Shown: positions 1 to 64,000 of the stretch, piece after piece
Layout of the letters: every line of letters begins with the position of its first letter
Position numbering within the stretch: the stretch's first letter is position 1
IMG/VR virus record: IMGVR_UViG_3300009506_000013
Span: 17,033-81,032 of that record
Direction: 5' to 3' (one strand)
Length of the DNA stretch: 64,000 bases
Source: a virus
Program-made: the position numbers and the translations under genes
Notes under the pieces: generated by a model
Seen by the model: only the letters and a program-made list of their open reading frames with translations
Told to the model about the DNA's origin: nothing
Database searches by the model: none

Positions 1-667
1 CGCAATAGACTTCGATCCAGCCTCTGGTCCACGGATGGACCTTGTAGACTTCTGCCCGCATTCGGCGGAACACCTGCTGATATTCGCCTTGTGCGCGAGT
101 ACACAGCCTCACCTGAGCCATATCGCTCAACACCCGCAAGCTGATCTTGGCCACAATACTGGTAGTGATCCCGTTTGATAGAGCAGAGCGGGCATCCTGA
201 TAATTCTCTCCGAATGATAACAGATCCAGATATGTGCGTTCATTCACAGCATAAACATCCTCGTAAAAACCAGGTCGCTTCGCTCCTGCCGGGATGCTGT
301 AGCCGTTGCCTGATGCGTCGATGGTCCTTTGGGCCTCTTGTGCGAAAGAAGCCACCGCTGCGTTTGCCTCCGGAGCGCCAAAGGCCGGATCATCCACCCC
401 GGCCATAGTCCGCGTCCGGACAAATTGGTGTGTGAATACCCGACTGACGTTGGAGAGAAGGAATACATAATCACAGAACTCCCAACTGCTCTTTATAGTA
501 TCCCGCATATAAGCCAGCTCTTCCAGTTTCTTTTCGTGGGGCCACGCGGCGATATCTGCCATAGTGCGCTCCCCCTTGAGCCTTGTCGCCTTGGTAAACA
601 ACAATAGGTCCAAAGCCCTTGGATTAAAGTCAATGATCTCTACTTTCGGCTGTACTATTCGTACCAT
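1..667 (-). CDS. thyX: Flavin-dependent thymidylate synthase, C-terminus outside the window
   Basis: The frame opens at an ATG at 667 behind AAGGAG and stays open to the window edge, giving the first 222 residues. ThyX makes dTMP from dUMP with FAD and methylenetetrahydrofolate, so it would supply thymidine for phage DNA. Support comes from SRVFTHQFVRTRTM near residues 75-88, matching the family SR..Q.vRhR core, and from ARSALSNGITTSIV followed by AQGEYQQ, matching the R..LP..l.T and AQ.Ei regions. The usual RHR..S signature reads VRTRTMAG, so this is a divergent member and its activity is not assured. It lies 11 bases after an FAD-binding oxidoreductase gene. Confidence 0.8.
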   Translation of the reverse strand, partial: MVRIVQPKVEIIDFNPRALDLLLFTKATRLKGERTMADIAAWPHEKKLEELAYMRDTIKSSWEFCDYVFLLSNVSRVFTHQFVRTRTMAGVDDPAFGAPEANAAVASFAQEAQRTIDASGNGYSIPAGAKRPGFYEDVYAVNERTYLDLLSFGENYQDARSALSNGITTSIVAKISLRVLSDMAQVRLCTRAQGEYQQVFRRMRAEVYKVHPWTRGWIEVYC

Positions 668-678
668 ACATCTTCTCC

Positions 679-1638
679 TTATAGGTTCCCCAACCGCATG
701 TCATAGTTGGACTGATTAATTAGTCTTCGAATCTGGAGTGCGTCATCGTACACATCGTCCAGCAGTATATTCCTCCAGACACTATACCTTCCCAATGAAT
801 ATATATTATATTCCGCCGATAAGTCATATATGATTTTTTTCCGGAAGTCTTCTGTTATCGGCCTTATCTTTCCGGCTTGTTCTGTAACTAACCAATTGCC
901 CCTTTGAATAAACCGGGACATCCCCAAAGCCTCCATTACATAAGCATAGTCGCTGGAATCCGGCTTCTCTATAAACTCCGCAATCACCTGGCTGCCTACG
1001 ATGGAAACTCTATACGGACAACGGCCTGAATCCGGAAAGTACATAGTCTGATGAACGTCGCAATTCTCCAAGGCTACACGGGCAACCCAGATTTTCTTGA
1101 TCCCGAACTTAGGAAGAGCAATAGAAGGCCAAACCATCCTCGCATTAACTGACATCGGAAGAGTAGATACAACTGGCTCATCTCCCCGCTCTACTTCTAT
1201 CAGCTCATCAGCACACTCAGTAGAGGAAGTCAATATTGTATCCCGGCTAATAGCTTTCACAGGGGAATCAAATTGTATCCGGCTCTTACACCGTTCCAAC
1301 AGAGTGGCGTGAAAATTCTCCGGCGCAATATACCGCTCACAGTCCCCCAGATCGCCAATAGAGCGGTCATAGTATCCGCCCGTCACCTTCCGCGAATACA
1401 TGTTCAAAAATTGTATAGTTGGTTGACGGTATTCCTTTTCTTTATAGAAGATGGATTTGCGGACACGGACCTTCTTAAATTCCATCCCACATATCCGCGC
1501 AATCTTATCGCTCCGGAAACGGAGCAAGGCCTTATGTAGCGGAATATCCTCCAGCGTTGCGGCCCGCTCAAAGACTATCGCATCCCCATTCAATATCGCC
1601 GCAATACACCCTGCCATTCCTGCACCTAGTATATACAT
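679..1638 (-). CDS. FAD/NAD(P)-binding oxidoreductase-like protein
   Basis: 319 residues. The protein begins directly with a Rossmann dinucleotide fold: the GAGMAG loop at residues 5-10 is followed by an acidic strand end (VFE near residue 24), as in FAD-dependent amine oxidases and UDP-galactopyranose mutases. No substrate motif is recognised, so the reaction is unknown. The ATG follows GGAGG by five bases. The position next to thyX, a flavoenzyme gene, suggests a link to nucleotide or flavin chemistry, but that is inference. The 5' leader contains a long perfect hairpin. Confidence 0.55.
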   Translation of the reverse strand: MYILGAGMAGCIAAILNGDAIVFERAATLEDIPLHKALLRFRSDKIARICGMEFKKVRVRKSIFYKEKEYRQPTIQFLNMYSRKVTGGYYDRSIGDLGDCERYIAPENFHATLLERCKSRIQFDSPVKAISRDTILTSSTECADELIEVERGDEPVVSTLPMSVNARMVWPSIALPKFGIKKIWVARVALENCDVHQTMYFPDSGRCPYRVSIVGSQVIAEFIEKPDSSDYAYVMEALGMSRFIQRGNWLVTEQAGKIRPITEDFRKKIIYDLSAEYNIYSLGRYSVWRNILLDDVYDDALQIRRLINQSNYDMRLGNL

Positions 1639-1648
1639 GCCGCCTCCA

Positions 1649-1689
1649 GACTAAACAAGGTGCCTAAACCGCAAGCACCTTGTTTAGTC
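1649..1689 (-). repeat. Perfect 15-bp inverted repeat in the leader of the FAD protein gene
   Basis: Two arms of 15 bases (1649-1663 and 1675-1689) are exactly complementary around an 11-base loop. There is no T-run after the stem on the minus strand, so it is not a standard terminator. It sits between the zinc-ribbon gene stop and the next ribosome site, and could protect mRNA ends or control translation. Confidence 0.6.
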
Positions 1690-1708
1690 ATTTGTGGTTT
1701 AGGATCTT

Positions 1709-2416
1709 TTATTTCGTGGCGCTGTACACGATCCCTTTGTCGGTCGATTCAGCAGTGATCACACCAGCGGCCTTCAACAGCTTGGCAGCAGCACCAATTC
1801 GGGCCGGATAATTCGAAGACTCCACGCCACTCTTTTCCAGCAGGGCGATAGCCTCATCTTGCTTAATCGACTTCCTCTTCACCAAAATGCTACAGGCAAT
1901 CTCCAAACTACTGCCTTTCCGGAAGCGGACACCTTCAGCAAACTCGACATAATCCCCTGCGGGAGCTTTGGCGGTTTCGGCCTTCTTGACTGCCGGCTGT
2001 TTGGCGGCTTTCCCGGCCTTCTTGGTTTTGGGTTCCGGTTGAGTGGCGGCGGTGGTTGTTGCGGCTTTCTTGCCCTTCTTGCCCTTGGATGCGGGCGGTG
2101 TTGCTTTGGCTTCTTTTTCTTTCTCAGCCATTACTTCCTCCTTTTTGGGTTTGTATTTGACCGGGTTTTTCGACCAGCCCTTACAGGCCTTATGGCTGCT
2201 ACACTCCTTACAGGCAGGATCATCAGCCAAGCTCTTCCCTGCGTCAGTTTGTTTCCCGAAACAGCTTTCTGGATCCTTCGCAAATGCCTTCGCGCATTGG
2301 ATACATACCAGCTGATCCGGCTCGTTTGTCTCCAACGCCAGATTGTTCTTTATAGAAGAAGGAATCTGGAGTTGGCGACCGCAATAGATACAAGCAACTT
2401 CCTTTTCTTTTGTCAT
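1709..2416 (-). CDS. Zinc-ribbon protein with basic linker and C-terminal winged-helix-like domain
   Basis: 235 residues in three parts. The N-terminus carries CIYC..CIQC, and a second cysteine cluster with CKEC lies near residues 69-80, suggesting zinc binding. Residues of about 95-155 are a low-complexity Lys/Ala/Pro/Thr linker. The last 75 residues form an alpha/beta unit that resembles the C-terminus of the gene product at 10108-10770 (shared pattern: AxxLLxK, DDAIA or DEAIA, GRL or AAKLL, LGII or AGVI). A nucleic-acid binding role is likely but unproven; no named family was recognised. Confidence 0.6.
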   Translation of the reverse strand: MTKEKEVACIYCGRQLQIPSSIKNNLALETNEPDQLVCIQCAKAFAKDPESCFGKQTDAGKSLADDPACKECSSHKACKGWSKNPVKYKPKKEEVMAEKEKEAKATPPASKGKKGKKAATTTAATQPEPKTKKAGKAAKQPAVKKAETAKAPAGDYVEFAEGVRFRKGSSLEIACSILVKRKSIKQDEAIALLEKSGVESSNYPARIGAAAKLLKAAGVITAESTDKGIVYSATK

Positions 2417-2459
2417 GATTATATTACTTCCCCCTTGTCGAATATTTGACCAAAAAAAA

Positions 2460-2942
2460 TCAAAATTTTGACAGCTGTACTAGCGCCACCCGAAAATCCC
2501 GGTCACTCATTCCAGATAGCCTCTTCAATTCTGCTATAGAACACAGCTTCATCCGGCTACTGTGTTCCGTAAATGCGTTGAGCAGTCTCTTCGCATTCAG
2601 GTTGCCCCGGCTCGTAAACACATCCCTGATCCGGACGGGAAACAAATCAGGAGGTGGCTGGTTGGGGACTGAAGGAGTCTCATTGGCTTGACGCAGTTGG
2701 GCCCTCCTCCTTTCCCGGCTCCAGATCTTGGCAAAAGTCTTTTTCACCGCCTCGATGGCATAGGTGCTTTGTTTTGCGCTTCCGGTTGTGTTATACTTCC
2801 CTGCCGCCTTCACCAAAGTCAAACGAGCCTCTTGTAAATAATCCTCGAAATCCCGGCTACAGTCACGGTTCTGCTGGAAAGCCTTCCATGCCAGGCTTTC
2901 TATGTATCTTTCGAGCACGAACTGGGAACTTGGTTTTTTCAT
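2460..2942 (-). CDS. Sigma-70 region 2-like protein
   Basis: 160 residues from the ATG at 2942, chosen because GGAGGAGG precedes it; a longer frame to 2966 lacks a ribosome site. Residues of about 30-85 follow the sigma-70 region 2 pattern: DFEDYLQEARLTLVKAAGKY, then a stretch with STYA and a basic R-rich end. In sigma factors this region binds the core polymerase and the -10 element. A region 4-like helix pair may lie at the C-terminus. It could redirect host RNA polymerase to phage promoters. Its start lies inside the end of the preceding gene. Confidence 0.55.
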   Translation of the reverse strand: MKKPSSQFVLERYIESLAWKAFQQNRDCSRDFEDYLQEARLTLVKAAGKYNTTGSAKQSTYAIEAVKKTFAKIWSRERRRAQLRQANETPSVPNQPPPDLFPVRIRDVFTSRGNLNAKRLLNAFTEHSSRMKLCSIAELKRLSGMSDRDFRVALVQLSKF

Positions 2943-3207
2943 AATCCTCCTCCGATACCATAACATCTGTTCCTGAACATATATTAAGATCCTCTACAAC
3001 TTCCTTCTCTGTAAGTGGCTTCTCTACTCTGGCCCTGATATACGTAGAACCACAGCCTTGGTAGATGACCACTCCCGAAAGCATTTGCATATTGGGCGGA
3101 AACCAAAAATTGGTATTCGCCGGTAGTGTACCCACCTTAACATAATAAAGGCCATGGTACAAGCTCACTGGTGGATTCTTTACTGGGTAACCTTCTTTCT
3201 CCTTCAT
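2863..3207 (-). CDS. Hypothetical protein overlapping the sigma-like gene
   Basis: 114 residues from the ATG at 3207, four bases after GGAGGAG. The last 80 bases overlap the start of the sigma-like gene in another frame, an unusually long overlap for this genome. The middle has a beta-rich look (FWFPPNMQMLSGVVIYQGCG). No family recognised. Confidence 0.55.
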   Translation of the reverse strand: MKEKEGYPVKNPPVSLYHGLYYVKVGTLPANTNFWFPPNMQMLSGVVIYQGCGSTYIRARVEKPLTEKEVVEDLNICSGTDVMVSEEDYEKTKFPVRARKIHRKPGMEGFPAEP

Positions 3208-3218
3208 GGACTCCTCCA

Positions 3219-4952
3219 TTAGAACGGGCAAGCATCATCACTCACTGCCTTATCCGCATCGACATAATCTCTTCCCCAATCGCTCTGGTCGATGGGTCCG
3301 CTGTTCGCTCCTTTCCCCAATATAACATCGATGATACTACTTTTCCCGGCCGCAATTTGGGCCAAGACAACGTCCATACTATTTTGTAACACGAGATGCG
3401 TCACGAGCACCTTATGAGTTTGGCCGATCCGGTGGGAGCGGTCTGCCGCTTGGTTCATCCGCTCTGGCACGACATCCTCTTCCACAAACAGCACATGCCA
3501 TGCGGACGTAAGGTTCAGCCCTACACCCGCCGCCTGTATACTCCCGAAGAAAGGAAGCATTGAAGGATCGCCGTTGTATTGGTCGATGATCGGTTGCCGC
3601 TTCTTTGCTGGTGTCGGCCCGTATACGAGCGCAGATGGCTGGAACTCCCGGTGTAGCCTCTCCAAGACATGGTGGTGGTGCGCGAATACTAACATCTTAT
3701 GTGGATCGTCGGTGAGTGTCTCTTTAAGATATTGGATGGCGTATGGGATCTTGAGGTCAGCCAGCTCCCGCCTCTGCCGGCTATACTCTTCAAAAGAGAT
3801 GGTAACCTGAGAGTCTAGCTCCCCCACGAGCTTGCGGAACTCCGCCGCATTTCCGGCCTCTCTAGCTGTTTTTAAGGCCTTCCTGATAGAATCTGTTGCC
3901 TTCCGGAAATGATCCACCTCTCTGGCCAGCTCGCGGGCCAATTTTGGGCTTTCTACAGGCACTTCAAGGATCTGATACCGCTTATCGGGCAGGTCCAGGT
4001 CCACCTCATCCTTTGTCCTTCGGATCATCACCGACTTCCGGAGCAATTCCTGAAACTGCTCTTCGTTGGATGACCCGCTAAAATCCCAGCCATATCCGTT
4101 GTGTGTCGCTCCGCAAAACGTCTGCGCAAACCACCAAAAGCTTGGCCAGGACTTCGGATCCAGCCAATGGAGCACCCCGAACATCTCCACCGGACGGTTC
4201 TCAATCGGCGAACCACTCAGCGCCGATTTATACCGCGCCTTCAAAGGGGCAAAGGCCTCTTCATTTTTCGGGTTGTCCTTCTTTGGCTCATATCCTAGCA
4301 CCATCTTGGTCCGCATGGCTTTAGGGTTTTTGATAAATTGAGCCTCATCAGACACAATAAGATCCCACGAGACAGAGTCCAGCCGAAACTTATGCCTGTC
4401 GAGGATATCATAATTGATGATAATGATTTGAGCTGCTGGCCAATCGCTCCCCCAACAGATCCCGACACTCAAAGGCCGGACAAGCCAAGTCTTCAGCTCA
4501 TTCTCCCAGTTGACCTTGAGACTGGACTTAGTTATGATCAGAACTCTCTCAATAGTAGGATCGGCGTTGATAAGACCGATAGCCTGGATGGTCTTCCCCA
4601 AGCCCATGTCATCGGCGATGTAGCTATTCTTATGTTCTAGCTGCCACTGGATGCCGGCCTTCTGGTATCCGAAATACTCTTCACCCTCTGGAGCTGGTAA
4701 AGCCCAGTTGGAATCTGTAGCGGATGATTTGGCCAGGTTGGCCTCTCTCTTCTTAATAACATTCGCCAGCATCTCCCGGCACCGTGGCGTGGCGTATTGG
4801 GCTAGTATTGCGGCGTGTTCCGGATTGGTAGTTGCCCAATGGTTGGGCACTATCCGCTTCCAGACAAACTGAGCGCCCTTAGGCACTAGGCGCTCAGCAT
4901 ACGCACAATAACAGACAAACGCCTGGTATCGGTCTGAATAATCTAATTTCAT
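3219..4952 (-). CDS. SNF2-family DNA helicase/translocase
   Basis: 577 residues. All main SNF2 motifs are visible: motif I DDMGLGKT at residues 114-121, motif II DEAQ at 202-205 (DEAH in most SNF2 proteins), motif III LSGSPIEN, motif V GVGLNLTSA and motif VI QAADRSHRIGQ. The protein resembles the compact SMARCAL1/RapA-like form with no accessory domain beyond a short N-terminus. Such proteins translocate on double-stranded DNA using ATP; phages carry them for replication, recombination or transcription restart. Its ATG overlaps the upstream stop by ATGA, so it is translationally coupled. Confidence 0.92.
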   Translation of the reverse strand: MKLDYSDRYQAFVCYCAYAERLVPKGAQFVWKRIVPNHWATTNPEHAAILAQYATPRCREMLANVIKKREANLAKSSATDSNWALPAPEGEEYFGYQKAGIQWQLEHKNSYIADDMGLGKTIQAIGLINADPTIERVLIITKSSLKVNWENELKTWLVRPLSVGICWGSDWPAAQIIIINYDILDRHKFRLDSVSWDLIVSDEAQFIKNPKAMRTKMVLGYEPKKDNPKNEEAFAPLKARYKSALSGSPIENRPVEMFGVLHWLDPKSWPSFWWFAQTFCGATHNGYGWDFSGSSNEEQFQELLRKSVMIRRTKDEVDLDLPDKRYQILEVPVESPKLARELAREVDHFRKATDSIRKALKTAREAGNAAEFRKLVGELDSQVTISFEEYSRQRRELADLKIPYAIQYLKETLTDDPHKMLVFAHHHHVLERLHREFQPSALVYGPTPAKKRQPIIDQYNGDPSMLPFFGSIQAAGVGLNLTSAWHVLFVEEDVVPERMNQAADRSHRIGQTHKVLVTHLVLQNSMDVVLAQIAAGKSSIIDVILGKGANSGPIDQSDWGRDYVDADKAVSDDACPF

Positions 4953-5482
4953 ATGGACATTCTCCTTATTAGATTATCCATTCGGCGTAGAACTTCTGTT
5001 TGCAGTTTTGGCGGAATGAAATGCTTCTTTACTTCTTGGAACATCTGGCTGCTAAGCCACACACCCTTCGAGTCCTTTTCCTTCAACAACTGATACTCTT
5101 GGAACTCTGCGGCGGTGATGGTTATGCTGTTTGCTACGCGGGCACCCTTCGGTGTTGCCGCCTTCTCCGCATCATCCTTATTAAAACGGATCGCCGGAGG
5201 TGGCTGAACCTCTTCCTTATCAGTCTTCAGGTTCTTAATAAGGAAGTCCACAATACCTTTGACGGATGGATTGGTGTACTTGTGCCGTTGAAGCCGGCAA
5301 GTCCAGGTTACCACCATATCATCCCTGTCGAAAGTAAAGTTCATGTTAATTTGGAGCGGCTCCATTTTCGCACTCCAGATCCGGTCCCAGTACTGGCCGA
5401 CAAAATAACCCCGCCGCCCCAGCTCCTTGCGGATCTCTTTTTGCAACCTTGCCTTCTTTTCCCCTTGCGACATAGGTCCCAT
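4949..5482 (-). CDS. Hypothetical protein coupled to the SNF2 helicase
   Basis: 177 residues; the ATG at 5482 follows AAGGAGA. The stop overlaps the helicase start (ATGA), suggesting that the two proteins work together. The N-terminal half has alternating polar and hydrophobic strands (MEPLQINMNFTFDRDDMVVT), and the C-terminus ends in helices rich in Arg and Lys. No family recognised. It is the last gene of the ribozyme-punctuated operon and has a long structured leader. Confidence 0.75.
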   Translation of the reverse strand: MGPMSQGEKKARLQKEIRKELGRRGYFVGQYWDRIWSAKMEPLQINMNFTFDRDDMVVTWTCRLQRHKYTNPSVKGIVDFLIKNLKTDKEEVQPPPAIRFNKDDAEKAATPKGARVANSITITAAEFQEYQLLKEKDSKGVWLSSQMFQEVKKHFIPPKLQTEVLRRMDNLIRRMSI

Positions 5483-5672
5483 GTTTATCTCCTTTCGCTG
5501 TCCTGTTTGCTAACATCTTATCCCCTAAACTTTGGTGGGGTGAAGGATCGCTGTGCCTTCTTGGAGTTCACGCAACTCCCTGCCGCCCCACCACCGGCAG
5601 AATGCGCTTTCCTAGTCACTCAGGAGAGCACTTTGGCCCTTCGAGCTTTAGGCTCGTCAGGCCCACAATTGT
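5483..5672 (-). other. Structured 190-base leader between ribozyme copy 1 and the 4949-5482 gene
   Basis: No convincing reading frame. Three hairpins are visible: GGCC..GAGC/GCUC..GGCC at about 5632-5663, CTGCCG/CGGCAG at about 5579-5599, and GGAGTT/AACTCC at about 5563-5579. The ribosome site AAGGAGA is at the 3' end. It is longer and more folded than any other leader in the array, so it may be a separate regulatory RNA. Confidence 0.45.
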
Positions 5673-5744
5673 CTGGACTTGCGACCAGTAGCCCAATCCT
5701 CTGGGCTAGCGCATTAAGGCCGGATCGCTCCGGCCCCGCTCTGC
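5673..5744 (-). ncRNA. Twister-like ribozyme, copy 1
   Basis: P1 GGCCGGA/UCCGGCC with GCGA tetraloop; P3 UAGCCCA/UGGGCUA with one bulge; P4 CUGG/CCAG with loop UCGCAAGU. The L1 strand is GAGCG, so the expected tertiary pairing is CGC with GCG. Predicted cut between 5716 and 5715. Its first base is the last base of the HNH gene stop codon. Confidence 0.7.
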
Positions 5745-6058
5745 TATGCTACATCCTCTTCCCACTCCTCTTCCTCTTCCTTACTGGGGTTGATCCCGGC
5801 ATTACAGCTCCGGCACAACAGCTCCAGCTCCCCGTTCTCATAGTCCCTCTCATAGCGGACCATCCGTGACCACCGGGACAAATCCCGGCAGGACCAATCC
5901 CGCCCGTTGGGGTGGTGAAATTCTAACTTCCTTTTTTTACCACACTCTTCACAGCACCCGCCCATCTTTATGATTAAGGCTTTCCGCCTCAGTTTGTAGG
6001 CTTTGACGTGATTCAGAGTTTTTCTTCGGCTCCTTTTCTTCCGGACTTCCTCTGTCAT
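5744..6058 (-). CDS. HNH endonuclease-like protein
   Basis: 104 residues. CEEC near residues 36-39, then EFHHPNGRD with the HH pair, and CRSCNAG near residue 85 give the zinc-bound HNH arrangement C..C-HH-C..C. A very basic N-terminus and an acidic tail (a run of Glu and Asp) flank it. HNH enzymes nick or cut DNA; small phage copies act as homing nucleases or as packaging partners of terminase. This one sits far from the terminase, so homing or a DNA-repair role is more likely. The leader contains ribozyme copy 2. Confidence 0.8.
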   Translation of the reverse strand: MTEEVRKKRSRRKTLNHVKAYKLRRKALIIKMGGCCEECGKKRKLEFHHPNGRDWSCRDLSRWSRMVRYERDYENGELELLCRSCNAGINPSKEEEEEWEEDVA

Positions 6059-6115
6059 CTCGTTTCTCCCTTCCAGTATTTTACCCCAGTTTTTAACTGG
6101 ATCATAGCTAAAAAT

Positions 6116-6188
6116 CTGGACTTGTGACCAGTGGCCGGGACAACCCCAGCCAGCGCATTAAGGCCGGATCGCTCCGGCCCCACTCTGC
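6116..6188 (-). ncRNA. Twister-like ribozyme, copy 2
   Basis: P1 GGCCGGA/UCCGGCC with GCGA loop; P3 UGGCUGGG/UCCCGGCCA, including one G-U pair; P4 loop UCACAAGU with L1 GAGUG (CAC with GUG). Predicted cut between 6160 and 6159. Unlike most copies it begins 60 bases after the upstream stop codon. Confidence 0.72.
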
Positions 6189-6247
6189 TAATTTTCTATG
6201 CCCATAACCTTTTCAATCTGACTCCCCGCTTTCCCCTATCAAACCTC

Positions 6248-6679
6248 CTATCCATATATCCGGTCAGCCAAGCACTCCCTCCACAACATTTCTGGGATGT
6301 CTTCCTTCCGGAAGTATGCTTTGACCCTTGGATCAGTTAATAACAACCCTTCCGCCACATCTGGACAAGCATCCTGTAATCGGGAATCATCATACCCGTC
6401 TGCCTTAAGATCCGCCCGGCACTGGCTACAGATCTTATTCAGCTGGCGCTCTGTATATGGCTTTACCTTTGGGGCTGAGGTATTCACCTTGAACGGCCTT
6501 TCCTTCTCCTTTATCCGGATGTAGTCTGGATATAGGATACCGGCATCGCTTTGTATCCTTATTTTATAGGCCACAAAACCACCCCGCCTTCCAAGCTCAA
6601 CCTTCTCCACTACGGTCCCGATTATACAGGTGTTCTTATCTATTCTGAACCGGTCCCTCTTTCCTATCTTTGCTACCAT
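6248..6679 (-). CDS. Hypothetical protein
   Basis: 143 residues; AAAGGAG precedes the ATG. The first 55 residues look like a small beta-barrel (IIGTVVEKVELGRRGGFVAY) and the rest is helical with CSQC near residue 85. No family recognised. Flanked by ribozyme copies 3 (leader) and 2 (downstream). Confidence 0.7.
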   Translation of the reverse strand: MVAKIGKRDRFRIDKNTCIIGTVVEKVELGRRGGFVAYKIRIQSDAGILYPDYIRIKEKERPFKVNTSAPKVKPYTERQLNKICSQCRADLKADGYDDSRLQDACPDVAEGLLLTDPRVKAYFRKEDIPEMLWRECLADRIYG

Positions 6680-6693
6680 TTTGTTTCTCCTTT

Positions 6694-6764
6694 CTGGACT
6701 TGCGACCAGTAGCCCAACCGTTGGGCTAGCGCATTAAGGCCAGGTTGCCCTGGCCCCGCTCTGC
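6694..6764 (-). ncRNA. Twister-like ribozyme, copy 3
   Basis: P1 is GGCCAGG/CCUGGCC closed by GCAA, a different GNRA loop with a compensatory A-U for G-C change against the common P1. P3 UAGCCCAA/UUGGGCUA. P4 loop UCGCAAGU with L1 GAGCG (CGC with GCG). Predicted cut between 6736 and 6735. AAAGGAG follows P4 directly. Confidence 0.74.
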
Positions 6765-6958
6765 TATAAGAGTTTTGATAAAGGTGAACGCCGAACACGG
6801 ACCGCACGAGCGCGGTGTATGAACTGACTACCTTCATACTTCACAATCACCCGTCCGCATCGCCCACAATTCGCTACACGAGAGGCAGGCATACTACCAA
6901 CATCCACCCGGTTTTTCTGCCCACAGTAGGGGCACTGCCGGATCTTAATACATTCCAT
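6764..6958 (-). CDS. Small zinc-ribbon protein
   Basis: 64 residues from the ATG at 6958, which follows GGAGGA of the upstream gene end. CPYC near residues 8-11 and CGRC near residues 31-34 form a zinc ribbon. A similar ribbon (CDAC..CGRC with KNRVD between) is found two genes upstream at 7400-7615, pointing to an old duplication. It is the third member of a three-gene coupled set with no ribozyme inside. The C-terminus is Arg-rich. Confidence 0.72.
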   Translation of the reverse strand: MECIKIRQCPYCGQKNRVDVGSMPASRVANCGRCGRVIVKYEGSQFIHRARAVRVRRSPLSKLL

Positions 6959-6959
6959 G

Positions 6960-7400
6960 TTAGTATCCTCCACCAGAAGCACATTTTGGACCAATCCCGG
7001 CCTTTACAGACTCCGGAGTTGTTAACAACCTACCACATACGCAGCACCGCCCGCAGTGATAGAAGTTGATCTTGGTTGGTATAGAACCTTTAATCAAGTG
7101 ACCGTACCACCACCGGAAGGCAACAGCCGCTTTCGAGTCTTCGCTCATCTTCTTTTTAGAGTGGCGATATTCGCCGCCCTTAATAAGACCCATGAATGAA
7201 TAATCGGAAGTGTTGTCCGGACCTCGAAGCAAGCTGACCCAAAACAGATCCTCTTCCTCAGTCTTTATTGCCTTTGATATCCGATAGGTGAAACGATTCC
7301 CGGTGTCAGGATTCTCAATGGTAAAATAAGCATTCCCGCCAAAGATGAATTTTTTCTGCTCCTCTATTTCGAAGAGCTGGGCAATCGGTAGAGGCTCCAC
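6960..7400 (-). CDS. DUF6011-type protein with C-terminal zinc motif
   Basis: 146 residues from a GTG at 7400 that shares its first base with the upstream TAG stop; GGGAGG precedes it. The C-terminus CGRCCVCGRLLTTPESV followed by GIGPKC is the signature of DUF6011, a cysteine motif found at the ends of many phage and actinobacterial proteins and of unknown role. The N-terminal 100 residues are beta-rich (FTYRISKA, DLFWVSLLRG) and not recognised. Confidence 0.75.
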   Translation of the reverse strand: MEPLPIAQLFEIEEQKKFIFGGNAYFTIENPDTGNRFTYRISKAIKTEEEDLFWVSLLRGPDNTSDYSFMGLIKGGEYRHSKKKMSEDSKAAVAFRWWYGHLIKGSIPTKINFYHCGRCCVCGRLLTTPESVKAGIGPKCASGGGY

Positions 7401-7615
7401 TAGTCACCTCCCAGTTCATCATCTGCGAACAGACCATCATCTGCGAACAGACCATCATCATCGTCATGGTCTTCAACATCGCCCACGCCAAACTGATCGC
7501 GAATTGCATCCTGTAACGGGTTTTTACAGCGCCCGCAAATAGCAGTCTGAACCTTCGCCTCATCCACTCTATTCTTCACCTGACACGCATCGCACTTAAC
7601 AGTCATATTATCCAT
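7400..7615 (-). CDS. Zinc-ribbon protein with acidic repeat tail
   Basis: 71 residues from the ATG at 7615 behind AAGGAG. A longer reading that begins inside the ribozyme is an artefact. CDAC and CGRC form a ribbon like that of the 6764-6958 product. The tail is Asp-rich and holds a tandem GLFADD duplication encoded by an 18-bp direct repeat at about 7423-7458. It overlaps the next gene by one base (TAGTG). Confidence 0.75.
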   Translation of the reverse strand: MDNMTVKCDACQVKNRVDEAKVQTAICGRCKNPLQDAIRDQFGVGDVEDHDDDDGLFADDGLFADDELGGD

Positions 7616-7631
7616 TTTTATCTCCTTTATA

Positions 7632-7701
7632 CCAGACTTGTGACTGGTCTTGGGACAATCCCAAGGCGCATTAAGGCCGGATCGCTCCGGCCCCACTCTG
7701 C
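7632..7701 (-). ncRNA. Twister-like ribozyme, copy 4
   Basis: P4 is inverted relative to the others, CCAG/CUGG instead of CUGG/CCAG, which keeps all pairs. The loop UCACAAGU and L1 GAGUG match (CAC with GUG). P3 CUUGGGA/UCCCAAG; P1 with GCGA loop. Predicted cut between 7673 and 7672. It starts immediately after the upstream TAA. Confidence 0.75.
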
Positions 7702-8040
7702 TTATAGGTTGTTTAGTTCTGCTTCGGTAGCGGTGATGGCTTCCCGGTCAGGATTATCAGCCATCAACTGCCTTTCGAGCTTGGCCTTAAGGTTCTTCAG
7801 ATCCGTGGAATAACCACCCGCCTGTAACGAACTCATGAACAGCCGGACATTGGACAGAAAGAACTCACCCGTGCGGCCCCGGTCATCGACTGCCTGAACC
7901 TTTACCACTCCCTCTTCAATCCAAGCCGCCACGATCCTTGCGGGCCACGCTACCTTGTAGTCATTAAAAGCATGTTCGATCCGCCACGCCGGACAGATGA
8001 ACTGTTCTAAAAGGTTGTTTGATAATGATCCTCGTGCCAT
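7702..8040 (-). CDS. Hypothetical protein
   Basis: 112 residues, ATG behind AAGGAG. A beta-rich middle (WIEEGVVKVQAVDDRGRTGE) is followed by a helical C-terminus with heptad-like Leu spacing (LKNLKAKLERQL). No family recognised. Its stop codon touches ribozyme copy 4; its leader carries only the decayed copy 5. Confidence 0.7.
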   Translation of the reverse strand: MARGSLSNNLLEQFICPAWRIEHAFNDYKVAWPARIVAAWIEEGVVKVQAVDDRGRTGEFFLSNVRLFMSSLQAGGYSTDLKNLKAKLERQLMADNPDREAITATEAELNNL

Positions 8041-8059
8041 TTTGTTTCTCCTTATTAGT

Positions 8060-8109
8060 CTGAACTTGTGACCAACGAATGGGGCCAGGGAAGCCTGACC
8101 CCGCTCTGC
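8060..8109 (-). ncRNA. Degenerate twister-like ribozyme, copy 5
   Basis: The P1 hairpin (GGGGUCAGG/CCUGGCCCC) and the L4 loop UCACAAGU remain, but the UUAAUGCGC core and the whole P3 are missing and P4 is weakened. L1 reads GAGCG while L4 reads CAC, so the tertiary pairing is broken. This copy should not cleave. Confidence 0.6.
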
Positions 8110-8318
8110 TAGCTGTCTTCCCTGCGTTCTGCTTCCCGCAGGTCATCGGCCATATTAACAATGTTCTCGCACAGTTCAATCAGCTTATCCCGATATTCCT
8201 TTTCAGACTTACTGATATCATGATCCGGCCCCTCTTCAATAGCTTCTTCAATAGCCGATTCACAATCAAGTAAATCACGATAGGTGTTCTCAAATCGACA
8301 ATAGCTCATATTGCTCAT
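8109..8318 (-). CDS. Small phage protein of the MSYCRFEN type
   Basis: 69 residues from the ATG at 8318 behind AGGAGAT. The N-terminus MSNMSYCRFENTYRDLLDC resembles a short family seen in many phages, with a conserved YCRFEN-T and a following helix; its function is unknown. The rest is one or two acidic helices. The stop codon TAG shares a base with ribozyme copy 5. Confidence 0.75.
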   Translation of the reverse strand: MSNMSYCRFENTYRDLLDCESAIEEAIEEGPDHDISKSEKEYRDKLIELCENIVNMADDLREAERREDS

Positions 8319-8334
8319 TTTCTTATCTCCTATT

Positions 8335-8407
8335 CTGGACTTGTGACCAGTAGCCTCCACCATAGAGGCTAGCGCATTAAGGCCGGATCGCTCCGGCCCC
8401 ACTCTGC
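8335..8407 (-). ncRNA. Twister-like ribozyme, copy 6
   Basis: P1 GGCCGGA/UCCGGCC with GCGA; P3 UAGCCUC/GAGGCUA; P4 CUGG/CCAG with loop UCACAAGU; L1 GAGUG. Predicted cut between 8379 and 8378. The first base belongs to the upstream TAG stop; AGGAG begins a few bases after P4. Confidence 0.75.
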
Positions 8408-8931
8408 TAGATGATAGGCTTCACTCTATTCGCCCACACCGTGATAAGATCCTTGGGTGCACGGCCAGTGATACGGGCCAGATGACCACCAAAGGCCAGG
8501 TCCAACATTTTCTTCGGGTTGAGTACAGTTACCTTCCCGGTGGTCTTATTAATCCGAACCACCTGGGACTTTGACCACATCCCATTACTCAGGACTTCAA
8601 CCATCTGCCCAACCCGCAACCTCTCTATATAGCCAAAGTTTTTAAGGTATTCAGCAGCCTTCTCTTTGTGCTCTTCGCGGTGAGCTTGGCGCTCCTCCTT
8701 GAATTCATTTCCTGCCGCATACAGCACTTTTCTCTGCTTCGGCGTCAACTTCGCGGGTTTCAACATATGCTCTGGAACAGTGTACATTCCTTCCTCTTCC
8801 GATTTTACTTCAAAACGATAGACAACAGGCTGATATCGCTTACTGACTTTCCGCATCCCCATAACTACTCCAACAACCGTCTTGTGTTTGCGGGAAGATG
8901 TAAACTGAACTGCGTCACCGATATTAAACAT
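8407..8931 (-). CDS. Hypothetical protein with two SH3/KOW-like segments
   Basis: 174 residues. Two beta segments that start with a typical barrel opening (FNIGDAVQFTSS at residue 2 and LRVGQMVEVLSNG at about 105) are joined by a charged helical linker rich in Lys, Glu and Arg. Such folds often bind nucleic acid or proteins. No named family. Flanked by ribozyme copies 7 and 6. Confidence 0.7.
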   Translation of the reverse strand: MFNIGDAVQFTSSRKHKTVVGVVMGMRKVSKRYQPVVYRFEVKSEEEGMYTVPEHMLKPAKLTPKQRKVLYAAGNEFKEERQAHREEHKEKAAEYLKNFGYIERLRVGQMVEVLSNGMWSKSQVVRINKTTGKVTVLNPKKMLDLAFGGHLARITGRAPKDLITVWANRVKPII

Positions 8932-8945
8932 GGTATTTCTCCTTT

Positions 8946-9018
8946 CTGGACTTGCGACCAGTAGACTCCACCATGGAGTCTAGCGCATTAAGGCCGGATC
9001 GCTCCGGCCCCGCTCTGC
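8946..9018 (-). ncRNA. Twister-like ribozyme, copy 7
   Basis: P1 GGCCGGA/UCCGGCC with GCGA; P3 UAGACUCC/GGAGUCUA; P4 loop UCGCAAGU and L1 GAGCG, one of the three CGC-GCG copies. Predicted cut between 8990 and 8989. Confidence 0.75.
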
Positions 9019-9302
9019 TAGTCTTCTTTACACTCAGGATAATCAACCGCTTTAAATACAGGGAACGTCCGCTGAGTCACGGCATTCTGGACTTCCTTTA
9101 AAACACTAAACAGAGCCTCAAGCTCTTGCTCCTGTTCCTTACCACGAACACGGATTTCACAGTTAAAACAAGCCTCACCGTTGCTTCCTGATACTTGAAG
9201 CTCCCCGCGATAGCCATACACCAGACTTAACAGGCCCTTCACATGTTCCACAATTTGGGCATCTGTCGCTTCTGTTACCGTCTCAACCGAATAGTCTTTC
9301 AT
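9018..9302 (-). CDS. Hypothetical protein
   Basis: 94 residues; AAAAGGAGAT precedes the ATG. Predicted alpha/beta: a helix near residues 13-28, then strands (GELQVSG, CFNCEIRVRG) and a helix with repeated Glu and Leu. No family recognised. Leader: ribozyme copy 8. Confidence 0.68.
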   Translation of the reverse strand: MKDYSVETVTEATDAQIVEHVKGLLSLVYGYRGELQVSGSNGEACFNCEIRVRGKEQEQELEALFSVLKEVQNAVTQRTFPVFKAVDYPECKED

Positions 9303-9320
9303 TTCTTATCTCCTTTTATT

Positions 9321-9391
9321 CTGGACTTGTGACCAGTGGCTCCCCCATGGAGCCAGCGCATTAAGGCCGGATCGCTCCGGCCCCACTCTGC
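9321..9391 (-). ncRNA. Twister-like ribozyme, copy 8
   Basis: P1 GGCCGGA/UCCGGCC with GCGA; P3 UGGCUCC/GGAGCCA; P4 loop UCACAAGU with L1 GAGUG. Predicted cut between 9363 and 9362. Confidence 0.75.
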
Positions 9392-9600
9392 TAAGATGCC
9401 CGCTGAAGGATTATCTCTCTTGCCTCTATAGCGCGGACATTGGTTATCTCGTTTTGTAGCTCTAAAAGATACGTTTGCTCAACTCCTGAAGCCTCCGCAT
9501 AGTTCATCAGGCCTTGGATATAGGCTTCGTAAACACGGACCATCCGTTTCAGAGTCTTCTCTTCCTCTACCACTATTCTCTTCACGTTGTTATTAGCCAT
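9391..9600 (-). CDS. Small helical protein
   Basis: 69 residues, apparently all helix (EEEKTLKRMVRVYEAYIQGL, then LELQNEITNVRAIEAREI). No motif recognised. Its ribosome site AGGAG abuts P4 of ribozyme copy 9. Confidence 0.65.
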   Translation of the reverse strand: MANNNVKRIVVEEEKTLKRMVRVYEAYIQGLMNYAEASGVEQTYLLELQNEITNVRAIEAREIILQRAS

Positions 9601-9612
9601 TTCTTTTCTCCT

Positions 9613-9689
9613 CTGGACTTGTGACCAGTACCAGGGACAATCCCCGGTAGCGCATTAAGCTGGAGTCTTAAGACTCCAGCCCACTCTGC
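9613..9689 (-). ncRNA. Twister-like ribozyme, copy 9, overlapping a gene end
   Basis: P1 has an unrelated sequence, GCUGGAGUC/GACUCCAGC around UUAA, yet pairs perfectly. P3 UACCGGGG/UCCCUGGUA with one G-U pair; P4 loop UCACAAGU with L1 GAGUG. Predicted cut between 9657 and 9656. The last residues and the TAA of the SprT-like gene are read through P2, L1 and P1. Confidence 0.75.
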
Positions 9690-10117
9690 TGTAGCGTCCA
9701 GATAGCAACTAAATCAGCCATCCGGCTTGACTCTTCCATAGTCAACAGCCCATCCGCAAACATCCTTTCCCATTTGCGAAACGCAGGGCCGTGACCCTCG
9801 TCAGCGCCATCCTTATACTTGCCCAGCCGAACGGGTTGGGCACTGTTGCAAATAAACCCGTGGACCAGCTCGTGCCACAGGATGCTTCGGACCTCTTTCA
9901 AATACCGCCCATATTTGAGCGGCTTTTCAAAGAACTTATTCAGGGCGATTGTCCGGGCCGCAACGTCATACTGACCGAAGACCACGCCCGGCAACCCGGC
10001 CTGATTAACTGTTATTGGGAACTGCTGGAAGGATACTTTCACCACACAGCCGGAGCCATTCAAGTATCCTTCATCCATCTCCTTCACCAACTGGAAAAGC
10101 AAAGATTCTATTTGCAT
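9668..10117 (-). CDS. SprT-like zinc metallopeptidase
   Basis: 149 residues. HELVH at residues 82-86 with a third possible ligand in EGHGPAF about 27 residues later fits the SprT/Spartan-like fold (HExxH..H). Cellular relatives degrade DNA-protein crosslinks; phage versions are common in DNA metabolism regions. Its start overlaps the upstream gene by ten bases, so no ribozyme separates them. The stop codon lies in the P1 loop of ribozyme copy 9. Confidence 0.82.
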   Translation of the reverse strand: MQIESLLFQLVKEMDEGYLNGSGCVVKVSFQQFPITVNQAGLPGVVFGQYDVAARTIALNKFFEKPLKYGRYLKEVRSILWHELVHGFICNSAQPVRLGKYKDGADEGHGPAFRKWERMFADGLLTMEESSRMADLVAIWTLQQSGLES

Positions 10118-10770
10118 CGCGCATACCCTGCCTTCCCGCCGATTTTAACCTTGCGGATAATTCCAAGTCTCACAAGGTGCCCAGCGACCATCTTCAAACG
10201 GCCAGCTGGATTCGAGCTTTTAATGTTGGGAATGAGTTCAGCAATAGCGTCATCCAGTGTAATAGAAGGATATTTGACCAGTAATTCCGCGCAAAACCTT
10301 ATAGAGGTATTTGGCAACCAGGCCGGAAGACCATCCGGACCAATCGGAGGTATTGCGGAAGTCCCACCACCCGTCTTGGCCTTCTTTGCTTTCGCCGTTG
10401 ACGTTGTAGTAGTCTGTTTGTTTTCGAGCTTATCAATATAAGATTGGATCTGCGGCGGATTCAGCGCCACCGCAAACCGTTCCATATACTTCAAAGCCAT
10501 CCGCAAACTTGTTTCCTTCTCTTCCGGAAACTGTGTGCCCAAGGCGCGGGCACGGCATTTACCTGCGATGTTCCAGATTTTAACAGCATCATCGGGCAGG
10601 TACTTCACACCGGGATTCTGTCGCTGTAATCTCTGAAGACTCCCACAAATCGGGTCCATCACGGATATCGCCTGGATTAATAGGCTTGTCCGAAGACTTA
10701 AGTCATCGTGGGCACGGGAAAATGCCGCGTAAATCTTTTCAATCATTTTCCTTGGATTTGCTTTCGCCAT
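10108..10770 (-). CDS. Hypothetical protein with C-terminal winged-helix-like domain
   Basis: 220 residues. Helical N-terminus, a Thr/Lys/Gly linker at about 118-138, then an alpha/beta domain (CAELLVKYPSITLDDAIAEL, GRLKMVAGHLVRLGIIRKV) that resembles the end of the zinc-ribbon protein at 1709-2416. Likely DNA or protein binding. It is followed with overlap by the SprT-like gene. Confidence 0.68.
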   Translation of the reverse strand: MAKANPRKMIEKIYAAFSRAHDDLSLRTSLLIQAISVMDPICGSLQRLQRQNPGVKYLPDDAVKIWNIAGKCRARALGTQFPEEKETSLRMALKYMERFAVALNPPQIQSYIDKLENKQTTTTSTAKAKKAKTGGGTSAIPPIGPDGLPAWLPNTSIRFCAELLVKYPSITLDDAIAELIPNIKSSNPAGRLKMVAGHLVRLGIIRKVKIGGKAGYARCK

Positions 10771-10782
10771 TTCTTTTCTCCT

Positions 10783-10855
10783 CTGGACTTGTGACCAGTG
10801 GCCGGGACAACCCCGACCAGCGCATTAAGGCCGGATCGCTCCGGCCCCACTCTGC
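10783..10855 (-). ncRNA. Twister-like ribozyme, copy 10
   Basis: P1 GGCCGGA/UCCGGCC with GCGA; P3 UGGUCGGG/UCCCGGCCA with a U-G pair at a place where copy 2 has C-G; P4 loop UCACAAGU, L1 GAGUG. Predicted cut between 10827 and 10826. AGGAG starts one base after P4. Confidence 0.76.
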
Positions 10856-11575
10856 TTATTCGCTCCCCGTCCCCAACAGCGGACGGTTCGCAACCGCAAG
10901 AAATTTCGCCTCAAACTCAGCCTCACTCGTGATCTCCTCATGAACTCCCCCGGTGATTGCGCTCAGGGTTTTGAGGTTATCACTACCATTTCGGCCATAC
11001 CAGCTGTCTTCGCGGCCAATAAAAATGGTGTCAATAATAACGCCAGCCGTTTTGGCTTGTTCGGCGGCATCGAGGGCAACATCATAGTCATGCATATCGC
11101 CATCCGATGTAAGGATAATTCTGGGCGTATAATCTTTGTTCTTCTTCAGAAGAGTCAACGCCGCACGGATACCCTTTCCAGCATAAGTCCCGTTTCCATT
11201 CGCATACAGCGCACGAACAGCATCCTTGATCTCATCCAGGTTCGATGAGCCTCTCAGAGGTATTCGAGTGTTTTTCCCGAACTCAACAACGCCAATCTTC
11301 ATGGACAGGGCCTTTTCGCCAATCCGTTCATTCGCATACTTCTCAACAACCTTCTTTTGAAGGTCAACCTTCCGTGAACCGCTGTAGCGGTCTTCGCCCA
11401 TCCCATCATTCATCGAATAGGAAGCATCCAACACGAAACAGAGATATTGGAAATTATCAAAGAAGTCATTCAGATCCATACTACCAGCACTCAGGATCAA
11501 ATCCTCTTCTTTTTTCGTCATGGAAGTTGCGGTTGTTACGATAGAAGTGTTTTTGGAAGTTTTGTTATCAGACAT
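10856..11575 (-). CDS. von Willebrand factor A domain protein
   Basis: 239 residues from the ATG at 11575 behind AGGAG; a longer reading into the ribozyme is an artefact. The metal-ion site is complete: DASYS at residues 50-54 (DxSxS), TYAG near 136 and TSDGD near 162. vWA domains bind partner proteins in a magnesium-dependent way. In phages they occur near MoxR-type ATPases, tellurite-type proteins or alone; no ATPase partner is seen here. Flanked by ribozyme copies 11 and 10. Confidence 0.85.
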   Translation of the reverse strand: MSDNKTSKNTSIVTTATSMTKKEEDLILSAGSMDLNDFFDNFQYLCFVLDASYSMNDGMGEDRYSGSRKVDLQKKVVEKYANERIGEKALSMKIGVVEFGKNTRIPLRGSSNLDEIKDAVRALYANGNGTYAGKGIRAALTLLKKNKDYTPRIILTSDGDMHDYDVALDAAEQAKTAGVIIDTIFIGREDSWYGRNGSDNLKTLSAITGGVHEEITSEAEFEAKFLAVANRPLLGTGSE

Positions 11576-11596
11576 GGTATTTCTCCTTTTTAAAAA

Positions 11597-11670
11597 CTGG
11601 ACTTGTGACCAGTTAGATTCCACCATGGAATCTAGCGCATTAAGGCCGGATCGCTCCGGCCCCACTCTGC
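11597..11670 (-). ncRNA. Twister-like ribozyme, copy 11
   Basis: P1 GGCCGGA/UCCGGCC with GCGA; P3 UAGAUUCC/GGAAUCUA, which differs from copy 7 by a paired C-G to U-A change; P4 loop UCACAAGU, L1 GAGUG. Predicted cut between 11642 and 11641. Confidence 0.76.
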
Positions 11671-11861
11671 TAATTTTCTATCCAAGCAACGCTTTTCGCA
11701 TTCAATAGTTCCAGTCTCACCTCTTCCAGCATTTGGATATCGGCCTCGTGTTTCCTCTTGCTTCGAGCTGAGAAAGAAAGTTTGTCAATCCGGTCTTGGA
11801 TAGCGTCAACCACCGCCAACTGCTGGCGGATACTCAGAAAGTGTACCATTAAGTCTTTCAT
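11670..11861 (-). CDS. Small coiled-coil-like protein
   Basis: 63 residues, predicted helical throughout with regular hydrophobic spacing (LAVVDAIQDRIDKLSF, then ADIQMLEEVRLELL). No family recognised. GGAG precedes the ATG. Confidence 0.65.
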   Translation of the reverse strand: MKDLMVHFLSIRQQLAVVDAIQDRIDKLSFSARSKRKHEADIQMLEEVRLELLNAKSVAWIEN

Positions 11862-11873
11862 TTTTTATCTCCT

Positions 11874-11946
11874 CTGGACTTGTGACCAGTGGCCGGGACA
11901 ACCCCAGCCAGCGCATTAAGGCCGGATCGCTCCGGCCCCACTCTGC
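11874..11946 (-). ncRNA. Twister-like ribozyme, copy 12
   Basis: P1 GGCCGGA/UCCGGCC with GCGA; P3 UGGCUGGG/UCCCGGCCA; P4 loop UCACAAGU, L1 GAGUG. Predicted cut between 11918 and 11917. Starts directly after the upstream TAA; AGGAG follows P4. Confidence 0.76.
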
Positions 11947-12246
11947 TTAAGGCTCATAAAATCTAACATCGAAATCATTACAAGCCCTCATGAAATCCAG
12001 TATCGTCATCGTGTCAGATAACCGGCGCAGGAAGGCATAACCGTTCATTCCTTCCACCGTAGAATACTGGTCAAGATCATTCTCGTAGATATGGACGCCA
12101 TTGGCGTCAACCACGATCCCATAAGCCTTCTCAACATCTTGCGAGATTAGAACCAACCCGACCAACGGATCAGAACCATCACCAAAACTCTCAGCACTCG
12201 AAAAGGCATCCCAATCTTGCTTATCAAACTTTCTAAGATTAATCAT
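11947..12246 (-). CDS. Hypothetical acidic protein
   Basis: 99 residues, strongly acidic, alpha/beta. A strand pair (VGLVLISQ, GIVVDANGVHIYE) is followed by a helical C-terminus (FLRRLSDTMTILDFMRAC). No family recognised. Both flanks are ribozymes (copies 13 and 12). Confidence 0.66.
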   Translation of the reverse strand: MINLRKFDKQDWDAFSSAESFGDGSDPLVGLVLISQDVEKAYGIVVDANGVHIYENDLDQYSTVEGMNGYAFLRRLSDTMTILDFMRACNDFDVRFYEP

Positions 12247-12258
12247 TTTGTTTCTCCT

Positions 12259-12331
12259 CTGGACTTGTGACCAGTAGCCTCCACCATAGAGGCTAGCGCA
12301 TTAAGGCCGGATCGCTCCGGCCCCACTCTGC
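12259..12331 (-). ncRNA. Twister-like ribozyme, copy 13
   Basis: Same P1, P3 (UAGCCUC/GAGGCUA) and core as copy 6; P4 loop UCACAAGU, L1 GAGUG. Predicted cut between 12303 and 12302. Confidence 0.76.
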
Positions 12332-12582
12332 TAGTCTTCCAACTCATCCAACCCATCGAGGCAAGCCTCAACTTCATACAACCGCTGAGCCTCTTTCGCG
12401 GATATCTTCACGGAGGAAACAACCAGCCAGTTGTTATCGTCCAAGACATCCCCAACCTGTGTAACCACGGGGCAATTCTTTCCATCGAACACTTTCTTCA
12501 TGGCGGCATTTAACTCATCCACCGGAATTTGATCTGCCCAATCCCAAAATATTAACTCAGTCTTTACTGTGTTCTTTTTCAT
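12331..12582 (-). CDS. Hypothetical acidic protein
   Basis: 83 residues from the ATG at 12582 behind GGAG. Alpha/beta with strands at LIFWDW and NWLVVSSVKIS and an acidic C-terminal helix. No family recognised. Confidence 0.66.
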   Translation of the reverse strand: MKKNTVKTELIFWDWADQIPVDELNAAMKKVFDGKNCPVVTQVGDVLDDNNWLVVSSVKISAKEAQRLYEVEACLDGLDELED

Positions 12583-12595
12583 TTTCTTTTCTCCT

Positions 12596-12666
12596 CTGGA
12601 CTTGTGACCAGTGGCTCCCCCATGGAGCCAGCGCATTAAGGCCGGATCGCTCCGGCCCCACTCTGC
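12596..12666 (-). ncRNA. Twister-like ribozyme, copy 14
   Basis: P1 GGCCGGA/UCCGGCC with GCGA; P3 UGGCUCC/GGAGCCA as in copy 8; P4 loop UCACAAGU, L1 GAGUG. Predicted cut between 12638 and 12637. Confidence 0.76.
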
Positions 12667-12899
12667 TAACCGTTCCAAACCTCAACGCCAGTAACCGTCA
12701 CTTTCATATTAATTCCGGCATCGGCCACGAACTTTTTGACCAGTTCCTTCGCAACATCCTTGTTTCGAGCCTCCACAAGGATCTCATCCAGCGTATCCAC
12801 GCAACCGCCAAGAATATAGGTACAACGGTATTTTTTCGGCGTGACCTTATGGTGTGGTTGCCGACGCATCGAAGTCCCCCATCCATTGTTTCTTCCCAT
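12666..12899 (-). CDS. Hypothetical basic protein
   Basis: 77 residues from the ATG at 12899 behind AGGAGAT. Basic N-terminus (MRRQPHHK, TPKKYR), then a strand-helix-strand unit (LDEILVEARNKDVAKELVKK, KVTVTGVEV). No family recognised. Confidence 0.66.
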   Translation of the reverse strand: MGRNNGWGTSMRRQPHHKVTPKKYRCTYILGGCVDTLDEILVEARNKDVAKELVKKFVADAGINMKVTVTGVEVWNG

Positions 12900-12915
12900 T
12901 TTCTTATCTCCTATT

Positions 12916-12988
12916 CTGGACTTGTGACCAGTGGCCGGGACAACCCCAGCCAGCGCATTAAGGCCGGATCGCTCCGGCCCCACTCTGC
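12916..12988 (-). ncRNA. Twister-like ribozyme, copy 15
   Basis: Same P1 and P3 (UGGCUGGG/UCCCGGCCA) as copies 2 and 12; P4 loop UCACAAGU, L1 GAGUG. Predicted cut between 12960 and 12959. Confidence 0.76.
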
Positions 12989-13191
12989 TAGTAACAATCT
13001 ATTCCTTTCACCACGCATCCGGTGTTCAGGCCCTTTACCTCTTCAACCAGCGCCTCCCAGTACTTTCTAGCTGGCGCCTCTCTTTTATATTTACGGTTCC
13101 AACTCTCAAACGCGGGCCTGCGATTAAGAGTACAAAAAATCTCAAAGCCATCTTTGGTTTCGAAAAACGAAATTCTAATTGTATCGCTCAT
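12988..13191 (-). CDS. Hypothetical protein
   Basis: 67 residues from the ATG at 13191 behind GGAG. A beta start (IRISFFETKDGFEIFC) is followed by a basic, aromatic stretch and a helix. No family recognised. Confidence 0.65.
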   Translation of the reverse strand: MSDTIRISFFETKDGFEIFCTLNRRPAFESWNRKYKREAPARKYWEALVEEVKGLNTGCVVKGIDCY

Positions 13192-13203
13192 GGTGTTTCT
13201 CCT

Positions 13204-13282
13204 CTGGACTTGTGACCAGTAGCCCAACCGCTGGGCTAGCGCATTAAACGGATGGCAATGCACTTACCATCCGCCACTCTGC
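13204..13282 (-). ncRNA. Twister-like ribozyme, copy 16, overlapping a reading frame
   Basis: P1 is CGGAUGG/CCAUCCG with an 11-base loop, unrelated in sequence to the others. P3 UAGCCCA/UGGGCUA; P4 loop UCACAAGU with L1 GAGUG. Predicted cut between 13246 and 13245. It is the first copy in transcription order. A 66-residue reading frame runs through P2, L1, P1 and the core and stops in P3. Confidence 0.72.
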
Positions 13283-13436
13283 AAATTTTGGAGAATTTTC
13301 CGATCTCTTTTAGCAAAATACCGTATCGGTCACCCGCGACAATCGAATCACACTCGATTACTGAGCCACCCCGCTCAATTGGGACTTGCGATATTTCACC
13401 GTCTGTTTCACCGGGTGTCTTATCCACCCTGCCCAC
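13236..13436 (-). CDS. Possible first gene of the array, ending inside ribozyme copy 16
   Basis: 66 residues from a GTG at 13436 with only a weak ribosome site (GTAGG). The sequence is beta-rich (GGSVIECDSIVAGDRYGILL). Its last 15 codons also form the ribozyme P2, L1 and P1, and the stop lies past the predicted cut site, so cleavage would leave a message without a stop codon. It may be a real gene or a chance frame. Confidence 0.45.
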   Translation of the reverse strand: MGRVDKTPGETDGEISQVPIERGGSVIECDSIVAGDRYGILLKEIGKFSKICRVADGKCIAIRLMR

Positions 13437-13735
13437 AACCTACTTTGTTCAGCTCTGGGTCCGCCTCACCTCCTCCGGATTTTAGCGGTAGCACCTTGGG
13501 CTCCCCGTTTTTCGGATCTTTGCCATCAGGTCTGGCCTTTTGTTTTTTCTCCGGTGGCCTTCGATTTTCATCAACCGGATTTTCCGCTGGCTCCTTCGGT
13601 TCCGCCTTCGGTCGGCTTCTTTAATTCCGCTCCCCCTGACCTTGGGCTTTCCCTTCCGCCTTTCTTTTTCGCCCTTCCGGTTTCCCCCAGTCATGCCGAT
13701 GTCGGCCTCAGTTGGGTTCCACGTTTATAGGGTGT
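13437..13735 (-). pseudogene. Possible broken Lys/Pro-rich coding region
   Basis: One minus-strand frame reads like a Lys/Pro/Gly-rich protein on both sides of an in-frame TAA near 13621 (KPEGRKRKAEGK before it, KAEPKEPAENP and EKKQKARPDGKDPKNGEPK after it), ending with a TAA near 13433. There is no start codon after the internal stop. A second frame at 13482-13694 has a start but encodes a mostly Arg/Lys string. Neither is convincing; a decayed gene or a leader region are both possible. Confidence 0.3.
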
Positions 13736-13821
13736 ACCGCTTTTCGCTTCCCCGCCCCCCCTTTCTTCTTTCTACTCTATTTAACTTTATCATCTTACCT
13801 TATCCTTTCTTACTGTACTTA

Positions 13822-13850
13822 AATATAATGGAAAATGAAGGGATAGTCTA
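13822..13850 (-). promoter_or_regulatory. Candidate sigma-70-type promoter for the ribozyme-punctuated operon
   Basis: On the minus strand TAGACT (-35, 4 of 6) is followed after 17 bases by TATATT (-10, 5 of 6). Long A-tracts lie just upstream at about 13852-13884, as in an UP element. It is the only strongly AT-rich gap between the primase region and the array. The rest of 13736-13941 shows nothing else I can name. Confidence 0.45.
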
Positions 13851-13941
13851 CATTTTTTTTAACTTTTTTTGATTTTTTTTTTAAGTGGAGGAAAATCAAT
13901 CATTTATGAGGACGATTTTTTTGTTTTTTCCGGCATTTAGG

Positions 13942-14196
13942 CTATTTTTTACCCCCATCAACTGCTAATTTCCTATGCTTTTTTGATGGTCTTCCCCGGT
14001 GTAAATTCCGGGCTTTTAGGGCCAGCACCTGCCGCATATCGTACAGCCGAATATGGCCATCATCGAACACAGGCACCAAATACCCCTTTAAAACATGGCT
14101 ATCGATGGCGCTTGCTGAACAGCCGTATATCTCTGCCGCAGTCTTCCGGCTCACCAGCCGATTAATATCAAACATCCTTCTCTTGAATCTCCTCAC
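13942..14196 (-). CDS. Excisionase/MerR-like helix-turn-helix protein
   Basis: 84 residues. RKTAAEIYGCSASAIDSHVL at about 17-36 is a helix-turn-helix; the following HIRLYDMRQVLALKAR matches the short wing and helix of MerR-like or excisionase-type DNA-binding domains. The tail is basic. It overlaps the primase gene end by four bases, so it is translated with the replication genes and may regulate them or bind the origin. Confidence 0.65.
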   Translation of the reverse strand: MRRFKRRMFDINRLVSRKTAAEIYGCSASAIDSHVLKGYLVPVFDDGHIRLYDMRQVLALKARNLHRGRPSKKHRKLAVDGGKK

Positions 14197-15065
14197 CTCA
14201 AAGCCTCCAAAATCTCCCGCTCATCCGTTTCAGCTGGATCCTTCCCCGATACCTGAACAATCCTGATCGGCCTTCGATGAAAGGATAACAGCTGTCTCAT
14301 TTTTAACGCATCCAATTCCGCTTCCCGGTCCAGCATCACCACGAACCGGTCAAAGCCGGATACCAACGCCAATTTCTCGTGGCTGAGAACCTTCCCGCCG
14401 ATAGCGACAGCCGCCCAATCAGCAAACATTCTATCATGCGCCAACGCACGATCAACCGCCAACTTATCGGCCCAACCTTCTACAAGCACCAAGGTGGAGG
14501 CGATGCCTGCCGCCTGGTCATAACCAAACAGCGCCTCAGCTGCCTTCGCTCCTACAGGGTGAAGAACCTTCCGCTCAGCTCTTCCTGTCCAATCCCGCGC
14601 AACGAAGCTCACCAACTCCCCGTCCAGCGTAATGGGTATTATCACCCTGTTTCTATATCTCCCAGTCGGACAAAATCCTATGGAATATTTTTGAATCTGG
14701 CCTACTGTGATCCTCCGGCCCAGCAGGTAGCGCATGGCTATCCCGGCAATAATACCGCGCCGGGGGAGTGCGAAATATTCCGAAGGCAAGCAAACATCCT
14801 TCTCTTTCTCCGGCTTCCACATTCCTCCCGGCAACTCGCCGGAAAGCATCCGCGCCTCACGGTAGCTGATACGATTTAGCTTTACAAACAGCCCTGCTAA
14901 CCGGCCCCGCTTCCCGCAACCGTGGCAGATGTAAACTTTCTTCCGTACATTAACGCAACAAGACGGTGTGCGCTCGTTGTGCCACGGGCAGAGTATGGTC
15001 CATTCTCCTCCTCCACTATGGCGTGCGTTTGGCTGTCCTGCGATAATCCGCTCTGCTTGATTCAT
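14193..15065 (-). CDS. DnaG-type DNA primase
   Basis: 290 residues, shorter than cellular DnaG. A CHC2-type zinc site is visible at C26/H29/C47/C50 (CPWH..CHGC). The TOPRIM part has LVLVEGWADKLAVDRAL, with the catalytic Glu, and VVMLDRE in place of the DxD region. It would make RNA primers at the phage fork. It lacks the C-terminal helicase-binding domain of DnaG, so its contact with the DnaB-like protein, whose gene overlaps it by four bases, may differ. Confidence 0.9.
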   Translation of the reverse strand: MNQAERIIAGQPNARHSGGGEWTILCPWHNERTPSCCVNVRKKVYICHGCGKRGRLAGLFVKLNRISYREARMLSGELPGGMWKPEKEKDVCLPSEYFALPRRGIIAGIAMRYLLGRRITVGQIQKYSIGFCPTGRYRNRVIIPITLDGELVSFVARDWTGRAERKVLHPVGAKAAEALFGYDQAAGIASTLVLVEGWADKLAVDRALAHDRMFADWAAVAIGGKVLSHEKLALVSGFDRFVVMLDREAELDALKMRQLLSFHRRPIRIVQVSGKDPAETDEREILEALR

Positions 15066-16423
15066 GGCTGTGCCTGATTCTGGGCGTAGGCCACCCCATC
15101 ACTTAATCGCATCTCATGGAGACAGAATTGCATCCGCGAAAAATCCTGCTTCAGTAAGATGTCTCCAACCTTCTGGCCAGCCGGTCCATGCCAATAACCA
15201 TCTACATATAACCGCATTTCGTTGTTGTCATACTCCTCTGGCGTTTGGTTTAATGTAAGAATCAAGGAGGAGTGCTGGGCTGGCATCGAGCTTTCCTGTC
15301 CATCCTCCATATAGATCCGGAATTGTTTCCGCCTTTTTAATGGTGTCTGCTGGGCGGTAATGAGCACAACATTCTCCCGTTGGGCCACGGCACGGGCGGT
15401 TGTGAATATCTCATCCCGCGAAGCTCTCATCCAAGCATCCCCGCCCCGCACTGAACTCTTCATCAGCTCCCCATAATCAACAATCACCACATCTATCCGC
15501 ACCCCATCGCGGGCCAGCTGCTGGATATCGTTTTGAAGATCCTGGGGAGAGTAGGTCCGCGCCATCCGCCATAGGATATACAGCTTGGATTTGAACAGCT
15601 CTTTTAGATAACCAATTTGGTTTCCTAATTTGTCCATGAACGGCGTCAGCTCATCCTTTTCCATATTCGAGAACATGGAGTCATAGCGATCCTCTACCAT
15701 CGCCCTCGAATTTTCCAGGCTGACATGGAGCACGTTGTGCCCTTGTAGAATTGCGCACTTGCCGGCGTGTTGTAAAAAGATGGACTTGCCCCGCTTGCTT
15801 GGCGCTATACAAAGACAGATCTCATCCCGGTGCGCAAATATTCCGTACTTCTCCAGCGTAGGAACCATGAAACGGACTCCATCCTTTGACTTCGATTCCA
15901 GAATGCGCCGGAGTATGCGCTTGTTCACTGTTGTAAAATATTCTACAGGCCTCTCCAAATCATCCTTCTGGATCGCCTGTGCCCTGCTTACTGCTTCCGC
16001 CGCCGCATCTATATTCCCGGCCTCGATAGCTTCCCCCAATTCAATCTGAAGCCTCTTCAACTTCGCGAACTGAAAGAACCTTTCGAGCTTTTGGGATATG
16101 TAGTATGCGTTGGTTGGTTCTTGAACAAGCTCAGCGCCTTTTCCTTTTAGAAGCTTGACGCGTGACTCATTCATCCGCTCATCTTCGGCGGCATCCTGTA
16201 TATAGGACAAGAACATGTCCTTGGCCACGAGGCCAGATTGGTCATAATAACGTCTTGCTAATTCTGCTAATGTAATGCGGAGTGTATCCCCGAATAGATC
16301 TGGGCTTAATAGTTGGCCATACTTCCTCATGAACTTAACATCAGTCAGCATCAAAGTCAGTACACCATCGACAAACCCTTCGTCAAACCCTCTAAACGTG
16401 TCGCGTGTGTACTGTGTGGCCAT
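15062..16423 (-). CDS. DnaB-like replicative helicase
   Basis: 453 residues. The N-terminal helical domain is followed by a RecA-like core: Walker A APSKRGKS at 207-214, Walker B with VVIVDYGEL near 330, an arginine-rich motif after ITAQQTPLKRRKQ and a late strand with LLKQDFSRM. The family forms hexameric rings that unwind DNA at forks. The Walker A begins APSK rather than GxPG, as in several phage relatives. It overlaps both its upstream neighbour (32 bases) and the primase (4 bases). Confidence 0.9.
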   Translation of the reverse strand: MATQYTRDTFRGFDEGFVDGVLTLMLTDVKFMRKYGQLLSPDLFGDTLRITLAELARRYYDQSGLVAKDMFLSYIQDAAEDERMNESRVKLLKGKGAELVQEPTNAYYISQKLERFFQFAKLKRLQIELGEAIEAGNIDAAAEAVSRAQAIQKDDLERPVEYFTTVNKRILRRILESKSKDGVRFMVPTLEKYGIFAHRDEICLCIAPSKRGKSIFLQHAGKCAILQGHNVLHVSLENSRAMVEDRYDSMFSNMEKDELTPFMDKLGNQIGYLKELFKSKLYILWRMARTYSPQDLQNDIQQLARDGVRIDVVIVDYGELMKSSVRGGDAWMRASRDEIFTTARAVAQRENVVLITAQQTPLKRRKQFRIYMEDGQESSMPAQHSSLILTLNQTPEEYDNNEMRLYVDGYWHGPAGQKVGDILLKQDFSRMQFCLHEMRLSDGVAYAQNQAQP

Positions 16424-17066
16424 TCCTTCTCCTCAAGAATTTGCTCTTCTCTTCATAGAATATACGCTCACGGATGAGCTTCTCTCTCTCGTGCTTTGGC
16501 ATGCTATCGAATACAAACTTTGGCATTCCGGCTACCGGCTTATTTGCATCCACCACTGCCATGCTGGCCTTCCGCTGGGCGTATTGGCGGGCTTGCTCTT
16601 CTAATTGTATTGGGAGTCTATGTTGGCGGGCAAGTTCTTGGATGCGGCGGGCGGATGCTTCCTGATTGGCTAGCTCTTGCTTTCTCTTTTCGGCATCCCC
16701 GTTGTATAGCTCTTGGCTGAGAAATTCCGTATACCGCATTTCAGCCTTCGCTCCGCATAGATGATGGGGGAGCGGGCGATGCCGGCTATATTGAACGAAC
16801 CATAGAAAGTTGTGCTCAACAAAATCCGTCAAACTCCAGCTCCGCATCCTACACAAAGCAATTATCCTCTTCATAGAGGTAAGCTCAGCCTTGGTTGTTC
16901 CTATGCGGATATATGTGGTATGGTAGTGCTTCTTATAAAGGTCAAACAATATCTCTTTAAGGTTTTGAACCTCGAACTCCATGACCCTCTTTTCGATTAT
17001 CTTTAAAAGCTCTTCTGGCTCTGGTGGTACGGGCGGTGTGCGGTTCGGTATCCAGTTCCATAACAT
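16392..17066 (-). CDS. Helical protein upstream of the helicase, possible loader or accessory factor
   Basis: 224 residues from the ATG at 17066, chosen because AAGGAG is eight bases away; the ATG two codons earlier is too close. Mostly helical, with a long charged helix rich in Glu, Gln, Ala and Arg (QELANQEASARRIQELARQH). There is no ATPase motif, so it is not a DnaC-type loader. The overlap with the helicase gene suggests a replication role, which remains inference. Confidence 0.6.
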   Translation of the reverse strand: MLWNWIPNRTPPVPPEPEELLKIIEKRVMEFEVQNLKEILFDLYKKHYHTTYIRIGTTKAELTSMKRIIALCRMRSWSLTDFVEHNFLWFVQYSRHRPLPHHLCGAKAEMRYTEFLSQELYNGDAEKRKQELANQEASARRIQELARQHRLPIQLEEQARQYAQRKASMAVVDANKPVAGMPKFVFDSMPKHEREKLIRERIFYEEKSKFLRRRNGHTVHTRHV

Positions 17067-17101
17067 AGGCATCTCTCCTTATATAACTGAACATTGGTTG
17101 A

Positions 17102-17293
17102 TTAACTTGCTGTGTCATCATGGTGTATCTCTGCACTCCTCCTTTCAAACATTAACTCGGCGTATGTATAGGCTAGACTCACTTGTTGTTTTGGATCTGG
17201 TGTCGGAAAGCCTAACAATATAAGATCCTTTAACAACAGGGTAGCCAGCATATCAACCAAGTCCATAGGAACTTCTTTTTCAGATTTGCTCAC
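17102..17293 (-). CDS. Small hypothetical protein, GTG start
   Basis: 63 residues. The GTG at 17293 follows AAGGAGACAGC. Helical with hydrophobic stretches (LVDMLATLLLKDLILLGF). First gene after the tandem palindromes, so it would head the replication operon. No family recognised. Confidence 0.6.
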   Translation of the reverse strand: MSKSEKEVPMDLVDMLATLLLKDLILLGFPTPDPKQQVSLAYTYAELMFERRSAEIHHDDTAS

Positions 17294-17311
17294 GCTGTCT
17301 CCTTTGTAGCT

Positions 17312-17336
17312 AAAAAGACCGTGCTAGCACGGTCTT
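17312..17336 (-). terminator. Rho-independent terminator or attenuator before the replication genes
   Basis: A 22-base perfect palindrome (AAGACCGTGCTAGCACGGTC plus TT) is followed on the minus strand by TTTTT. It lies only about 20 bases before the GTG of the first replication gene, too close for a promoter in between, so read-through or antitermination seems to be needed. Confidence 0.65.
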
Positions 17337-17356
17337 ACGTTGACTCCAGTCAACGT
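17337..17356. repeat. Second palindrome abutting the terminator
   Basis: ACGTTGACT and AGTCAACGT are exact complements around two bases. It directly touches the terminator palindrome. Possible operator or antiterminator half; it has no T-run of its own. Confidence 0.6.
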
Positions 17357-17580
17357 CAAATCACTTGGTGAAAATTTTTGGCGGTTCTTTTTAAATCTCT
17401 AAGCCTTATATCGCTTTTGCTTCGCAAATCCCCAGCGCTTTGGCCCTTTGCTTCGCAAACCCCATTCCTAAATCCCCCCCTACCCCCCCTTAAAGGTTTT
17501 CCCCGTAAGGTACAGCGCTTTCCTTTCTATTAAATCCCTTCGGCGGAAAAAGTAAAGAAGTTTTTTCTGACTTTTTTTAG
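17357..17580. other. Gene-free region with direct repeats and G-tracts, candidate replication origin
   Basis: Two copies of TTTGCTTCGCAAA, each a small hairpin, lie at 17416-17428 and 17447-17459, 31 bases or about three helical turns apart. AGCGCTTT occurs at 17434 and 17514. The minus strand has two runs of seven G (17474-17489) that could form a quadruplex. The flanks are AT-rich. Position beside helicase and primase genes supports an origin, but this is inference. Confidence 0.4.
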
Positions 17581-17763
17581 TCACCTCTTCTTCTTCACTA
17601 CTTTGTTGAGTCTTGTACCAAGGGTGTGTACTTGTGACCATGCGCGTTGATTGTCCTGTTCTAAGCGAGATATACGTTTCTTCTGCCTTCGGAGGGTCTT
17701 TTTGAGACCCTCCACAACATCACAATGATCACAATCCTTATTTATACATTCCGCATCAGACAT
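17581..17763 (-). CDS. Small coiled-coil protein with N-terminal cysteines
   Basis: 60 residues. Three Cys and a His in the first 15 residues (CINKDCDHC) could bind metal; the rest is a basic coiled coil (LKKTLRRQKKRISRLEQDN) ending in VVKKKR. Located right after the 17773-18228 gene. Function unknown. Confidence 0.6.
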   Translation of the reverse strand: MSDAECINKDCDHCDVVEGLKKTLRRQKKRISRLEQDNQRAWSQVHTLGTRLNKVVKKKR

Positions 17764-17772
17764 CCAGCATCC

Positions 17773-18228
17773 CTACGCGAATTCATCCTGTACCGTGATA
17801 GCTCCCTCTACAATCACCAAACTATCTGTCTCGCTGGCTGCTACAGGGATTGTAATGGTTTTCTCACGGTAATCCTCAGTCGCTTGCTTTACTTTCGCTC
17901 TACAAGTGATTACACCATCTCCTAATACGCCTGTACACTTCGCCAGACAGGATAAACCATCCGCCGCAGGTTCCAGCTGAAATATAGCAGCGGTTGTCGT
18001 GGACCATTCCGGAATACCATACACCTGACTGGGATTGCCTCTTTTATTCCGGCCCTCTACTGCTAACTGTATCTGTTGGACGTCATTCAATACTGCCATA
18101 GCTTCAATCTCCCCTTCTATGACTATATAGTCATCAATTACTGCTTTTGTGAATATGATAGATTCGGTGTGATCCGATCCACCAACCAGCTCCTCTACAA
18201 CACTCTTTACTTTAGAGGCCATCGACAT
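17773..18228 (-). CDS. Hypothetical beta-rich protein
   Basis: 151 residues; ATGs at 18228 and 18222 are both possible. The sequence is beta-rich with a bacterial Ig-like look (AVIDDYIVIEGEIEAMAVLN, EKTITIPVAA). It overlaps the end of the Fn3 protein gene. No catalytic motif. May be a surface or virion accessory protein. Confidence 0.6.
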   Translation of the reverse strand: MSMASKVKSVVEELVGGSDHTESIIFTKAVIDDYIVIEGEIEAMAVLNDVQQIQLAVEGRNKRGNPSQVYGIPEWSTTTAAIFQLEPAADGLSCLAKCTGVLGDGVITCRAKVKQATEDYREKTITIPVAASETDSLVIVEGAITVQDEFA

Positions 18229-18832
18229 AGAATGTCCCGTTCGTGGTCAGCTCTTCCCCGTCTGCAGAAGTAATTGACCAGATGTACTCATAGTATGCCA
18301 ATTCATCCATAGGTAAATCATAGATGACGGCTCGATGCATAAGGCCCACGGGCGTGGGCGATGCAATGATAGTCTTCCAAGGTTCGCCTTCCACTCCCAT
18401 CTTCCTGTAGCGGACATAGGCCGAAGCGGGCTTATTGGTCATGGCCAATAGCGTGGCCCCGTACCAATCGACTGACACCGGGTGCGATGTTATCTCGAAT
18501 ATAACTGGCTCTGGGGGAGGCTCTTCGCTGTCAATAAAGGCAGACACTTCATTAGAGTATCCACTTTCCGTATCAGGATCATAAGCCGTCACCGCAAAGA
18601 AATAAGTACCAGGCTCCAGCGCTACAACGGTCCATGTAGTTTGGTTCCCGGCATCTTGAGCGTGTTCATAATTCCGGCTAGACGGTCCCCAATAGACTTT
18701 GTACCCGGTCACAGTAGATGTAACACTTGGATTCCAAGCCAGACTTACCTCAGCACAGTCTCCACATCGCACCGCTAAACTAAGCAGGACAATCAAAAGA
18801 AACGCAATCAGGTTCTTTCTTCCTCTACTCAT
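18212..18832 (-). CDS. Exported fibronectin type III protein
   Basis: 206 residues. Residues 5-27 are a signal peptide or membrane anchor (LIAFLLIVLLSLAV after a basic start). An Fn3 domain follows (SLAWNPSVTSTVTGYKVYWG, then TYFFAVTAYDPDTESGYSNE), and a second beta domain fills the C-terminus. Located among lysis genes, it may act in the cell envelope. The Fn3 resembles those in the tail hub and the repeat fibre. Confidence 0.72.
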   Translation of the reverse strand: MSRGRKNLIAFLLIVLLSLAVRCGDCAEVSLAWNPSVTSTVTGYKVYWGPSSRNYEHAQDAGNQTTWTVVALEPGTYFFAVTAYDPDTESGYSNEVSAFIDSEEPPPEPVIFEITSHPVSVDWYGATLLAMTNKPASAYVRYRKMGVEGEPWKTIIASPTPVGLMHRAVIYDLPMDELAYYEYIWSITSADGEELTTNGTFYVDGL

Positions 18833-19424
18833 TAGCCTTCCCTCCTGGTACCAGTTCCTTCACCTTATCCATCAAACCTTTGGTCTTTTGCCTGGACCCA
18901 TCGGAGGAGCCAAACCAGAAGGTAAAAATCTGCGCAACTACATTCGTCAAGACGCCAACCAATGTACTAATCATCCCAACAAATATCATCAGCACTGGAG
19001 TGGATTCTTTCGGGAGCCACGCCTTCATAACCGCCAGCAATAATACTGTAAACATCAGGAAGTAACCACTGATGCCAACATAGGAAAGAATCTGCTGTGG
19101 ATACTTATCCACACTAAATAGCTTGCGGGCGGAGTCCCGATCCTTGAAACGGATCTCCTCCAAGTCCACTCCCTGCTCGCCCAGTTCCACAGCCAGGTCT
19201 ACATCCATCTTCTTCATCGCCACTACATCCGCCGGAGTCATATTTGTAATTGCGGTTTCGATCTCCTGTGGGCTTCCATCTTCCTTTCCCAATAGAACAT
19301 TAGACACCGACTTCATAGCCATCCCGGCCAAAGGTGTGCCCAATGCGGAAGCAGCAGTTGGAGCCACTACATTCAAGGCTATCCCTGCCGCAGTCTTTCC
19401 AAATTCCTTCCAATTAAATCCCAT
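18825..19424 (-). CDS. Holin-like membrane protein of the 3TM gene-transfer-agent type
   Basis: 199 residues. The N-terminus is Ala/Gly-rich; DRDSARKLF precedes two clear membrane spans (ISGYFLMFTVLLLAVMKAWL and LMIFVGMISTLVGVLTNVVA), and FWFGSSDGSRQKT follows. The spacing and the FWFGSS-GS ending match the three-span holin family of gene transfer agents. It would open the inner membrane at lysis. Confidence 0.75.
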   Translation of the reverse strand: MGFNWKEFGKTAAGIALNVVAPTAASALGTPLAGMAMKSVSNVLLGKEDGSPQEIETAITNMTPADVVAMKKMDVDLAVELGEQGVDLEEIRFKDRDSARKLFSVDKYPQQILSYVGISGYFLMFTVLLLAVMKAWLPKESTPVLMIFVGMISTLVGVLTNVVAQIFTFWFGSSDGSRQKTKGLMDKVKELVPGGKANE

Positions 19425-19434
19425 AACAAACCTC

Positions 19435-19848
19435 CTATCCTTCCATCAAGAGATAGAACTCATCCACACCGGTCAAATAACTCATAAACTGATTAAATGC
19501 TTTTTTACTTTGAATTATTCCTGGCTGTCCGAGAACAGGATCGAAAGATTCTCCTATGCCTACACACCCTTCTGATTGATCTTCAATATTCAATATATGA
19601 AATAAGATTCTGGTATGCCCATCGACATGAATCTCGAATGTCTCATATCCGCCTTTATTATACATTGTACGAGTGCACTTGTGAATGCCGGGCGTGATCT
19701 TGGAGGCTTGAGCAAGGCCAATACCATAGGTCCGCTCTAAAGTCACCGCAATAGGAAGCCATTCATCATCATCATTCCGGACCATCAAACCTCCATAGGC
19801 TCCAGTAGAGATAACTGACAGATGTTTTAGCTTAACCAATGTATGCAT
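19435..19848 (-). CDS. DUF5675-type protein of the lysis region
   Basis: 137 residues from the ATG at 19848 behind GGAGGG; a longer frame lacks a ribosome site. The pattern (VTLERTYG, ITPGIHKC, RILFHILNI, EGCVGIG) fits the DUF5675 family, which is found beside phage lysis genes and has an L,D-transpeptidase-like outline. Its activity is not established. A cell-wall role is inferred from context. Confidence 0.7.
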   Translation of the reverse strand: MHTLVKLKHLSVISTGAYGGLMVRNDDDEWLPIAVTLERTYGIGLAQASKITPGIHKCTRTMYNKGGYETFEIHVDGHTRILFHILNIEDQSEGCVGIGESFDPVLGQPGIIQSKKAFNQFMSYLTGVDEFYLLMEG

Positions 19849-19850
19849 GA

Positions 19851-20249
19851 CTATCCCTCCAAAAGAACTGAAGCGTGGGTTCCTAGCAAGAAGACCAGCA
19901 TCATAATAATTCCTATTGCGGCCCAACGGGCAATAGGAATCCAGAAATTCAGCTTCCATTGGTCCGCGCAAGTCCGGGCTTTTTCAGAAGCATTAACGTG
20001 AATAGTAAAACTTTCCTCCAGCTCCGCAACCTTTCCCTTCATAGCACAAACGAATGGATGCTTTTCAGCCTCTATCATTCTATGGCTAAGATCCTCGACG
20101 TGACCATTCTGTTTGGATAGGTTCTCAGCCATCAGTTTCACTTGAGCAGATAGAATACCAACATTAGTAGTCAATATCCCAAGTGCATCCGACATCTTCA
20201 GCTTGAAGTCACCCAACTCTGTGGTCAGGTTTTGTACTGGATCAGACAT
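19851..20249 (-). CDS. Coiled-coil protein with C-terminal membrane span
   Basis: 132 residues. A long coiled coil (residues of about 5-60) is followed by one membrane span at 107-126 (IARWAAIGIIMMLVFLLG). The layout recalls XhlA-like haemolysin/holin accessory proteins or i-spanins. It sits between the tail hub genes and the DUF5675 protein. Confidence 0.62.
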   Translation of the reverse strand: MSDPVQNLTTELGDFKLKMSDALGILTTNVGILSAQVKLMAENLSKQNGHVEDLSHRMIEAEKHPFVCAMKGKVAELEESFTIHVNASEKARTCADQWKLNFWIPIARWAAIGIIMMLVFLLGTHASVLLEG

Positions 20250-20266
20250 TTAACTCTCCTCCTTAA

Positions 20267-20764
20267 TTATACAGGCGGCTCAGGCGGATTCACCACAGGT
20301 TTCCGGATCTTCAGCGGCTCTTTCCAGCCCCCGGTTAAATCTGGCTGGAAATCGTAGTTTCTCCATTGAGTCTTATCAGAAACCCAAGCCATCTTTGCGC
20401 ACGTTCGGAACGCAGGAATTTCATCAATTAACATTTGCTTTGCTATATCTATCGTTGGTGGTCCATTCTCCAGATCATACTCTTGCCAGATTTGCTGGGT
20501 ATGCTTATCTCTCAAGAATAAATACGGAACATTTTTGAAGTTGGGATTCTTTTTATACTTGCCATCTGAAGCCTTTGTTCCACCCAATGAAAACTCCACA
20601 TAACACCGGCCTTCATTCCTATTCCATAAAATACGCTCAATCTCAATTTCTTCCGATGCAATTTCTTCTCCGGTATCAGGATCATAAAATGCCGGTATAT
20701 TTTCTACACCGTCTACTGTACCGGTGCCTTGATTAATCTTGGCTTTTTGAATTTTTAACTTCAT
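20267..20764 (-). CDS. Hypothetical tail-associated protein
   Basis: 165 residues, just after the tail hub gene. Beta-rich with many aromatic residues and a Pro-rich end (KPVVNPPEPPV). A chaperone or tip component would fit the position. No family recognised. Confidence 0.6.
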   Translation of the reverse strand: MKLKIQKAKINQGTGTVDGVENIPAFYDPDTGEEIASEEIEIERILWNRNEGRCYVEFSLGGTKASDGKYKKNPNFKNVPYLFLRDKHTQQIWQEYDLENGPPTIDIAKQMLIDEIPAFRTCAKMAWVSDKTQWRNYDFQPDLTGGWKEPLKIRKPVVNPPEPPV

Positions 20765-20773
20765 AATTCACTC

Positions 20774-23700
20774 CTATAGAAAATATGCCATTACAGTAAT
20801 TATAAATGATCTCGAAGAACCGCATGAACACTGAGCCCGTCTACTACTATCCAACCCTATAACCCCGGTAACACCGATTGCAGCGGATGTGCAATATCCT
20901 CTGATAGAATTATATCCGCCTTGCCCATATTCATAAATGTTATATAACGGAGTCCCTGTACCACTACCAATTATGCAACTCAATGACGCTTTATTATACC
21001 CTGCCGGAACTATACTACTTAAATCCACAGTCACCGGCGTACTACTTACAGCACCATTCGCCCAATCACCTGAAGCGGAAGATCCCAGCGCAACCCCGAC
21101 TGCCGCCTCAGTCATGTGGCGTAAAATAATTTCAGCATCATTAATTGCCGCCTCTAATACAGCAAGATCATTTATTGATGTGCTAACAACCTTATCAGCA
21201 TTTACATTCCCATCCGCCGCTGCGACGGTATACAGCATTACCTGACCGACTTCATCGAATACTTCTACTCGTACACAATCAATCTCCGCCTCATTTGCGG
21301 CTACTGCATCATTATAATTGAGAATAAAAATCGGAAGCAAATAACGTGTATTTGTTACTGCAGTCTGTGGATTGGTCGGATCATCAAGCTCAGTGCCGCC
21401 AACTCCCGTACCTTCCCCAGACATATAACCAACAACATCAGTCCACGTGTCTATCGTCCACCCGTACATATCCAACGCACTAACCGGATACCTGGAACCC
21501 AAGCTATTATAATTGGAATCAACACATAGGAAACCGACATAAATTTTCTGGTTTCCGCTTGCACCTGTAACCGTTCTTTTCGCCTTTGCAGAGATCCTAT
21601 AAAGCCAATTCTTATTATATGGAATATAAAATCCGGCTAAATATCGGCCTACACAACCCGCGCAACTAATCACATACTTGCCTGTCACCCCTCCTGTGGT
21701 TCTTGTAGGTGTGCCATTATATGTGGAATATTGTACCCAATAGGAAAGTACATTTGGATTTTCAAAGGATTCTACAAATAATGTCTGACCGGGAATCTTT
21801 GCATAGTCAATTTGTTCCAATGGCACATCAGTCAGTGTGCCGTCACTATTCAAACTAGCATCTGTCTTATCTACTGAAGAATTGACCTGAGAGGCCGTAT
21901 CCGTTCCCACATTGGATGTATTATTGGAGGTGTTGTCCCCTGTTACATCCGCATTATCATCTGGCTTTCCAGTTCCCGTTACACCATCCCAAGTAGACGT
22001 TAGTGCTGATGCGTCCGCTATAGACTTGGCCAGATCAGATACCTTATTTAGCAATGCCGTCCGCGCATCATAGTAATCAGTAAACTTGCCGCGAAATGTT
22101 GAACTTGCGATAGTAGTGGTAGTGCTAAGCTGGGCATCCGATATCCACAGCGGTATACCGCTTGACCATGTTCCGTTGTTTAGATAGTCTGCCAAGGCTT
22201 GGAAGGCATTATCGTATGCGATCTTTTCTGTAGTAATACTATAAGCTGTAGCCAGCGAATCTAGGCCACTAACTTCTGCCGCAATCCCTTCCCATTCCCG
22301 GCGCACCGACAGCTTCTCCACAGGCGTGAACTTGCTATCTGCGGCAATGTCTGCTAATAGAGCATTTGCAGCATCAGCATCATCTTGAGCATCAGAAGCG
22401 GCTTGACTTGCGGCACTCGCAGCGGCACTCGCAGCAGCGGCATCATCTGCCGCATCAGCAGCATCTTGTGCGGCGGCGGCGGCATTGTTAATTGCAGTAG
22501 AAGCGGTGGCGGCGGCTGAGTCTACTGCATTGTCAATAACTTCTGCGATCTTGTTCCGGAGTGCTTCGCGGGTATCATAATAGGCCTTCCATTTATTCCG
22601 GAATGTTTCAGCGACAATCGTGGTGGTAGTGTCTAGCTGGGCATCCGATATCCACAGCGGAACATCCATTACAATCATCTCGTCAGACTTTGACCCCTCC
22701 TCTGCTCCAGTATCATATGCACTAATTGCCGCATAATATATGCCTGCGGAAGTGAACTGGTGCGTATAGGAAGTAACATTGCCTACATCTATGGGGGAGC
22801 CATAACTGCCGGGTGATGTCCCGATGTACAGATAGTAACCATCCAAATCCGGTTCAGTATTTGGCAGCCATACAAAGTCTACATATGTTCCTGCCGCAAT
22901 TTGCCCTGTCCACACTCCGTTGTTTAGATAGTCTGCGAGTGCTTGGAAGGCAGCATCCATTGCATTCTTCTCATCCGTTATCCCATAGGATGATGCCTCT
23001 GCATTCAGCCGATACCATTCCTGTATGATCTTTTCCCACTCCTTGCGGGCCGCCAACTTCTCTACTGGAGTGAACTTCGCATCAGATGCGATGTCTGATA
23101 ACAAGGCGTTCGCGGCGGCTACATCCCCATATACCGTGGCAGAATCACTCGATCTATACAAACGGGTGAGCGTTCCGCCATCATTATAGCCTATGACATA
23201 ATAACTTGAAGAGGGAAGAGAAGAGCTGGTACCGAAGACATCAGGGTTGGCTGGATCCCAATATATCCAGGCACTATTGGTGTTCCCGTCTGTTATGGCA
23301 TATCGGACATCTTTGTAGACTACAACAACCCCGGTCCACGATACATACCCAGCAGAAGGGTCATCATCCGCAAACCCCGTCGCCCCTTCAATCACCTCGA
23401 ACTGTGGCGGGCTGTCGACAACCTTGGGAGTGTAAGACTCCGTGGAGGTTCCCCACTCCGTTCCAACTACCGCTGAACATAACAGCGTCATCTCGTGTCT
23501 ATCGTTGTCGTATATCCTATGGGCGATTTGCTCCACAAAATAATCGCCGCTCAACCCGTCTTCCGTCACCACAGTGATTCTATCAGATATGTCCCGCGTC
23601 TGTGCTTCGGCCAAGTGGGCAGCGGCGGCATTACAGTCCAGCGTTATCATCAAAGCATTTCGAGGCTCTTTATACACGGACAAATAGTAGTCACAGAAGG

Positions 23701-24925
23701 CCTGAGCCTCTGCTTGGGAAGAGATGAACTTGGCCGGTATTCTCCAGTCATTCTTCCCGTGGTCGCTGATGCTGGTATCATCCTTCGCATATACCTGTAA
23801 AGCGTCACCCTCTATCACAGTCTGACCCAACGCTTTCAGCACGATTATGTAGGCCGCAGTTCCCCCGGTATTCTCCAGCTCCAAGACCAGCTTGGTATCA
23901 TATTCTGTCGAGGTAATGTCGATGTTACTGGTCAGGTCCGAACCGCTCCCGATGGCATTCGAGTTTGCTTCCAGAGTAATCGTGCCCCAATCCGCAACAG
24001 CAAGATCCCGGCCCTCTGGTGGATATGGAATCTCCACTATGATGGTTTCGCTTGCCCCAATCTGGAATGCCTCTCCGGTGTTCCCGTTCGCATCCCATAT
24101 ATCTACAATAGACTTGAGCTGTTTGGTTGCGCTCAGGTTGTAGGTCTTGACGCGGGCCTCGATGTAGTTGTACATCTCATCATCAGTATCAACAGGCACA
24201 ATCTTTTTATAGCGGATGGTCCCGGCCAAAGCATTGGTATATGTGGCCTGACTTACTGTGTGAGGAGAGTTGAACCTGTGATCGCGGGCTTCAAATACAA
24301 TCTTACCATCCTTTCCCTCACGGAGGAAACCACCTTCTGACTCTTCGATATCCCGCAAGACTTGAAGACCGTCCAGTTGTCCTCCGGCCCAGAACCTTGG
24401 CCATGTACTCTTTCCAGTATCCACCAACCGATCACCAGCGGGCCAGCTTATTGCATCAAGTACAACTCCAACCGCCGCGCCGGATGCTATATTTGTTTGC
24501 ATTGCTACGCTAATATTCTTGTTTTTCTTTACTGTGTACAGCGCTCCTCTGGCCGTTATAACAACCCGGTAGTCATTCCGCGTAGAGCCAAACTCTGTAG
24601 GTATCGCACTCAGCCTTCCCGCAAACATCACTACTTCGCCGCCACCACTTATCTCCATCGTGATCTTGATCCGGCGATCTCGCTTAATGTTCCCGTATAG
24701 CGGGCCACTGCTGTTAAACCTGGAGAAGCGGAGATCAGAGTTGTTCAGGGAAAGGGTCAGCTTCCCGGCAACACTCTTGCTTACAAGGCCAGAACTTCCT
24801 TCCCGGCCTCTCGTGAATGTTATCTCGCCGTGGATATAGGAGGAGACATCATCATATGTACCATCGTACAAGCCGGAGTTTGTCCAGTCGATGTATACCT
24901 TATAATCGCCCCATACTTGACTCAT
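20774..24925 (-). CDS. Large tail hub/tip protein with Fn3 and internal repeats
   Basis: 1383 residues. The N-terminal 470 residues look like a tail hub (DYKVYIDWTNSGLYDGTY, RIKITMEISGGGE, FLREGKDGKIVFEARDH). Next come an Fn3 domain around residue 680, an Ala/Asp-rich helical stretch near 800-850, and two copies of a 130-residue unit with KFTPVEKL and LWISDAQL. The C-terminal 350 residues are beta-rich and probably form the tip or receptor-binding end. It overlaps the tape measure stop by ATGA, the standard order for siphoviruses. Confidence 0.82.
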   Translation of the reverse strand: MSQVWGDYKVYIDWTNSGLYDGTYDDVSSYIHGEITFTRGREGSSGLVSKSVAGKLTLSLNNSDLRFSRFNSSGPLYGNIKRDRRIKITMEISGGGEVVMFAGRLSAIPTEFGSTRNDYRVVITARGALYTVKKNKNISVAMQTNIASGAAVGVVLDAISWPAGDRLVDTGKSTWPRFWAGGQLDGLQVLRDIEESEGGFLREGKDGKIVFEARDHRFNSPHTVSQATYTNALAGTIRYKKIVPVDTDDEMYNYIEARVKTYNLSATKQLKSIVDIWDANGNTGEAFQIGASETIIVEIPYPPEGRDLAVADWGTITLEANSNAIGSGSDLTSNIDITSTEYDTKLVLELENTGGTAAYIIVLKALGQTVIEGDALQVYAKDDTSISDHGKNDWRIPAKFISSQAEAQAFCDYYLSVYKEPRNALMITLDCNAAAAHLAEAQTRDISDRITVVTEDGLSGDYFVEQIAHRIYDNDRHEMTLLCSAVVGTEWGTSTESYTPKVVDSPPQFEVIEGATGFADDDPSAGYVSWTGVVVVYKDVRYAITDGNTNSAWIYWDPANPDVFGTSSSLPSSSYYVIGYNDGGTLTRLYRSSDSATVYGDVAAANALLSDIASDAKFTPVEKLAARKEWEKIIQEWYRLNAEASSYGITDEKNAMDAAFQALADYLNNGVWTGQIAAGTYVDFVWLPNTEPDLDGYYLYIGTSPGSYGSPIDVGNVTSYTHQFTSAGIYYAAISAYDTGAEEGSKSDEMIVMDVPLWISDAQLDTTTTIVAETFRNKWKAYYDTREALRNKIAEVIDNAVDSAAATASTAINNAAAAAQDAADAADDAAAASAAASAASQAASDAQDDADAANALLADIAADSKFTPVEKLSVRREWEGIAAEVSGLDSLATAYSITTEKIAYDNAFQALADYLNNGTWSSGIPLWISDAQLSTTTTIASSTFRGKFTDYYDARTALLNKVSDLAKSIADASALTSTWDGVTGTGKPDDNADVTGDNTSNNTSNVGTDTASQVNSSVDKTDASLNSDGTLTDVPLEQIDYAKIPGQTLFVESFENPNVLSYWVQYSTYNGTPTRTTGGVTGKYVISCAGCVGRYLAGFYIPYNKNWLYRISAKAKRTVTGASGNQKIYVGFLCVDSNYNSLGSRYPVSALDMYGWTIDTWTDVVGYMSGEGTGVGGTELDDPTNPQTAVTNTRYLLPIFILNYNDAVAANEAEIDCVRVEVFDEVGQVMLYTVAAADGNVNADKVVSTSINDLAVLEAAINDAEIILRHMTEAAVGVALGSSASGDWANGAVSSTPVTVDLSSIVPAGYNKASLSCIIGSGTGTPLYNIYEYGQGGYNSIRGYCTSAAIGVTGVIGLDSSRRAQCSCGSSRSFIITVMAYFL

Positions 24926-27900
24926 GGTTGCTGTAATATCCCGTTAAAGCTCCCACCAGCAGTAGCCTCTTTGATGACCCTATAAATCATGGTCTCTAGG
25001 TCAGTGGAGCTGTATATGTTCCCGTTATTCTCCAGAACAGCATTTAAGATAATTGATTCCGGACCTGTTGGATTGGTTGGGTAGTCTGCCGGATTGGTGG
25101 AGGCGGGCGTGGTTTGCTCTGGTGTAGCTTCTGCTACCGCCGCCAGCGGACTACCGAATACAATCGCATCGTTCATCTCTTTGATCTTTTCGAGGATGAG
25201 ATCAATCTGCTCCACGGCGGCTTCCCGCGCCGTCACAAACGCGGCGGCAATATTATCAGACACCAATGTAAATTGACTCTCGATGGTAGCCGTTATCTCG
25301 TCAGCGCGGGATTGAAGCTGGGTCTGAGCCTCGTCGATATAGTCCATGACCCCTTCCTTCTCTGCTAAATACGCAGCCTCCATAGCTTCTTTGGTTTTCT
25401 CCAGAAGAGCAGAGGTGATGGTATTGAAGCCGGCATCAAGTCTTTCCACGGCCAACTTGCCCTCTTCACCACCATAGGTTGTTAGCATATCCCGAACCAT
25501 CTGGCCTTCGGTCCCTACAAGTGTTCCGGACCTTTGGAATGTACTCACTGCGCTCTCCCAGCTCTTCATTCCGCCCACCAGCTTCGCAATACCTTCGAAC
25601 ACCTTCGGGTCAAATCCCTCTGAGAAGAGCTTATCCATCACGCCCTGATCCCAAAGGCCCGTCATCACATCTTGTAGTCCGGTAGTCTCAGCTACAAAGG
25701 CATTCATGGAGTCACGGAACTCATTGAGGCTAGCGATGGTCTGATTCATCCCCTTCAGGTCTGTAGCTCCTTCAACAGTTTCGCCAAAGTCTTGCATAAT
25801 CTGGTTGAGGTCAGGTAGGATCTCGCCTGTCTGCCGGAAGTGGTCCACGAGCTGTCCGAAATAGTTGTTGGTCCGGATTAATGAGGCAGACTCCTCCAAG
25901 GCCTCTACTTCCCCACCCAGCTCCTTCACCTTCTCGCGGAAGGCATCCGTCACTTTGCCTTGGTTTATAAACAGTTCAATCATCCCGTTCCCGGCAACCT
26001 GGAAATTCTCCAACCCGGCCTTTATAGTCTGAAATCCGTATGCGATTGTATCCAGCTCTGCCAACTCTGCGGCATTATTCTTCATACTCTCCAGCACCGC
26101 ATCCACTTCGGCCAGCTTCCCGGCAAAATATTCGGAACTATCTGCATAGGACTCCAACTGATCCCGGTTCTCTTCTATATAGGTAGTGAACTCTTCGCTG
26201 GCGCGGCCCGCTTCTTTCATAGCGTCGTAGTATTCCATGAACCCTTGAGCCGTTTCCAGCGCTGTGCTCCCGCCCATCTTCATAGCTTCGGCAATGTCTG
26301 GGAACGTCTTTGCCAGTTCCTTCCCCAATCCCGAAGTTTCATACCATACCTTGTTCAGCGCTTCCCAATCCCCGGTCAGCATCCCCTCCTCTACAGCACT
26401 TCTAAAGTCCTGCCCCCAGCTCAAATGGCCTGTCTTCGCCATACTAGGTTCCAGCCGTTGTAATAGTTGTTCCAGTTGCCCTTGAGATTGGGCCAATGGT
26501 ATCAGCTGTTCTGCGATGAACCTGGGGGAGCGGATCGCTTCTGCCCGGTGGCCATATAGTTGTGATTCGCTCCAGCCGTATTGTTGCATGGCGGCGGTGA
26601 ATTGCTCTTGGCTCATTTGAAGGCCTGCATCCCGGCCCACCTCCATATAGCCCGCTTCCCAAGCATTCTTCCCGTTGATTGCTTGGATACCTTTTATCAT
26701 CGCACCTGCGGTGGCCCCGACTGCCGCACCTATGGCAGTTCCTATCCCAGGCAGGATCATAGTTCCTATGCCCATTCCAGTAAGAGCGCCACCACCAATC
26801 GACTTACCCCAACCTGCGGCCCCTCCTTGGCGGATACCCTGGGAAAGTAGACTTGCCCCCAATCCAGTTTCCAAGCCAACTACGCCACCAAAACTACCAC
26901 CCAAAGACCGTCCCAACATATAGCCGCCCGCGCCGCCTTGAAGAACTCCACCCCAACCATTCGAGCGCATCCCGTTCGCCGCCAACAATGCTCCCCCGGC
27001 GAACATGGCACCTCCAGCAATACCTGAATCTCCTCCAAGGCCCGGTATCATTCCGGCCAACGATCCTGAAGCCCTCTTCTGAAGAGCGCCAGTAAGGCTC
27101 TTCATCAGGTTGCCCAAGGCCTCTTTGAACGGGTCAAAGAAACTCTCCAACAAGATCCGGAAAGCCATCCGGCCAAACTCTTCCAGCGTATCCAATATCA
27201 TCTGTGTTCCGCTCTTTGCGCGGAATACAATGTCTGTAATACCTTGGCTCCAATCCGTCACGATAGTGCTGACCTGATTCTCCCATACCTTGGTTGTTTC
27301 CTTTGCGGTATCCTTGGTGAAATCCTTGATCTTTTCATCCATCTCCTTAATATCCACAGGAAGGTTCGTGTACAACTTCTTTAGTGTCTCGATGTACTTC
27401 TCCCAAGCCGGTAACATCTCGTGTTTCAGAACTGTATTGTTCCCGTCCATGATCTCCTTGAGCTTTGCGGCGTACTCTTCCGGCCACTGACCATTCTCAT
27501 CGCGCAAACTCGCATAGTAGTTCATCCAGACAGGCAACATTCTCTCGCGGACATTTACATCTGTATCAAAAGCCATTTCCTCCAGAGTCTTCCGTATATC
27601 CTCCGGTACAGTCCGATTCTGTTTAATATACTCCGACATAAGGTTTGTTAAGCCGTCTGACATGGTCCGTACACTTTGCATTCCGTCTTTCTGGAGGAAA
27701 CGGAAGGCCTCTTCCATTTCCTTTATGTTCTGGCCACTAGACACGCCTAATCGGGCATACATCGTGGCGAGCTTTCCGGTGTAGTCGATGCTCTTCTGAA
27801 ATTCACCGTTCTGTTCTCTGAGGTTGCCCTTATTCTTGGTTATAATCGCATCATATTTTGTAAGCCAAGCCATAGCGAATTTGTACCCGTCCGAAAGGTT

Positions 27901-29925
27901 ATCCACCTTCCCTTGGGCCTTGGCCAATTGGGCCACGTGCTCTGCCAGGCCTTGTGCGTTCGCGGCCAACTCCTTATTGGTCAAATTCGCAATAGCTATC
28001 GGCAACTCTGTACTCAGTATAGTCTTGAGCCTCTCCTCTTCAGTCTTCAAGTCTTTGGCTTTTTTCTTTACTTCCTCGAAAGCCTTGGCCTGTTCATATA
28101 GCTTGGCCACTACTGGCGGAATTGCGACTCCCATTAGCTCAGACTGCTCCACTGCGGCTATGATTTCTGAACTTAAGGCCTTTACAGTTTTGGAACTATT
28201 GATCCCGGCCCGGTCTAATATATCAAGTGATTTCGCCAGCTCTTCGGCGGGCTTTATAGCTTCATTTATACCCTTCATCAATTCTTGAAGAGTTTCATAC
28301 TCTTCTTCAGTCAGTTCAGATAGTGTACTGAGCACTTCCCCGTTCTTGCCCATTATCACATACATATTGTTATATTCCGCTAACAATTCATCTGGAATGC
28401 CCAAACCATTCACTACTTTGTCTTGTAAATCTGAAAGCCGGATAGCATAGTCAGTAAGTTTTTCACCTTCTCCCCGCGCAACCTCTAAACCAAGTTTGTT
28501 CAGATCCTCCTCTGCCTCTTTGATCTTTTCAAGAGCCTCTGGAGTCACAATCCCCATCCGATACAGCTCATCGTTCCATTCCTTTATTTGCTTTTTATGT
28601 GTGCTCCAAATCGCATAGCCCGCAATACCAGCCGCCAGCGCCGCCAGCCCTCCTGTTGCTGCCGCCGCTCCCGCTCCAATAGCGGACAGCCCTGAAATAA
28701 AGCTTGTCAATATCGCTTGGCCCTTTAATGCGGCAAAGAAAGCCAAGGTGCCTACGGTAAGAGATCCAATATCAACATTCTTTATTGCCTCCCCTAAAGT
28801 TTTAATTGTCGGGATGAGTGCGCCCTTTAGCTTCATTACTACACCATCCACCTGCTTTTGAAGCTCGTTCATCGTCTTGGTCCACTGCGCATCTATCGTC
28901 TGCATCTGCTTTTCGAAAGCGGTGGCGGTATTCCCGGCAGTATGTTGCATTTTTTCGAGAATGCGGGTGTACTCTTCCGATTGCTTCCCGGTCAAGGCCA
29001 ACGCCGCACGCAAGGCACGGATATTCGGGAACAAGGCCGCTACAGCTTCCGCATCTCCTTTAACCTTCTCTGCCATCTCCCCCAAAGCTACTGCAAGACC
29101 TTTCGATTGGACTGCGCTGGCGGTTAATTCCAGGTTGTACTTCTTGGCTACATCAACAGCCTGTGTAGTTGGGCTTAAGAAGTTTAACATGGCGGCGTTG
29201 AGCGAAACAACAGCCGTAGCAGTGTTGAAACCACCCTTTGTTAAGGTAGCAACAGCCGCACCAACTTCCTTCAACCCAACTTCAAGAGCGGCGGCAGTCG
29301 GGATAGCCGGACCAAGAGATGCCGCCAACTCCGCGCCCGTTGTTTTACCTTGTTTGATAATTTCGAAGAGGTCATCTGTAACCTCTCCAGCCCTGTCCGC
29401 TGACATCTGGTAAGCGTTCAGGATTGTAGTCATGATATCGACAGCGGTGAATGTATCCGTGAGTGCCGCCCGTGCGAACTCCGCAGACTTCCCAACAAAC
29501 TGAACTGCCTTCCCGGCCTCCACGCCGGCAGACAGCGCCTGATACAAGCCCTTGGTAAGCTCAGCGCTTGTTCCCAACTCTGCACCAAGGCCTCTCAACT
29601 CTTCTCTCATTGCCGCAGTGTTGACCTTCGCAGTATCTAAAAGAGTGGTGACATTTGCAAATTCCTTATCAAACTCAACCGCCGCACCGATCCAACCACG
29701 GATTGCGCTAACTATGGCCAAACCTCCGAATGTTAAACCCAAACCAGCAGCAATTGATTTGACGTTTTTGAGCGTACCTCCGAAGACACTGGCTGCCTTC
29801 TCGCCTTCCTTAAAAGCCTTGACCCCGGTGGTGCCTACTTTCTTGTAAGCACCGTCCAGAGTCTTCATCTGCTCCAAGGTGGCTTTGCCGTTTACAACCC
29901 CAACTTTGAAGAATAAGTCCGGCAT
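24922..29925 (-). CDS. Tape measure protein
   Basis: 1667 residues, the longest gene, which would set a tail of very roughly 250 nm by the usual 0.15 nm per residue. The N-terminal region (FAKEFANVTTLLD-like segment, AELTKGLYQALSAGVEAGKA, FTAVDIMTTILNAYQM) matches the TP901-type tape measure domain. Membrane-like Gly/Ala segments near 410-445 and 1000-1120 may help DNA entry. Long coiled coils fill the rest. It starts by TAATG coupling to the tail chaperone reading frame. Confidence 0.95.
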   Translation of the reverse strand: MPDLFFKVGVVNGKATLEQMKTLDGAYKKVGTTGVKAFKEGEKAASVFGGTLKNVKSIAAGLGLTFGGLAIVSAIRGWIGAAVEFDKEFANVTTLLDTAKVNTAAMREELRGLGAELGTSAELTKGLYQALSAGVEAGKAVQFVGKSAEFARAALTDTFTAVDIMTTILNAYQMSADRAGEVTDDLFEIIKQGKTTGAELAASLGPAIPTAAALEVGLKEVGAAVATLTKGGFNTATAVVSLNAAMLNFLSPTTQAVDVAKKYNLELTASAVQSKGLAVALGEMAEKVKGDAEAVAALFPNIRALRAALALTGKQSEEYTRILEKMQHTAGNTATAFEKQMQTIDAQWTKTMNELQKQVDGVVMKLKGALIPTIKTLGEAIKNVDIGSLTVGTLAFFAALKGQAILTSFISGLSAIGAGAAAATGGLAALAAGIAGYAIWSTHKKQIKEWNDELYRMGIVTPEALEKIKEAEEDLNKLGLEVARGEGEKLTDYAIRLSDLQDKVVNGLGIPDELLAEYNNMYVIMGKNGEVLSTLSELTEEEYETLQELMKGINEAIKPAEELAKSLDILDRAGINSSKTVKALSSEIIAAVEQSELMGVAIPPVVAKLYEQAKAFEEVKKKAKDLKTEEERLKTILSTELPIAIANLTNKELAANAQGLAEHVAQLAKAQGKVDNLSDGYKFAMAWLTKYDAIITKNKGNLREQNGEFQKSIDYTGKLATMYARLGVSSGQNIKEMEEAFRFLQKDGMQSVRTMSDGLTNLMSEYIKQNRTVPEDIRKTLEEMAFDTDVNVRERMLPVWMNYYASLRDENGQWPEEYAAKLKEIMDGNNTVLKHEMLPAWEKYIETLKKLYTNLPVDIKEMDEKIKDFTKDTAKETTKVWENQVSTIVTDWSQGITDIVFRAKSGTQMILDTLEEFGRMAFRILLESFFDPFKEALGNLMKSLTGALQKRASGSLAGMIPGLGGDSGIAGGAMFAGGALLAANGMRSNGWGGVLQGGAGGYMLGRSLGGSFGGVVGLETGLGASLLSQGIRQGGAAGWGKSIGGGALTGMGIGTMILPGIGTAIGAAVGATAGAMIKGIQAINGKNAWEAGYMEVGRDAGLQMSQEQFTAAMQQYGWSESQLYGHRAEAIRSPRFIAEQLIPLAQSQGQLEQLLQRLEPSMAKTGHLSWGQDFRSAVEEGMLTGDWEALNKVWYETSGLGKELAKTFPDIAEAMKMGGSTALETAQGFMEYYDAMKEAGRASEEFTTYIEENRDQLESYADSSEYFAGKLAEVDAVLESMKNNAAELAELDTIAYGFQTIKAGLENFQVAGNGMIELFINQGKVTDAFREKVKELGGEVEALEESASLIRTNNYFGQLVDHFRQTGEILPDLNQIMQDFGETVEGATDLKGMNQTIASLNEFRDSMNAFVAETTGLQDVMTGLWDQGVMDKLFSEGFDPKVFEGIAKLVGGMKSWESAVSTFQRSGTLVGTEGQMVRDMLTTYGGEEGKLAVERLDAGFNTITSALLEKTKEAMEAAYLAEKEGVMDYIDEAQTQLQSRADEITATIESQFTLVSDNIAAAFVTAREAAVEQIDLILEKIKEMNDAIVFGSPLAAVAEATPEQTTPASTNPADYPTNPTGPESIILNAVLENNGNIYSSTDLETMIYRVIKEATAGGSFNGILQQP

Positions 29926-30329
29926 TAGAATACCCTCTTTGTTGCGGCCCGGTAGATCCTTAGCAGTTCGAACTCTGTTTCAGTGATTGTAGAAGGCTCT
30001 ACAAGCCCGAACTCCATCCCATCCAATAAACGGGCCACAATTTCGATTAAACCGCTGTACAACCGATAATTCATGTTTTGCTCCGCGCTTGCCTGTTTCA
30101 GCGGATTATCTTTACACTTGTGACAGGCGGATGGATTAATTTGTAGTTTCTTACACTTTAAATCCATCTTTAATAATTTCGCAACGCATTGCTGTTTCTC
30201 TTCTAAAGAATCATCAGGTTTGGCGATGTTTGGGTAGATCCAGCGCCAGTTGGGTTCGTGTTCACAGCCCTGACTTCCCCGCTCCATATACAACTTTAGA
30301 GCTTCGGCAAAACCAGCGGCTGTCGTCAG
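29925..30329 (-). CDS. Tail assembly chaperone, -1 frame extension (gpT-like part)
   Basis: Read in the -1 frame from the slip site at 30329-30335; 134 residues from CTG onwards (LTTAAGFAEALKLYMERG, then CEHEPNW). A shorter version from the ATG at 30293 has no good ribosome site. The region holds several Cys (KCKKL, CHKCKD). Fused to the 259-residue protein it gives about 393 residues, like lambda gpGT. In lambda gpGT carries the tail tube protein to the tape measure. Confidence 0.75.
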   Translation of the reverse strand: MTTAAGFAEALKLYMERGSQGCEHEPNWRWIYPNIAKPDDSLEEKQQCVAKLLKMDLKCKKLQINPSACHKCKDNPLKQASAEQNMNYRLYSGLIEIVARLLDGMEFGLVEPSTITETEFELLRIYRAATKRVF

Positions 30330-31105
30330 TTTCCCCGCACGGATCTTTCTGCTCTTGAGAACAAGTACTGGAGTGCGGCCCGTTTAAACAAGTATGGAAC
30401 CTTATCCAGCCAGCTCTCTTTGTTAGCCTCGTTACAGGGTGCCTCGCCCATGACAATTCCGCCATCATCGAAGCATGACCGGATCAGCTTCCCGTACAGC
30501 GTAGTCAATGCTTCATGGTTGTAGTTGACGCGGAAGCCTCCCCCGCGCAACCCTTGCTGGATCTGGGCCCGGTCCCACTGAAGAGAATCCATCGCTGTTG
30601 GCGGGTTGAAGATCTGGGGAATGACGATATTCTGTTCAATCCCGTCCGCATCCACCAAAGCAAAGTTCATCCGGACCACCGCATCATCCAGCAGGGCATC
30701 CAAATCCAGGTCCGCATCCGGATCAGTAATCTCCGGAATGTATCTTGTGATTCCGTTGTAGCCTTGTTCTATGACGTGCTCCTTGATGCCGTATCGAGCA
30801 TCTAGCTTTTCCAACTGTTCCGGCGTTATTGTTTTGTAGCTCTTGCCGGAACGGATCTTGGCGTCAATGAAGTTGTCTTCAAAGAAGTCCCGCGCCGCCG
30901 TGGCTTTCCCTTCTTTTACATCCCAAGCATCAATGTCATCTTTGGCCTGTTGGAGATGTCCGGCCCGTTCCTTCAGCATCTGGATCATAAGCCTGTTATT
31001 ATAGGGCTTCATTGCCACTATAATCTCCAACGGGTGCGGGAGTAAATCGTGTCGCAACCGGAAGAAAAATTCAAGCCTTTCGGCATTTAGGTCATAATTC
31101 ATCAT
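30326..31105 (-). CDS. Tail assembly chaperone, gpG-like short form
   Basis: 259 residues. AGGAG lies ten bases before the first ATG. It precedes the tape measure gene and ends TGA right after a canonical slippery heptamer, the mark of the G/GT pair. An Asp-rich stretch (DADLDLDALLDDAV) and a compact helical C-terminus are seen. Assigned by position and frameshift, not by sequence identity. Confidence 0.72.
   Translation of the reverse strand: MMNYDLNAERLEFFFRLRHDLLPHPLEIIVAMKPYNNRLMIQMLKERAGHLQQAKDDIDAWDVKEGKATAARDFFEDNFIDAKIRSGKSYKTITPEQLEKLDARYGIKEHVIEQGYNGITRYIPEITDPDADLDLDALLDDAVVRMNFALVDADGIEQNIVIPQIFNPPTAMDSLQWDRAQIQQGLRGGGFRVNYNHEALTTLYGKLIRSCFDDGGIVMGEAPCNEANKESWLDKVPYLFKRAALQYLFSRAERSVRGN
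30329..30335 (-). promoter_or_regulatory. Programmed -1 frameshift site GGGAAAC
   Basis: The zero frame reads CGG GGA AAC TGA, so G GGA AAC fits X XXY YYZ. The stop codon follows at once. In the -1 frame coding continues to 29925. Lambda G/T uses GGGAAAG at the same gene position. Confidence 0.8.
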
Positions 31106-31800
31106 TGTGGTAATGCTCCTTTCTTTTTACGTTTTGATTTTTTGACTACGGTCTTATCAACTTTGCTAATATCGTGACAACCGGCATTCTGATCTGACTC
31201 CCCCAGCTTATTCAGCACGAGATGGTCTGCCGTGATCTCCTCCAGAGTAACCATCTTGAATCCGGCCTCTTTCGCCTTCCAACAGAAGTAGGCATCCTGT
31301 CCGCCGTAAGGATAGTTGGTCTTGACTAGCTTCCAAGCCCGCTTTACACAACTGCTTCCCGTGTGACAGGATGCGACCGAATAGCCAGTCATAAACCAAG
31401 GCTCTGCTATTCCCTCGAATACTGCCCGCTTTACCAGCGTACAGCCCAAAGACACCCATAACAAATTTCCATCATCATCCCTCTTCTCAGAGACCACCCC
31501 AGGTTGCCTTTTCAGGAAGTAGTTCACGGCCACGATGTCATAGCCTTGATTAATTAATTCCAGCATCTTTTCCAGTATACCGGGAGGCACAACAACATCC
31601 TCTTCCACGAACCAAATAAGATCTGAACTTTGGTCCAAGAGCTTTGCGGTTACTTCGTTGAAGCTATCTGGAATGTCGAGGTCCCAACTGCGCTCTTCAA
31701 TAGAGTCATGGCCCCGTAAATTTTTCTCAATGGAATCTGAAGACTCTGAAAATTCCAAGCCTCGTGTAGGCCTTGCTAGACCGATCATACACACCCCCAT
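31102..31800 (-). CDS. GT-A type glycosyltransferase between tail tube and tail chaperone genes
   Basis: 232 residues; the start may be the ATG at 31800, a GTG at 31794 or the next ATG. SDLIWFVEEDVVVPPGILEK is a GT-A nucleotide-sugar site with EED in place of DxD, followed by VNYFLKR and a basic tail. The product at 43597-44232 has the same VEEDxVxPP motif. Its place inside the tail genes is unusual and suggests a role tied to the virion, such as glycosylating the tail tube. Confidence 0.75.
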   Translation of the reverse strand: MGVCMIGLARPTRGLEFSESSDSIEKNLRGHDSIEERSWDLDIPDSFNEVTAKLLDQSSDLIWFVEEDVVVPPGILEKMLELINQGYDIVAVNYFLKRQPGVVSEKRDDDGNLLWVSLGCTLVKRAVFEGIAEPWFMTGYSVASCHTGSSCVKRAWKLVKTNYPYGGQDAYFCWKAKEAGFKMVTLEEITADHLVLNKLGESDQNAGCHDISKVDKTVVKKSKRKKKGALPQ

Positions 31801-31806
31801 TCCACC

Positions 31807-31840
31807 TCAGGGGCCAAGCCCCATAAAGACCGGCCCCTGA
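31807..31840. terminator. Inverted repeat after the tail tube gene, possible terminator
   Basis: TCAGGGGCC at 31807-31815 and GGCCCCTGA at 31832-31840 pair exactly. On the minus strand there is no T-run after it, so it may act as an mRNA end protector or weak terminator. The loop sequence GGTCTTTA is shared with the repeat at 61685-61723. Confidence 0.45.
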
Positions 31841-31848
31841 TTTGTACC

Positions 31849-32892
31849 CTACGCCGCCACTAACAGGTAGGTGTCATCTTCATCCGTGCGGACGGTAACA
31901 GAGCAATAATCCTCGCCACTGTACTTTAGCACAGACTCTTCATCGAACGGGATGGTGTATACAACTTGATCCTGTTCCTCTCCGAAAGACTCTGTTGGAA
32001 TCTTCAGGTGTGGAATTTCGATGGTCACCGTATAGTACATCCCGGTGCTCGCGATCTCATCCCCCACCAGTTCAATAGTCAACGAGCATTCAGTATTGTT
32101 CTTGAACAAGGTTCTCTGATCGGAGTTTTCGAACAAGGTAACCACTTGCCCGCTGATCCCCTGTTTCCCGATCAAAGACTTGGTAAGCAGATCCTTTGAC
32201 CCGGCGGCATTGCCCGGTAGATACCAGTGGGAAGCTCCCTGTGTAGCCATAAAGCTCCAGCTGATCAACTTGGTAGAGATATCGACCGTGCCCCCACCAT
32301 AAGCATTGAAGCTGAATGTTCCCTTTAAGGTTTCAAAGAAACTTCCTATAGCCGCCGCATCCGGAAGACTGGTTGCGTTCGTAGCCATCTTCTGGGCCAC
32401 GCCCTGCCAAGCTATTGTACACATCTCAGCGAGCGCACCTGCCATAGTAAACTGCTCAACGACAGCGCCGCTTATGATGTTCTGTTCGACTCCCCCCAAC
32501 TTCTCAATAAAGGTTGTATACAAGCAAGTCGGATTGCTCGCCGGATCTTGGAAGGTGAACTTGTGATCATATACAGTCGGCTCTGCTGAACTGGGGTTGG
32601 TCGAAGCCAGATTCCCCATGACGAAAGCAGGAGCGAACAAAGCGGAAAGATTCGACAAAGCATATTCCCGGTTGGGAATAGAAATTCGCTTTGTGGTAGG
32701 ATCTTGGAAAGTTGCGAATGAGTGCCCCTTTCCATACCAATCCTTGTCGCTTGTCCGGTTTGGATATTCCTGCAGAGAGGGCGCAAAGGTTGAGTACGGT
32801 AGCACACGGTCAATGTTGCCTGTTGCTATCGCCGTGCCGATTGCGCTCTGCTTATTTAGGCTAAAAGCCATTTCCAGATCTATACCACGCAT
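31849..32892 (-). CDS. Major tail tube protein
   Basis: 347 residues; GGAG precedes the ATG. Position between the tail terminator gene and the tail chaperones, and the N-terminal pattern (AFSLNKQSAIGTAIATGNID) with a long beta-rich body (CSLTIELVGDEI, YYTVTIEIPHLKI), fit siphovirus tube proteins, which stack as hexamers around the tape measure. The hairpin after the gene may support high expression. Confidence 0.78.
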   Translation of the reverse strand: MRGIDLEMAFSLNKQSAIGTAIATGNIDRVLPYSTFAPSLQEYPNRTSDKDWYGKGHSFATFQDPTTKRISIPNREYALSNLSALFAPAFVMGNLASTNPSSAEPTVYDHKFTFQDPASNPTCLYTTFIEKLGGVEQNIISGAVVEQFTMAGALAEMCTIAWQGVAQKMATNATSLPDAAAIGSFFETLKGTFSFNAYGGGTVDISTKLISWSFMATQGASHWYLPGNAAGSKDLLTKSLIGKQGISGQVVTLFENSDQRTLFKNNTECSLTIELVGDEIASTGMYYTVTIEIPHLKIPTESFGEEQDQVVYTIPFDEESVLKYSGEDYCSVTVRTDEDDTYLLVAA

Positions 32893-32936
32893 ATTACTTT
32901 TTCTCCATTAAAGGCCAGCTACGCAGCCAGCATTAT

Positions 32937-33377
32937 TTAGCCACTTCCGTATGCCCCAATCACAATCGTGATTTTGGCCAACCCCCAGCGCCCAGCCGGG
33001 TCATAGTTGGGTTCGACCGTATCGCACCGAACCCGAAAGCTGTTATTGCGATCAGATGTAACTGTGGTGATAATAGCCTCCACTCGTTTCACCATTCCGA
33101 GTAGATCAATTGACAAACTCTCTTCTTCACCTTGGGTGATGGCAACCCATATTTCCCAAGGGGATAATCGTTGTGAAGGATTAATCCACCGGATATCCGT
33201 GTTCACAAATTCATTCCGCTCTCCTGCGTATATAAGGGCAAAGTATGGGTACTCGTCATCCTCATCTACAAAGTCAGGATGTTTCGGATACATAGCAATT
33301 TTGTTCTTAAACACATGCGGCACTAACCCGTCATTAAGCTCCTGCCGGATGGTTTCGATTGCTGTTTTCAGTCCCAT
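32937..33377 (-). CDS. Tail terminator-like protein
   Basis: 146 residues. The size, position before the tail tube gene and fold pattern (N-terminal helix ETIRQELNDGL, YPYFALIYAG, then PWEIWVAITQGEE) fit tail terminator or tail completion proteins that cap the tube. No strong sequence signature. Confidence 0.6.
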   Translation of the reverse strand: MGLKTAIETIRQELNDGLVPHVFKNKIAMYPKHPDFVDEDDEYPYFALIYAGERNEFVNTDIRWINPSQRLSPWEIWVAITQGEEESLSIDLLGMVKRVEAIITTVTSDRNNSFRVRCDTVEPNYDPAGRWGLAKITIVIGAYGSG

Positions 33378-33379
33378 GG

Positions 33380-33883
33380 TTAAGTCCCCACTATTCTATC
33401 AGGGAAGTTTTCAACAACAGGCCGCATCTCTAGGTGCCAAAGAAAGAGTATTTGCGGCCTTGCTTCCTTTATCCCCGGCTCCAGCCACTTCCTTGGGGCC
33501 TGAGCTGGTATGTATACGCTTTTCCGGAATATAACACCCTTCTGTCTTCCTGTCTTTAATACCCCCATCCCTGCGGCTTGCTTCTTGGTGGTCCCTTTCG
33601 CGAGACCAACTGGGATGGCCAGAACCTTTGCCCGCACAGCAGTGACCTTGTGGGCCTTTATTCCCTTCTCCCAATACATCAGGTAGTCCACATTCGATCC
33701 TACAGCAAAGCCATCCGCTAACAGCTTCATGGACACGCTATTCCTGGCCCTTCCAGTAACCACCCCAAGGCGCTGTGGACGCGGGCCTTGTAGCCAACCT
33801 CTCACAGTACTGACTGTAAAATGGCCAGCGGTAGTATACCAACGGAGGAAGGCCTGACGCCAGACTTGTTCAATTGTAGCCAT
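33380..33883 (-). CDS. HK97 gp10-like tail component
   Basis: 167 residues, TAATG start. TGRARNSVSMKL, then VGSNVDYLMYWEKG and later PRKWLEPGI are the pattern of the HK97 gp10-like family (the domain that contains R..L..si and .Ya...E.G). These proteins join head and tail. Order connector, gp10-like, terminator, tube is standard. Confidence 0.75.
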   Translation of the reverse strand: MATIEQVWRQAFLRWYTTAGHFTVSTVRGWLQGPRPQRLGVVTGRARNSVSMKLLADGFAVGSNVDYLMYWEKGIKAHKVTAVRAKVLAIPVGLAKGTTKKQAAGMGVLKTGRQKGVIFRKSVYIPAQAPRKWLEPGIKEARPQILFLWHLEMRPVVENFPDRIVGT

Positions 33884-34248
33884 TAGAATATAGCCTTTGG
33901 AGCATAATAGACTCCATTGGGGTTGTACATACCTTCTATGTTAATGATCTGGGGCTGAGAACCGTCCGGAAGAGTGATCCTATCCCTGACCTTTAATGGT
34001 ATCGGATCCACAAACTGGACCGATGTGACCTGTACCGCCTGTAAGGTATCGTCGATGCGGAGGAACCTGTTCCGGTGCATGAGTGCGGCCCGGTATGTAG
34101 TGGCCGCTCCATACTTCCTTTTCCCCATCAGCTTGGCGTCATCCTTTTCACTACTCGTACACTGCTCCACGGTCACTTCCACCAGCAAGTCCCTCGTGAC
34201 AGAACGTATCGTGCTTATTGCATTGGTAATAATTGTGGAAAGTCCCAT
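33883..34248 (-). CDS. Head closure/stopper-like protein
   Basis: 121 residues from the ATG at 34248 (TGATG overlap); a GTG one codon earlier is possible. Beta-rich (RFLRIDDTLQAVQVTS, VRDRITLPDGSQPQI), between the adaptor and the gp10-like gene. Position and size fit a head-closure protein. Confidence 0.58.
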   Translation of the reverse strand: MGLSTIITNAISTIRSVTRDLLVEVTVEQCTSSEKDDAKLMGKRKYGAATTYRAALMHRNRFLRIDDTLQAVQVTSVQFVDPIPLKVRDRITLPDGSQPQIINIEGMYNPNGVYYAPKAIF

Positions 34249-34772
34249 CACGCCCTCGCAAGTTTGGCTTGTCCGCCGCCACCGTCAATCCGCGCCTTAC
34301 ACCAAAGCCTTACAAACTCCCATACCAGCTCCGGCAACACCCGGCGTTGAGGGGGAGCACTCGAAGAAAATTTGATCCCGATATCCCCGACATCCATGCC
34401 CTCAATTCCTTGGGTGGTCAAATCGTCAGTTCTATCTGTGCCTAGAAGTGAATCCGCAAGTTCACAAACAGCATATCCTATCTCTACTGGGATCGCATCA
34501 TCTTCAATCTCTACACCTTTCGCATCATACAATTCCAACCTAGGCCAGAGAAGGGCTTGCGTATCGCTAGCCGCAAGCCCATCCCAAACAACCATTTTGT
34601 CCAGAAGCCTTGTAGCCGTCACCAAGGCCCGGTTCTTATCATCATCGCTCACCGTAGCCAGCCAGTTAGATGCCGCCGGCATACGCTCTTCAAAATAGCT
34701 TTCTGCATCCACGAGAGTGATGTAACTGTTTGCCGATTCACCCCCGATTGTCGCATCTATAACTACTGGCAT
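34248..34772 (-). CDS. Head-tail connector adaptor (DnaT-like fold in databases)
   Basis: 174 residues. SANSYITLVDAESYFEERM with W near residue 37 and ALVTATRLLDKM is the start pattern of the phage adaptor family often labelled DnaT-like single-strand binding. In tailed phages the protein sits on the portal ring. The context between capsid and tail genes favours the adaptor role. Confidence 0.78.
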   Translation of the reverse strand: MPVVIDATIGGESANSYITLVDAESYFEERMPAASNWLATVSDDDKNRALVTATRLLDKMVVWDGLAASDTQALLWPRLELYDAKGVEIEDDAIPVEIGYAVCELADSLLGTDRTDDLTTQGIEGMDVGDIGIKFSSSAPPQRRVLPELVWEFVRLWCKARIDGGGGQAKLARA

Positions 34773-34783
34773 GGCTCACTCCT

Positions 34784-35236
34784 TTACTTGGCTGGAGCTT
34801 TTCTCTTGGCCGGGGGAGTCTTTGCTGGCTTGACTGGCTCCGGCTCCGGAGGTGCGACATTAGTGCCTGATATGGGTGGGGTGAGATCTGTCAAGGTTAC
34901 TTCCCCGCCCTCTACGCTCGCCACCTCCACAGCCTCTTCCGGTTCAGAAGGATTCAGCGGAGGTTCTACTGGAGAGGTTGCGACATCGCCGCTTGCGAGA
35001 TGTACTCTGACGCCCGCCCGCTGGTATGCCCTTCCTATCCGTTCCAAGTCATCCTCAAGCACGAGGATAGCCTTACAAGGTTCAGTCTGATCCGGCCTAT
35101 CCGCAGCCAGATTCACCCGTTGCTGTATGTTTGCGCCGGGATATAGTTTGTTTGCTTCTGTGATCAGGGCTGACCGAAGCTCTGGCATTCTATTTGGAGA
35201 AAATACCAATATAATCGGTCTTGTATCTTGAGCCAT
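34784..35236 (-). CDS. Hypothetical protein after the capsid gene, Pro-rich tail
   Basis: 150 residues. An alpha/beta N-terminus (PIILVFSPN, KAILVLEDD) is followed by a Pro/Glu-rich and finally Lys/Pro/Ala tail. No family recognised. It lies directly after the capsid terminator, so its expression should be lower than that of the capsid. Confidence 0.6.
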   Translation of the reverse strand: MAQDTRPIILVFSPNRMPELRSALITEANKLYPGANIQQRVNLAADRPDQTEPCKAILVLEDDLERIGRAYQRAGVRVHLASGDVATSPVEPPLNPSEPEEAVEVASVEGGEVTLTDLTPPISGTNVAPPEPEPVKPAKTPPAKRKAPAK

Positions 35237-35258
35237 TCTGTTGTCCTCCTAAAAGAAC

Positions 35259-35286
35259 GGGGCACCATGGATAGTCCAGGTGCCCC
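35259..35286 (-). terminator. Terminator-like hairpin after the capsid gene
   Basis: GGGGCACC at 35259-35266 pairs with GGTGCCCC at 35279-35286; the inner TGG/CCA can extend the stem. On the minus strand GTTCTTTT follows. It lies between capsid and next gene, where it would cut read-through. Confidence 0.7.
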
Positions 35287-35341
35287 GACGCACGTTTATT
35301 GTGTTGAATTCAGATCCTCATCAATGCACGGGGCCACCGTC

Positions 35342-36313
35342 TTATTTAGTCAGCAAATAGACACCGGCGAGGGACTTTACATCACTCACCTTCTGGACCC
35401 AGTTCGTATCGGTCGCCACTGCGGTATCCGTGGGGTTGACTCCACCACCTGAAGTATTCCAGGCAAAGCCCTTCACACTCAGGTTGTAGGCGAATTCACC
35501 CTGGATTCGCATGAGGATGTTTTCTTTTCCAGTAATCACATCAGAGACAACATCCCGATCTTCCGACTCTTCTACAGCGCAGGCATCGGCAGTCAATCCC
35601 AGGGTGACATAGGTGTTCGGCGTTCCGTATACGACCAGCGCGGAACTATCCACAACGATTGTCGGCCTTCCGAGTGTCGCGGTGGTACCCTGTTGAATCG
35701 TGACGTCAGCCACGTTGGTGATTTTGTCGGTGATAGATTGTTTGACGAGATCGTGCCAGGGTTTCGAATGCATTACCCAGCAAACGATGTTCTGGGCATT
35801 GTCTCCGAACTTCGCCAGAACTTCTGCGAGATAGGTATGAATCAGGGTGTTGGCGGAATAATCGGTCAAGCAAACATCCGACACGCCGGACAGCGCCGCA
35901 ACAGCAGCACGAACAGCATTGTTCACATAATCGACCATTACAGCCTTTGCCCACTGTTGTCCGAGTAGATAGCTGAACACGGACGGGCTTGCGGCGATCT
36001 TCCGGAAAGCATCGCGGCTCTGCGCGACCGGGCCGATTTTCCTGTTGATTTTTACAGAGATGAACTCATCCTGTTCCATCTTCAGGTCCGAAGCATCGCT
36101 CACGCTAGTAACATCCCGGCGAGTCACGAGGTTGGAGACATCTTTCACAAAGGACTCTTTTTCATAATCGCCCTTTAGTGGTTTCGGCACCATCCGGATC
36201 GCATTGCGGGAGGCACCGTTGAAAACATCGGAGTTTTGCATCAAAACTTCCGTCATCCCTCCAAAGAACTCCTCTTGGTAGATGACAAAATCTGATTTAG
36301 TTCCAGCAGCCAT
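35342..36313 (-). CDS. Major capsid protein
   Basis: 323 residues. It follows the scaffold gene and precedes the connectors and a terminator. The pattern (SFVKDVSNLVTRRDVTSVSD, KINRKIGPVAQSRDAFRKI, IVCWVMHSKPWHDLV, FAYNLSVKGFAW) fits the HK97-fold capsid proteins of the P22/gp5-like branch, including the late strand with a Lys-Gly-Phe-Ala-Trp end. No separate protease gene was found beside it. Confidence 0.85.
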   Translation of the reverse strand: MAAGTKSDFVIYQEEFFGGMTEVLMQNSDVFNGASRNAIRMVPKPLKGDYEKESFVKDVSNLVTRRDVTSVSDASDLKMEQDEFISVKINRKIGPVAQSRDAFRKIAASPSVFSYLLGQQWAKAVMVDYVNNAVRAAVAALSGVSDVCLTDYSANTLIHTYLAEVLAKFGDNAQNIVCWVMHSKPWHDLVKQSITDKITNVADVTIQQGTTATLGRPTIVVDSSALVVYGTPNTYVTLGLTADACAVEESEDRDVVSDVITGKENILMRIQGEFAYNLSVKGFAWNTSGGGVNPTDTAVATDTNWVQKVSDVKSLAGVYLLTK

Positions 36314-36396
36314 AGTAGTTTACCTCAACAGTTCCTAGTTAATTGGTTCTTTGTTTTTGTTTCCCGCAATGCGCCAACGCGGCACACGCTCAAGTG

Positions 36397-37209
36397 TTAC
36401 GCCGGCAGTTTCAGATATTCAGACTGACCATTTTGGTTTATGTAGTCCGCCCGCTCTTCCACTGTCATCTCTGATCGCTTTTTAGGAGTTTTGCTACCAG
36501 GCCCTTTGTTCTCTGACCCTCCGCCACCCGATGGCGCAAAGTAATGAGGACAATCAGGCTTCAACAAACCTAACCATTCATCAACCGGCATCGGCTTTGC
36601 CGGGTCTTTTCCATACCAGATACTCCCATCATCCCGGTATGGGGTGATCTTTCCGGCCTCATCAAGCTTGTATACATCGTGTGCTCGACGGGTTATGTCC
36701 GGAATTGCTGAAGGAAGCACGCCCAAGTCCTTGCCAACCTGTGACGCGAGTACATTTGTAATTGCCGACTCGATCTGTAAATTGGCCAAACGCCCGTGCG
36801 CAGTCTTTAAAGCCGTGTCAGCCTCTTCGAGCTTTGTCTTGAACCCATGAATTTGGTTCTCGTGGTCCGCTCTCATGCGCTCTGTCTTTTGTTCAATGAG
36901 TTCGTCCACCTTCCCCTGGTCCAATAGTTCCTTGTCCTCAAGCTCTTGGAGCTTTGCCTGTGCCGCTCTGGCCTTTTCGGGATCAATGTCCTTGAACTTG
37001 TCAATTGTAGCTTGTAAATCGGTCTTTACTTTTTTATGATCCTCTTTCAGCCGCTGATGGGCGTTCCGAAGTGCACTGATAGATGGTAGGTGTTCAACGC
37101 TTTCCGCATCCAGGTCTAATACAAATTGACCATTCTGCTCGACGTAAAGAGCACGTACACCCTCATCGAGGGCCTCATACTCTTCTTTTTTCAAAACCGC
37201 TTTCAGCAT
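36397..37209 (-). CDS. Scaffolding protein
   Basis: 270 residues, AAGGAG start. Long coiled coil from about 45 to 150 rich in Lys, Glu and Ala, then a soluble part and a Gly/Ser/Lys linker (GGGGSENKGPG) with a basic C-terminal helix. This layout and the position directly before the capsid gene identify a scaffold, which guides shell assembly and then leaves. Confidence 0.82.
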   Translation of the reverse strand: MLKAVLKKEEYEALDEGVRALYVEQNGQFVLDLDAESVEHLPSISALRNAHQRLKEDHKKVKTDLQATIDKFKDIDPEKARAAQAKLQELEDKELLDQGKVDELIEQKTERMRADHENQIHGFKTKLEEADTALKTAHGRLANLQIESAITNVLASQVGKDLGVLPSAIPDITRRAHDVYKLDEAGKITPYRDDGSIWYGKDPAKPMPVDEWLGLLKPDCPHYFAPSGGGGSENKGPGSKTPKKRSEMTVEERADYINQNGQSEYLKLPA

Positions 37210-37319
37210 CGGTATACTCCTTAATTATCCAGGGCCACAACCTGTGGTATGACACAACGTCATCTAACCCTTCAATTTTGGAGTATAAGTCAATAGTCAG
37301 GAAAATAAAACAGAAAAAA

Positions 37320-37973
37320 TCAAAGGCGGGCATAGGACTTTGACCACGTTCGGCCCCTTCCGGCGTCCAACTCCGGACCTCCATCACCGTGGCGGACTAC
37401 AAGTTGACCGGCTATGACGGTTCGCCACCGATACGCTCTGGCCCGTAGGCAATATTCATTGTCCTCTCCGCCATATCCTACAATTCCAGTTTCCAGCAAT
37501 CCGATCTTATCAATCATATCCCTTTTCAAGTACACACACGGGAAACAAACTGGGGCTTCTCCCGTAACATCTTTGTGTCTTTCTTCGGGCCGCCACCATA
37601 TACTTTTCTGATGATAATATTGTAGCTTGTTCCCGACACCACCCATAATCAAAGGTGACAGTATACCCACATCTGGATAATCTGCCTCCTCTGCCAACCG
37701 GCGAAAGAAGTGGCGCTGGAGGAGCGATATATCATCATTCATCAATATGACATCATCTTCGCCCGCTTCCACAATGCCGGCGTTGGCCGATATCGCAAAC
37801 TGGAACTTCCCACCGGGATATGGTATCTGCTCGAAGCCATAGCTGTTCTTGTGCCCGTCTGCAACTATGATTATTCGGGGATGTGGCTTGGGAATATAGG
37901 CACGTATTGACCGGATCAAAGGCTGAATAATATCCTCGAATCTATTGGGAATGACTACTGTATAATTGTTCAA
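37320..37973 (-). CDS. Family 2-like glycosyltransferase
   Basis: 217 residues from a TTG at 37973, chosen because GGGGGAG lies just upstream and the stop of the gene before overlaps (TTGA); an ATG at 37985 has no ribosome site. NYTVVIPNRFEDI opens the GT-A fold, VILMNDDISL is the DxD-like site, and GYGGEDNEYCLRA is the ED acceptor loop of family 2 enzymes. Last gene of the sugar cassette, next to the scaffold. Confidence 0.82.
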   Translation of the reverse strand: MNNYTVVIPNRFEDIIQPLIRSIRAYIPKPHPRIIIVADGHKNSYGFEQIPYPGGKFQFAISANAGIVEAGEDDVILMNDDISLLQRHFFRRLAEEADYPDVGILSPLIMGGVGNKLQYYHQKSIWWRPEERHKDVTGEAPVCFPCVYLKRDMIDKIGLLETGIVGYGGEDNEYCLRARAYRWRTVIAGQLVVRHGDGGPELDAGRGRTWSKSYARL

Positions 37974-38791
37974 GACTCCCCCCATTCAGCTACAGGGTCA
38001 TAAACCAAACACCCTTCCGGCTCGCGATAATACCAATGTTCCCAGAACACCTTGGCCAGAGCTTCCCGGCCTCCAGCATTGTATAGGTTGTAATAATCGC
38101 GCCAGTGCCTTCCGTAGGCCAAGGGCAAATCTGCGGCCTCGTATGCCTTCCCGCCATTGATTGCCTTGCGGATAAAGTGTTCTGCGCTCCGGACCTGAAA
38201 ATGCCGGATCTCTATTTCAACAGGATAGTTAAACTGGACGGGAGCATATTGGTGAAATATGACTTCGTGGTTCCCCTGCTCGATGGTGAACTTGGTCCGG
38301 TCTGCCCGAAATGCTATCTTGGAGAGGGGGAGTGCCCGTGGCGCCCGCCAGCCCATCCTTTTAAAAGGATTGAGAATGTCTGGATCATCCTTCGCAGTAC
38401 AGTGGTGGTTGTAGAGCTTTACTCCGATCCAATCCGATGGGACCTGCTGAAGATAACCGGCGAGAGTTTGGTTAGATGATCCCATTACACGCCACCATTC
38501 ATCCGCATCAAACGGTATCACCCATCTCGCCCCCAGTTCGAAGGCCCTTTCTGCGAGCGCGGTCATCTTTGCGCTTTGGTAGTATCCCACCTCCGAATCA
38601 GTAGTGATAAAGATCCTGTTACGGGCCTTTGCCATATCGTGAAGTATATCTGATGTCCCGTCTGTGGAAAGATTATCCGCAACAATAATCCCATCCAACT
38701 CCTCATCTAACATGTGTTCGAGAATGGGCCGGATAACGTCTGCCTCATCCTTTACCATGGTAACGCCCCAAACCTCTTCCCAATCCCCCAT
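37970..38791 (-). CDS. Glycosyltransferase (Glyco_tranf_2_4-like)
   Basis: 273 residues from the ATG at 38791 (TGATG overlap, AAGGAGGAG site). VWGVTMVKDEADVI, then IIVADNLSTDGT, and VIPFDADEWW with the metal-binding DAD are the marks of this glycosyltransferase group. The acceptor is unknown. Confidence 0.85.
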   Translation of the reverse strand: MGDWEEVWGVTMVKDEADVIRPILEHMLDEELDGIIVADNLSTDGTSDILHDMAKARNRIFITTDSEVGYYQSAKMTALAERAFELGARWVIPFDADEWWRVMGSSNQTLAGYLQQVPSDWIGVKLYNHHCTAKDDPDILNPFKRMGWRAPRALPLSKIAFRADRTKFTIEQGNHEVIFHQYAPVQFNYPVEIEIRHFQVRSAEHFIRKAINGGKAYEAADLPLAYGRHWRDYYNLYNAGGREALAKVFWEHWYYREPEGCLVYDPVAEWGES

Positions 38792-39351
38792 CACTCCTCC
38801 TTTGCCCTTTGTACCAGAGTAAATATTTGATCCACGATCCTCGTAGGATCTTTGATTAAATTTTCGAACCGGATAAAGTACGGCTGGACATTATTGCTCT
38901 GGAACCACCGGCCCCATGCCCTATTGTGCCGGATAACCTCTTCCACCTGCCACCGGGAAGGCCTTGGCCGGAGGATGGGCGATTGCCGTTTGAACCAAAT
39001 GCCTGTTCGCCGCGCCCGCTCCCAACTTGCGGCCTGAGCGATGATGTTCCGATGCTGGAAAAGCCAGATGTATTTGGAGCCAGGAGGGAACAGCCATTTA
39101 ATATCATAGTGGACCCATGGATAGTCCATCTCCCCCCAATGGATCTTTATAACCACGATATCATTGACCGTTATCTGCTCCCAAAGCCAAGGCCAATAGT
39201 CCGCTCCACCGAAACGGTGCATCTCTTGGAGCGGCTCCATAAGCCGGGGAGAAGCCCACTCATCACCATTACCAATTCCCCGGTCCCGCAATAGCCGGCA
39301 AAGATAGTTCCCACCCGTTCTGGGCGTTCCACAAATAGGTATCGCAATCAC
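38791..39351 (-). CDS. Stf0-like sulfotransferase
   Basis: 186 residues from a GTG start that overlaps the upstream stop (GTGA). ICGTPRTGGNYLCRLL at residues 5-20 is the 5'-phosphosulfate loop of Stf0-type enzymes, and FQHRNIIAQAASWERA near residue 105 matches the 3'-phosphate site (R..pv.qAvS). Stf0 proteins move sulfate from PAPS to sugars such as trehalose. The gene before it encodes an APS kinase, which makes the donor. It is shorter than typical Stf0. Confidence 0.8.
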   Translation of the reverse strand: MIAIPICGTPRTGGNYLCRLLRDRGIGNGDEWASPRLMEPLQEMHRFGGADYWPWLWEQITVNDIVVIKIHWGEMDYPWVHYDIKWLFPPGSKYIWLFQHRNIIAQAASWERARRTGIWFKRQSPILRPRPSRWQVEEVIRHNRAWGRWFQSNNVQPYFIRFENLIKDPTRIVDQIFTLVQRAKEE

Positions 39352-39722
39352 TTTTTCAACTCCTCCAAAGTAGGCACTTCAAACTCCAGCCCATTCCATA
39401 GGTCTTCCCCGCCCGGTATATAAACAAGCAAACTCTCCTCCCAATAGCTTCTCATCCGCTCCCGCCATTCCCGCTTTGGAGCAATAAAGGCCAAAATGAC
39501 TATATACCCGGCCTCTTCCAAGACTCGTGCCTCTTTCGCAGCAGCAATAAGGTTCCTTGCCCGCCCGCCTTCTGAAAAGTCTTGATTGTTTGTACGCAAG
39601 CGGAATACATCCGCATCTATAGTTTTGACCTTTGGCCCCTCCGGATCATATAGCTCACACTCCAGCGTACAGGCATAATGCGTCTTTCCCGCTCCTGGTT
39701 TCCCGCAAATTAAGTATACCAT
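39348..39722 (-). CDS. cysC: Adenylylsulfate (APS) kinase
   Basis: 124 residues from the ATG at 39722 behind AAGGAGGAG; shorter than cellular CysC of about 200. P-loop GKPGAGKT at residues 7-14, DADVFR near 37, NNQDFSEGGRARNL matching the APS-binding N.DLgFs..dR.eN, and VILAFIAPKREWRERMRSYW matching the family's IsPyr..R..ar. It converts APS to PAPS. GTGA coupling to the sulfotransferase gene supports a joint pathway. Loss of part of the lid or C-terminus may affect activity. Confidence 0.8.
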   Translation of the reverse strand: MVYLICGKPGAGKTHYACTLECELYDPEGPKVKTIDADVFRLRTNNQDFSEGGRARNLIAAAKEARVLEEAGYIVILAFIAPKREWRERMRSYWEESLLVYIPGGEDLWNGLEFEVPTLEELKK

Positions 39723-39733
39723 TGTTCTCCTCC

Positions 39734-40399
39734 TTATGCTGGCTCCGGCATCTTCCAGCCGTGCCCGTGTTTGTCTCCATACCGCTGTAAATAGAACTCT
39801 CCCGGCCCGGTGTTGTAGATTGTTCCGCCACACCGATGACAGGCCTGTATAAAGCTCGTATCTGCCCAATAATTATCAGGGTCATGACGGAAGGCTGGAT
39901 TTTCCATATACCGCCGCCACAACACTGCAATCGTAGGGCCAGCCACACAAGCCACCGGCCCCTCCATATCAGGATTCATCTTGTACCGGCGTTCTTTGTC
40001 CTTTCCAATCCACCGCGCCCAATAGTCAGACTTCCCCACCATCCAAGCATCTGGATAGGCGCGGAATTTTTCTTCCACCTGCTGAAGATAACCGGGACCA
40101 TACCAATCATCATCATCCATCACACACATTACTGTATCATCGTCGGCAGAGGCTAGCCTTGCGGCACTTGGGATCGCGAACAAGAACATCTTTGACAGGT
40201 TCCACGTATCCAACCCGCGACAAGCATCAAATGGATAACCCGCTTCTGCCATCTCTTCTATTAGACCATCAGGGGAGCTGGTCACCTTATGATAGGCGAG
40301 AAAGCTGAAATCTGGTTTGCGCCTCTGCCTCTTGATGTTCTCTTTTATATTCCCCCACATACTCGATCTCAGCGAACATGTAACCGTAACAAGTCTCAT
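39734..40399 (-). CDS. Family 2-like glycosyltransferase
   Basis: 221 residues from the ATG at 40399 (ATGA overlap). LVTVTCSLR starts the fold; VMCVMDDDDWYGPGYLQQVE is the donor/metal site; GPTIAVLWRRYM and DTSFIQACHRCGG lie in the acceptor half. Twelve bases before the APS kinase start. Confidence 0.84.
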   Translation of the reverse strand: MRLVTVTCSLRSSMWGNIKENIKRQRRKPDFSFLAYHKVTSSPDGLIEEMAEAGYPFDACRGLDTWNLSKMFLFAIPSAARLASADDDTVMCVMDDDDWYGPGYLQQVEEKFRAYPDAWMVGKSDYWARWIGKDKERRYKMNPDMEGPVACVAGPTIAVLWRRYMENPAFRHDPDNYWADTSFIQACHRCGGTIYNTGPGEFYLQRYGDKHGHGWKMPEPA

Positions 40400-41040
40400 T
40401 CCTCTTCTATCCTCTCCAGTAAAAAGAATCCGTGGCCCTCTGGGTGCGTTCTGTAGTGCTCCTCTTTGATGCCGGGGATTTGAAATGTAAAAGACTTTAG
40501 CCGCCATCCGCAGAAAGCAAAAGTCCTAATCCACCAGTCATATGTTTCGCGGATCTGGTGCGTGGTATCGTTGTTGTTTTCGGGACAATAGAAATTGGTG
40601 CCGTTGCCAAGAGGGATGATATGGAAAGCCTTGGGAAAGAACTTTGCCGCATCCGCAAGTAGGTTCCCAAGCTCTTCCACCTCCATGTGTTCGAGAGTGT
40701 CCTTGGTAAAAAACCATTCATAATCGCGGCCAGTAAAGAATGTCTCATCCGGCCCATTCAGCTTTCCCACATACTTCCGGACATCTTCGGGAGCTTGGCT
40801 GATTGCGTATTCGGAGATGTCCACCCCGAAGGCATCAATCCCAAGCATCCGGAAGGCCTTTACATAATAGCCCTTCGCACAACCAAAGTCTAACAGGCTA
40901 TCACCCATCCGGAGGCCCATGTACTCGATCAAGTAATGAACGGCCCGTATCGTCTTCTCAGGCATCCAATGATAATTACTGTAGCAGGACTTCCCTGTTA
41001 CAGTCCCCATCTCGAAATACTCCTCATCATACTTTTCCAT
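40396..41040 (-). CDS. SAM-dependent methyltransferase (class I)
   Basis: 214 residues. SLLDFGCAKGYYVKAFR near 48-64 is the SAM-binding motif I; DAFGVDISEYAI is motif II; WFFTKDTLEHME is the loop typical of Methyltransf_11/FkbM-like sugar or small-molecule O-methyltransferases. It likely methylates a sugar made by the cassette; DNA methylation is less likely because no target motif (DPPY, NPPY) is present. Confidence 0.85.
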   Translation of the reverse strand: MEKYDEEYFEMGTVTGKSCYSNYHWMPEKTIRAVHYLIEYMGLRMGDSLLDFGCAKGYYVKAFRMLGIDAFGVDISEYAISQAPEDVRKYVGKLNGPDETFFTGRDYEWFFTKDTLEHMEVEELGNLLADAAKFFPKAFHIIPLGNGTNFYCPENNNDTTHQIRETYDWWIRTFAFCGWRLKSFTFQIPGIKEEHYRTHPEGHGFFLLERIEEE

Positions 41041-41047
41041 AGTCCAC

Positions 41048-42052
41048 CTATATAAAGTTGACGTGTTCTAATCGGGGAAGCTCGTTGTCCCACTCTATGG
41101 GAAGATGCCCTGCTATAATATCACTCAGCAGTTCATTCTGGACACTAAAGACGCAACGCGGACATTTCGCCGTATCTATCAAGCTTCCGCTTATCTCCTT
41201 GTCCCAATAGAACTCCTCCACTCTATCCCAACGGCAAAGCGCATAATCAGGATGAAATCTCCTATCGTCTGAAGGACTGTTTAAAACAAGCGAATCACAC
41301 GGGTAGATGTACCCATCAGTATACAAGACTGGGTGAACGCGGCCAAGATGACACTCTCGCGGCTGTACAAGAAACTTTCTTTGATGGAAGAAAGGTGGTC
41401 CCAACTCTGCGGCCTTCCTTCTTAAGAAGTGGTTGGCGGCATCGAACTGATCCGGAGGCAGGTTGCAATCAGGGATAAGCCGGACATAGCGGATGGGATG
41501 ACTCCGGATAGCCTTCTGGATTTTCTCCATAGCCGGAGGCATCCCGCCTCCACCGGGCCACACATAGCTCATCCCCACGGTGATATTCTCTGGAACTCTG
41601 GGAATGATATCGGCAGACGGGAGATAATCCCACGTGTTTGCCGAAACACGGATCCAACAGACAGTTGAGTCAGTAAAGTGCGCGTTGTTTAGTACTGCAC
41701 CATTTGTGATCAGGCCAACATCCAGCTTCATCTCCTTTAAGAACTTCAAAAGGCGTCCCAAACTTGCATACAGCGTTGGCTCGCCGCCACCACTAATAAT
41801 CACAGCCTTCAGCCCCAACGGGATCATCCTATAAACAACATCTTCTATAATCCCGAAATACAAATCAGGAAACAGCCTTCCTTCCCGGCCCCGATCTGCA
41901 ACAGAACAGAACTTACACCGGAGGTTACACCGTTCTGTCGGCATAACGTGGAGGGTGATGGGATGATTCCTGCGGTCTATAAGATCCTTAATCGCATCCA
42001 TGTGGTAGCGTAATTTTTGCCCCGTCGATGTATAGCTATTAAGTCTGTCCAT
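41048..42052 (-). CDS. Radical SAM enzyme with C-terminal cysteine cluster
   Basis: 334 residues from the ATG at 42052 (TAATG). The iron-sulfur motif is C42-x3-C46-x2-C49 (CNLRCKFC), followed by GGGEPTLY, the SAM-binding GGE motif. C-terminal cysteines (RECHLG, YPCDS, CPRCVF) recall the SPASM/twitch domain that binds extra clusters. Radical SAM enzymes modify peptides, sugars or cofactors. Here the partner is unknown; lying between glycosyltransferases, it may act on a sugar or on a virion peptide. Confidence 0.88.
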   Translation of the reverse strand: MDRLNSYTSTGQKLRYHMDAIKDLIDRRNHPITLHVMPTERCNLRCKFCSVADRGREGRLFPDLYFGIIEDVVYRMIPLGLKAVIISGGGEPTLYASLGRLLKFLKEMKLDVGLITNGAVLNNAHFTDSTVCWIRVSANTWDYLPSADIIPRVPENITVGMSYVWPGGGGMPPAMEKIQKAIRSHPIRYVRLIPDCNLPPDQFDAANHFLRRKAAELGPPFFHQRKFLVQPRECHLGRVHPVLYTDGYIYPCDSLVLNSPSDDRRFHPDYALCRWDRVEEFYWDKEISGSLIDTAKCPRCVFSVQNELLSDIIAGHLPIEWDNELPRLEHVNFI

Positions 42053-42789
42053 TAGTAACCCTTTCCAACCCGTTGATCTCCTATGTGCCAAACTGTTGGC
42101 TTATCGCCAAAGGAACCCAAATGTGCGAAGTCCAAACCCTTCTTCAGGAGCTTGTGCGTAAACACGCCTTCGCAATGCTTCTCTAGTGGCCAGCCCAAAT
42201 AAGGAATGTTTCTTGGATAAAGACATGGGTTGGTCGTAAAATAGGATCTGTGCCGGAGCCAATAGATGCGGTCCGAATCAGGCCCAACAAATGCTGGCCG
42301 ATTGTGGATGTAACTTTCCTTTAAAGTAGACCACTGTTGGTATTGATCCAGACGGGATTCAATTAAGCCTCCGGCCTTTTTCTCTGTCTCATTCCACGGC
42401 TGGCGCACGAGTGCTATCTGAGCAAGATCTGGTTCAGTCCTTAACACCCGAACCATATCACGCAACTGGATCTCTCTCAGGAATAGAAAGTCATCCTCAA
42501 GGTGGAACACGAAGTCTGAACCAACCTCCAGCCGCCTCCAAGCATCCCATATACTCCGGCAAAAGCCAAGCCGGATTGGATGAAATATGGCCCCTGTAAA
42601 CCGTCCAGCATCCAAAAAGTTATCGACAATGTACTGATTGTAAGATGGGTTGGCCGAATCATCAATCAGTAGCCGTTGAAGCCACTTCATATCCCCGTCT
42701 AGCTTTATCATCTTATCAAAGCTGTCCAATGTCCTTTGGAGCAATCCTTCCCGGCCATCCGTAAAACAGATCAACGACAGATGTATCAT
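42052..42789 (-). CDS. Glycosyltransferase-like protein
   Basis: 245 residues, ATGA start. LSLICFTDGREGLLQRTLDS opens like a GT-A fold; LLIDDSANPSY and FVFHLEDDFLFLREI hold the donor site with EDD. The C-terminal region has GWPLEKHCEGVFT. Substrate unknown. Confidence 0.78.
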   Translation of the reverse strand: MIHLSLICFTDGREGLLQRTLDSFDKMIKLDGDMKWLQRLLIDDSANPSYNQYIVDNFLDAGRFTGAIFHPIRLGFCRSIWDAWRRLEVGSDFVFHLEDDFLFLREIQLRDMVRVLRTEPDLAQIALVRQPWNETEKKAGGLIESRLDQYQQWSTLKESYIHNRPAFVGPDSDRIYWLRHRSYFTTNPCLYPRNIPYLGWPLEKHCEGVFTHKLLKKGLDFAHLGSFGDKPTVWHIGDQRVGKGY

Positions 42790-43406
42790 ATGAGTCTTTT
42801 CTCCTTTGCTATGGGTGTAAATTCTCCTCTTATTTGGTGGTATAACTCTTGTGCCCGCTTTCCTGATAAATGATTCCGGCTATTCGGCCTCATGTGCGCC
42901 CGGTACACAGCATCCCGAACCAAGCCCAGCACCGCACCATCCACCCAGCATCGCAACCACAATCCCCAATCCTCATAGGCCGGATAATCTGGAAAGCCTC
43001 CAACCCTCAAGAACTGTTCGCGGCGCACCAGCGTCCCGATCACCATGTGATTCTGGTCCAAGAGTGTATTCCCTTTAACCAAGATGCGGCTTGGGGCAGA
43101 ATCAGCATCCCCGCCATACGGGACATAGCGCACCCTTGGATAGCGCAAATCCCCTGTCCCGGCCAGCATCGCCTCCAAATACCCCGGCTCCAGTTCATCA
43201 TCCGCATCCAAGAAGCACAACCATGTCCCGGTTGCCTTGTGGACAGCGCCGTTTCGGGCAACTTGGATGTTTGATCCGTGACTTCGGATTAACTGGTGAA
43301 GGTATCGGCCTTGTTGGTGAGCGGAAGCGATGGCCCGCTCCGCGAGCTTATCCCACCGGACCTTATCCCCGAACGTCGCAATGATTACTGTAGCTGTCTC
43401 GTTCAT
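42786..43406 (-). CDS. Family 2 glycosyltransferase
   Basis: 206 residues, AGGAG-ATGA start. TATVIIATFGDKVRWD, then VARNGAVHKATGTWLCFLDA with DADDELEPGYLEAM (the DxD site) and FPDYPAYEDWGLWLRC (ED.dlw.r acceptor motif) are classic family 2 features. Confidence 0.9.
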   Translation of the reverse strand: MNETATVIIATFGDKVRWDKLAERAIASAHQQGRYLHQLIRSHGSNIQVARNGAVHKATGTWLCFLDADDELEPGYLEAMLAGTGDLRYPRVRYVPYGGDADSAPSRILVKGNTLLDQNHMVIGTLVRREQFLRVGGFPDYPAYEDWGLWLRCWVDGAVLGLVRDAVYRAHMRPNSRNHLSGKRAQELYHQIRGEFTPIAKEKRLI

Positions 43407-43600
43407 TTCTCCTTCACTTCGAACTCAATTAAATTACCACAATCGCACTCATATGTAAACCGCTCGCCAATCTCCGGCAGCAGGGAAGTGCTGACCCGTA
43501 TGGGTAGCGAACAAACCATACAAACCACGCTGGGGTCATCCTTCGTAAGCACCGCATATGGCGGGCCGTCATTGCAGGTGTTCTTTGTAAATATGTTCAT
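43403..43600 (-). CDS. Small zinc-binding protein of the sugar cassette
   Basis: 65 residues, ATGA start. CMVC and CDCG, about 25 residues apart, could bind zinc. Located between two glycosyltransferase genes with overlaps on both sides. Function unknown. Confidence 0.7.
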   Translation of the reverse strand: MNIFTKNTCNDGPPYAVLTKDDPSVVCMVCSLPIRVSTSLLPEIGERFTYECDCGNLIEFEVKEK

Positions 43601-44232
43601 AATTCCCTTATTGTGTGTAATCCGTTATTGGTTCCCCGCTCTCCCAGCTTCTCCAGTCGCAGGTGGCGGGCCGGGATGCCTTGAACATATCCCATCTTCA
43701 GCTTCTCTTCCCGTATCCGTTTCAAGAAGCCTACATCAAGCCGGCACGGCATCTTATTAGACCGCTTCGCATATGTTCCATCCTCTAACAATATCCAATC
43801 TTCACCATCAAACCAAGGATCGCCAATCACCGTCAGCGCTCCATTACTAATCAGCATACAACCGATACCACTATGGAATATCTCCCCCTTTTTTAGCATC
43901 AGGCTGTGCGCTCCCCCTTCCAGCCGGTAGTCAACAAACATTACATCCGCCTTATTCCGGACCATCAAGTCAAGCATTACAGAGAGCACCAGCGGCGGCG
44001 GCACTGTATCCTCCTCCACCAGCCACACATACGCAGGGTACAGTTTCTGTGCTCTCCGGATCGCCTCGTTGTGAGATGCTGGAAGGGTGTGCTGGGAAGT
44101 AGTCACGAAAGTGAACCGGCTATTTTTCTGGTATTTCTCTATGGATAGGAAGTTTGCTTCAACGGCTTGAATGACGTCTGTGAGAACGGCCCCGCGTGTC
44201 GGGATTGCAGCAACTACAAGAAAGTCGGCCAT
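43597..44232 (-). CDS. GT-A type glycosyltransferase
   Basis: 211 residues. YVWLVEEDTVPPPLVLSVM near 70-88 holds the EED donor motif shared with the 31102-31800 product; MFVDYRLEG and SGIGCMLIS follow in the same order. AGGAGAT precedes the ATG. First gene of the cassette after the small 44278-44559 gene; a -10-like promoter lies just upstream. Confidence 0.8.
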   Translation of the reverse strand: MADFLVVAAIPTRGAVLTDVIQAVEANFLSIEKYQKNSRFTFVTTSQHTLPASHNEAIRRAQKLYPAYVWLVEEDTVPPPLVLSVMLDLMVRNKADVMFVDYRLEGGAHSLMLKKGEIFHSGIGCMLISNGALTVIGDPWFDGEDWILLEDGTYAKRSNKMPCRLDVGFLKRIREEKLKMGYVQGIPARHLRLEKLGERGTNNGLHTIREL

Positions 44233-44259
44233 CAGTTATCTCCTTATACAATATGTCCA

Positions 44260-44297
44260 CCTCTTATATTATACCCACTAAGGCTTCTGGGTGTCCC
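44260..44297 (-). promoter_or_regulatory. Candidate promoter for the sugar cassette
   Basis: GGGACA (-35, 4 of 6) and TATAAT (-10, 6 of 6) on the minus strand, 18 bases apart. The block GGGTATAATATAAGAGG matches the one at 61823-61839 at 16 of 17 bases. Confidence 0.5.
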
Positions 44298-44559
44298 AAA
44301 GAACATACACCCCTATTTCAGCATACATATTGCAAAGGGATAGCTCAGCATGCATGAGACTTGCGCTGGGTAGCCTTTTCTCCACCCGGTAGTCATCGAT
44401 GCGGGCTGACTCCGGTATCATAAACTCTCTTTCTGTGGAAAGGAACTTTGTTATTTTTCTGGTAGTCTCTACATCAGGGAAGTCCACCGTGAACTTCCGG
44501 TTAATTTGATCATATTTTACTGTGCCCTTATAATCCTTTGTTTTCACCATTACCTTCAT
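44278..44559 (-). CDS. Hypothetical protein
   Basis: 93 residues from the ATG at 44559, which shares a base with the stop of the minor head gene; GGGGAGG precedes. Beta-rich first half (YKGTVKYDQINRKFTVDFPD) and a helical end. No family recognised. Confidence 0.62.
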   Translation of the reverse strand: MKVMVKTKDYKGTVKYDQINRKFTVDFPDVETTRKITKFLSTEREFMIPESARIDDYRVEKRLPSASLMHAELSLCNMYAEIGVYVLWDTQKP

Positions 44560-46595
44560 TACCACCTCCCCAATATCCTTGTGCCTTCGGCAAACTTTTC
44601 TTCAATAAACTTCGCCAACTCTGGATACCTGTCCTGTACCAAATACCATTCTGTCTCCCTTGCTGCCCATTTTGCCTTCCCCTTCAGCACCAACTCCTCT
44701 ACCCCTGCTTGGCCAAGCATAGACCCTGCTGCGGCCCTCTCCCGATATCCTGCCAATATCTTATCATAAGTTGATGCCTTATTCAGATATTCCGCATACC
44801 GCTGACAGTTCATCGTCCACCACTCAGGCCCATCCGTTCCGCCCTTCCAAGGATATATTCGGCCTTCATAATCGCGGATCCAATTATCCTTCCAATAATT
44901 CCCATCTCCGTTTGTGTAGGTGCCGATCTCCTTTGTATGGATGCTCTTATATACCCCGGCAAGCCGCTTACCATCTTCCGCCTTCACCCAAGGATTATTG
45001 GTCCAACGGAAGCCAGTTCCAGAACCACCTACTTGATACAGATCATGTTTGGCCCCGAATATAACATCATCTACTGCATGCCCTACTTCATGGGCCACGG
45101 TTACATATCCGTCATTCGCAAAGACTTCCACTTTGTTGCTAGTATTCTGGCCCCACCAAGCCCGGTTATAGGAATTGTGCCAATTAATCTTTACACCCTT
45201 CTCACGCAACGTATCCAGCACATCGAGCGGATACATGTCTGTTCCTTTTTTAGAGGCCAACTTCATCGCAGAATACTTGCCCGGCGTAACATCGCTTGGT
45301 ATCACAGTCATCTCTTCTACAATAGACAGTCTTGTCTCCAAATACGTTTCCTCATCCATAAATGGAACTGTCTTGTAAAAGGCCCCTCTCTCTTTCCGGA
45401 TAACCTTGCTGAGCGTTGCCCGCGCCTCTTCGAGTTGGACTGATGCTCGATTCAACAATTTGTATGCGGCTGTCCGCTCTTCCTGATTGGCGGATGCGAA
45501 GTATGCTTGATTCGCGGATGCCTTCTCTATCTCCCATTCCTTCACACTCTTCTCTGCGGATACTCTGGCCTGTTGCTGGCTCTTCCAATTCGCCTGTGCC
45601 TTTTGCTTTGGAGTCATCTTTGGCTGAGGAGCGGGCTTTGGCTTTGGTTTGGGCTTGACTACCTTTGGCTTTATTGGCTTGGCCCCTTTAAGTACAGTAG
45701 GCTGGACCGGACCAACTACTGCTATCTTTTGTACAAGGTTCTCTCCGCACCGGCAATTAGGATGTAGCGTTGGCCCGGTAGTCCCTGCCCCGAAGCCAAC
45801 TTGGTAGACTCCGCCGATGGGCCTTCTGGCCCCCTTCATCGAGTTACACCTATCGCACGTTACATCATCCGGCGTAACAATCCACTCCACCTCCATGTTG
45901 TTCTTATCAATCCGGCCCTCACTCACAGCCTGATCCCAGGCCAACCGCTGACCCTCGCAAGAAGCCTCGATGGTTTCCGTCCGCGCAATCATGGATGCCC
46001 GTTGCTTCAATAGCTTCCACCGATACCGGCCAACCATCTTATCATACTGGGCCCCGGTATAGCCTCTTTGCGCAAGGTTGGTCCGGAACTTCCGCAGGGA
46101 AGCCATCTGCCTCTGGTTCAGCCCTAATTCATCGCGGATGTTTGCCGCACTTTCAATAATGTTGAAGATGCGATCCTTTGGAACTCCCCGCCCGTCCAAG
46201 AATGCTTCCCGAACGGCATCGGTGATTCCTTTGCGGGTTTGATCGGTGATGCTGGTAATGAGCCTTCCGGCCCGCGTATTCACGGCGGTGATTACTTCTG
46301 GAAACATAACATTGAAAGATCCTTCAACCCCGATAAGATCCTTCATGGCAGCAGTTCCGGCAGAGTCCATTATTCCAAGCATAGCTTTTTTGATTTGCGG
46401 GCTGAATTCGGTTTGCATCACCTTATCCCAATCCAGCGCATCCCAAGCAAACTGAGCATTCCCTGACTTTACCGCTTCCCGAATTTTCCGGATGTTTACG
46501 CTTGAGGCCATCTTGCGAACGAACTTGACGAACTCCCATTGGAACTGCGGCTGGGCCCGGTCAGCGATATAATGGAGCTTTTGCCACAATTCCAT
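44559..46595 (-). CDS. Minor head protein (Mu gpF/SPP1 gp7-like) fused to a metallopeptidase-like domain
   Basis: 678 residues. The N-terminal 290 residues carry the minor-head fold: MIARTETIEASCEGQRLAW, then CDRCNSMKG and LHPNCRCG, the cysteine/histidine signature of the family, which helps portal and DNA ejection. A Lys/Pro linker (KPKPKPAPQP) and a coiled coil follow. The C-terminal 250 residues contain VTVAHEVGHAVDD, a HExxH zinc site near residue 508, with a Glu/Asp-rich downstream region. SPP1-like proteins often end in other toxin-like domains; a peptidase is less common. Confidence 0.85.
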   Translation of the reverse strand: MELWQKLHYIADRAQPQFQWEFVKFVRKMASSVNIRKIREAVKSGNAQFAWDALDWDKVMQTEFSPQIKKAMLGIMDSAGTAAMKDLIGVEGSFNVMFPEVITAVNTRAGRLITSITDQTRKGITDAVREAFLDGRGVPKDRIFNIIESAANIRDELGLNQRQMASLRKFRTNLAQRGYTGAQYDKMVGRYRWKLLKQRASMIARTETIEASCEGQRLAWDQAVSEGRIDKNNMEVEWIVTPDDVTCDRCNSMKGARRPIGGVYQVGFGAGTTGPTLHPNCRCGENLVQKIAVVGPVQPTVLKGAKPIKPKVVKPKPKPKPAPQPKMTPKQKAQANWKSQQQARVSAEKSVKEWEIEKASANQAYFASANQEERTAAYKLLNRASVQLEEARATLSKVIRKERGAFYKTVPFMDEETYLETRLSIVEEMTVIPSDVTPGKYSAMKLASKKGTDMYPLDVLDTLREKGVKINWHNSYNRAWWGQNTSNKVEVFANDGYVTVAHEVGHAVDDVIFGAKHDLYQVGGSGTGFRWTNNPWVKAEDGKRLAGVYKSIHTKEIGTYTNGDGNYWKDNWIRDYEGRIYPWKGGTDGPEWWTMNCQRYAEYLNKASTYDKILAGYRERAAAGSMLGQAGVEELVLKGKAKWAARETEWYLVQDRYPELAKFIEEKFAEGTRILGRW

Positions 46596-46703
46596 AGGTT
46601 TTACCTGCTATATTTTAGGCTGATATCTGTTGTAGGATGGCTGTAGGTGGGTCCGAACGATAATATCACAATAATCCGGCGAATCCTCCTGAAATCGGCC
46701 ATT

Positions 46704-48281
46704 CTACGCAGTTCTTTGCCGAGGCGGAAAGTCTTCATCCCCCTCATCCTCTTCACCTGTTCCATCGCCAACGGGTGGCGGATTTGTCGGTAAGTCAGGG
46801 AACAGCCTTTTGTTGATCTCCTCCTGCTTCTCTCTTTCTTCTTGGATGTCCTTTTGCTCCTGCTCTTCGTCAACCCCATCCCGCGTGATCTCGCCTTTCT
46901 TGAGGTTGTGATAGAGTGTTTTGTAGCTAATGCCATCGGACTGCCACAGCCCTACCAACGCAGTCAAGTCTTGCGCGTTGAGAATGGTTTCGTCATAGTC
47001 CAAATTCAAGGCCACCACGGCCTCAATTGTCCCCGAAGCCATCCACGCCGCCGCTATATTGAGTGCCCGGCTAATGCCTTGGGATATGGTGCGGACAACG
47101 GATTGGAGTGTGGACACGTCCGATAGCATTCGCAATCGCAGAGCTTCTGGCTGTTCTGCGGTTCGCTTCTGGCTCTCTAAAAGTCTCATCCCCAAGACAG
47201 CCAGTTTGTCTTCCTTCTCTTTCAACGCATTTTCGAGCGGCTGTAATCCCTGGCCGCTAAATTCCAACATGCCGGCGCGGGCGGATGGATCGGAAGACTG
47301 CCAAATCTGATCGCCGCCAATCTTCCACACCGTACCATCATCGGTTGGAAAGCCCGCGAGCCACGGCTGAGGTATACCGCACCAATGTCGCCCGTTCTCT
47401 AAATCCGCACTGCTACGGTAGTGACTGAGAACTACGTCTGCCATGTCCTCGACAGGACTGACCTGAATTGACCAACTGACCTCTTCGGCCCCGATAACAA
47501 TAAATGGGATCTCCTCTAAATAGCGGCCATTCCGCACTGGCCAAACCTCATGGTATATGTACCATGCTGTGACCTTCTTGGTTGTTCCTTCTACAACCCA
47601 CTCCCGCTCGCGGAATACCCGCATGCGATAACGTGGCGTCCCGAACACATTGCCCTCTTCATCCTCCCACAGCAGCTGGAGCACCCGGTATTGACGGCCC
47701 GTTTGGACTTTGAATGTATCCGTGGGGTCATCCTCTTCATATGTTTCCGACAGCACCACCAAAGTAGTCATCATGGTACCACCGATCCGCTCCCGGCGCC
47801 AATTGACCACCTGTTCCGCTTCATACTCTACCAAATACGGGCGCATCTCCTTTGCGCCCTCCTCCGGCATATCAACAAGTATACCTGCACGGCCCAAACC
47901 CATTACCTCGTGGAATATGGACTTCGCAAAGCCAGACAGCGGTACACCCGTCAGCGTTACATCCTCCTCCAAATCAGACAAACTATCCGGAAGGTTCTCC
48001 ACCTCCACTTCTTTCATAAACACCATGCCGGCCATCCCGCGTATGGTTCTTTTTACGGCAGGGTAGAACACGGCGCGGGCTTTGTAGGCGTTGTAGGCAT
48101 CCGTGTTCTGCCCGCTGAGCTGGGGGAGATAGGTGGTGCCTTTGGATTTGATTTGATCAGTTCCTAGCAGCACATCCCGGCACTTTATCCACATCGGCAA
48201 ATTTGCATCATACTCTGGGTGCGTAGTGGTTATTGACCCGAAACGGTCTGCTAAATCTTTATTGGTCCCTCCAGGTTCCAT
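46704..48281 (-). CDS. Portal protein (DUF4055 family)
   Basis: 525 residues. YNAYKARAVFYPAVKRTIRG and GMVFMKEVEVENLP in the first 100 residues, GRAGILVDMPEEG, and SGQGLQPLENALKEKEDKL are typical of the DUF4055 portal family. The portal is the dodecameric gate for DNA entry. The C-terminus is acidic and low in complexity (EEDEGDEDFPPRQ). A strong terminator precedes the gene, so it probably has its own promoter or relies on read-through. Confidence 0.9.
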   Translation of the reverse strand: MEPGGTNKDLADRFGSITTTHPEYDANLPMWIKCRDVLLGTDQIKSKGTTYLPQLSGQNTDAYNAYKARAVFYPAVKRTIRGMAGMVFMKEVEVENLPDSLSDLEEDVTLTGVPLSGFAKSIFHEVMGLGRAGILVDMPEEGAKEMRPYLVEYEAEQVVNWRRERIGGTMMTTLVVLSETYEEDDPTDTFKVQTGRQYRVLQLLWEDEEGNVFGTPRYRMRVFREREWVVEGTTKKVTAWYIYHEVWPVRNGRYLEEIPFIVIGAEEVSWSIQVSPVEDMADVVLSHYRSSADLENGRHWCGIPQPWLAGFPTDDGTVWKIGGDQIWQSSDPSARAGMLEFSGQGLQPLENALKEKEDKLAVLGMRLLESQKRTAEQPEALRLRMLSDVSTLQSVVRTISQGISRALNIAAAWMASGTIEAVVALNLDYDETILNAQDLTALVGLWQSDGISYKTLYHNLKKGEITRDGVDEEQEQKDIQEEREKQEEINKRLFPDLPTNPPPVGDGTGEEDEGDEDFPPRQRTA

Positions 48282-48297
48282 TTCCCTCTCCTCTTAC

Positions 48298-48339
48298 AAA
48301 AAACCCGGCCCCTATACTATGGGAGGTACAAGGGCCGGG
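48298..48339 (-). terminator. Rho-independent terminator between adhesin block and portal
   Basis: CCCGGCCC and GGGCCGGG (48304-48311 and 48332-48339) pair exactly around 20 bases; on the minus strand TTTTTT follows the stem. It ends the transcript of the adhesin genes. Confidence 0.82.
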
Positions 48340-48424
48340 CAGGCACACAGGACAACAGGTGATTTCGGTTCAACTCCTCAATCACTTCCAAGTATAGGAC
48401 AAGCCATCAAAAATAAAAACATCT

Positions 48425-48712
48425 TTATCGTTTCTTCACACGGATCAGAATGGTTCGTGAATCCTTCTCTCCATCTGACATCGTGATATCATTTCTAACT
48501 TCATATTCAGTGTATTCACTACCATCCGTTGGAACCGTTCCCCCGCTCACCTTTACCAGGGCCACGGTGGTTGTACTCGTTTCATCATCCTTTGTTAAGC
48601 CTGTTGGAACGGTCCACGTTGATACTGAGATGGTTACTCCCTCTGGCAGGAACTCTGACCAGTCGAATCCATACCATAGTTCAGCCAGTGGTGCTTTATA
48701 TCGCACATCCAT
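48425..48712 (-). CDS. Small virion-associated protein
   Basis: 95 residues, TAATG start after the repeat fibre gene. Ig-like beta pattern (GVTISVSTWTVPTGLT, STTTVALVKVSGG, YEVRNDI). Similar small proteins follow fibre genes in other phages and may cap or decorate fibres. Confidence 0.65.
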   Translation of the reverse strand: MDVRYKAPLAELWYGFDWSEFLPEGVTISVSTWTVPTGLTKDDETSTTTVALVKVSGGTVPTDGSEYTEYEVRNDITMSDGEKDSRTILIRVKKR

Positions 48713-51366
48713 TATCTTTCTCCTGCTATAAAGATTCTGTTCTCATATGGAACCGTAATTGTCCGGCCCTCTTCATCCACCAACACAGTCCTGCTCTCCG
48801 CAGGAACAATTATGAAGTCATTGAAGTCATTAATATCAAACGACAGCGCCGCCCCCGGTACAAAGGAAGTCAAAAGCAAAGCCGCTACCGGAATTTCAAT
48901 GTCCCATGCCGCCGTGGCCAATACATCCGGTACATAGGAGGTTGCCACCAGCGGTGCCGCATCCGGAACAAACCACTGATCCTCCGTCACCTCCAGAGAC
49001 GGTGCTGCTGTAGCGAATGTAGCCGCCACAACAGGGACCGTCACCCCTTGTAGATCTGAAGCGAATACATCTGGAACATATCCCGCCGCCGTCAACCCGG
49101 TAGCCGGCACTTCCATCTCTTGTAGATCCGAAGCGAAGACGGTTGGAACGTATCCAGCGAATGCCGGCGCTGAAGCCGGAACGGTTATCCAATAGCTGAA
49201 TGTCTGGTCGATTGTAGGAGCGAAAGAGGACAACATCAAGTCTGCCGCAGGGACTTGTATTGTATCCGCTGCCGAAGCAAAGACATCCGGCACATAGGAA
49301 GTCAGCAACAACGCCGTCACCGGCACTTCCATCTCCTTAAGATCTGAAGCAAAGACATCTGGAACAAAAGCGGACAGCATAGCATCTGTTGCCGGAACTT
49401 CGGCGATGAAATTATCCGTCACACTAGGTGTTGGAGCGAAAGAGGCCAGTGATGGTGCTGAGGCCGGCACCTCTATATCTATTGCATTGCTTGCGCTCAC
49501 GTCTGGTACAAAGGAAGTCAGCGCCGCCGAAGTAACCGGAACTTCATACCATTGATCCTCCGTCACCTCCATCGTGGGTTCATCCGCTCCTATTGTCGGC
49601 GCGGACGCAGGAACCTCAACACCAATATTGTTCCCCGCCTCAACATCTGGAACATATCCCGCCAGCACCCCGCTCGTAACAGGGACTTCATACCACTGGT
49701 CATCCGTTGCCTCCGGCGTAGGTGCTAGGCTGGAGAAGGCCAAAGCCGTCACCCCTACAGTAATGCCTTGATTCCCTCCTGCTGTTATGTCTGGCGCTTC
49801 GGTAGCGAAGACAGGTGTACTGTTGGGAACCGTGATCCATTGGTCTTCTGTTATGAGTGGTGTAGGTGCGTATCCGGCCAATGTAGGGGTGGACGCAGGA
49901 ACCTCTACCGCAACATGGGCCGTGGCCTCGACATCCGGAACATAGCTGGCCAATGTAGCCGATGTAACAGGAACCTCCACCCCTACGCTCGCCCCTGCCG
50001 CAACAACAGGCACGAAGCCCTCGAATACCGGCGCAGAATTTGGCACAGTAATGTCAAAATTTTCCGTGGCTACTGCATCAGGCACGAAACTCGCCAACGC
50101 GGGCGCACTATTCGGGACGGTAACATCAAATCCGCCGCCCGCCGAAACATCTGGTACATAGCTGGCAAAGGAAGCATCTGTCTCCGGCACTTCAATGTTC
50201 TTATGATCAGATACCGTGGGCGCTGGAGCATATGCAACGAGCGATGGTGCTGAAGCCGGCACTTCTGTCTCTATGTTTGCGGTTGCGGTGGGTGTCGGCA
50301 CGAAAGAACCCAGCACCGTTCCTGCGGCAACGGTTATCTCCGTGGACTTCGAGCTTTCCTGTGCTCCGGTATTGTAGGCCGTGATTGCTACATAATACGT
50401 TCCCGGCGCTGAAAACTGGTGGGTGTACGCGGTAACATCTCCAACATCTATCGGAGCGCCATACGTTCCCGGCGATGTCCCGATGTAGACTTTGTACCCA
50501 TCCAGATCCGGTTCACTGTTCGCATCCCAAGTAAAATCAATCTGTGTTCCTGCCGTGGGGATGGTAATTGCGAAGGACACCAGGGCAGAAGGCACATAGC
50601 CCGCCGCACCCAGGCTCGAAACAGGGACTTCATACCATTGATCATCGGTTGCGTCCGGAGTAGGTGCGAAAACGGAAAGACCCAGAGCTGTTGCGGGCAC
50701 CTCCTCCTCTATATTGTTGGAAACATCCACAGCAGGAGCAAAGCTGGAAAGAGAAGCATCTGTCTCTGGTACAGTAACATTGAAATTTTCCGACACTACT
50801 GCATCTGGTACATAGCTGGCCAGCGCCGCGTCTGCCGCTGGTACCTCCATCTCCTTAAGATCTGAAGCAAAGACATCCGGTACATATGTTGCGAGCGACA
50901 TACTGCTAGCTGGAACTTCGATGGTAATATTTGCGGTCAGGTCTGCCGTTGGATCAAAGGATGAAAAGCTGGGGGAGCTGTTCGGAACAGTCTCGTTGTA
51001 CCCTCCAGACGCGGATACATTGACAGTTATCTCGCTGGAATAGTAGTCACCGGACCTATAGCCATGCGCACGGATCTGGAAGCTCCCCGCCGCGTCGGCA
51101 TATACGGTCTTGCTCTCTGGGTCCGTTGTTGTCTTCCCAGTCAACGGGTTTGGTGCGGATGTATAGAGTCCAGTGCTTTGCGAGGATGTCGGGATAGTTG
51201 TCCAGCTCCCGATACCCTGATCCCATTCCCAATAGAAGTCATGTGAACTCGCCCCGCCACCTCCGGCATATGTACCAGTAATCTCCATGGTGAATGAATC
51301 GGACACATTTATATTCACCGTGGCTGTTGGCTGAGTTAATGTTACTCCGCTAAGGTTCGATGCCAT
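48712..51366 (-). CDS. Repeat-rich virion fibre protein with Ig-like and Fn3 domains
   Basis: 884 residues. An Ig-like domain (residues 10-120) is followed by about 26 degenerate repeats of about 24 residues, each with a VP-x-(S/T)-A-x-x-L-x-(S/G)-(F/Y)-(V/A)P core and a short polar turn. After the sixth repeat an Fn3 domain (EPDLDGYKVYIGTSPG, YVAITAYNTGAQ) interrupts the array. The same repeat unit occurs in the M14 adhesin gene 2 kb upstream. It would form a long stalk; the number of repeats may vary between strains. Confidence 0.78.
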   Translation of the reverse strand: MASNLSGVTLTQPTATVNINVSDSFTMEITGTYAGGGGASSHDFYWEWDQGIGSWTTIPTSSQSTGLYTSAPNPLTGKTTTDPESKTVYADAAGSFQIRAHGYRSGDYYSSEITVNVSASGGYNETVPNSSPSFSSFDPTADLTANITIEVPASSMSLATYVPDVFASDLKEMEVPAADAALASYVPDAVVSENFNVTVPETDASLSSFAPAVDVSNNIEEEVPATALGLSVFAPTPDATDDQWYEVPVSSLGAAGYVPSALVSFAITIPTAGTQIDFTWDANSEPDLDGYKVYIGTSPGTYGAPIDVGDVTAYTHQFSAPGTYYVAITAYNTGAQESSKSTEITVAAGTVLGSFVPTPTATANIETEVPASAPSLVAYAPAPTVSDHKNIEVPETDASFASYVPDVSAGGGFDVTVPNSAPALASFVPDAVATENFDITVPNSAPVFEGFVPVVAAGASVGVEVPVTSATLASYVPDVEATAHVAVEVPASTPTLAGYAPTPLITEDQWITVPNSTPVFATEAPDITAGGNQGITVGVTALAFSSLAPTPEATDDQWYEVPVTSGVLAGYVPDVEAGNNIGVEVPASAPTIGADEPTMEVTEDQWYEVPVTSAALTSFVPDVSASNAIDIEVPASAPSLASFAPTPSVTDNFIAEVPATDAMLSAFVPDVFASDLKEMEVPVTALLLTSYVPDVFASAADTIQVPAADLMLSSFAPTIDQTFSYWITVPASAPAFAGYVPTVFASDLQEMEVPATGLTAAGYVPDVFASDLQGVTVPVVAATFATAAPSLEVTEDQWFVPDAAPLVATSYVPDVLATAAWDIEIPVAALLLTSFVPGAALSFDINDFNDFIIVPAESRTVLVDEEGRTITVPYENRIFIAGER

Positions 51367-52410
51367 TTAATGATAGTCCCACTGTAAATTAGTTGGTGCT
51401 GCTGGTGGACTGCTCGCTGCATACTCAAAGCATCCCATGCTGGGAGTTGATGCATAATCAACTCCACGAATATCAACACCTTTGCCGTTGGCTCCTGTTC
51501 CCACCAGATCAGTAAACCACGAAGGCGCAGTGGTGTAACCAGAATGGTATATGTCTGCGTCAGTATCCTTAATCGAGTAATCGTGCGACGCAAGGTTTGT
51601 AAAGTTATTCGCCAGTGTGATGCTGTTGATTGAGTTCGAGCCTGCACACGTTCCATCATCATCTGCACAATAATCTTCATCCGTGCAATTCTCAATTACA
51701 TTCCCGTTGCATTGAAACCCTACTGCATTTCTAAGTTCTATAATATCATCAAAATCCGCAACGCAATCATGCCCGTTATAAACTCCATTCAGCCCATCCA
51801 TAGTAATCTGACGAGCATAGCCTGTAAATGTACCACCGCCATCATTAATTGTGACTATAGCCCGCTGATAGTTATTCGTCCAGCCTTGCAATAATAGGTT
51901 TGCTAAATAGAATGTTACAGTTCCACTCGTACTGCAAGAAACATATATTTGGGCTTGCGTCGAATCATGTATAAATAAATTCCAAAGATAAGCTGTGAAA
52001 CTTAGTGTCGTGCCGGGGTTGAATCCAATGCCTACATTTGCGACTGAGGACTGACCGATTTCGATATTGCATACTTCTATAAAATAATTTGTCCCTCCGG
52101 TAAACAGTAACCTATACGGCATCACAGCATCGTCGCCACTACCATCCGCACCCGTCCAACTTGATCCCCGGTCACTTATCCCATAACCAGCACCAGCAGT
52201 CAGTATCATTCGACAGGTTGTACTCCAACCCGACACAGAAGGGCTAATAGTACATTGACCTGTATCATCCGACTTACCACGCATCCGCCCAATACAGCCG
52301 TCACCGGAAGGTGTAGCATCCTCCACACTCGCATACCAAGCCGTCACGGTCGCATAATCCCCGCCACCTATGCTGGAAGGAATAATTGTTTTGTCAGAAA
52401 AATATGCCAT
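51367..52410 (-). CDS. Beta-helix-type virion protein
   Basis: 347 residues, TAATG start. Short repeated strands with N, G and T turns (VEVCNIEIGQSS-like, TVTFYLANLLLQGW, FTGYARQITMDGLNG) suggest a right-handed beta-helix, common in tailspikes. The last residues AAPTNLQWDYH resemble the end of the M14 protein (PAGFLWNYHQ), pointing to a shared anchoring tail. Confidence 0.65.
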   Translation of the reverse strand: MAYFSDKTIIPSSIGGGDYATVTAWYASVEDATPSGDGCIGRMRGKSDDTGQCTISPSVSGWSTTCRMILTAGAGYGISDRGSSWTGADGSGDDAVMPYRLLFTGGTNYFIEVCNIEIGQSSVANVGIGFNPGTTLSFTAYLWNLFIHDSTQAQIYVSCSTSGTVTFYLANLLLQGWTNNYQRAIVTINDGGGTFTGYARQITMDGLNGVYNGHDCVADFDDIIELRNAVGFQCNGNVIENCTDEDYCADDDGTCAGSNSINSITLANNFTNLASHDYSIKDTDADIYHSGYTTAPSWFTDLVGTGANGKGVDIRGVDYASTPSMGCFEYAASSPPAAPTNLQWDYH

Positions 52411-53228
52411 TAATCTAGCATCCTGTCATGTACATAATTTGATAGTTGAGCAAATGTCGCCGTATATATGCACTTCTCACCAGGAACACCTCCGGCCTCT
52501 ATAATCTGCATCCCTGCTTCCGTAACATAATATTTTCTTCTATACTTCGGGAATTGGAAAGCATCCTTCACTTCAGTCTGGAATGCCTCTCGTACAATCG
52601 CCCCTGTCGCTGTGAACACAATCTGTTTTGTCTGCGGATCGGCAGATACAAAATTCGCATATCCAAGCATATTTATTACTCGTGCGACTGCCTTTTGGAA
52701 TATAAAACTTGTAGCGGATAGATCTGCTGTTATTGTATGGACGCCAGAAGGCTGATCATACTCCTGCGAAAACACCACATTCGAGACATTTACATTCCAA
52801 AATCCTGTACTGCAAACTGCCTCATAGATCCCGGCATCAAATATTACTTCATTCGGAACACTAGCATCGTAAATCGTCGCATTCCAACGAGTCAGAAAAT
52901 TCTCTACCTGTTCCCGCGTCAAGGCATTCAACTTGCTCACAGCCGATACCAATGCCGGATCTACACTCACCTTAATCCTATATCCATCTAATACCTCGTT
53001 GTGATTTTGGACCGTAAACTGCAACGGCCTCAGCCACTCTTCTTTAAAGTGTAACAAATCGGCCTGTTCCCGATCCGTCACTTCCACCCATACAAATTGT
53101 GGAAAGACGCAAGCATTGTTGCTGGCTGTGGTCTTTAACACCTCCACCATGTATCCCCGGTCAAAGTTCATATCGCCAGGAATAAAACCAGGTCTCAGTT
53201 GCGCTTTAATGAGTATGTAGCAAGTCAC
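52410..53228 (-). CDS. Hypothetical protein of the adhesin block
   Basis: 272 residues from a GTG that overlaps the TGA of the tiny gene before it; GGGAG precedes. Helix near 110-130 (SAVSKLNALTREQVENFL) and beta-rich remainder. No family recognised; likely a virion or assembly factor for the neighbouring adhesins. Confidence 0.68.
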   Translation of the reverse strand: MTCYILIKAQLRPGFIPGDMNFDRGYMVEVLKTTASNNACVFPQFVWVEVTDREQADLLHFKEEWLRPLQFTVQNHNEVLDGYRIKVSVDPALVSAVSKLNALTREQVENFLTRWNATIYDASVPNEVIFDAGIYEAVCSTGFWNVNVSNVVFSQEYDQPSGVHTITADLSATSFIFQKAVARVINMLGYANFVSADPQTKQIVFTATGAIVREAFQTEVKDAFQFPKYRRKYYVTEAGMQIIEAGGVPGEKCIYTATFAQLSNYVHDRMLD

Positions 53229-53329
53229 AATCTACTCCCTAATGTGGTCCCCACACCAGCCCCACAAGTGGAATTTGCTGCGTATCTACCATCCCAATCT
53301 AAAGCTCTTACAAGTAAATATGCTGGCAT
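53225..53329 (-). CDS. Tiny 34-residue gene in the adhesin block
   Basis: ATG at 53329 seven bases after AGGAG; stop TGA overlaps the next GTG start. The product begins MPAYLLVRALDWDGRYAA. The clear ribosome site and the coupling on both sides argue for a real gene. Function unknown. Confidence 0.6.
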   Translation of the reverse strand: MPAYLLVRALDWDGRYAANSTCGAGVGTTLGSRL

Positions 53330-53339
53330 CTTTTATCTC

Positions 53340-56018
53340 CTACTGATGATAATTCCAAAGAAATCCTGCCGGCTTGCCGGGAACACCTGTTAGCCCTACT
53401 ACTGGGGCCAGCCCTGCCAAAGCCAAAGAACTATTCGGAACAACAATACCAGAAGTGCCCCCGGCCTCTACTGTAGGAACCTGACTGGCGAGCGCCAATG
53501 CACTATTTGGGACAGTAATATTAGTGGCCCCAGCCATACCAAACGTCACACCATGAATCTGTGCTATATCAGTCGATGTTGGTATTTGATCGAATAAAAT
53601 CAACTCTTTCGCATACGTGTTGAAGTGATAACTTCCCCACTGAGGCATGAAGAGCCGGAGATCTGCTGTACTTAGGCTGATGTTATAGTTGTAATTTCCA
53701 GTATTGGATAACAACTGTTCATTAGTATCCCATAACTCCGCCATCCAATATTTGTCTGAATCCCTTATTCCACATACCAGCAGGAACCACTCGCCTGTCG
53801 CAATATCGGACGTCATATCCAGCAGGTTGACTGATTCATAATCCGCACCGCTATTATACCCAATCAGCAACCTCAAATACATAACACCGGCTGTGTTAGA
53901 GATGATGACTGCGAAACTTCGCCGTGTATCGGTGTTATATTTCGTAATGATCCCGTCTTGGTCACCAGAAATTGGTAAGACCTTTGGGCTCAGCCATACC
54001 GCAAACGCAAACTCCTTATTCGAAGTGCCTGACTTCAAGGGGAAGTTGGATGGTAGGTCCGCATCCAGCACCTTCAAATATCCTGATCCGCTCCCGGTAT
54101 CCAGACATCCATCTCCGGTAATGTACCCAATCCCCGGCTGTTCAATTGTGGGGAGAGGCGTTCCTGCTGCTGAGGTATCTGGCAGGATCAGCAGGTCTTC
54201 GTGTGTCATGGGAGCTTCCTCATTCCATCTATAATGCCCCACAACATGCGTCTTATCCAAACACCAGTTAAACACATTGTCTGGATCCATTAAGGATTCA
54301 CACACCGCTAGCATCGCACAAATATAGCGGTTCACCTGCTCGTGGACTGTACTTGTACCCTGTAACATCTCGAAGTTGTACGATTCAACCTTTGTATCCC
54401 CGTACAAATAAGCCCGGCAAGAGCCGCCCTGCGCCAGGTTGTTGTATGTAAAGTAGTCAAACCCGTTCGTAAGCAACGCCGCATCTATGGCTGGCTTGCG
54501 ATAAGCATAGTAACCACCATAGTATCGGATCTCATCCTGTGTCGTGTGTGTATCTGCGAACAAATCTATATCAGGATAACTCGCGGTGAGTGCGACTAGT
54601 GCTTGAGACTCTGCCTCTGAATTGGCCTCTGGCCCCCAATAATCCTGATCTGCTGGCGTACCTGAACCTGACTCGCCCCACCCTTCTGATAAGTTCCGGT
54701 TGATGTTTACATATCGAGGCCATGGAGTCTTCCCATCATCTGCATAGTCATTGTCGTTCTTGCGGGTGTCCTCTATATACCCATCCACATTCAATATCGG
54801 AACAATTATATACCGGAGTCCACTTTCAATTGCTGCTGGCGTCTGGTCAAAGTAATTCAGCAGGTCATAAAGACACCGGATTGACCACGTTTCATTTCCA
54901 TGTACCCCGGCTTGTAGGTATACGGTTTTGGTGTATCCTGATGGATTAATTATAACACCAAATATCTCTCTCCCGTTCTCACTATCCCCCAAATCAATCT
55001 GCGTCCACCCGTTCGAAGTGGCCAGCGCCGCAACCCCGCTAGCATACTGGGCATACGTCAGCAAAGTTCCAGGCGTATCATAATACACAGTGTATGGATA
55101 GGAACCATCACTAACTCCAGGAGCAAGCGTAGAGAAGGATGCCGTTGCGGTTGGAACAGTTACATCTACACTCCCTGCCCCACCAGTATCTACTGTAGGA
55201 GCGGCTGTTGCTAAGGATGCCGTTGAGGTGGGAACGGTTATATTTTCCCCACCACCGCCCGCACCAGGAACTATAACAGGCCGTTGTACGTGGAAGAGCG
55301 GATCTTCAGCAGTTCCCAACGGCGCATCCATTATTCCATTAACAGTCTCATTATCAAGCCAGTGGTTCCAAAATCCATACCAGCTAAAGATACCACCAGG
55401 ATCGCGGCCTGTACTGGAGTCCGGCCTTCCTAAGACAACAGGAGAGGAGTTTGACGGCCAAGTCATCGCAATCCCGTTGTTATAATAAAAGAACCTATCA
55501 ACGAACATACTTCTATAGTTCGTTGCATCGCTCCAGCGGATTACCACCGTATGCCACTTCCCGTCCCACAATGCGGCTGGCGGAGAGTTGATGTCGATGC
55601 TGGTACCATTAACGTAGAACTGTATTGCGCCTTCTGCTGCTGTAGCCAATAATGAGAAGTCTGTATAAGCGTTAGCAAACAGCCAATAATAATAGTTGGT
55701 GGGCGTGGAGACCTTGCGCCAGCGGAAAGCGAATGTACCCACGTCCCCAATCTCATCAAACGTCAGCCCGGTATCTAAAACAACACGGTCTCCATCACAC
55801 AACACACCTTCCGGCGTCCACTGTGCAACGTAAGAAGAGGACAAAGGATTGACAAGTGACCCAGAACGGCCCCGGTGATCATAGGTTACTAGGCCATGGG
55901 TGTTGAGTAGGTTGAATGAGATTAGACCTTTGGCTAGCGGATGCGCAGTATTCAGCCTAGGCTGATACTCAAATCTGGGTTTGCCTTGTTCCGGCGTCCA
56001 AATATACGGTCTATACAT
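53340..56018 (-). CDS. Virion adhesin with M14 carboxypeptidase and LamG-like domains
   Basis: 892 residues. Residues of about 20-240 form a LamG/concanavalin-like domain (GTFAFRWRKVSTPTNYYYWL, WHTVVIRWSD). Two VP-type repeats follow. The M14 metallocarboxypeptidase domain has LQAGVHGNETWS with the zinc H..E, VPILNVDGY, NINRNLSEGW with the substrate-binding Arg, and DLFADTHTT with the third ligand. A second LamG-like domain and two more repeats end the protein. M14 enzymes trim peptides; a virion copy may cut peptidoglycan stems or a poly-glutamate coat. Confidence 0.85.
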   Translation of the reverse strand: MYRPYIWTPEQGKPRFEYQPRLNTAHPLAKGLISFNLLNTHGLVTYDHRGRSGSLVNPLSSSYVAQWTPEGVLCDGDRVVLDTGLTFDEIGDVGTFAFRWRKVSTPTNYYYWLFANAYTDFSLLATAAEGAIQFYVNGTSIDINSPPAALWDGKWHTVVIRWSDATNYRSMFVDRFFYYNNGIAMTWPSNSSPVVLGRPDSSTGRDPGGIFSWYGFWNHWLDNETVNGIMDAPLGTAEDPLFHVQRPVIVPGAGGGGENITVPTSTASLATAAPTVDTGGAGSVDVTVPTATASFSTLAPGVSDGSYPYTVYYDTPGTLLTYAQYASGVAALATSNGWTQIDLGDSENGREIFGVIINPSGYTKTVYLQAGVHGNETWSIRCLYDLLNYFDQTPAAIESGLRYIIVPILNVDGYIEDTRKNDNDYADDGKTPWPRYVNINRNLSEGWGESGSGTPADQDYWGPEANSEAESQALVALTASYPDIDLFADTHTTQDEIRYYGGYYAYRKPAIDAALLTNGFDYFTYNNLAQGGSCRAYLYGDTKVESYNFEMLQGTSTVHEQVNRYICAMLAVCESLMDPDNVFNWCLDKTHVVGHYRWNEEAPMTHEDLLILPDTSAAGTPLPTIEQPGIGYITGDGCLDTGSGSGYLKVLDADLPSNFPLKSGTSNKEFAFAVWLSPKVLPISGDQDGIITKYNTDTRRSFAVIISNTAGVMYLRLLIGYNSGADYESVNLLDMTSDIATGEWFLLVCGIRDSDKYWMAELWDTNEQLLSNTGNYNYNISLSTADLRLFMPQWGSYHFNTYAKELILFDQIPTSTDIAQIHGVTFGMAGATNITVPNSALALASQVPTVEAGGTSGIVVPNSSLALAGLAPVVGLTGVPGKPAGFLWNYHQ

Positions 56019-56468
56019 TTATGAACTCTGCATGGTTACTCTACTGGCCTTTAATGTGTTCCCGCTCGCAGCCAATGCCGCCCCTGCCTCATTTTGCAAG
56101 ACTAACTTAAATGGGAATGGAAGGATCGGAATGGGACCAACGTTGACCCGGCTAGCCTGTGCGACTGATGCCTCCAACGGGAAGATGGCGGCAGGTGGTT
56201 TATCCCCACTCGATCCATCTGGCGTCTTTTCGTAGTTGCTACCATCGAATTCATAAATAATGTACACCGCTACATACGGGAAACCAGAGCCAGGAGTGAA
56301 GGATGCTAGTGCCAGTTCCAACACAAGATGGGTGTAGAGGCCGTATGTACCTGTTGTGTTGTCGATCTCGGATGATGCGGCAGAAAAGCCTGCATCTGCC
56401 AGAGCATTCAGCTCTGTAGTTAATACGCTTGCCAGCCCCTCTGCCGCTTTCCACAATGCGTCCGCCAT
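56019..56468 (-). CDS. Hypothetical virion protein
   Basis: 149 residues, TAATG start. Helical N-terminus (LWKAAEGLASVLTTELNAL), beta-rich C-terminus with Pro/Phe runs. Between the adhesin and a conserved small tail-type gene. No family recognised. Confidence 0.64.
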   Translation of the reverse strand: MADALWKAAEGLASVLTTELNALADAGFSAASSEIDNTTGTYGLYTHLVLELALASFTPGSGFPYVAVYIIYEFDGSNYEKTPDGSSGDKPPAAIFPLEASVAQASRVNVGPIPILPFPFKLVLQNEAGAALAASGNTLKASRVTMQSS

Positions 56469-56887
56469 TATGCTATCCTCGCTTTCCGGATATCCTCACG
56501 AGTCACCGACTGGCCAAATAACTCTTCTGCCCTGGAACCGCTCCGCTTTGTTAGTGCTATTAGAGCCGTTCGGGTAGCGGTGCCTGCGGCAAAGGCCGCC
56601 AGAAATGCGGCTTGAGTATTTGCTCCAGCAGTATCAATTTCGGACATACCAAGAATCATGCCGATGCGGGTTTGCTCTTGCGCATCGAGCGCGGCCCACT
56701 CAGCTGGAACAATAGCCTCGAACACCTCGTGCGCTGGTACAACTCCCCGGTTCACTTCTATACTTCCCCGAACTTCATTCAACATATCAGCACACGCCGA
56801 ATCCAGCCCGTTGTTGTATAGATCGGTGAGGCCATACGCATTTGGATCCGTGGTCAGTTCTGTTTTTAATGCAGTATAGTCTATCAT
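56468..56887 (-). CDS. Small virion protein of a common phage family
   Basis: 139 residues. YTALKTELTTDPNAYGLTDL with the later EVRGSIEVNRGVVPAHEVFE resembles a family of phage proteins that start (AL..ei..DP..rgY) and lie near tail fibres or decoration proteins. Role unknown. Confidence 0.66.
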   Translation of the reverse strand: MIDYTALKTELTTDPNAYGLTDLYNNGLDSACADMLNEVRGSIEVNRGVVPAHEVFEAIVPAEWAALDAQEQTRIGMILGMSEIDTAGANTQAAFLAAFAAGTATRTALIALTKRSGSRAEELFGQSVTREDIRKARIA

Positions 56888-56916
56888 TGGTTGCCTCTTT
56901 CTGGCGGGAAGGATGT

Positions 56917-56992
56917 TCTGCCCCTGACCAGGAACCTGCTACACGGTCTTGATCGACTCACAAAGAACTATGCCCGGCTCAGCAGGGGCAGA
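56917..56992. repeat. Long-range inverted repeat in a 119-base gap
   Basis: TCTGCCCCTG (56917-56926) and CAGGGGCAGA (56983-56992) pair exactly around 56 bases. There is no T-run on the minus strand. It separates the 57007-57480 gene from the next one and may be a processing or stability element. Confidence 0.5.
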
Positions 56993-57006
56993 AAACAAAG
57001 TTCCTT

Positions 57007-57480
57007 CTAGCCGCCCGACAGGGTGAAGATGCCGTTGGCGTGAATCGTGACGGTAAGGCTGTTCCCGGTTGTTACTGTAACATCCAGCGGCGTATTGTCC
57101 AGAGTAGTCCAGCAGACCAATGGATCCGTGGGTGTCGCGGCTGGGGTTGTATCGTATATCACCGCATAGCGGCAAACAATGCTACCCCCCGAAGCATTCC
57201 ACACGGCATCATCGGAATCAAACTTAACAGTTGCGACGGAGCGCAACCACTGGTTTGCGTTCGAGATTGTGTTGGTGATGTGGAATCCGCCAGTCGTATA
57301 TCCATATTGGCTGGCGTGCTCGTTGGTAAGATCGCCGTATTCATCCCCCACCGTATCATCATTACAGTTGGAGGTGCTCAAGAATAGGGCCATATAAAAT
57401 TCATCGTCATCCATGTCGATTGAGCCATCGCCAAGGAACTCACGGAAAGTGTCGTATAGACTCCAAGCATCAGCAGCCAT
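57007..57480 (-). CDS. Virion-associated protein, possibly decoration
   Basis: 157 residues. YDTFREFLGDGSIDMDDDEF, then MALFLS and late beta strands (DVTVTTGNSLTVTIHANG) match a small phage family (a frequent start is y..f...l..g.idl.tDtfkvaL). Such proteins lie beside fibre or capsid genes and may be decoration or fibre-base proteins. Confidence 0.66.
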   Translation of the reverse strand: MAADAWSLYDTFREFLGDGSIDMDDDEFYMALFLSTSNCNDDTVGDEYGDLTNEHASQYGYTTGGFHITNTISNANQWLRSVATVKFDSDDAVWNASGGSIVCRYAVIYDTTPAATPTDPLVCWTTLDNTPLDVTVTTGNSLTVTIHANGIFTLSGG

Positions 57481-57483
57481 AGT

Positions 57484-57780
57484 TTAATTCCCCTTCGCTT
57501 TCAGTTCGCCGGCAGGAACTTCAACACTCACCCCGCCCGCTTTTGGTTTCAGAACACCCACCCAATCTGCCGGTGGGCCCTGGGCCAAACCTGCTTCCGC
57601 TTCGGCCTTCATAGTCTTGGCTTCCGCAAGCGCCACCTGTTTGGCGTCGATCTTTTTGGTGAGGCTGGCTATGCGCCCTGCCTGCCTGTTGATGCGAGCC
57701 TCACAGAACTCTTTCCAGTCCTTTTGCCGCAATGTTTCGCGCAGTTCTGCGGCGGACATCTTAGTCACATCGGTTGTCAT
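57484..57780 (-). CDS. Coiled-coil protein
   Basis: 98 residues from the ATG at 57780 (ATGA overlap). A helical coiled coil spans 8-70 (SAAELRETLRQKDWKEFCEA, KKIDAKQVALAEAKTMK); the end is Gly/Pro/Val-rich. May be a fibre chaperone or structural linker. No family recognised. Confidence 0.64.
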   Translation of the reverse strand: MTTDVTKMSAAELRETLRQKDWKEFCEARINRQAGRIASLTKKIDAKQVALAEAKTMKAEAEAGLAQGPPADWVGVLKPKAGGVSVEVPAGELKAKGN

Positions 57781-58022
57781 CGTACTATATCCTCCATTTT
57801 TACACCCATCCATTCAATCTTGGGCCGAACCATGAAGGGCTTTTGACATAGTGGATTGGTGCACTTGATTGGATCTTTGATGTGGAAGCTCGCCTCTCCC
57901 CCCACCACGCGTTCTGCGGTGAATGTGCCGAAGCCAATGAGACAATAAGGGCATTTCGCCCGTATTGCCATTACTTCCTTTGTCCGGATTGATATGTTAC
58001 TCTTTGCTACATCAACTGCCAT
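57777..58022 (-). CDS. Small zinc-ribbon protein
   Basis: 81 residues from the ATG at 58022 (GGGAGG eleven bases before). CPYC and CTNPLC, about 30 residues apart, form a zinc ribbon. It follows the terminase gene. Function unknown. Confidence 0.7.
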   Translation of the reverse strand: MAVDVAKSNISIRTKEVMAIRAKCPYCLIGFGTFTAERVVGGEASFHIKDPIKCTNPLCQKPFMVRPKIEWMGVKMEDIVR

Positions 58023-58114
58023 AATAAAAAAATCCTCCCTGCTGATGCTTGTGTGCCTTCCTTGACGAGTGTACTGTTTTTTTGGCTGGAAGTAAATAAT
58101 TTTCTTGGCTGGAG

Positions 58115-59440
58115 TTATAGTCCCTGCATCTTGCGCGCACCGCCCGTGACACCCTTTACAAACAGCTCCGTCAATACCCACACCATAGCATCCAATCGGT
58201 CTGGGCTATCCTCTCCCGGTGTCCACTGGCACAGCTGGTCTTCTAATTCGGGATAATAACCAAAGTGATGAATCTTTCCCTGCTCTGCGAGACTGGCAAC
58301 TGGCTCTGCGCGAGTGTACTTGCCCCGGCTCGCCCATACCAGCTTTACAGGTATGGAGGCATCTATACTTTTGATAACATATTCAACCATATCCCCGCCG
58401 TTGTTCTTTTCGGCAACTACGAGATTGGCCTTGTGTTTGTGATAGGCCTTGACTACTTGCCGGCCCCATTGGAGTGGTGTCCCGCGTATCGTCAAGTCAT
58501 CCAGCAAATATCCATCCCCATCCGTTCCTTCTCCGGCCGCAACGATACCTGTCTCTGCGCTCTCTTCCGTATTGGAGGCTTCTGGATCAACTCCTATCAT
58601 GACCCGGCGCAAATCGCATGGTATCCGGTTCTTCACACGGAACTTTTCAATTTGCCATCGCTTCCACAAGCTCCCCGGCGCATCGTCCAGCAGTTCAGCG
58701 TTGATCTCCTGCCGGCCTAATCGGGTGCCCTCGTATCGGGCAAGGATCTCTTCGCGGAACCTTGGTGACAGGTTGATCAGGTTCTCATACGTGGTGCCCT
58801 TCGTTATGATGACCCCGGTCTTTTTGATAAGCTCTTTGATATGGGGGACGGGTTTGGGAGTGGTCGTGACACAGACTTGGGTTGCTTCTTTTCCCAGCCG
58901 GAGTCCAAACATCAGCTGATCCCAAGCATCAGGATTCCGCCATGCCGCCAATTCATCAGCCCAGGCCCCATCATGACTAGGCCCCCGCAACCGATCTGGC
59001 TTCTCCGAGCTGTATACAGTGGCTATCGCCCCATTGGGCCACGTGAGCCGCCGCTTGGAAGGCTTGTAATCAGGCCGGAACCACGGCGGTGAACATGCGA
59101 GAATACCTGATTCACCTTCAACCATGACATCCCGCGCATCCGCCGCCGTGGCCCCTACGAGCGCCAACCGCCTTTTACCCTTCCTCTCAACCTGCTCCCG
59201 AACCCACTCAGCTCCCGTCCGCGTCTTTCCAAATCCACGGCCCGCCATAATCAGCCAAGTGGACCAATCGCCTTCCGGCGTCATTTGCTTCGCCCGCGCC
59301 CACAAAGTCCAATCGTATTGTAGAGCTTGGAATTGGTCTGTGGACAGCCCGCGAAAAACATACTCCCGCTCGCTGGGAGTGAGTGAGGCTATTTGTTGTG
59401 CTATAGATTGATCAATTAACTGTGAGGCCATCTGCTCCAT
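58115..59440 (-). CDS. terL: Terminase large subunit
   Basis: 441 residues from the ATG at 59440; the ATG three codons later is equally possible. The ATPase has Walker A GRGFGKT (residues 67-73) and a Walker B region with GAWADELAAW. The nuclease half shows GVDPEAS with the first metal-binding Asp and DRLDAMVWVLTEL with the last. It drives DNA into the capsid and cuts the concatemer. Its start overlaps the gene before it by 29 bases. Type matches the Terminase_6 group. Confidence 0.95.
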   Translation of the reverse strand: MEQMASQLIDQSIAQQIASLTPSEREYVFRGLSTDQFQALQYDWTLWARAKQMTPEGDWSTWLIMAGRGFGKTRTGAEWVREQVERKGKRRLALVGATAADARDVMVEGESGILACSPPWFRPDYKPSKRRLTWPNGAIATVYSSEKPDRLRGPSHDGAWADELAAWRNPDAWDQLMFGLRLGKEATQVCVTTTPKPVPHIKELIKKTGVIITKGTTYENLINLSPRFREEILARYEGTRLGRQEINAELLDDAPGSLWKRWQIEKFRVKNRIPCDLRRVMIGVDPEASNTEESAETGIVAAGEGTDGDGYLLDDLTIRGTPLQWGRQVVKAYHKHKANLVVAEKNNGGDMVEYVIKSIDASIPVKLVWASRGKYTRAEPVASLAEQGKIHHFGYYPELEDQLCQWTPGEDSPDRLDAMVWVLTELFVKGVTGGARKMQGL

Positions 59441-59696
59441 CTTCCGCCAGCGGACACGCCAGACAATCCTCCGGCTTACAATCCATTCCCGAACCTTCCC
59501 AGCGCCATAACGCATCCACAACAGTTACTGCCGGGACTTCTACACCTGACCAACGGCCTGTTGTGGCGTGAACTGCGATCCGGATGGCACAATAGTATAC
59601 CAGCTTTCTTGGCATCTTATTCGACAGCCACATCCAGAACATTTCCTTCCAAACCGCCCGCTTTATCCTCCAGCGAGTCCAAATGCTAAATTCCAT
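59412..59696 (-). CDS. Hypothetical protein overlapping terL start
   Basis: 94 residues. Basic, Trp-rich N-terminus (WTRWRIKRAVWKEMFWMW) and a Cys cluster near the end (CKPEDCLACP). No family recognised. The gene ends inside terL. Confidence 0.6.
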   Translation of the reverse strand: MEFSIWTRWRIKRAVWKEMFWMWLSNKMPRKLVYYCAIRIAVHATTGRWSGVEVPAVTVVDALWRWEGSGMDCKPEDCLACPLAEDGADGLTVN

Positions 59697-59713
59697 TTTG
59701 TCCTCCTTCAGGA

Positions 59714-59914
59714 CTATTCGAACGTGCCACCATGTTTGGTCAGCCGTTCATTCAGCACCTCACACTCCCAGCCCTTCGATTCGCAATATTTTATGATTTG
59801 ACCCTTATCCCAACCAGCCATGTACTTGACAATCGGCGCACAACGGTTACTGCGGCCCCTGTTGCGTAGAATGACCCCTGCAGTGAAATGAGGTGCTGTT
59901 ATTCGAAGCAACAT
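59714..59914 (-). CDS. Small hypothetical protein
   Basis: 66 residues; its first base is the last base of the upstream stop. Alpha/beta, with KGQIIKYCESKGWECEVLNE as the most regular segment. No family recognised. Confidence 0.55.
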   Translation of the reverse strand: MLLRITAPHFTAGVILRNRGRSNRCAPIVKYMAGWDKGQIIKYCESKGWECEVLNERLTKHGGTFE

Positions 59915-60300
59915 TAATGTCTTCCTCCGTTCCCGTTCTCTTGTAATACCGCCTTACCACTATTGATCTTATACCTCCGGCCACAACCGCAAGTAAAGTA
60001 TAAATCCGTATCCCAGTTCTGGAAGTAATACCGCGTAAAGTTGTGCTGCCGGCAACAACGACACCGCCAGCCCTTTGGATCTCCCGGCTTGCGATAGTAA
60101 CCATAGGCAAGGTGTATAGCGCGGACACAATCTGACGCACTCTCCCCATCCCATCGTACCATCACCAGCTCGCGGACAACATCTTGTACGGTGCCCCGGT
60201 CTTCGGCATTAGCTTCCCGAATGTTCTGGAGTGCGAGCGCGGACCACCGCACCCGGCTTCCCCGCTCAAAGGCTGTGATATTGTCTGTTAGATTGGCCAT
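59914..60300 (-). CDS. Zinc-ribbon protein
   Basis: 128 residues from the ATG at 60300 behind GGGGAG. CRCC and CGCGRRY near the C-terminus, about 25 residues apart, form a zinc ribbon; the N-terminus has a beta and helix mix (VQDVVRELVMVRWDGE). Located after a terminator, so it may begin a transcript. Confidence 0.66.
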   Translation of the reverse strand: MANLTDNITAFERGSRVRWSALALQNIREANAEDRGTVQDVVRELVMVRWDGESASDCVRAIHLAYGYYRKPGDPKGWRCRCCRQHNFTRYYFQNWDTDLYFTCGCGRRYKINSGKAVLQENGNGGRH

Positions 60301-60317
60301 CTCTTCTCCCCTGTACA

Positions 60318-60349
60318 AAAGGAGCCACCTGTACTAGCGTGGCCCCTTG
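60318..60349 (-). terminator. Terminator after the secreted protein gene
   Basis: AAGGGGCCAC and GTGGCTCCTT pair with one G-U; TTTT follows on the minus strand. Arms at 60320-60329 and 60340-60349. Confidence 0.7.
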
Positions 60350-60356
60350 TCTACTG

Positions 60357-60890
60357 CTATTGCTCTATTGGTGTGAAAATCTCCACCTCTGGAACTTCGG
60401 CAACAGGCTGTTCGCTGGCTTGAGCTAAATCAGCCCGGCCAGACGCAACCATAAGCGCATTCCATATTTCAGGATCAATATCAGTAGCATCCTTTTCAAT
60501 TTCAGGCTCTGTCAACTCCGCACCTTCAAATACCGTATGGGCGTGTTGTACGATAAAATACCCATACGTCCAAGGCGGATACGTACCCCAGCAATAATTC
60601 TGAAATTCATTTGCATCCATCATCTCACCAGTTATCCACTCTTCGCAGGCATACCCATAACCTGATCCCATATCGTGGCAACCGCCTTCGTACCCCCACT
60701 GGCCTGTAGGCCCGCCACCCATATAGGCACAATATTGTCCATAGGCAGTTGCATTACAGCAATATGTCTCCACCTGTCCCATAGAAGGATCGGCATAGGA
60801 ATTTGGCACATAGAAATAAACTGGATCATCTGCCAAAGCAATAGGTACGAACAACGCTAAACAACACAGTACAACAAACAGGGTTTTCAT
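60357..60890 (-). CDS. Secreted Cys/Tyr-rich protein
   Basis: 177 residues. Residues 1-20 are a signal peptide (LFVVLCCLALFVPIALA). The mature part has eight Cys and many Tyr and Gly in the first 80 residues, then an acidic tail. Disulfide bonding in the periplasm or outside the cell is likely. Not seen in standard phage modules. Its own terminator follows, so it may be expressed separately, for example to alter the host surface or block superinfection (inference). Confidence 0.7.
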   Translation of the reverse strand: MKTLFVVLCCLALFVPIALADDPVYFYVPNSYADPSMGQVETYCCNATAYGQYCAYMGGGPTGQWGYEGGCHDMGSGYGYACEEWITGEMMDANEFQNYCWGTYPPWTYGYFIVQHAHTVFEGAELTEPEIEKDATDIDPEIWNALMVASGRADLAQASEQPVAEVPEVEIFTPIEQ

Positions 60891-60930
60891 ACACTTCTCC
60901 TTGAGTTATTTGCCTATTATTAGGCCGCTA

Positions 60931-61224
60931 TTACATCAACGTCAATTCAACAAACAGCTCTTCCATCGGAACATTCAACACCACCGCCAAATCCCGCGCC
61001 TTCTCTTCACACATGAGGCTTTGCGGCCTTCCATCCACCAAGCCCGCGTTGGACCGGAGTGTACCGTGAGGAATACCAGCCAGCTCCGATAACACATACA
61101 TCGGTATCCTCTTGGCCGCCGCACGCCGCAGGAATACACTCCGCTTCATCCAGAAACGCTTCTCATGTAGCTTCGGGATTATGTATTGGACAGGCCGGTC
61201 GAAACGCAAGGGTGGCCTACTCAT
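60931..61224 (-). CDS. Cro/CI-like helix-turn-helix protein
   Basis: 97 residues from the ATG at 61224 (TGATG). Basic N-terminus; MYVLSELAGIPHGTLRSNAG followed by ARDLAVVLNVPMEELF has the spacing of an XRE domain (helix 2-turn-helix 3, then the final helix with L.v....LF). Probably a transcription regulator. It follows a set of small genes and a promoter-like site. Confidence 0.6.
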   Translation of the reverse strand: MSRPPLRFDRPVQYIIPKLHEKRFWMKRSVFLRRAAAKRIPMYVLSELAGIPHGTLRSNAGLVDGRPQSLMCEEKARDLAVVLNVPMEELFVELTLM

Positions 61225-61568
61225 CACTTCCCCCTCTTCACCAGGATAAACTCAAAGTCACAGCCCTCGTCATCGCAGTTTACCGCTTCCAGCTTATACA
61301 GGCCGAAGTCTTGGATGTGCCTTGGAAAGTGAACCATCTTTTCTGCGGCATCCTCTCTTATCGCATCATCCATCCAGCCGCACTGATCACAGCCCTTACA
61401 ACTCTGCCGCTTCAACGGCATCATCACCCACTTGCTGACTATCCGGCCCCCCGCTCCAACATACATCTCCTCCGTGCCCCGGTACCAACGGCCCTTACAA
61501 ACCGGCTTTCCCTCTTCTCTCTTCAACTGGGCCATCCGGTCCTTTATTCCCAATGGATCTCCGCTCAT
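61224..61568 (-). CDS. Hypothetical Cys-containing protein
   Basis: 114 residues. SCKGCDQCGWMDD and CDDEGCDFEF give four to five cysteines in the second half that may bind metal. ATGA overlap with the tiny membrane protein gene. No family recognised. Confidence 0.62.
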   Translation of the reverse strand: MSGDPLGIKDRMAQLKREEGKPVCKGRWYRGTEEMYVGAGGRIVSKWVMMPLKRQSCKGCDQCGWMDDAIREDAAEKMVHFPRHIQDFGLYKLEAVNCDDEGCDFEFILVKRGK

Positions 61569-61666
61569 CTCCTCTTCTCCCTTCTCCTACACCAGCAATC
61601 CACAATCAGTCCGATCAATAGAATCAAAGCCATCAATATAAACATTGCGAGGTTATCATCGTTCAT
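61565..61666 (-). CDS. 33-residue membrane protein
   Basis: ATG at 61666 behind AAGGGGGAAGC; stop overlaps the next ATG (ATGA). One membrane span (AMFILMALILLIGLIV) is followed by a strongly basic tail (CRRREKRR), giving an N-out/C-in topology. Its size and form fit small holin-like or inner-membrane regulatory proteins. Confidence 0.68.
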   Translation of the reverse strand: MNDDNLAMFILMALILLIGLIVDCWCRRREKRR

Positions 61667-61684
61667 GCTTCCCCCTTCAGTCAA

Positions 61685-61723
61685 TGGCCCCTGGCCATCC
61701 GACGAAGTAAAGACCAGGGGCCA
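61685..61723. repeat. Inverted repeat downstream of terS
   Basis: TGGCCCCTGG and CCAGGGGCCA (61685-61694 and 61714-61723) pair exactly. The loop contains GGTCTTTA, like the element at 31807-31840. No T-run on the minus strand. Confidence 0.5.
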
Positions 61724-61822
61724 ACCCTTGACCATTGTTCTAATTGTAGCTTTTAACTACGGAATCACGGCGTCCACCCCCTTTCCCTTTATCAATGGAG
61801 GTAATGGAATGTAGTTCTTCAG

Positions 61823-61839
61823 CCTCTTCTATTATACCC
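61823..61839 (-). promoter_or_regulatory. -10-like promoter block after terS
   Basis: GGGTATAATAGAAGAGG on the minus strand, with a perfect TATAAT and 16 of 17 bases shared with the block at 44260-44276. No clear -35. The space 61724-61822 holds nothing else recognised. Confidence 0.42.
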
Positions 61840-62691
61840 TCATTGCACGGTTTCTGCTTCGATATCTATTGGCTCCGTTTCTACCAGCTCTGTCTTGTCT
61901 TCCTGCTTGGGTGGATCTGGAGGCTTTGCTATAGAGGCCAACCGCGACATCACCAGCGCCCGCGCATTCTCCTGCTCGCCGAATGGATCGGACTTCCCTG
62001 TTGGCGTATGGGATGCGAGACCCAGCAAATCAGCTATTCGTTCTACACACTTATCCATCACAGCCAAGAATCGCGGATCACCATCCCGGCCCTCCACCTT
62101 CATAACCACCGCTTCACTCTTCCGGTTTTGAAGCGGATTGAGACCAGGCGGAACACTGGGGGTGACCTTAGCCTTTGCTACAGGATTTTTGGCGTTGCTT
62201 TTGACAGCATTCTGAACGCGGGCTGTTGTCTCTAAACTCTCTTTGTCCTCTTTGGAGACTTGCCATGCGTCATTTGCTTCGCGGTATATGTAGGTGGAAT
62301 AGTTGATGAGCCGGTGGCGCCAACGTTCGATATTCTCCACAGTAGTCTCAGCCATAGCATCCAACAGGTCATTCGTAGTCTTCAGCACTTGTCCATCTGT
62401 CCGGCCTATCTCGTGAGCGATCTCGCGGGTGGTCCACCCCTGCTGAAGGAACTTGCTGACCTTTGCGGCATCTTCCTGTAGCTCTAGTGCGGTGCGGGCA
62501 CCCTTTCCAAAGTGCTGGGCATTGTCTATTTGGTCACCCTTCTTTCTGGCCTTCCGCGCCTTCTTGAGGTTCTGTCGTGCCGCCTTGGCTTGACGCTTCT
62601 TGGCGCCCTCTACTGTGTAGGCATCCCGGCTAACACTATGCCGCTTTTTTCGCGGCTTCTTTGGAGTAGGAGGATTTTTCGGGATTGTCAT
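61840..62691 (-). CDS. terS: Terminase small subunit-like protein
   Basis: 283 residues from the ATG at 62691 (ATGA overlap, GTGGGAT before). After a basic N-terminus lies a coiled coil and a helix-turn-helix-like segment (GWTTREIAHEIGRTDGQVLK), then a helical hairpin and a Pro/Lys-rich tail. The HTH with a following oligomerisation region and the position upstream of terL, though seven small genes lie between, suggest the packaging-site binding subunit. It is longer than most TerS. Confidence 0.6.
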   Translation of the reverse strand: MTIPKNPPTPKKPRKKRHSVSRDAYTVEGAKKRQAKAARQNLKKARKARKKGDQIDNAQHFGKGARTALELQEDAAKVSKFLQQGWTTREIAHEIGRTDGQVLKTTNDLLDAMAETTVENIERWRHRLINYSTYIYREANDAWQVSKEDKESLETTARVQNAVKSNAKNPVAKAKVTPSVPPGLNPLQNRKSEAVVMKVEGRDGDPRFLAVMDKCVERIADLLGLASHTPTGKSDPFGEQENARALVMSRLASIAKPPDPPKQEDKTELVETEPIDIEAETVQ

Positions 62692-62855
62692 AGAGTATCC
62701 CACATTTCCTTTGCCCGTTTCGGCCCATGACCTGCGAATGCGAGGAGATACAGCAAGCCGGCAACAAGAAAGATCGGAACCAACAGCACTATCCTCCAAG
62801 CTATCAGCCACCATCGCCACGTCCATACTTCATACCATTCTGGATTCCTTATCAT
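62688..62855 (-). CDS. Small membrane protein
   Basis: 55 residues from the ATG at 62855 behind AAGGAG. One hydrophobic span (WWLIAWRIVLLVPIFLVAGL) with a Trp-rich front and a basic C-terminus. Coupled to the terS-like gene by ATGA. Confidence 0.66.
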   Translation of the reverse strand: MIRNPEWYEVWTWRWWLIAWRIVLLVPIFLVAGLLYLLAFAGHGPKRAKEMWDTL

Positions 62856-63058
62856 GTCATTCTCCTTTGTAACGGTCCAATCCAATATTCAACTTCTCCC
62901 CGGTATCGGGCATCAGAACTTATATACCACCAGTCCGCTCCGTCAAAGAACATAAAGCGATCCTCCCAGATTGCTGGTGGGACTATCGGTATTCGGCAAG
63001 CATAGACTCCGGCGTGTTCCGGAAGGCCTGTCTGGTAGTGTACTAGCTCATCGGCCAT
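62852..63058 (-). CDS. Small protein, DUF551-like pattern
   Basis: 68 residues from the ATG at 63058 (TGATG). GVYACRI, WEDRFMFFDGADWWYIS and VEYWIGPL resemble short phage proteins in which Trp-rich strands (W....V.YW.plP) recur, as in DUF551. Function unknown. Confidence 0.55.
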   Translation of the reverse strand: MADELVHYQTGLPEHAGVYACRIPIVPPAIWEDRFMFFDGADWWYISSDARYRGEVEYWIGPLQRRMT

Positions 63059-63363
63059 CACCCCTCCTCCACACAGATCTCGCCGCCCGCAGGAAGCACC
63101 TCGAATACCACTACCGGCTCATCAGGATACTCGTGGCCCTTGATGTAGTAGTATGCCGCCTCTTCCTCCTCTGTAGAAGTAATCAGGCACATCCGCACTT
63201 CAGCCTTTTCCAAATCAACATTATCCCAAACCGCCTCAACAAGGCTTTCATACTCCTTGACTGTAGCTGTTCCCGTTTTTGTCGCGATGTCCTTTGCGTG
63301 GCCAGCCAACCCGGCTATCCCCAAACCTGCTCCAAGAGTCTTCAAAAAATTCCGCCGTTTCAT
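63058..63363 (-). CDS. Protein with twin-arginine (Tat) signal
   Basis: 101 residues, ATGA start. The N-terminus KRRNFLKTLGAGLGIAGLAG matches the Tat signal S/T-RR-x-F-L-K followed by a mild hydrophobic core and AxA-like site. The mature part is a short acidic alpha/beta domain (VRMCLITSTEEEEAAYYYI). Tat exports folded, often cofactor-bearing proteins; a phage-encoded example is unusual. Confidence 0.72.
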   Translation of the reverse strand: MKRRNFLKTLGAGLGIAGLAGHAKDIATKTGTATVKEYESLVEAVWDNVDLEKAEVRMCLITSTEEEEAAYYYIKGHEYPDEPVVVFEVLPAGGEICVEEG

Positions 63364-63596
63364 CTTGCCTCCTTTTGAAGCCGATGGAGTTTGTTTGCGA
63401 ACCGATTGACCTGGCGTGCGGCCTGAATGATCTTATGCTTGTAGCCTTTCCGCTGTCTCTCGTCATCGCACAGGTAACAGGTCCGCACCTTCGGCAACAA
63501 CGGATAACGGGTCACCGGGAGAACATGTCCGCACTCCAACATGTGGACTGGGCGTTCCCGGCCTTCCAGTTTGATGACCTTCCTTCGAGGTTTCAT
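63360..63596 (-). CDS. Small basic zinc-binding protein
   Basis: 78 residues from the ATG at 63596 behind AAAGGAG. CGHVLP and CYLCDD form a C.H..C..C type site near residues 22-45; the C-terminal helix is basic. Found in this form in many phages of Gram-negative hosts. Function unknown. Confidence 0.68.
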   Translation of the reverse strand: MKPRRKVIKLEGRERPVHMLECGHVLPVTRYPLLPKVRTCYLCDDERQRKGYKHKIIQAARQVNRFANKLHRLQKEAR

Positions 63597-63706
63597 GATG
63601 TCTCCTTTGAATGTTGATGGTACGCGGGCGAGTGTCGAGTACACCAGTGCACCCTATAAAAAACCAACCCACCGCAATCAAATTCCAACTCCCCAACCCA
63701 TTCCAT
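63593..63706 (-). CDS. Possible 37-residue gene
   Basis: ATG at 63706 after AGGGAATAA; stop overlaps the next ATG (ATGA). Product starts MEWVGELEFDCGG. The coupling supports it, but the composition is not decisive. Confidence 0.4.
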   Translation of the reverse strand: MEWVGELEFDCGGLVFYRVHWCTRHSPAYHQHSKETS

Positions 63707-63795
63707 TTATTCCCTATTCCCTGCTCTTATTCTAACCAATCAACTTATCCGTCATTCCACCCCACACTTTTCACTTATTCTACTCTTTTCTGCTC

Positions 63796-64000
63796 TTAAG
63801 AGGAACTGTTTTGCTTAATGCGGCCTTCTGCACTTCTCCCGGCAAGCTCCTCCATATCCTTTACAACCTTTTCCGACAATCCCAGCTGGGCCCATCTATA
63901 CGAGGGAATCATCGTCATCACTGCGCCTCTTAGCTGACTCAATTCTCCCCGCATTTTTTCTATACGGTCTGCGGCATCCTCGACCAGCGCCTTGTCACAG
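63796..64000 (-). CDS. Hypothetical protein, N-terminus outside the window
   Basis: 67 residues are visible, ending in a TAA at 63796-63798. Helical coiled coil (EDAADRIEKMRGELSQLR) and then SYRWAQLGLSEKVVKDMEEL. No family recognised. The 89 bases up to the next possible gene show nothing else. Confidence 0.55.
   Translation of the reverse strand, partial: CDKALVEDAADRIEKMRGELSQLRGAVMTMIPSYRWAQLGLSEKVVKDMEELAGRSAEGRIKQNSSS

Follow-up and report, generated by a model that had tools for sequence, protein, structure and literature searches.

The minus strand of a soil phage carries fifteen intact twister ribozymes and one decayed copy between positions 5673 and 13283 of the window, the whole stretch of 64,000 nucleotides that was analysed, and these elements occupy the spaced gene junctions of one operon. 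Their identity as type P5 twister ribozymes is shown by covariance model, conserved core and covariation of the T1 pseudoknot, while self-cleavage is inferred. The structural covariation, the placement on the sense strand at gene junctions and the retention of this layout in a related phage are likewise established here. The elements likely act as operon punctuation, cleaving themselves between U and A during transcription to yield monocistronic mRNAs; cleavage, processing and a benefit for expression are inferences.

Fourteen copies exceeded the curated gathering score of the Rfam family RF02684 (Twister-P5, 37.6 bits) in the Rfam cmscan, with 44.6-51.4 bits, and the copy at 13204-13283 remained 0.2 bits under this cut-off, with 37.4 bits. 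None of 14 control genomes contained a match to RF02684, and the matches in the array exceed chance by far. The P1 permutation was rejected: the twister-P1 model RF03160 stayed under its cut-off of 67.2 bits everywhere, and its highest score for this record was 25.7 bits. The decayed copy (~8057-8109) still shows a hairpin resembling P1 and the greater part of L4 (an L4-like CACAAG), lacks the UUAAUGC cleavage site and P3, and has a broken T1 (C vs A). The coordinates of the copies and of neighbouring features are listed in Table 1.

Table 1. Twister copies, selected genes and a candidate promoter of the array region (cut sites are predicted)
Feature	Coordinates	Strand	RF02684 (bits)	Predicted cut	Remarks
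Twister-P5 copy 1	13204..13283	-	37.4	after U 13246	
Twister-P5 copy 2	12916..12989	-	48.3	after U 12960	MFE fold z -3.68
Twister-P5 copy 3	12596..12667	-	49.4	after U 12638	
Twister-P5 copy 4	12259..12332	-	48.8	after U 12303	
Twister-P5 copy 5	11874..11947	-	48.3	after U 11918	sequence identical to that of copies 2 and 14 (alignment)
Twister-P5 copy 6	11597..11671	-	48.6	after U 11642	
Twister-P5 copy 7	10783..10856	-	48.3	after U 10827	
Twister-P5 copy 8	9613..9690	-	44.6	after U 9657	fold z -4.93
Twister-P5 copy 9	9321..9392	-	49.4	after U 9363	sequence identical to copy 3
Twister-P5 copy 10	8946..9019	-	46.8	after U 8990	T1 C:G
Twister-P5 copy 11	8335..8408	-	48.8	after U 8379	sequence identical to copy 4
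Decayed copy	8057..8109	-			from sequence and fold; no Rfam match
Twister-P5 copy 12	7632..7702	-	51.4	after U 7673	top score
Twister-P5 copy 13	6694..6765	-	47.5	after U 6736	T1 C:G
Twister-P5 copy 14	6116..6189	-	48.3	after U 6160	
Twister-P5 copy 15	5673..5745	-	47.2	after U 5716	last of array; T1 C:G
VWA-domain protein gene	10856..11575	-			Pfam PF00092; 41% identity to G092 protein
SNF2-type helicase gene	3219..4952	-			Pfam PF00176/PF00271; 38% identity to G092 protein
DUF6011 protein gene	6960..7400	-			Pfam PF19474; 43% identity to G092 protein
Putative HNH endonuclease gene	5744..6058	-			phrog_2255, E 2e-5; last gene ahead of copy 15
Candidate array promoter, TAGACT-17-TATATT	13822..13850	-			pattern scan

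A related 82.9-kb phage, G092, whose capsid protein is 76% identical, carries fifteen twisters with intact cores in the corresponding operon. Over the 30 copies of the two phages, nineteen columns are invariant (GCAGAG..UAAUGC..GUC.CAAG) and correspond to the twister core; outside of it the mean identity between the two phages is 49%. The approximately ten conserved L1 and L4 bases expected of a twister are present, and all fifteen intact copies of the window have a U-A step at the expected cut place next to P1. The essential stems P1, P2 and P4 were found in 30/30 copies, including the copy ending at 13283, in which P1 pairs only past a one-base bulge. P2, P1, P3 and P4 all appeared in unconstrained MFE folds of five copies (z -3.2 to -4.9). 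Pairing is preserved where stems are altered, as in P1 of copy 13 and in P4 of copy 12, which reads CCAG/CUGG.

The T1 pair co-varies within the window (U:A in twelve copies, C:G in three), is G:C throughout in G092, where the ribozyme sequences differ from those of the window, and is intact in 30/30 copies. The same pair is intact in 142 of 151 viral motifs, among which all four Watson-Crick types occur. In 146 viral motifs the pairing of P1, P4 and T1 was far above that of shuffled sequences (P1.3, 96% vs 45%; T1, 97% vs 65%, wobbles counted). For T2, in which L4 would pair with the strand following P2, pairing is possible by eye, as GC/GU in the window and mostly as AC/GU in G092; these bases were fixed in the search pattern.

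The initial annotation, made from the sequence alone, had proposed sixteen twister-like ribozymes in type P5 order on the minus strand from 5673 to 13282 (13283 here), with pairing between L1 and L4, and had suggested scoring with the Rfam models as a check. The coordinates, the identity, the type P5 order and the tertiary pairing held, the last of these in the window, in G092 and in the viral motifs; the number held in part, as fifteen intact copies and one remnant without core. Its doubt about the missing P5 stem failed as an objection: the window copies do lack P5, but a twister can do without P3 and P5 (PMC5408937), and RF02684 matches in their absence.

Between the genes at 13436 and 5482 there are nineteen junctions, sixteen with a gap of at least 40 nt and three overlapping or abutting. 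All sixteen spaced junctions are occupied, by the fifteen ribozymes and the decayed copy, and no ribozyme was found in the three overlapping or abutting ones; the claim of an element at nearly every non-overlapping junction is therefore upheld. Outside of the array, 29 further gaps of 40 nt or more in the same phage lack a ribozyme. A downstream leader ending at AGGAG, also claimed initially, was seen in 13 of the 15 copies, with the box 0-9 nt past P4. For the copy at 6188 the AGGAG box is 46 nt away, and the surroundings of 5744 showed no ribosome-binding site. The predicted accessibility of the ribosome-binding site was 0.77 in cut and 0.70 in uncut RNA, a small mean gain.

Similar to the window phage, G092 has a ribozyme on either side of the VWA gene, copy 7 following this gene with the same placement in both phages by synteny. 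The DUF6011 gene lies within the array and the SNF2-type helicase gene directly past its end in both genomes. The proteins flanking the ribozymes are only ~40% identical between the two phages, and the gene content of the array differs. A search with the array protein 10108-10770 as bait recovered no viral relatives, and INPHARED held no close DNA relatives of the window phage.

The placement extends beyond these two phages. Other viral contigs yielded 130 motifs, of which 77% lie exactly between a stop codon and a ribosome-binding site of the same strand, compared with 8% for random positions and 2% for the antisense strand. In eight other arrays 39 of 45 ribozymes are at junctions, and the cultured phage Tunturi_4, which infects Tunturiibacter empetritectus M8UP27, possesses four copies, each between annotated genes and with predicted cut sites within 58349-63149.

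Since the array is near-complete and its layout recurs in a distant relative whose ribozyme sequences differ, a long transcript of the phage is probably cut into mRNAs of one gene each. In the proposed mechanism, RNA polymerase would read the accessory, probably early, module as a single polycistronic RNA, and each ribozyme would fold on emerging (P1 hairpin, P2, P3 hairpin, P4), dock L4 into L1 via the T1 pseudoknot and cut its own strand between U and A. The upstream mRNA would end a few bases past the stop codon, its terminus being formed by the GC-rich hairpin P1 and a 2',3'-cyclic phosphate, and the downstream mRNA would begin with a 5'-OH AAUGC and a uniform two-hairpin leader (P3, P4) running directly into the Shine-Dalgarno sequence and the AUG. 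Each gene would thus obtain an mRNA of its own with standardised ends, without any protein enzyme, so that its level and decay may be insulated from those of its neighbours and new cassettes of gene plus ribozyme may be inserted. A precedent is given by tandem hammerheads of prophages, for which cleavage was shown in vitro and, for one of them, also in E. coli (PMC3088659). Nonetheless, the downstream gene may depend little on cleavage, since expression did not change when a twister was engineered into a 5'-UTR with accessible Shine-Dalgarno sequence in E. coli (PMC5052635). The absence of the element from related phages, the spaced junctions outside of the array that lack a ribozyme and the small gain in accessibility of the ribosome-binding site also speak against the punctuation model.

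Two alternatives are considered unlikely. The repeats could act mainly as DNA, serving as homologous linkers at gene borders through which accessory cassettes are shuffled by recombination, with RNA cleavage incidental. This would fit the identical copies at distant junctions (12989, 11947 and 6189; 12667 and 9392; 12332 and 8408) and the unlike gene content of the two arrays; in G092, for instance, a gene of 72 aa with ribozymes on both sides separates orthologues that overlap in the window phage. However, away from the invariant core the G092 copies are just 56% identical, a poor basis for homologous recombination, and still they keep all helices and T1; a mere DNA linker would require neither compensatory changes nor strand bias nor an intact active site. 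Cassette shuffling by repeat recombination is likely a side effect and not the reason for maintenance. Alternatively, twisters may be selfish or neutral elements, spreading because insertion between stop codon and Shine-Dalgarno sequence is tolerated and self-cleavage there is nearly harmless. In favour of this are the patchy distribution, with RF02684 above cut-off in none of 41 phages related by their terminase and none of 26 further capsid relatives (both sets partly fragments), the decay of one copy whose junction persists, and the near-neutrality of cleavage upstream of an accessible Shine-Dalgarno sequence in the E. coli construct. Against it, 15 of 16 copies are intact here, G092 has 15 intact cores despite the low identity of the array proteins, and no mobility gene accompanies the copies.

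A third possibility, that the elements are structural RNAs which have lost cleavage and act as protective 3'-end hairpins, attenuators or terminators, is very unlikely. According to the folds, the strong GC hairpin P1 right past the stop codon could block 3' exonucleases. However, the twister core bases are the most conserved portion of the element, P1 is not followed by a U tract, and no copy coincides with a terminator-like site; an intrinsic terminator or attenuator, defined by GC hairpin plus U tract, was rejected for every copy.

With the twister type P5 (RF02684; Roth et al. 2014) the elements share the covariance match, the core, T1, the P5 permutation and the place of the U-A step. They differ in forming an array of fifteen copies on the same strand at the junctions of one operon, and in most of them the P3 hairpin is long and variable and P2 lacks an outer C-G pair. 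The principle of operon processing is not new: for small clusters of prophage hammerheads, a role in processing transcripts into single-gene mRNAs had been put forward by Perreault et al. 2011 (PMC3088659), and the claim of a new mode of phage gene control in the initial annotation was overstated. In those prophages several self-cleaving ribozymes likewise flank single genes in phage operons, and a hammerhead triple of A. tumefaciens showed tandem cleavage in vitro and in E. coli (PMC3088659). However, they belong to another ribozyme class and the tested examples are small clusters, whereas the window array is near-complete and common to two phages. Twister and hammerhead ribozymes have been described as enriched close to genes of Mu-like phages and to one another, for a reason the authors called unknown (PMC10085705); the genomic association is the same, but here it follows a rule, with one ribozyme per spaced junction, on the sense strand, from the stop codon to just before the next Shine-Dalgarno sequence. 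The synthetic insulator RiboJ (PMC6206723) is likewise a self-cleaving 5'-UTR ribozyme giving a defined leader to the next gene. RiboJ is engineered, hammerhead-based and used as a single copy, whereas the window array is natural, twister-based and used at every junction.

New here are the near-complete coverage of junctions, its conservation in a relative, the general statistics and a cultured test phage. Since the near-complete array is kept at corresponding junctions while its sequence changes, the mRNA-processing answer is directly testable, and Tunturi_4 is a phage on which this can be done. If true, the array would represent in nature what ribozyme insulators are in synthetic biology, and many compact parts of 50-80 nt for operon punctuation could be drawn from such elements. 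A bolder reading, which we put forward only tentatively and would not yet favour, is that ribozyme-punctuated operons are a general expression strategy of phages, and that accessory genes travel as cassettes of gene plus twister, whose self-cleavage resolves any operon they enter into monocistronic mRNAs that share a standard leader with 5'-OH. As the upstream stop codon marks the beginning of the ribozyme, the terminating ribosome could also gate the cut, coupling processing to translation of the upstream gene.

In the pattern scan that gave the candidate array promoter, promoter-like sites were at chance level (10 vs 9.7 expected). A possible hammerhead noticed by eye in 5483-5672 (CUGACGA...CUCGAAG) was discarded, without Rfam support at E up to 10, as was a structured RNA at the array head, with fold z-scores of merely -0.96 and -0.39. 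Copy 1 has a distinct P1 and runs into the 3' end of the ORF 13236-13436, and copy 8 has a differing P1 whose loop contains the stop codon (UAA) of the ORF upstream. In some phages the upstream stop codon is located within L1.

Accessory-gene junctions in the window carry an element of 71-80 nt, named Twister-P5 in Rfam. Fourteen copies scored above the curated score of the Rfam model and one copy at it, while the model had no match in any of 14 control genomes. The twister identity proposed in the initial annotation, which was to be checked with the Rfam twister models, therefore held. Its count of sixteen copies held in part, with fifteen intact ribozymes and one decayed copy lacking the cleavage site. 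Every decisively testable feature of the twister family is met, the T2 pairing not being among these, and self-cleavage is inferred.

The viral record comprises 81,032 bases, and the window covers bases 17033-81032. Gene content indicates a tailed phage, including large terminase, DUF4055 protein, Mu F-like protein, Gp13-like major capsid protein, primase and DnaB-like helicase. The minus strand holds almost every gene of the window. The small accessory genes, most of them without known function, form a run between the primase/helicase genes and a SNF2-type helicase gene. The structural half of the genome also encodes a radical SAM enzyme.

Coordinates of features in the window and in the relative phage G092
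Feature	Position	Strand	Remark
Radical SAM enzyme gene	41048-42052	-	
Purine-rich leader stretch	13284-13800	-	
Purine-rich leader stretch, G092	20780-21418	+	viral locus L269, 2780-3418
ORF	13482-13694		perhaps spurious
Gene at first junction	13236-13436		ORF perhaps spurious
Copy with stop in P1 loop	9613-9690	-	
Decayed copy	8057-8109	-	junction 8040/8109
Putative HNH endonuclease gene	5744-6058	-	inside array, between copies 14 and 15
Stretch after last ribozyme	5483-5672	-	190 nt
Gene at last junction	4949-5482		

Nineteen junctions were found in the array region. Sixteen have gaps of at least 40 nt, fifteen with an intact ribozyme and one with the decayed copy; the remaining three overlap or abut (-10, -1, +1) and have none. 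Outside the array, the same genome has 29 gaps of 40 nt or more, none of them with a twister. The G of GCAGAG is often the last base of the preceding gene's TAG stop codon, and one P1 loop contains a UAA stop. A Shine-Dalgarno (SD) box follows the P4 end by 0-9 nt in thirteen out of fifteen copies. The decayed copy still possesses the junction, a P1-like hairpin and the downstream SD, and amounts to a natural catalytic-null control. The putative HNH endonuclease might bear on the spread of ribozyme copies.

Unconstrained MFE folds of five copies all showed P2, P1, P3 and P4. The pair of the T1 pseudoknot, which joins L1 and L4, covaries in the window, GAG-C-G going with UC-G-CAAG (three copies) and GAG-U-G with UC-A-CAAG (twelve copies); in the decayed copy it is mismatched, C against A. 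A search pattern that imposed nothing on either T1 base gave 151 distinct viral motifs, and in these the pair was U:A in 113, G:C in 21, A:U in six, C:G in two and other in nine. Pairing in P1, P4 and T1 exceeded the maximum of 500 shuffles at all varying positions, also with a single motif per locus.

The relative phage G092 (IMGVR_UViG_3300027896_000024, 82.9 kb), reached via its major capsid protein (76% identity), possesses fifteen Twister-P5 matches on one strand only, twelve above the cut-off. Its array includes orthologues of a VWA protein (41%), a 220-aa protein (39%), a 149-aa protein (35%) and a DUF6011 protein (43%), and leads into a SNF2 helicase with 38% identity to that of the window. 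In the G092 ribozymes T1 is G:C in 15/15, the P3 hairpin is mostly absent and P1 stems differ, with the core kept in all. GCAGAG, UAAUGC and GUC.CAAG are invariant over the 30 copies of both phages; at other aligned positions, copies from the two phages are on average 49% identical to each other, those of the window 74% and those of G092 56%. Core, pairing and placement are common to both despite this divergence; therefore fold, active-site bases and junction placement are maintained. Distant junctions of the window share identical copies, which probably reflects copying from site to site.

In both phages a purine-rich stretch of 500-640 nt without a convincing gene precedes the first ribozyme, and upstream lies a match to a sigma70-like promoter. 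By blastn these stretches were not alike, their folds were not significant (z -0.96 in the window and -0.39 in G092), and that of the window had no match among phage DNA.

A motif scan of viral contigs detected at least 120 stretches. Half of 50 matching records, a sample selected on presence of a match, had two or more copies, and eight had 5-7. One hundred out of 130 distinct motifs are placed exactly between a stop codon on the same strand and an SD with its start codon; the share is 8% at random positions on that strand and 2% on the antisense strand. Relative to the motif start, the stop codon most commonly ends at -2 to +1, or at +9, within L1. In many phages of the motif-matching loci L009-L134 it ends at +9 (GCAGAGUGA), so that the upstream gene's UGA lies within L1; this agrees with the U preference at T1 position N1 and suggests an interplay of ribosome and ribozyme. 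In eight other arrays 39 of the 45 ribozymes are at junctions, and in several of these arrays no gap of 50 nt or longer is without one. Twister-P5 above the cut-off was found in 0/41 terminase relatives and 0/26 further capsid relatives, so arrays are gained and lost. The cultured siphovirus Tunturi_4 (PP885687.1) of Tunturiibacter empetritectus, with a capsid 47% identical, harbours four twisters with annotated genes on both sides of each; one shows, by eye, an apparent double T1 change (GAGGA with UUCCAAG). Ribozymes are not mentioned in the publication on this phage (PMC11924767). In L011 (IMGVR_UViG_3300036791_000055) and L010, Twister-P5 matches form mixed clusters with sub-threshold twister-P1 matches on one strand of the same viral contig.

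Ribozyme identity, structural covariation, sense placement and conservation are established. In the proposed mechanism, which is inferred, cleavage included, the transcript would be cut co-transcriptionally at U|A. This would free monocistronic mRNAs with the P1 hairpin as 3' end and a 5'-OH and P3/P4 as leader, and the phage may gain mRNA stability or insulation. Predicted RBS access is barely altered by cleavage (0.77 against 0.70), and in E. coli an engineered twister placed in a 5'-UTR whose SD was free left expression unchanged (PMC5052635). Therefore, the purpose could be message separation, 3'-end formation or gating by the terminating ribosome, rather than mere activation of the next gene.

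The initial annotation suggested that such an array would amount to a new mode of phage gene control, which held only in part. A role in operon processing was already put forward for hammerhead clusters of prophages in 2011, and cleavage was demonstrated in vitro, and in E. coli in one case (PMC3088659). Bacterial hammerhead and twister ribozymes are also described as clustering near phage genes and one another, the reason being given as unknown (PMC10085705). No report of an array this large, or of such junction statistics, was found in the literature searched, which did not cover Roth et al. 2014.

The stretch after the last ribozyme had no match in Rfam. It contains a number of stable hairpins (z -2.15) as well as a CUGACGA...CUCGAAG motif similar to the hammerhead core.
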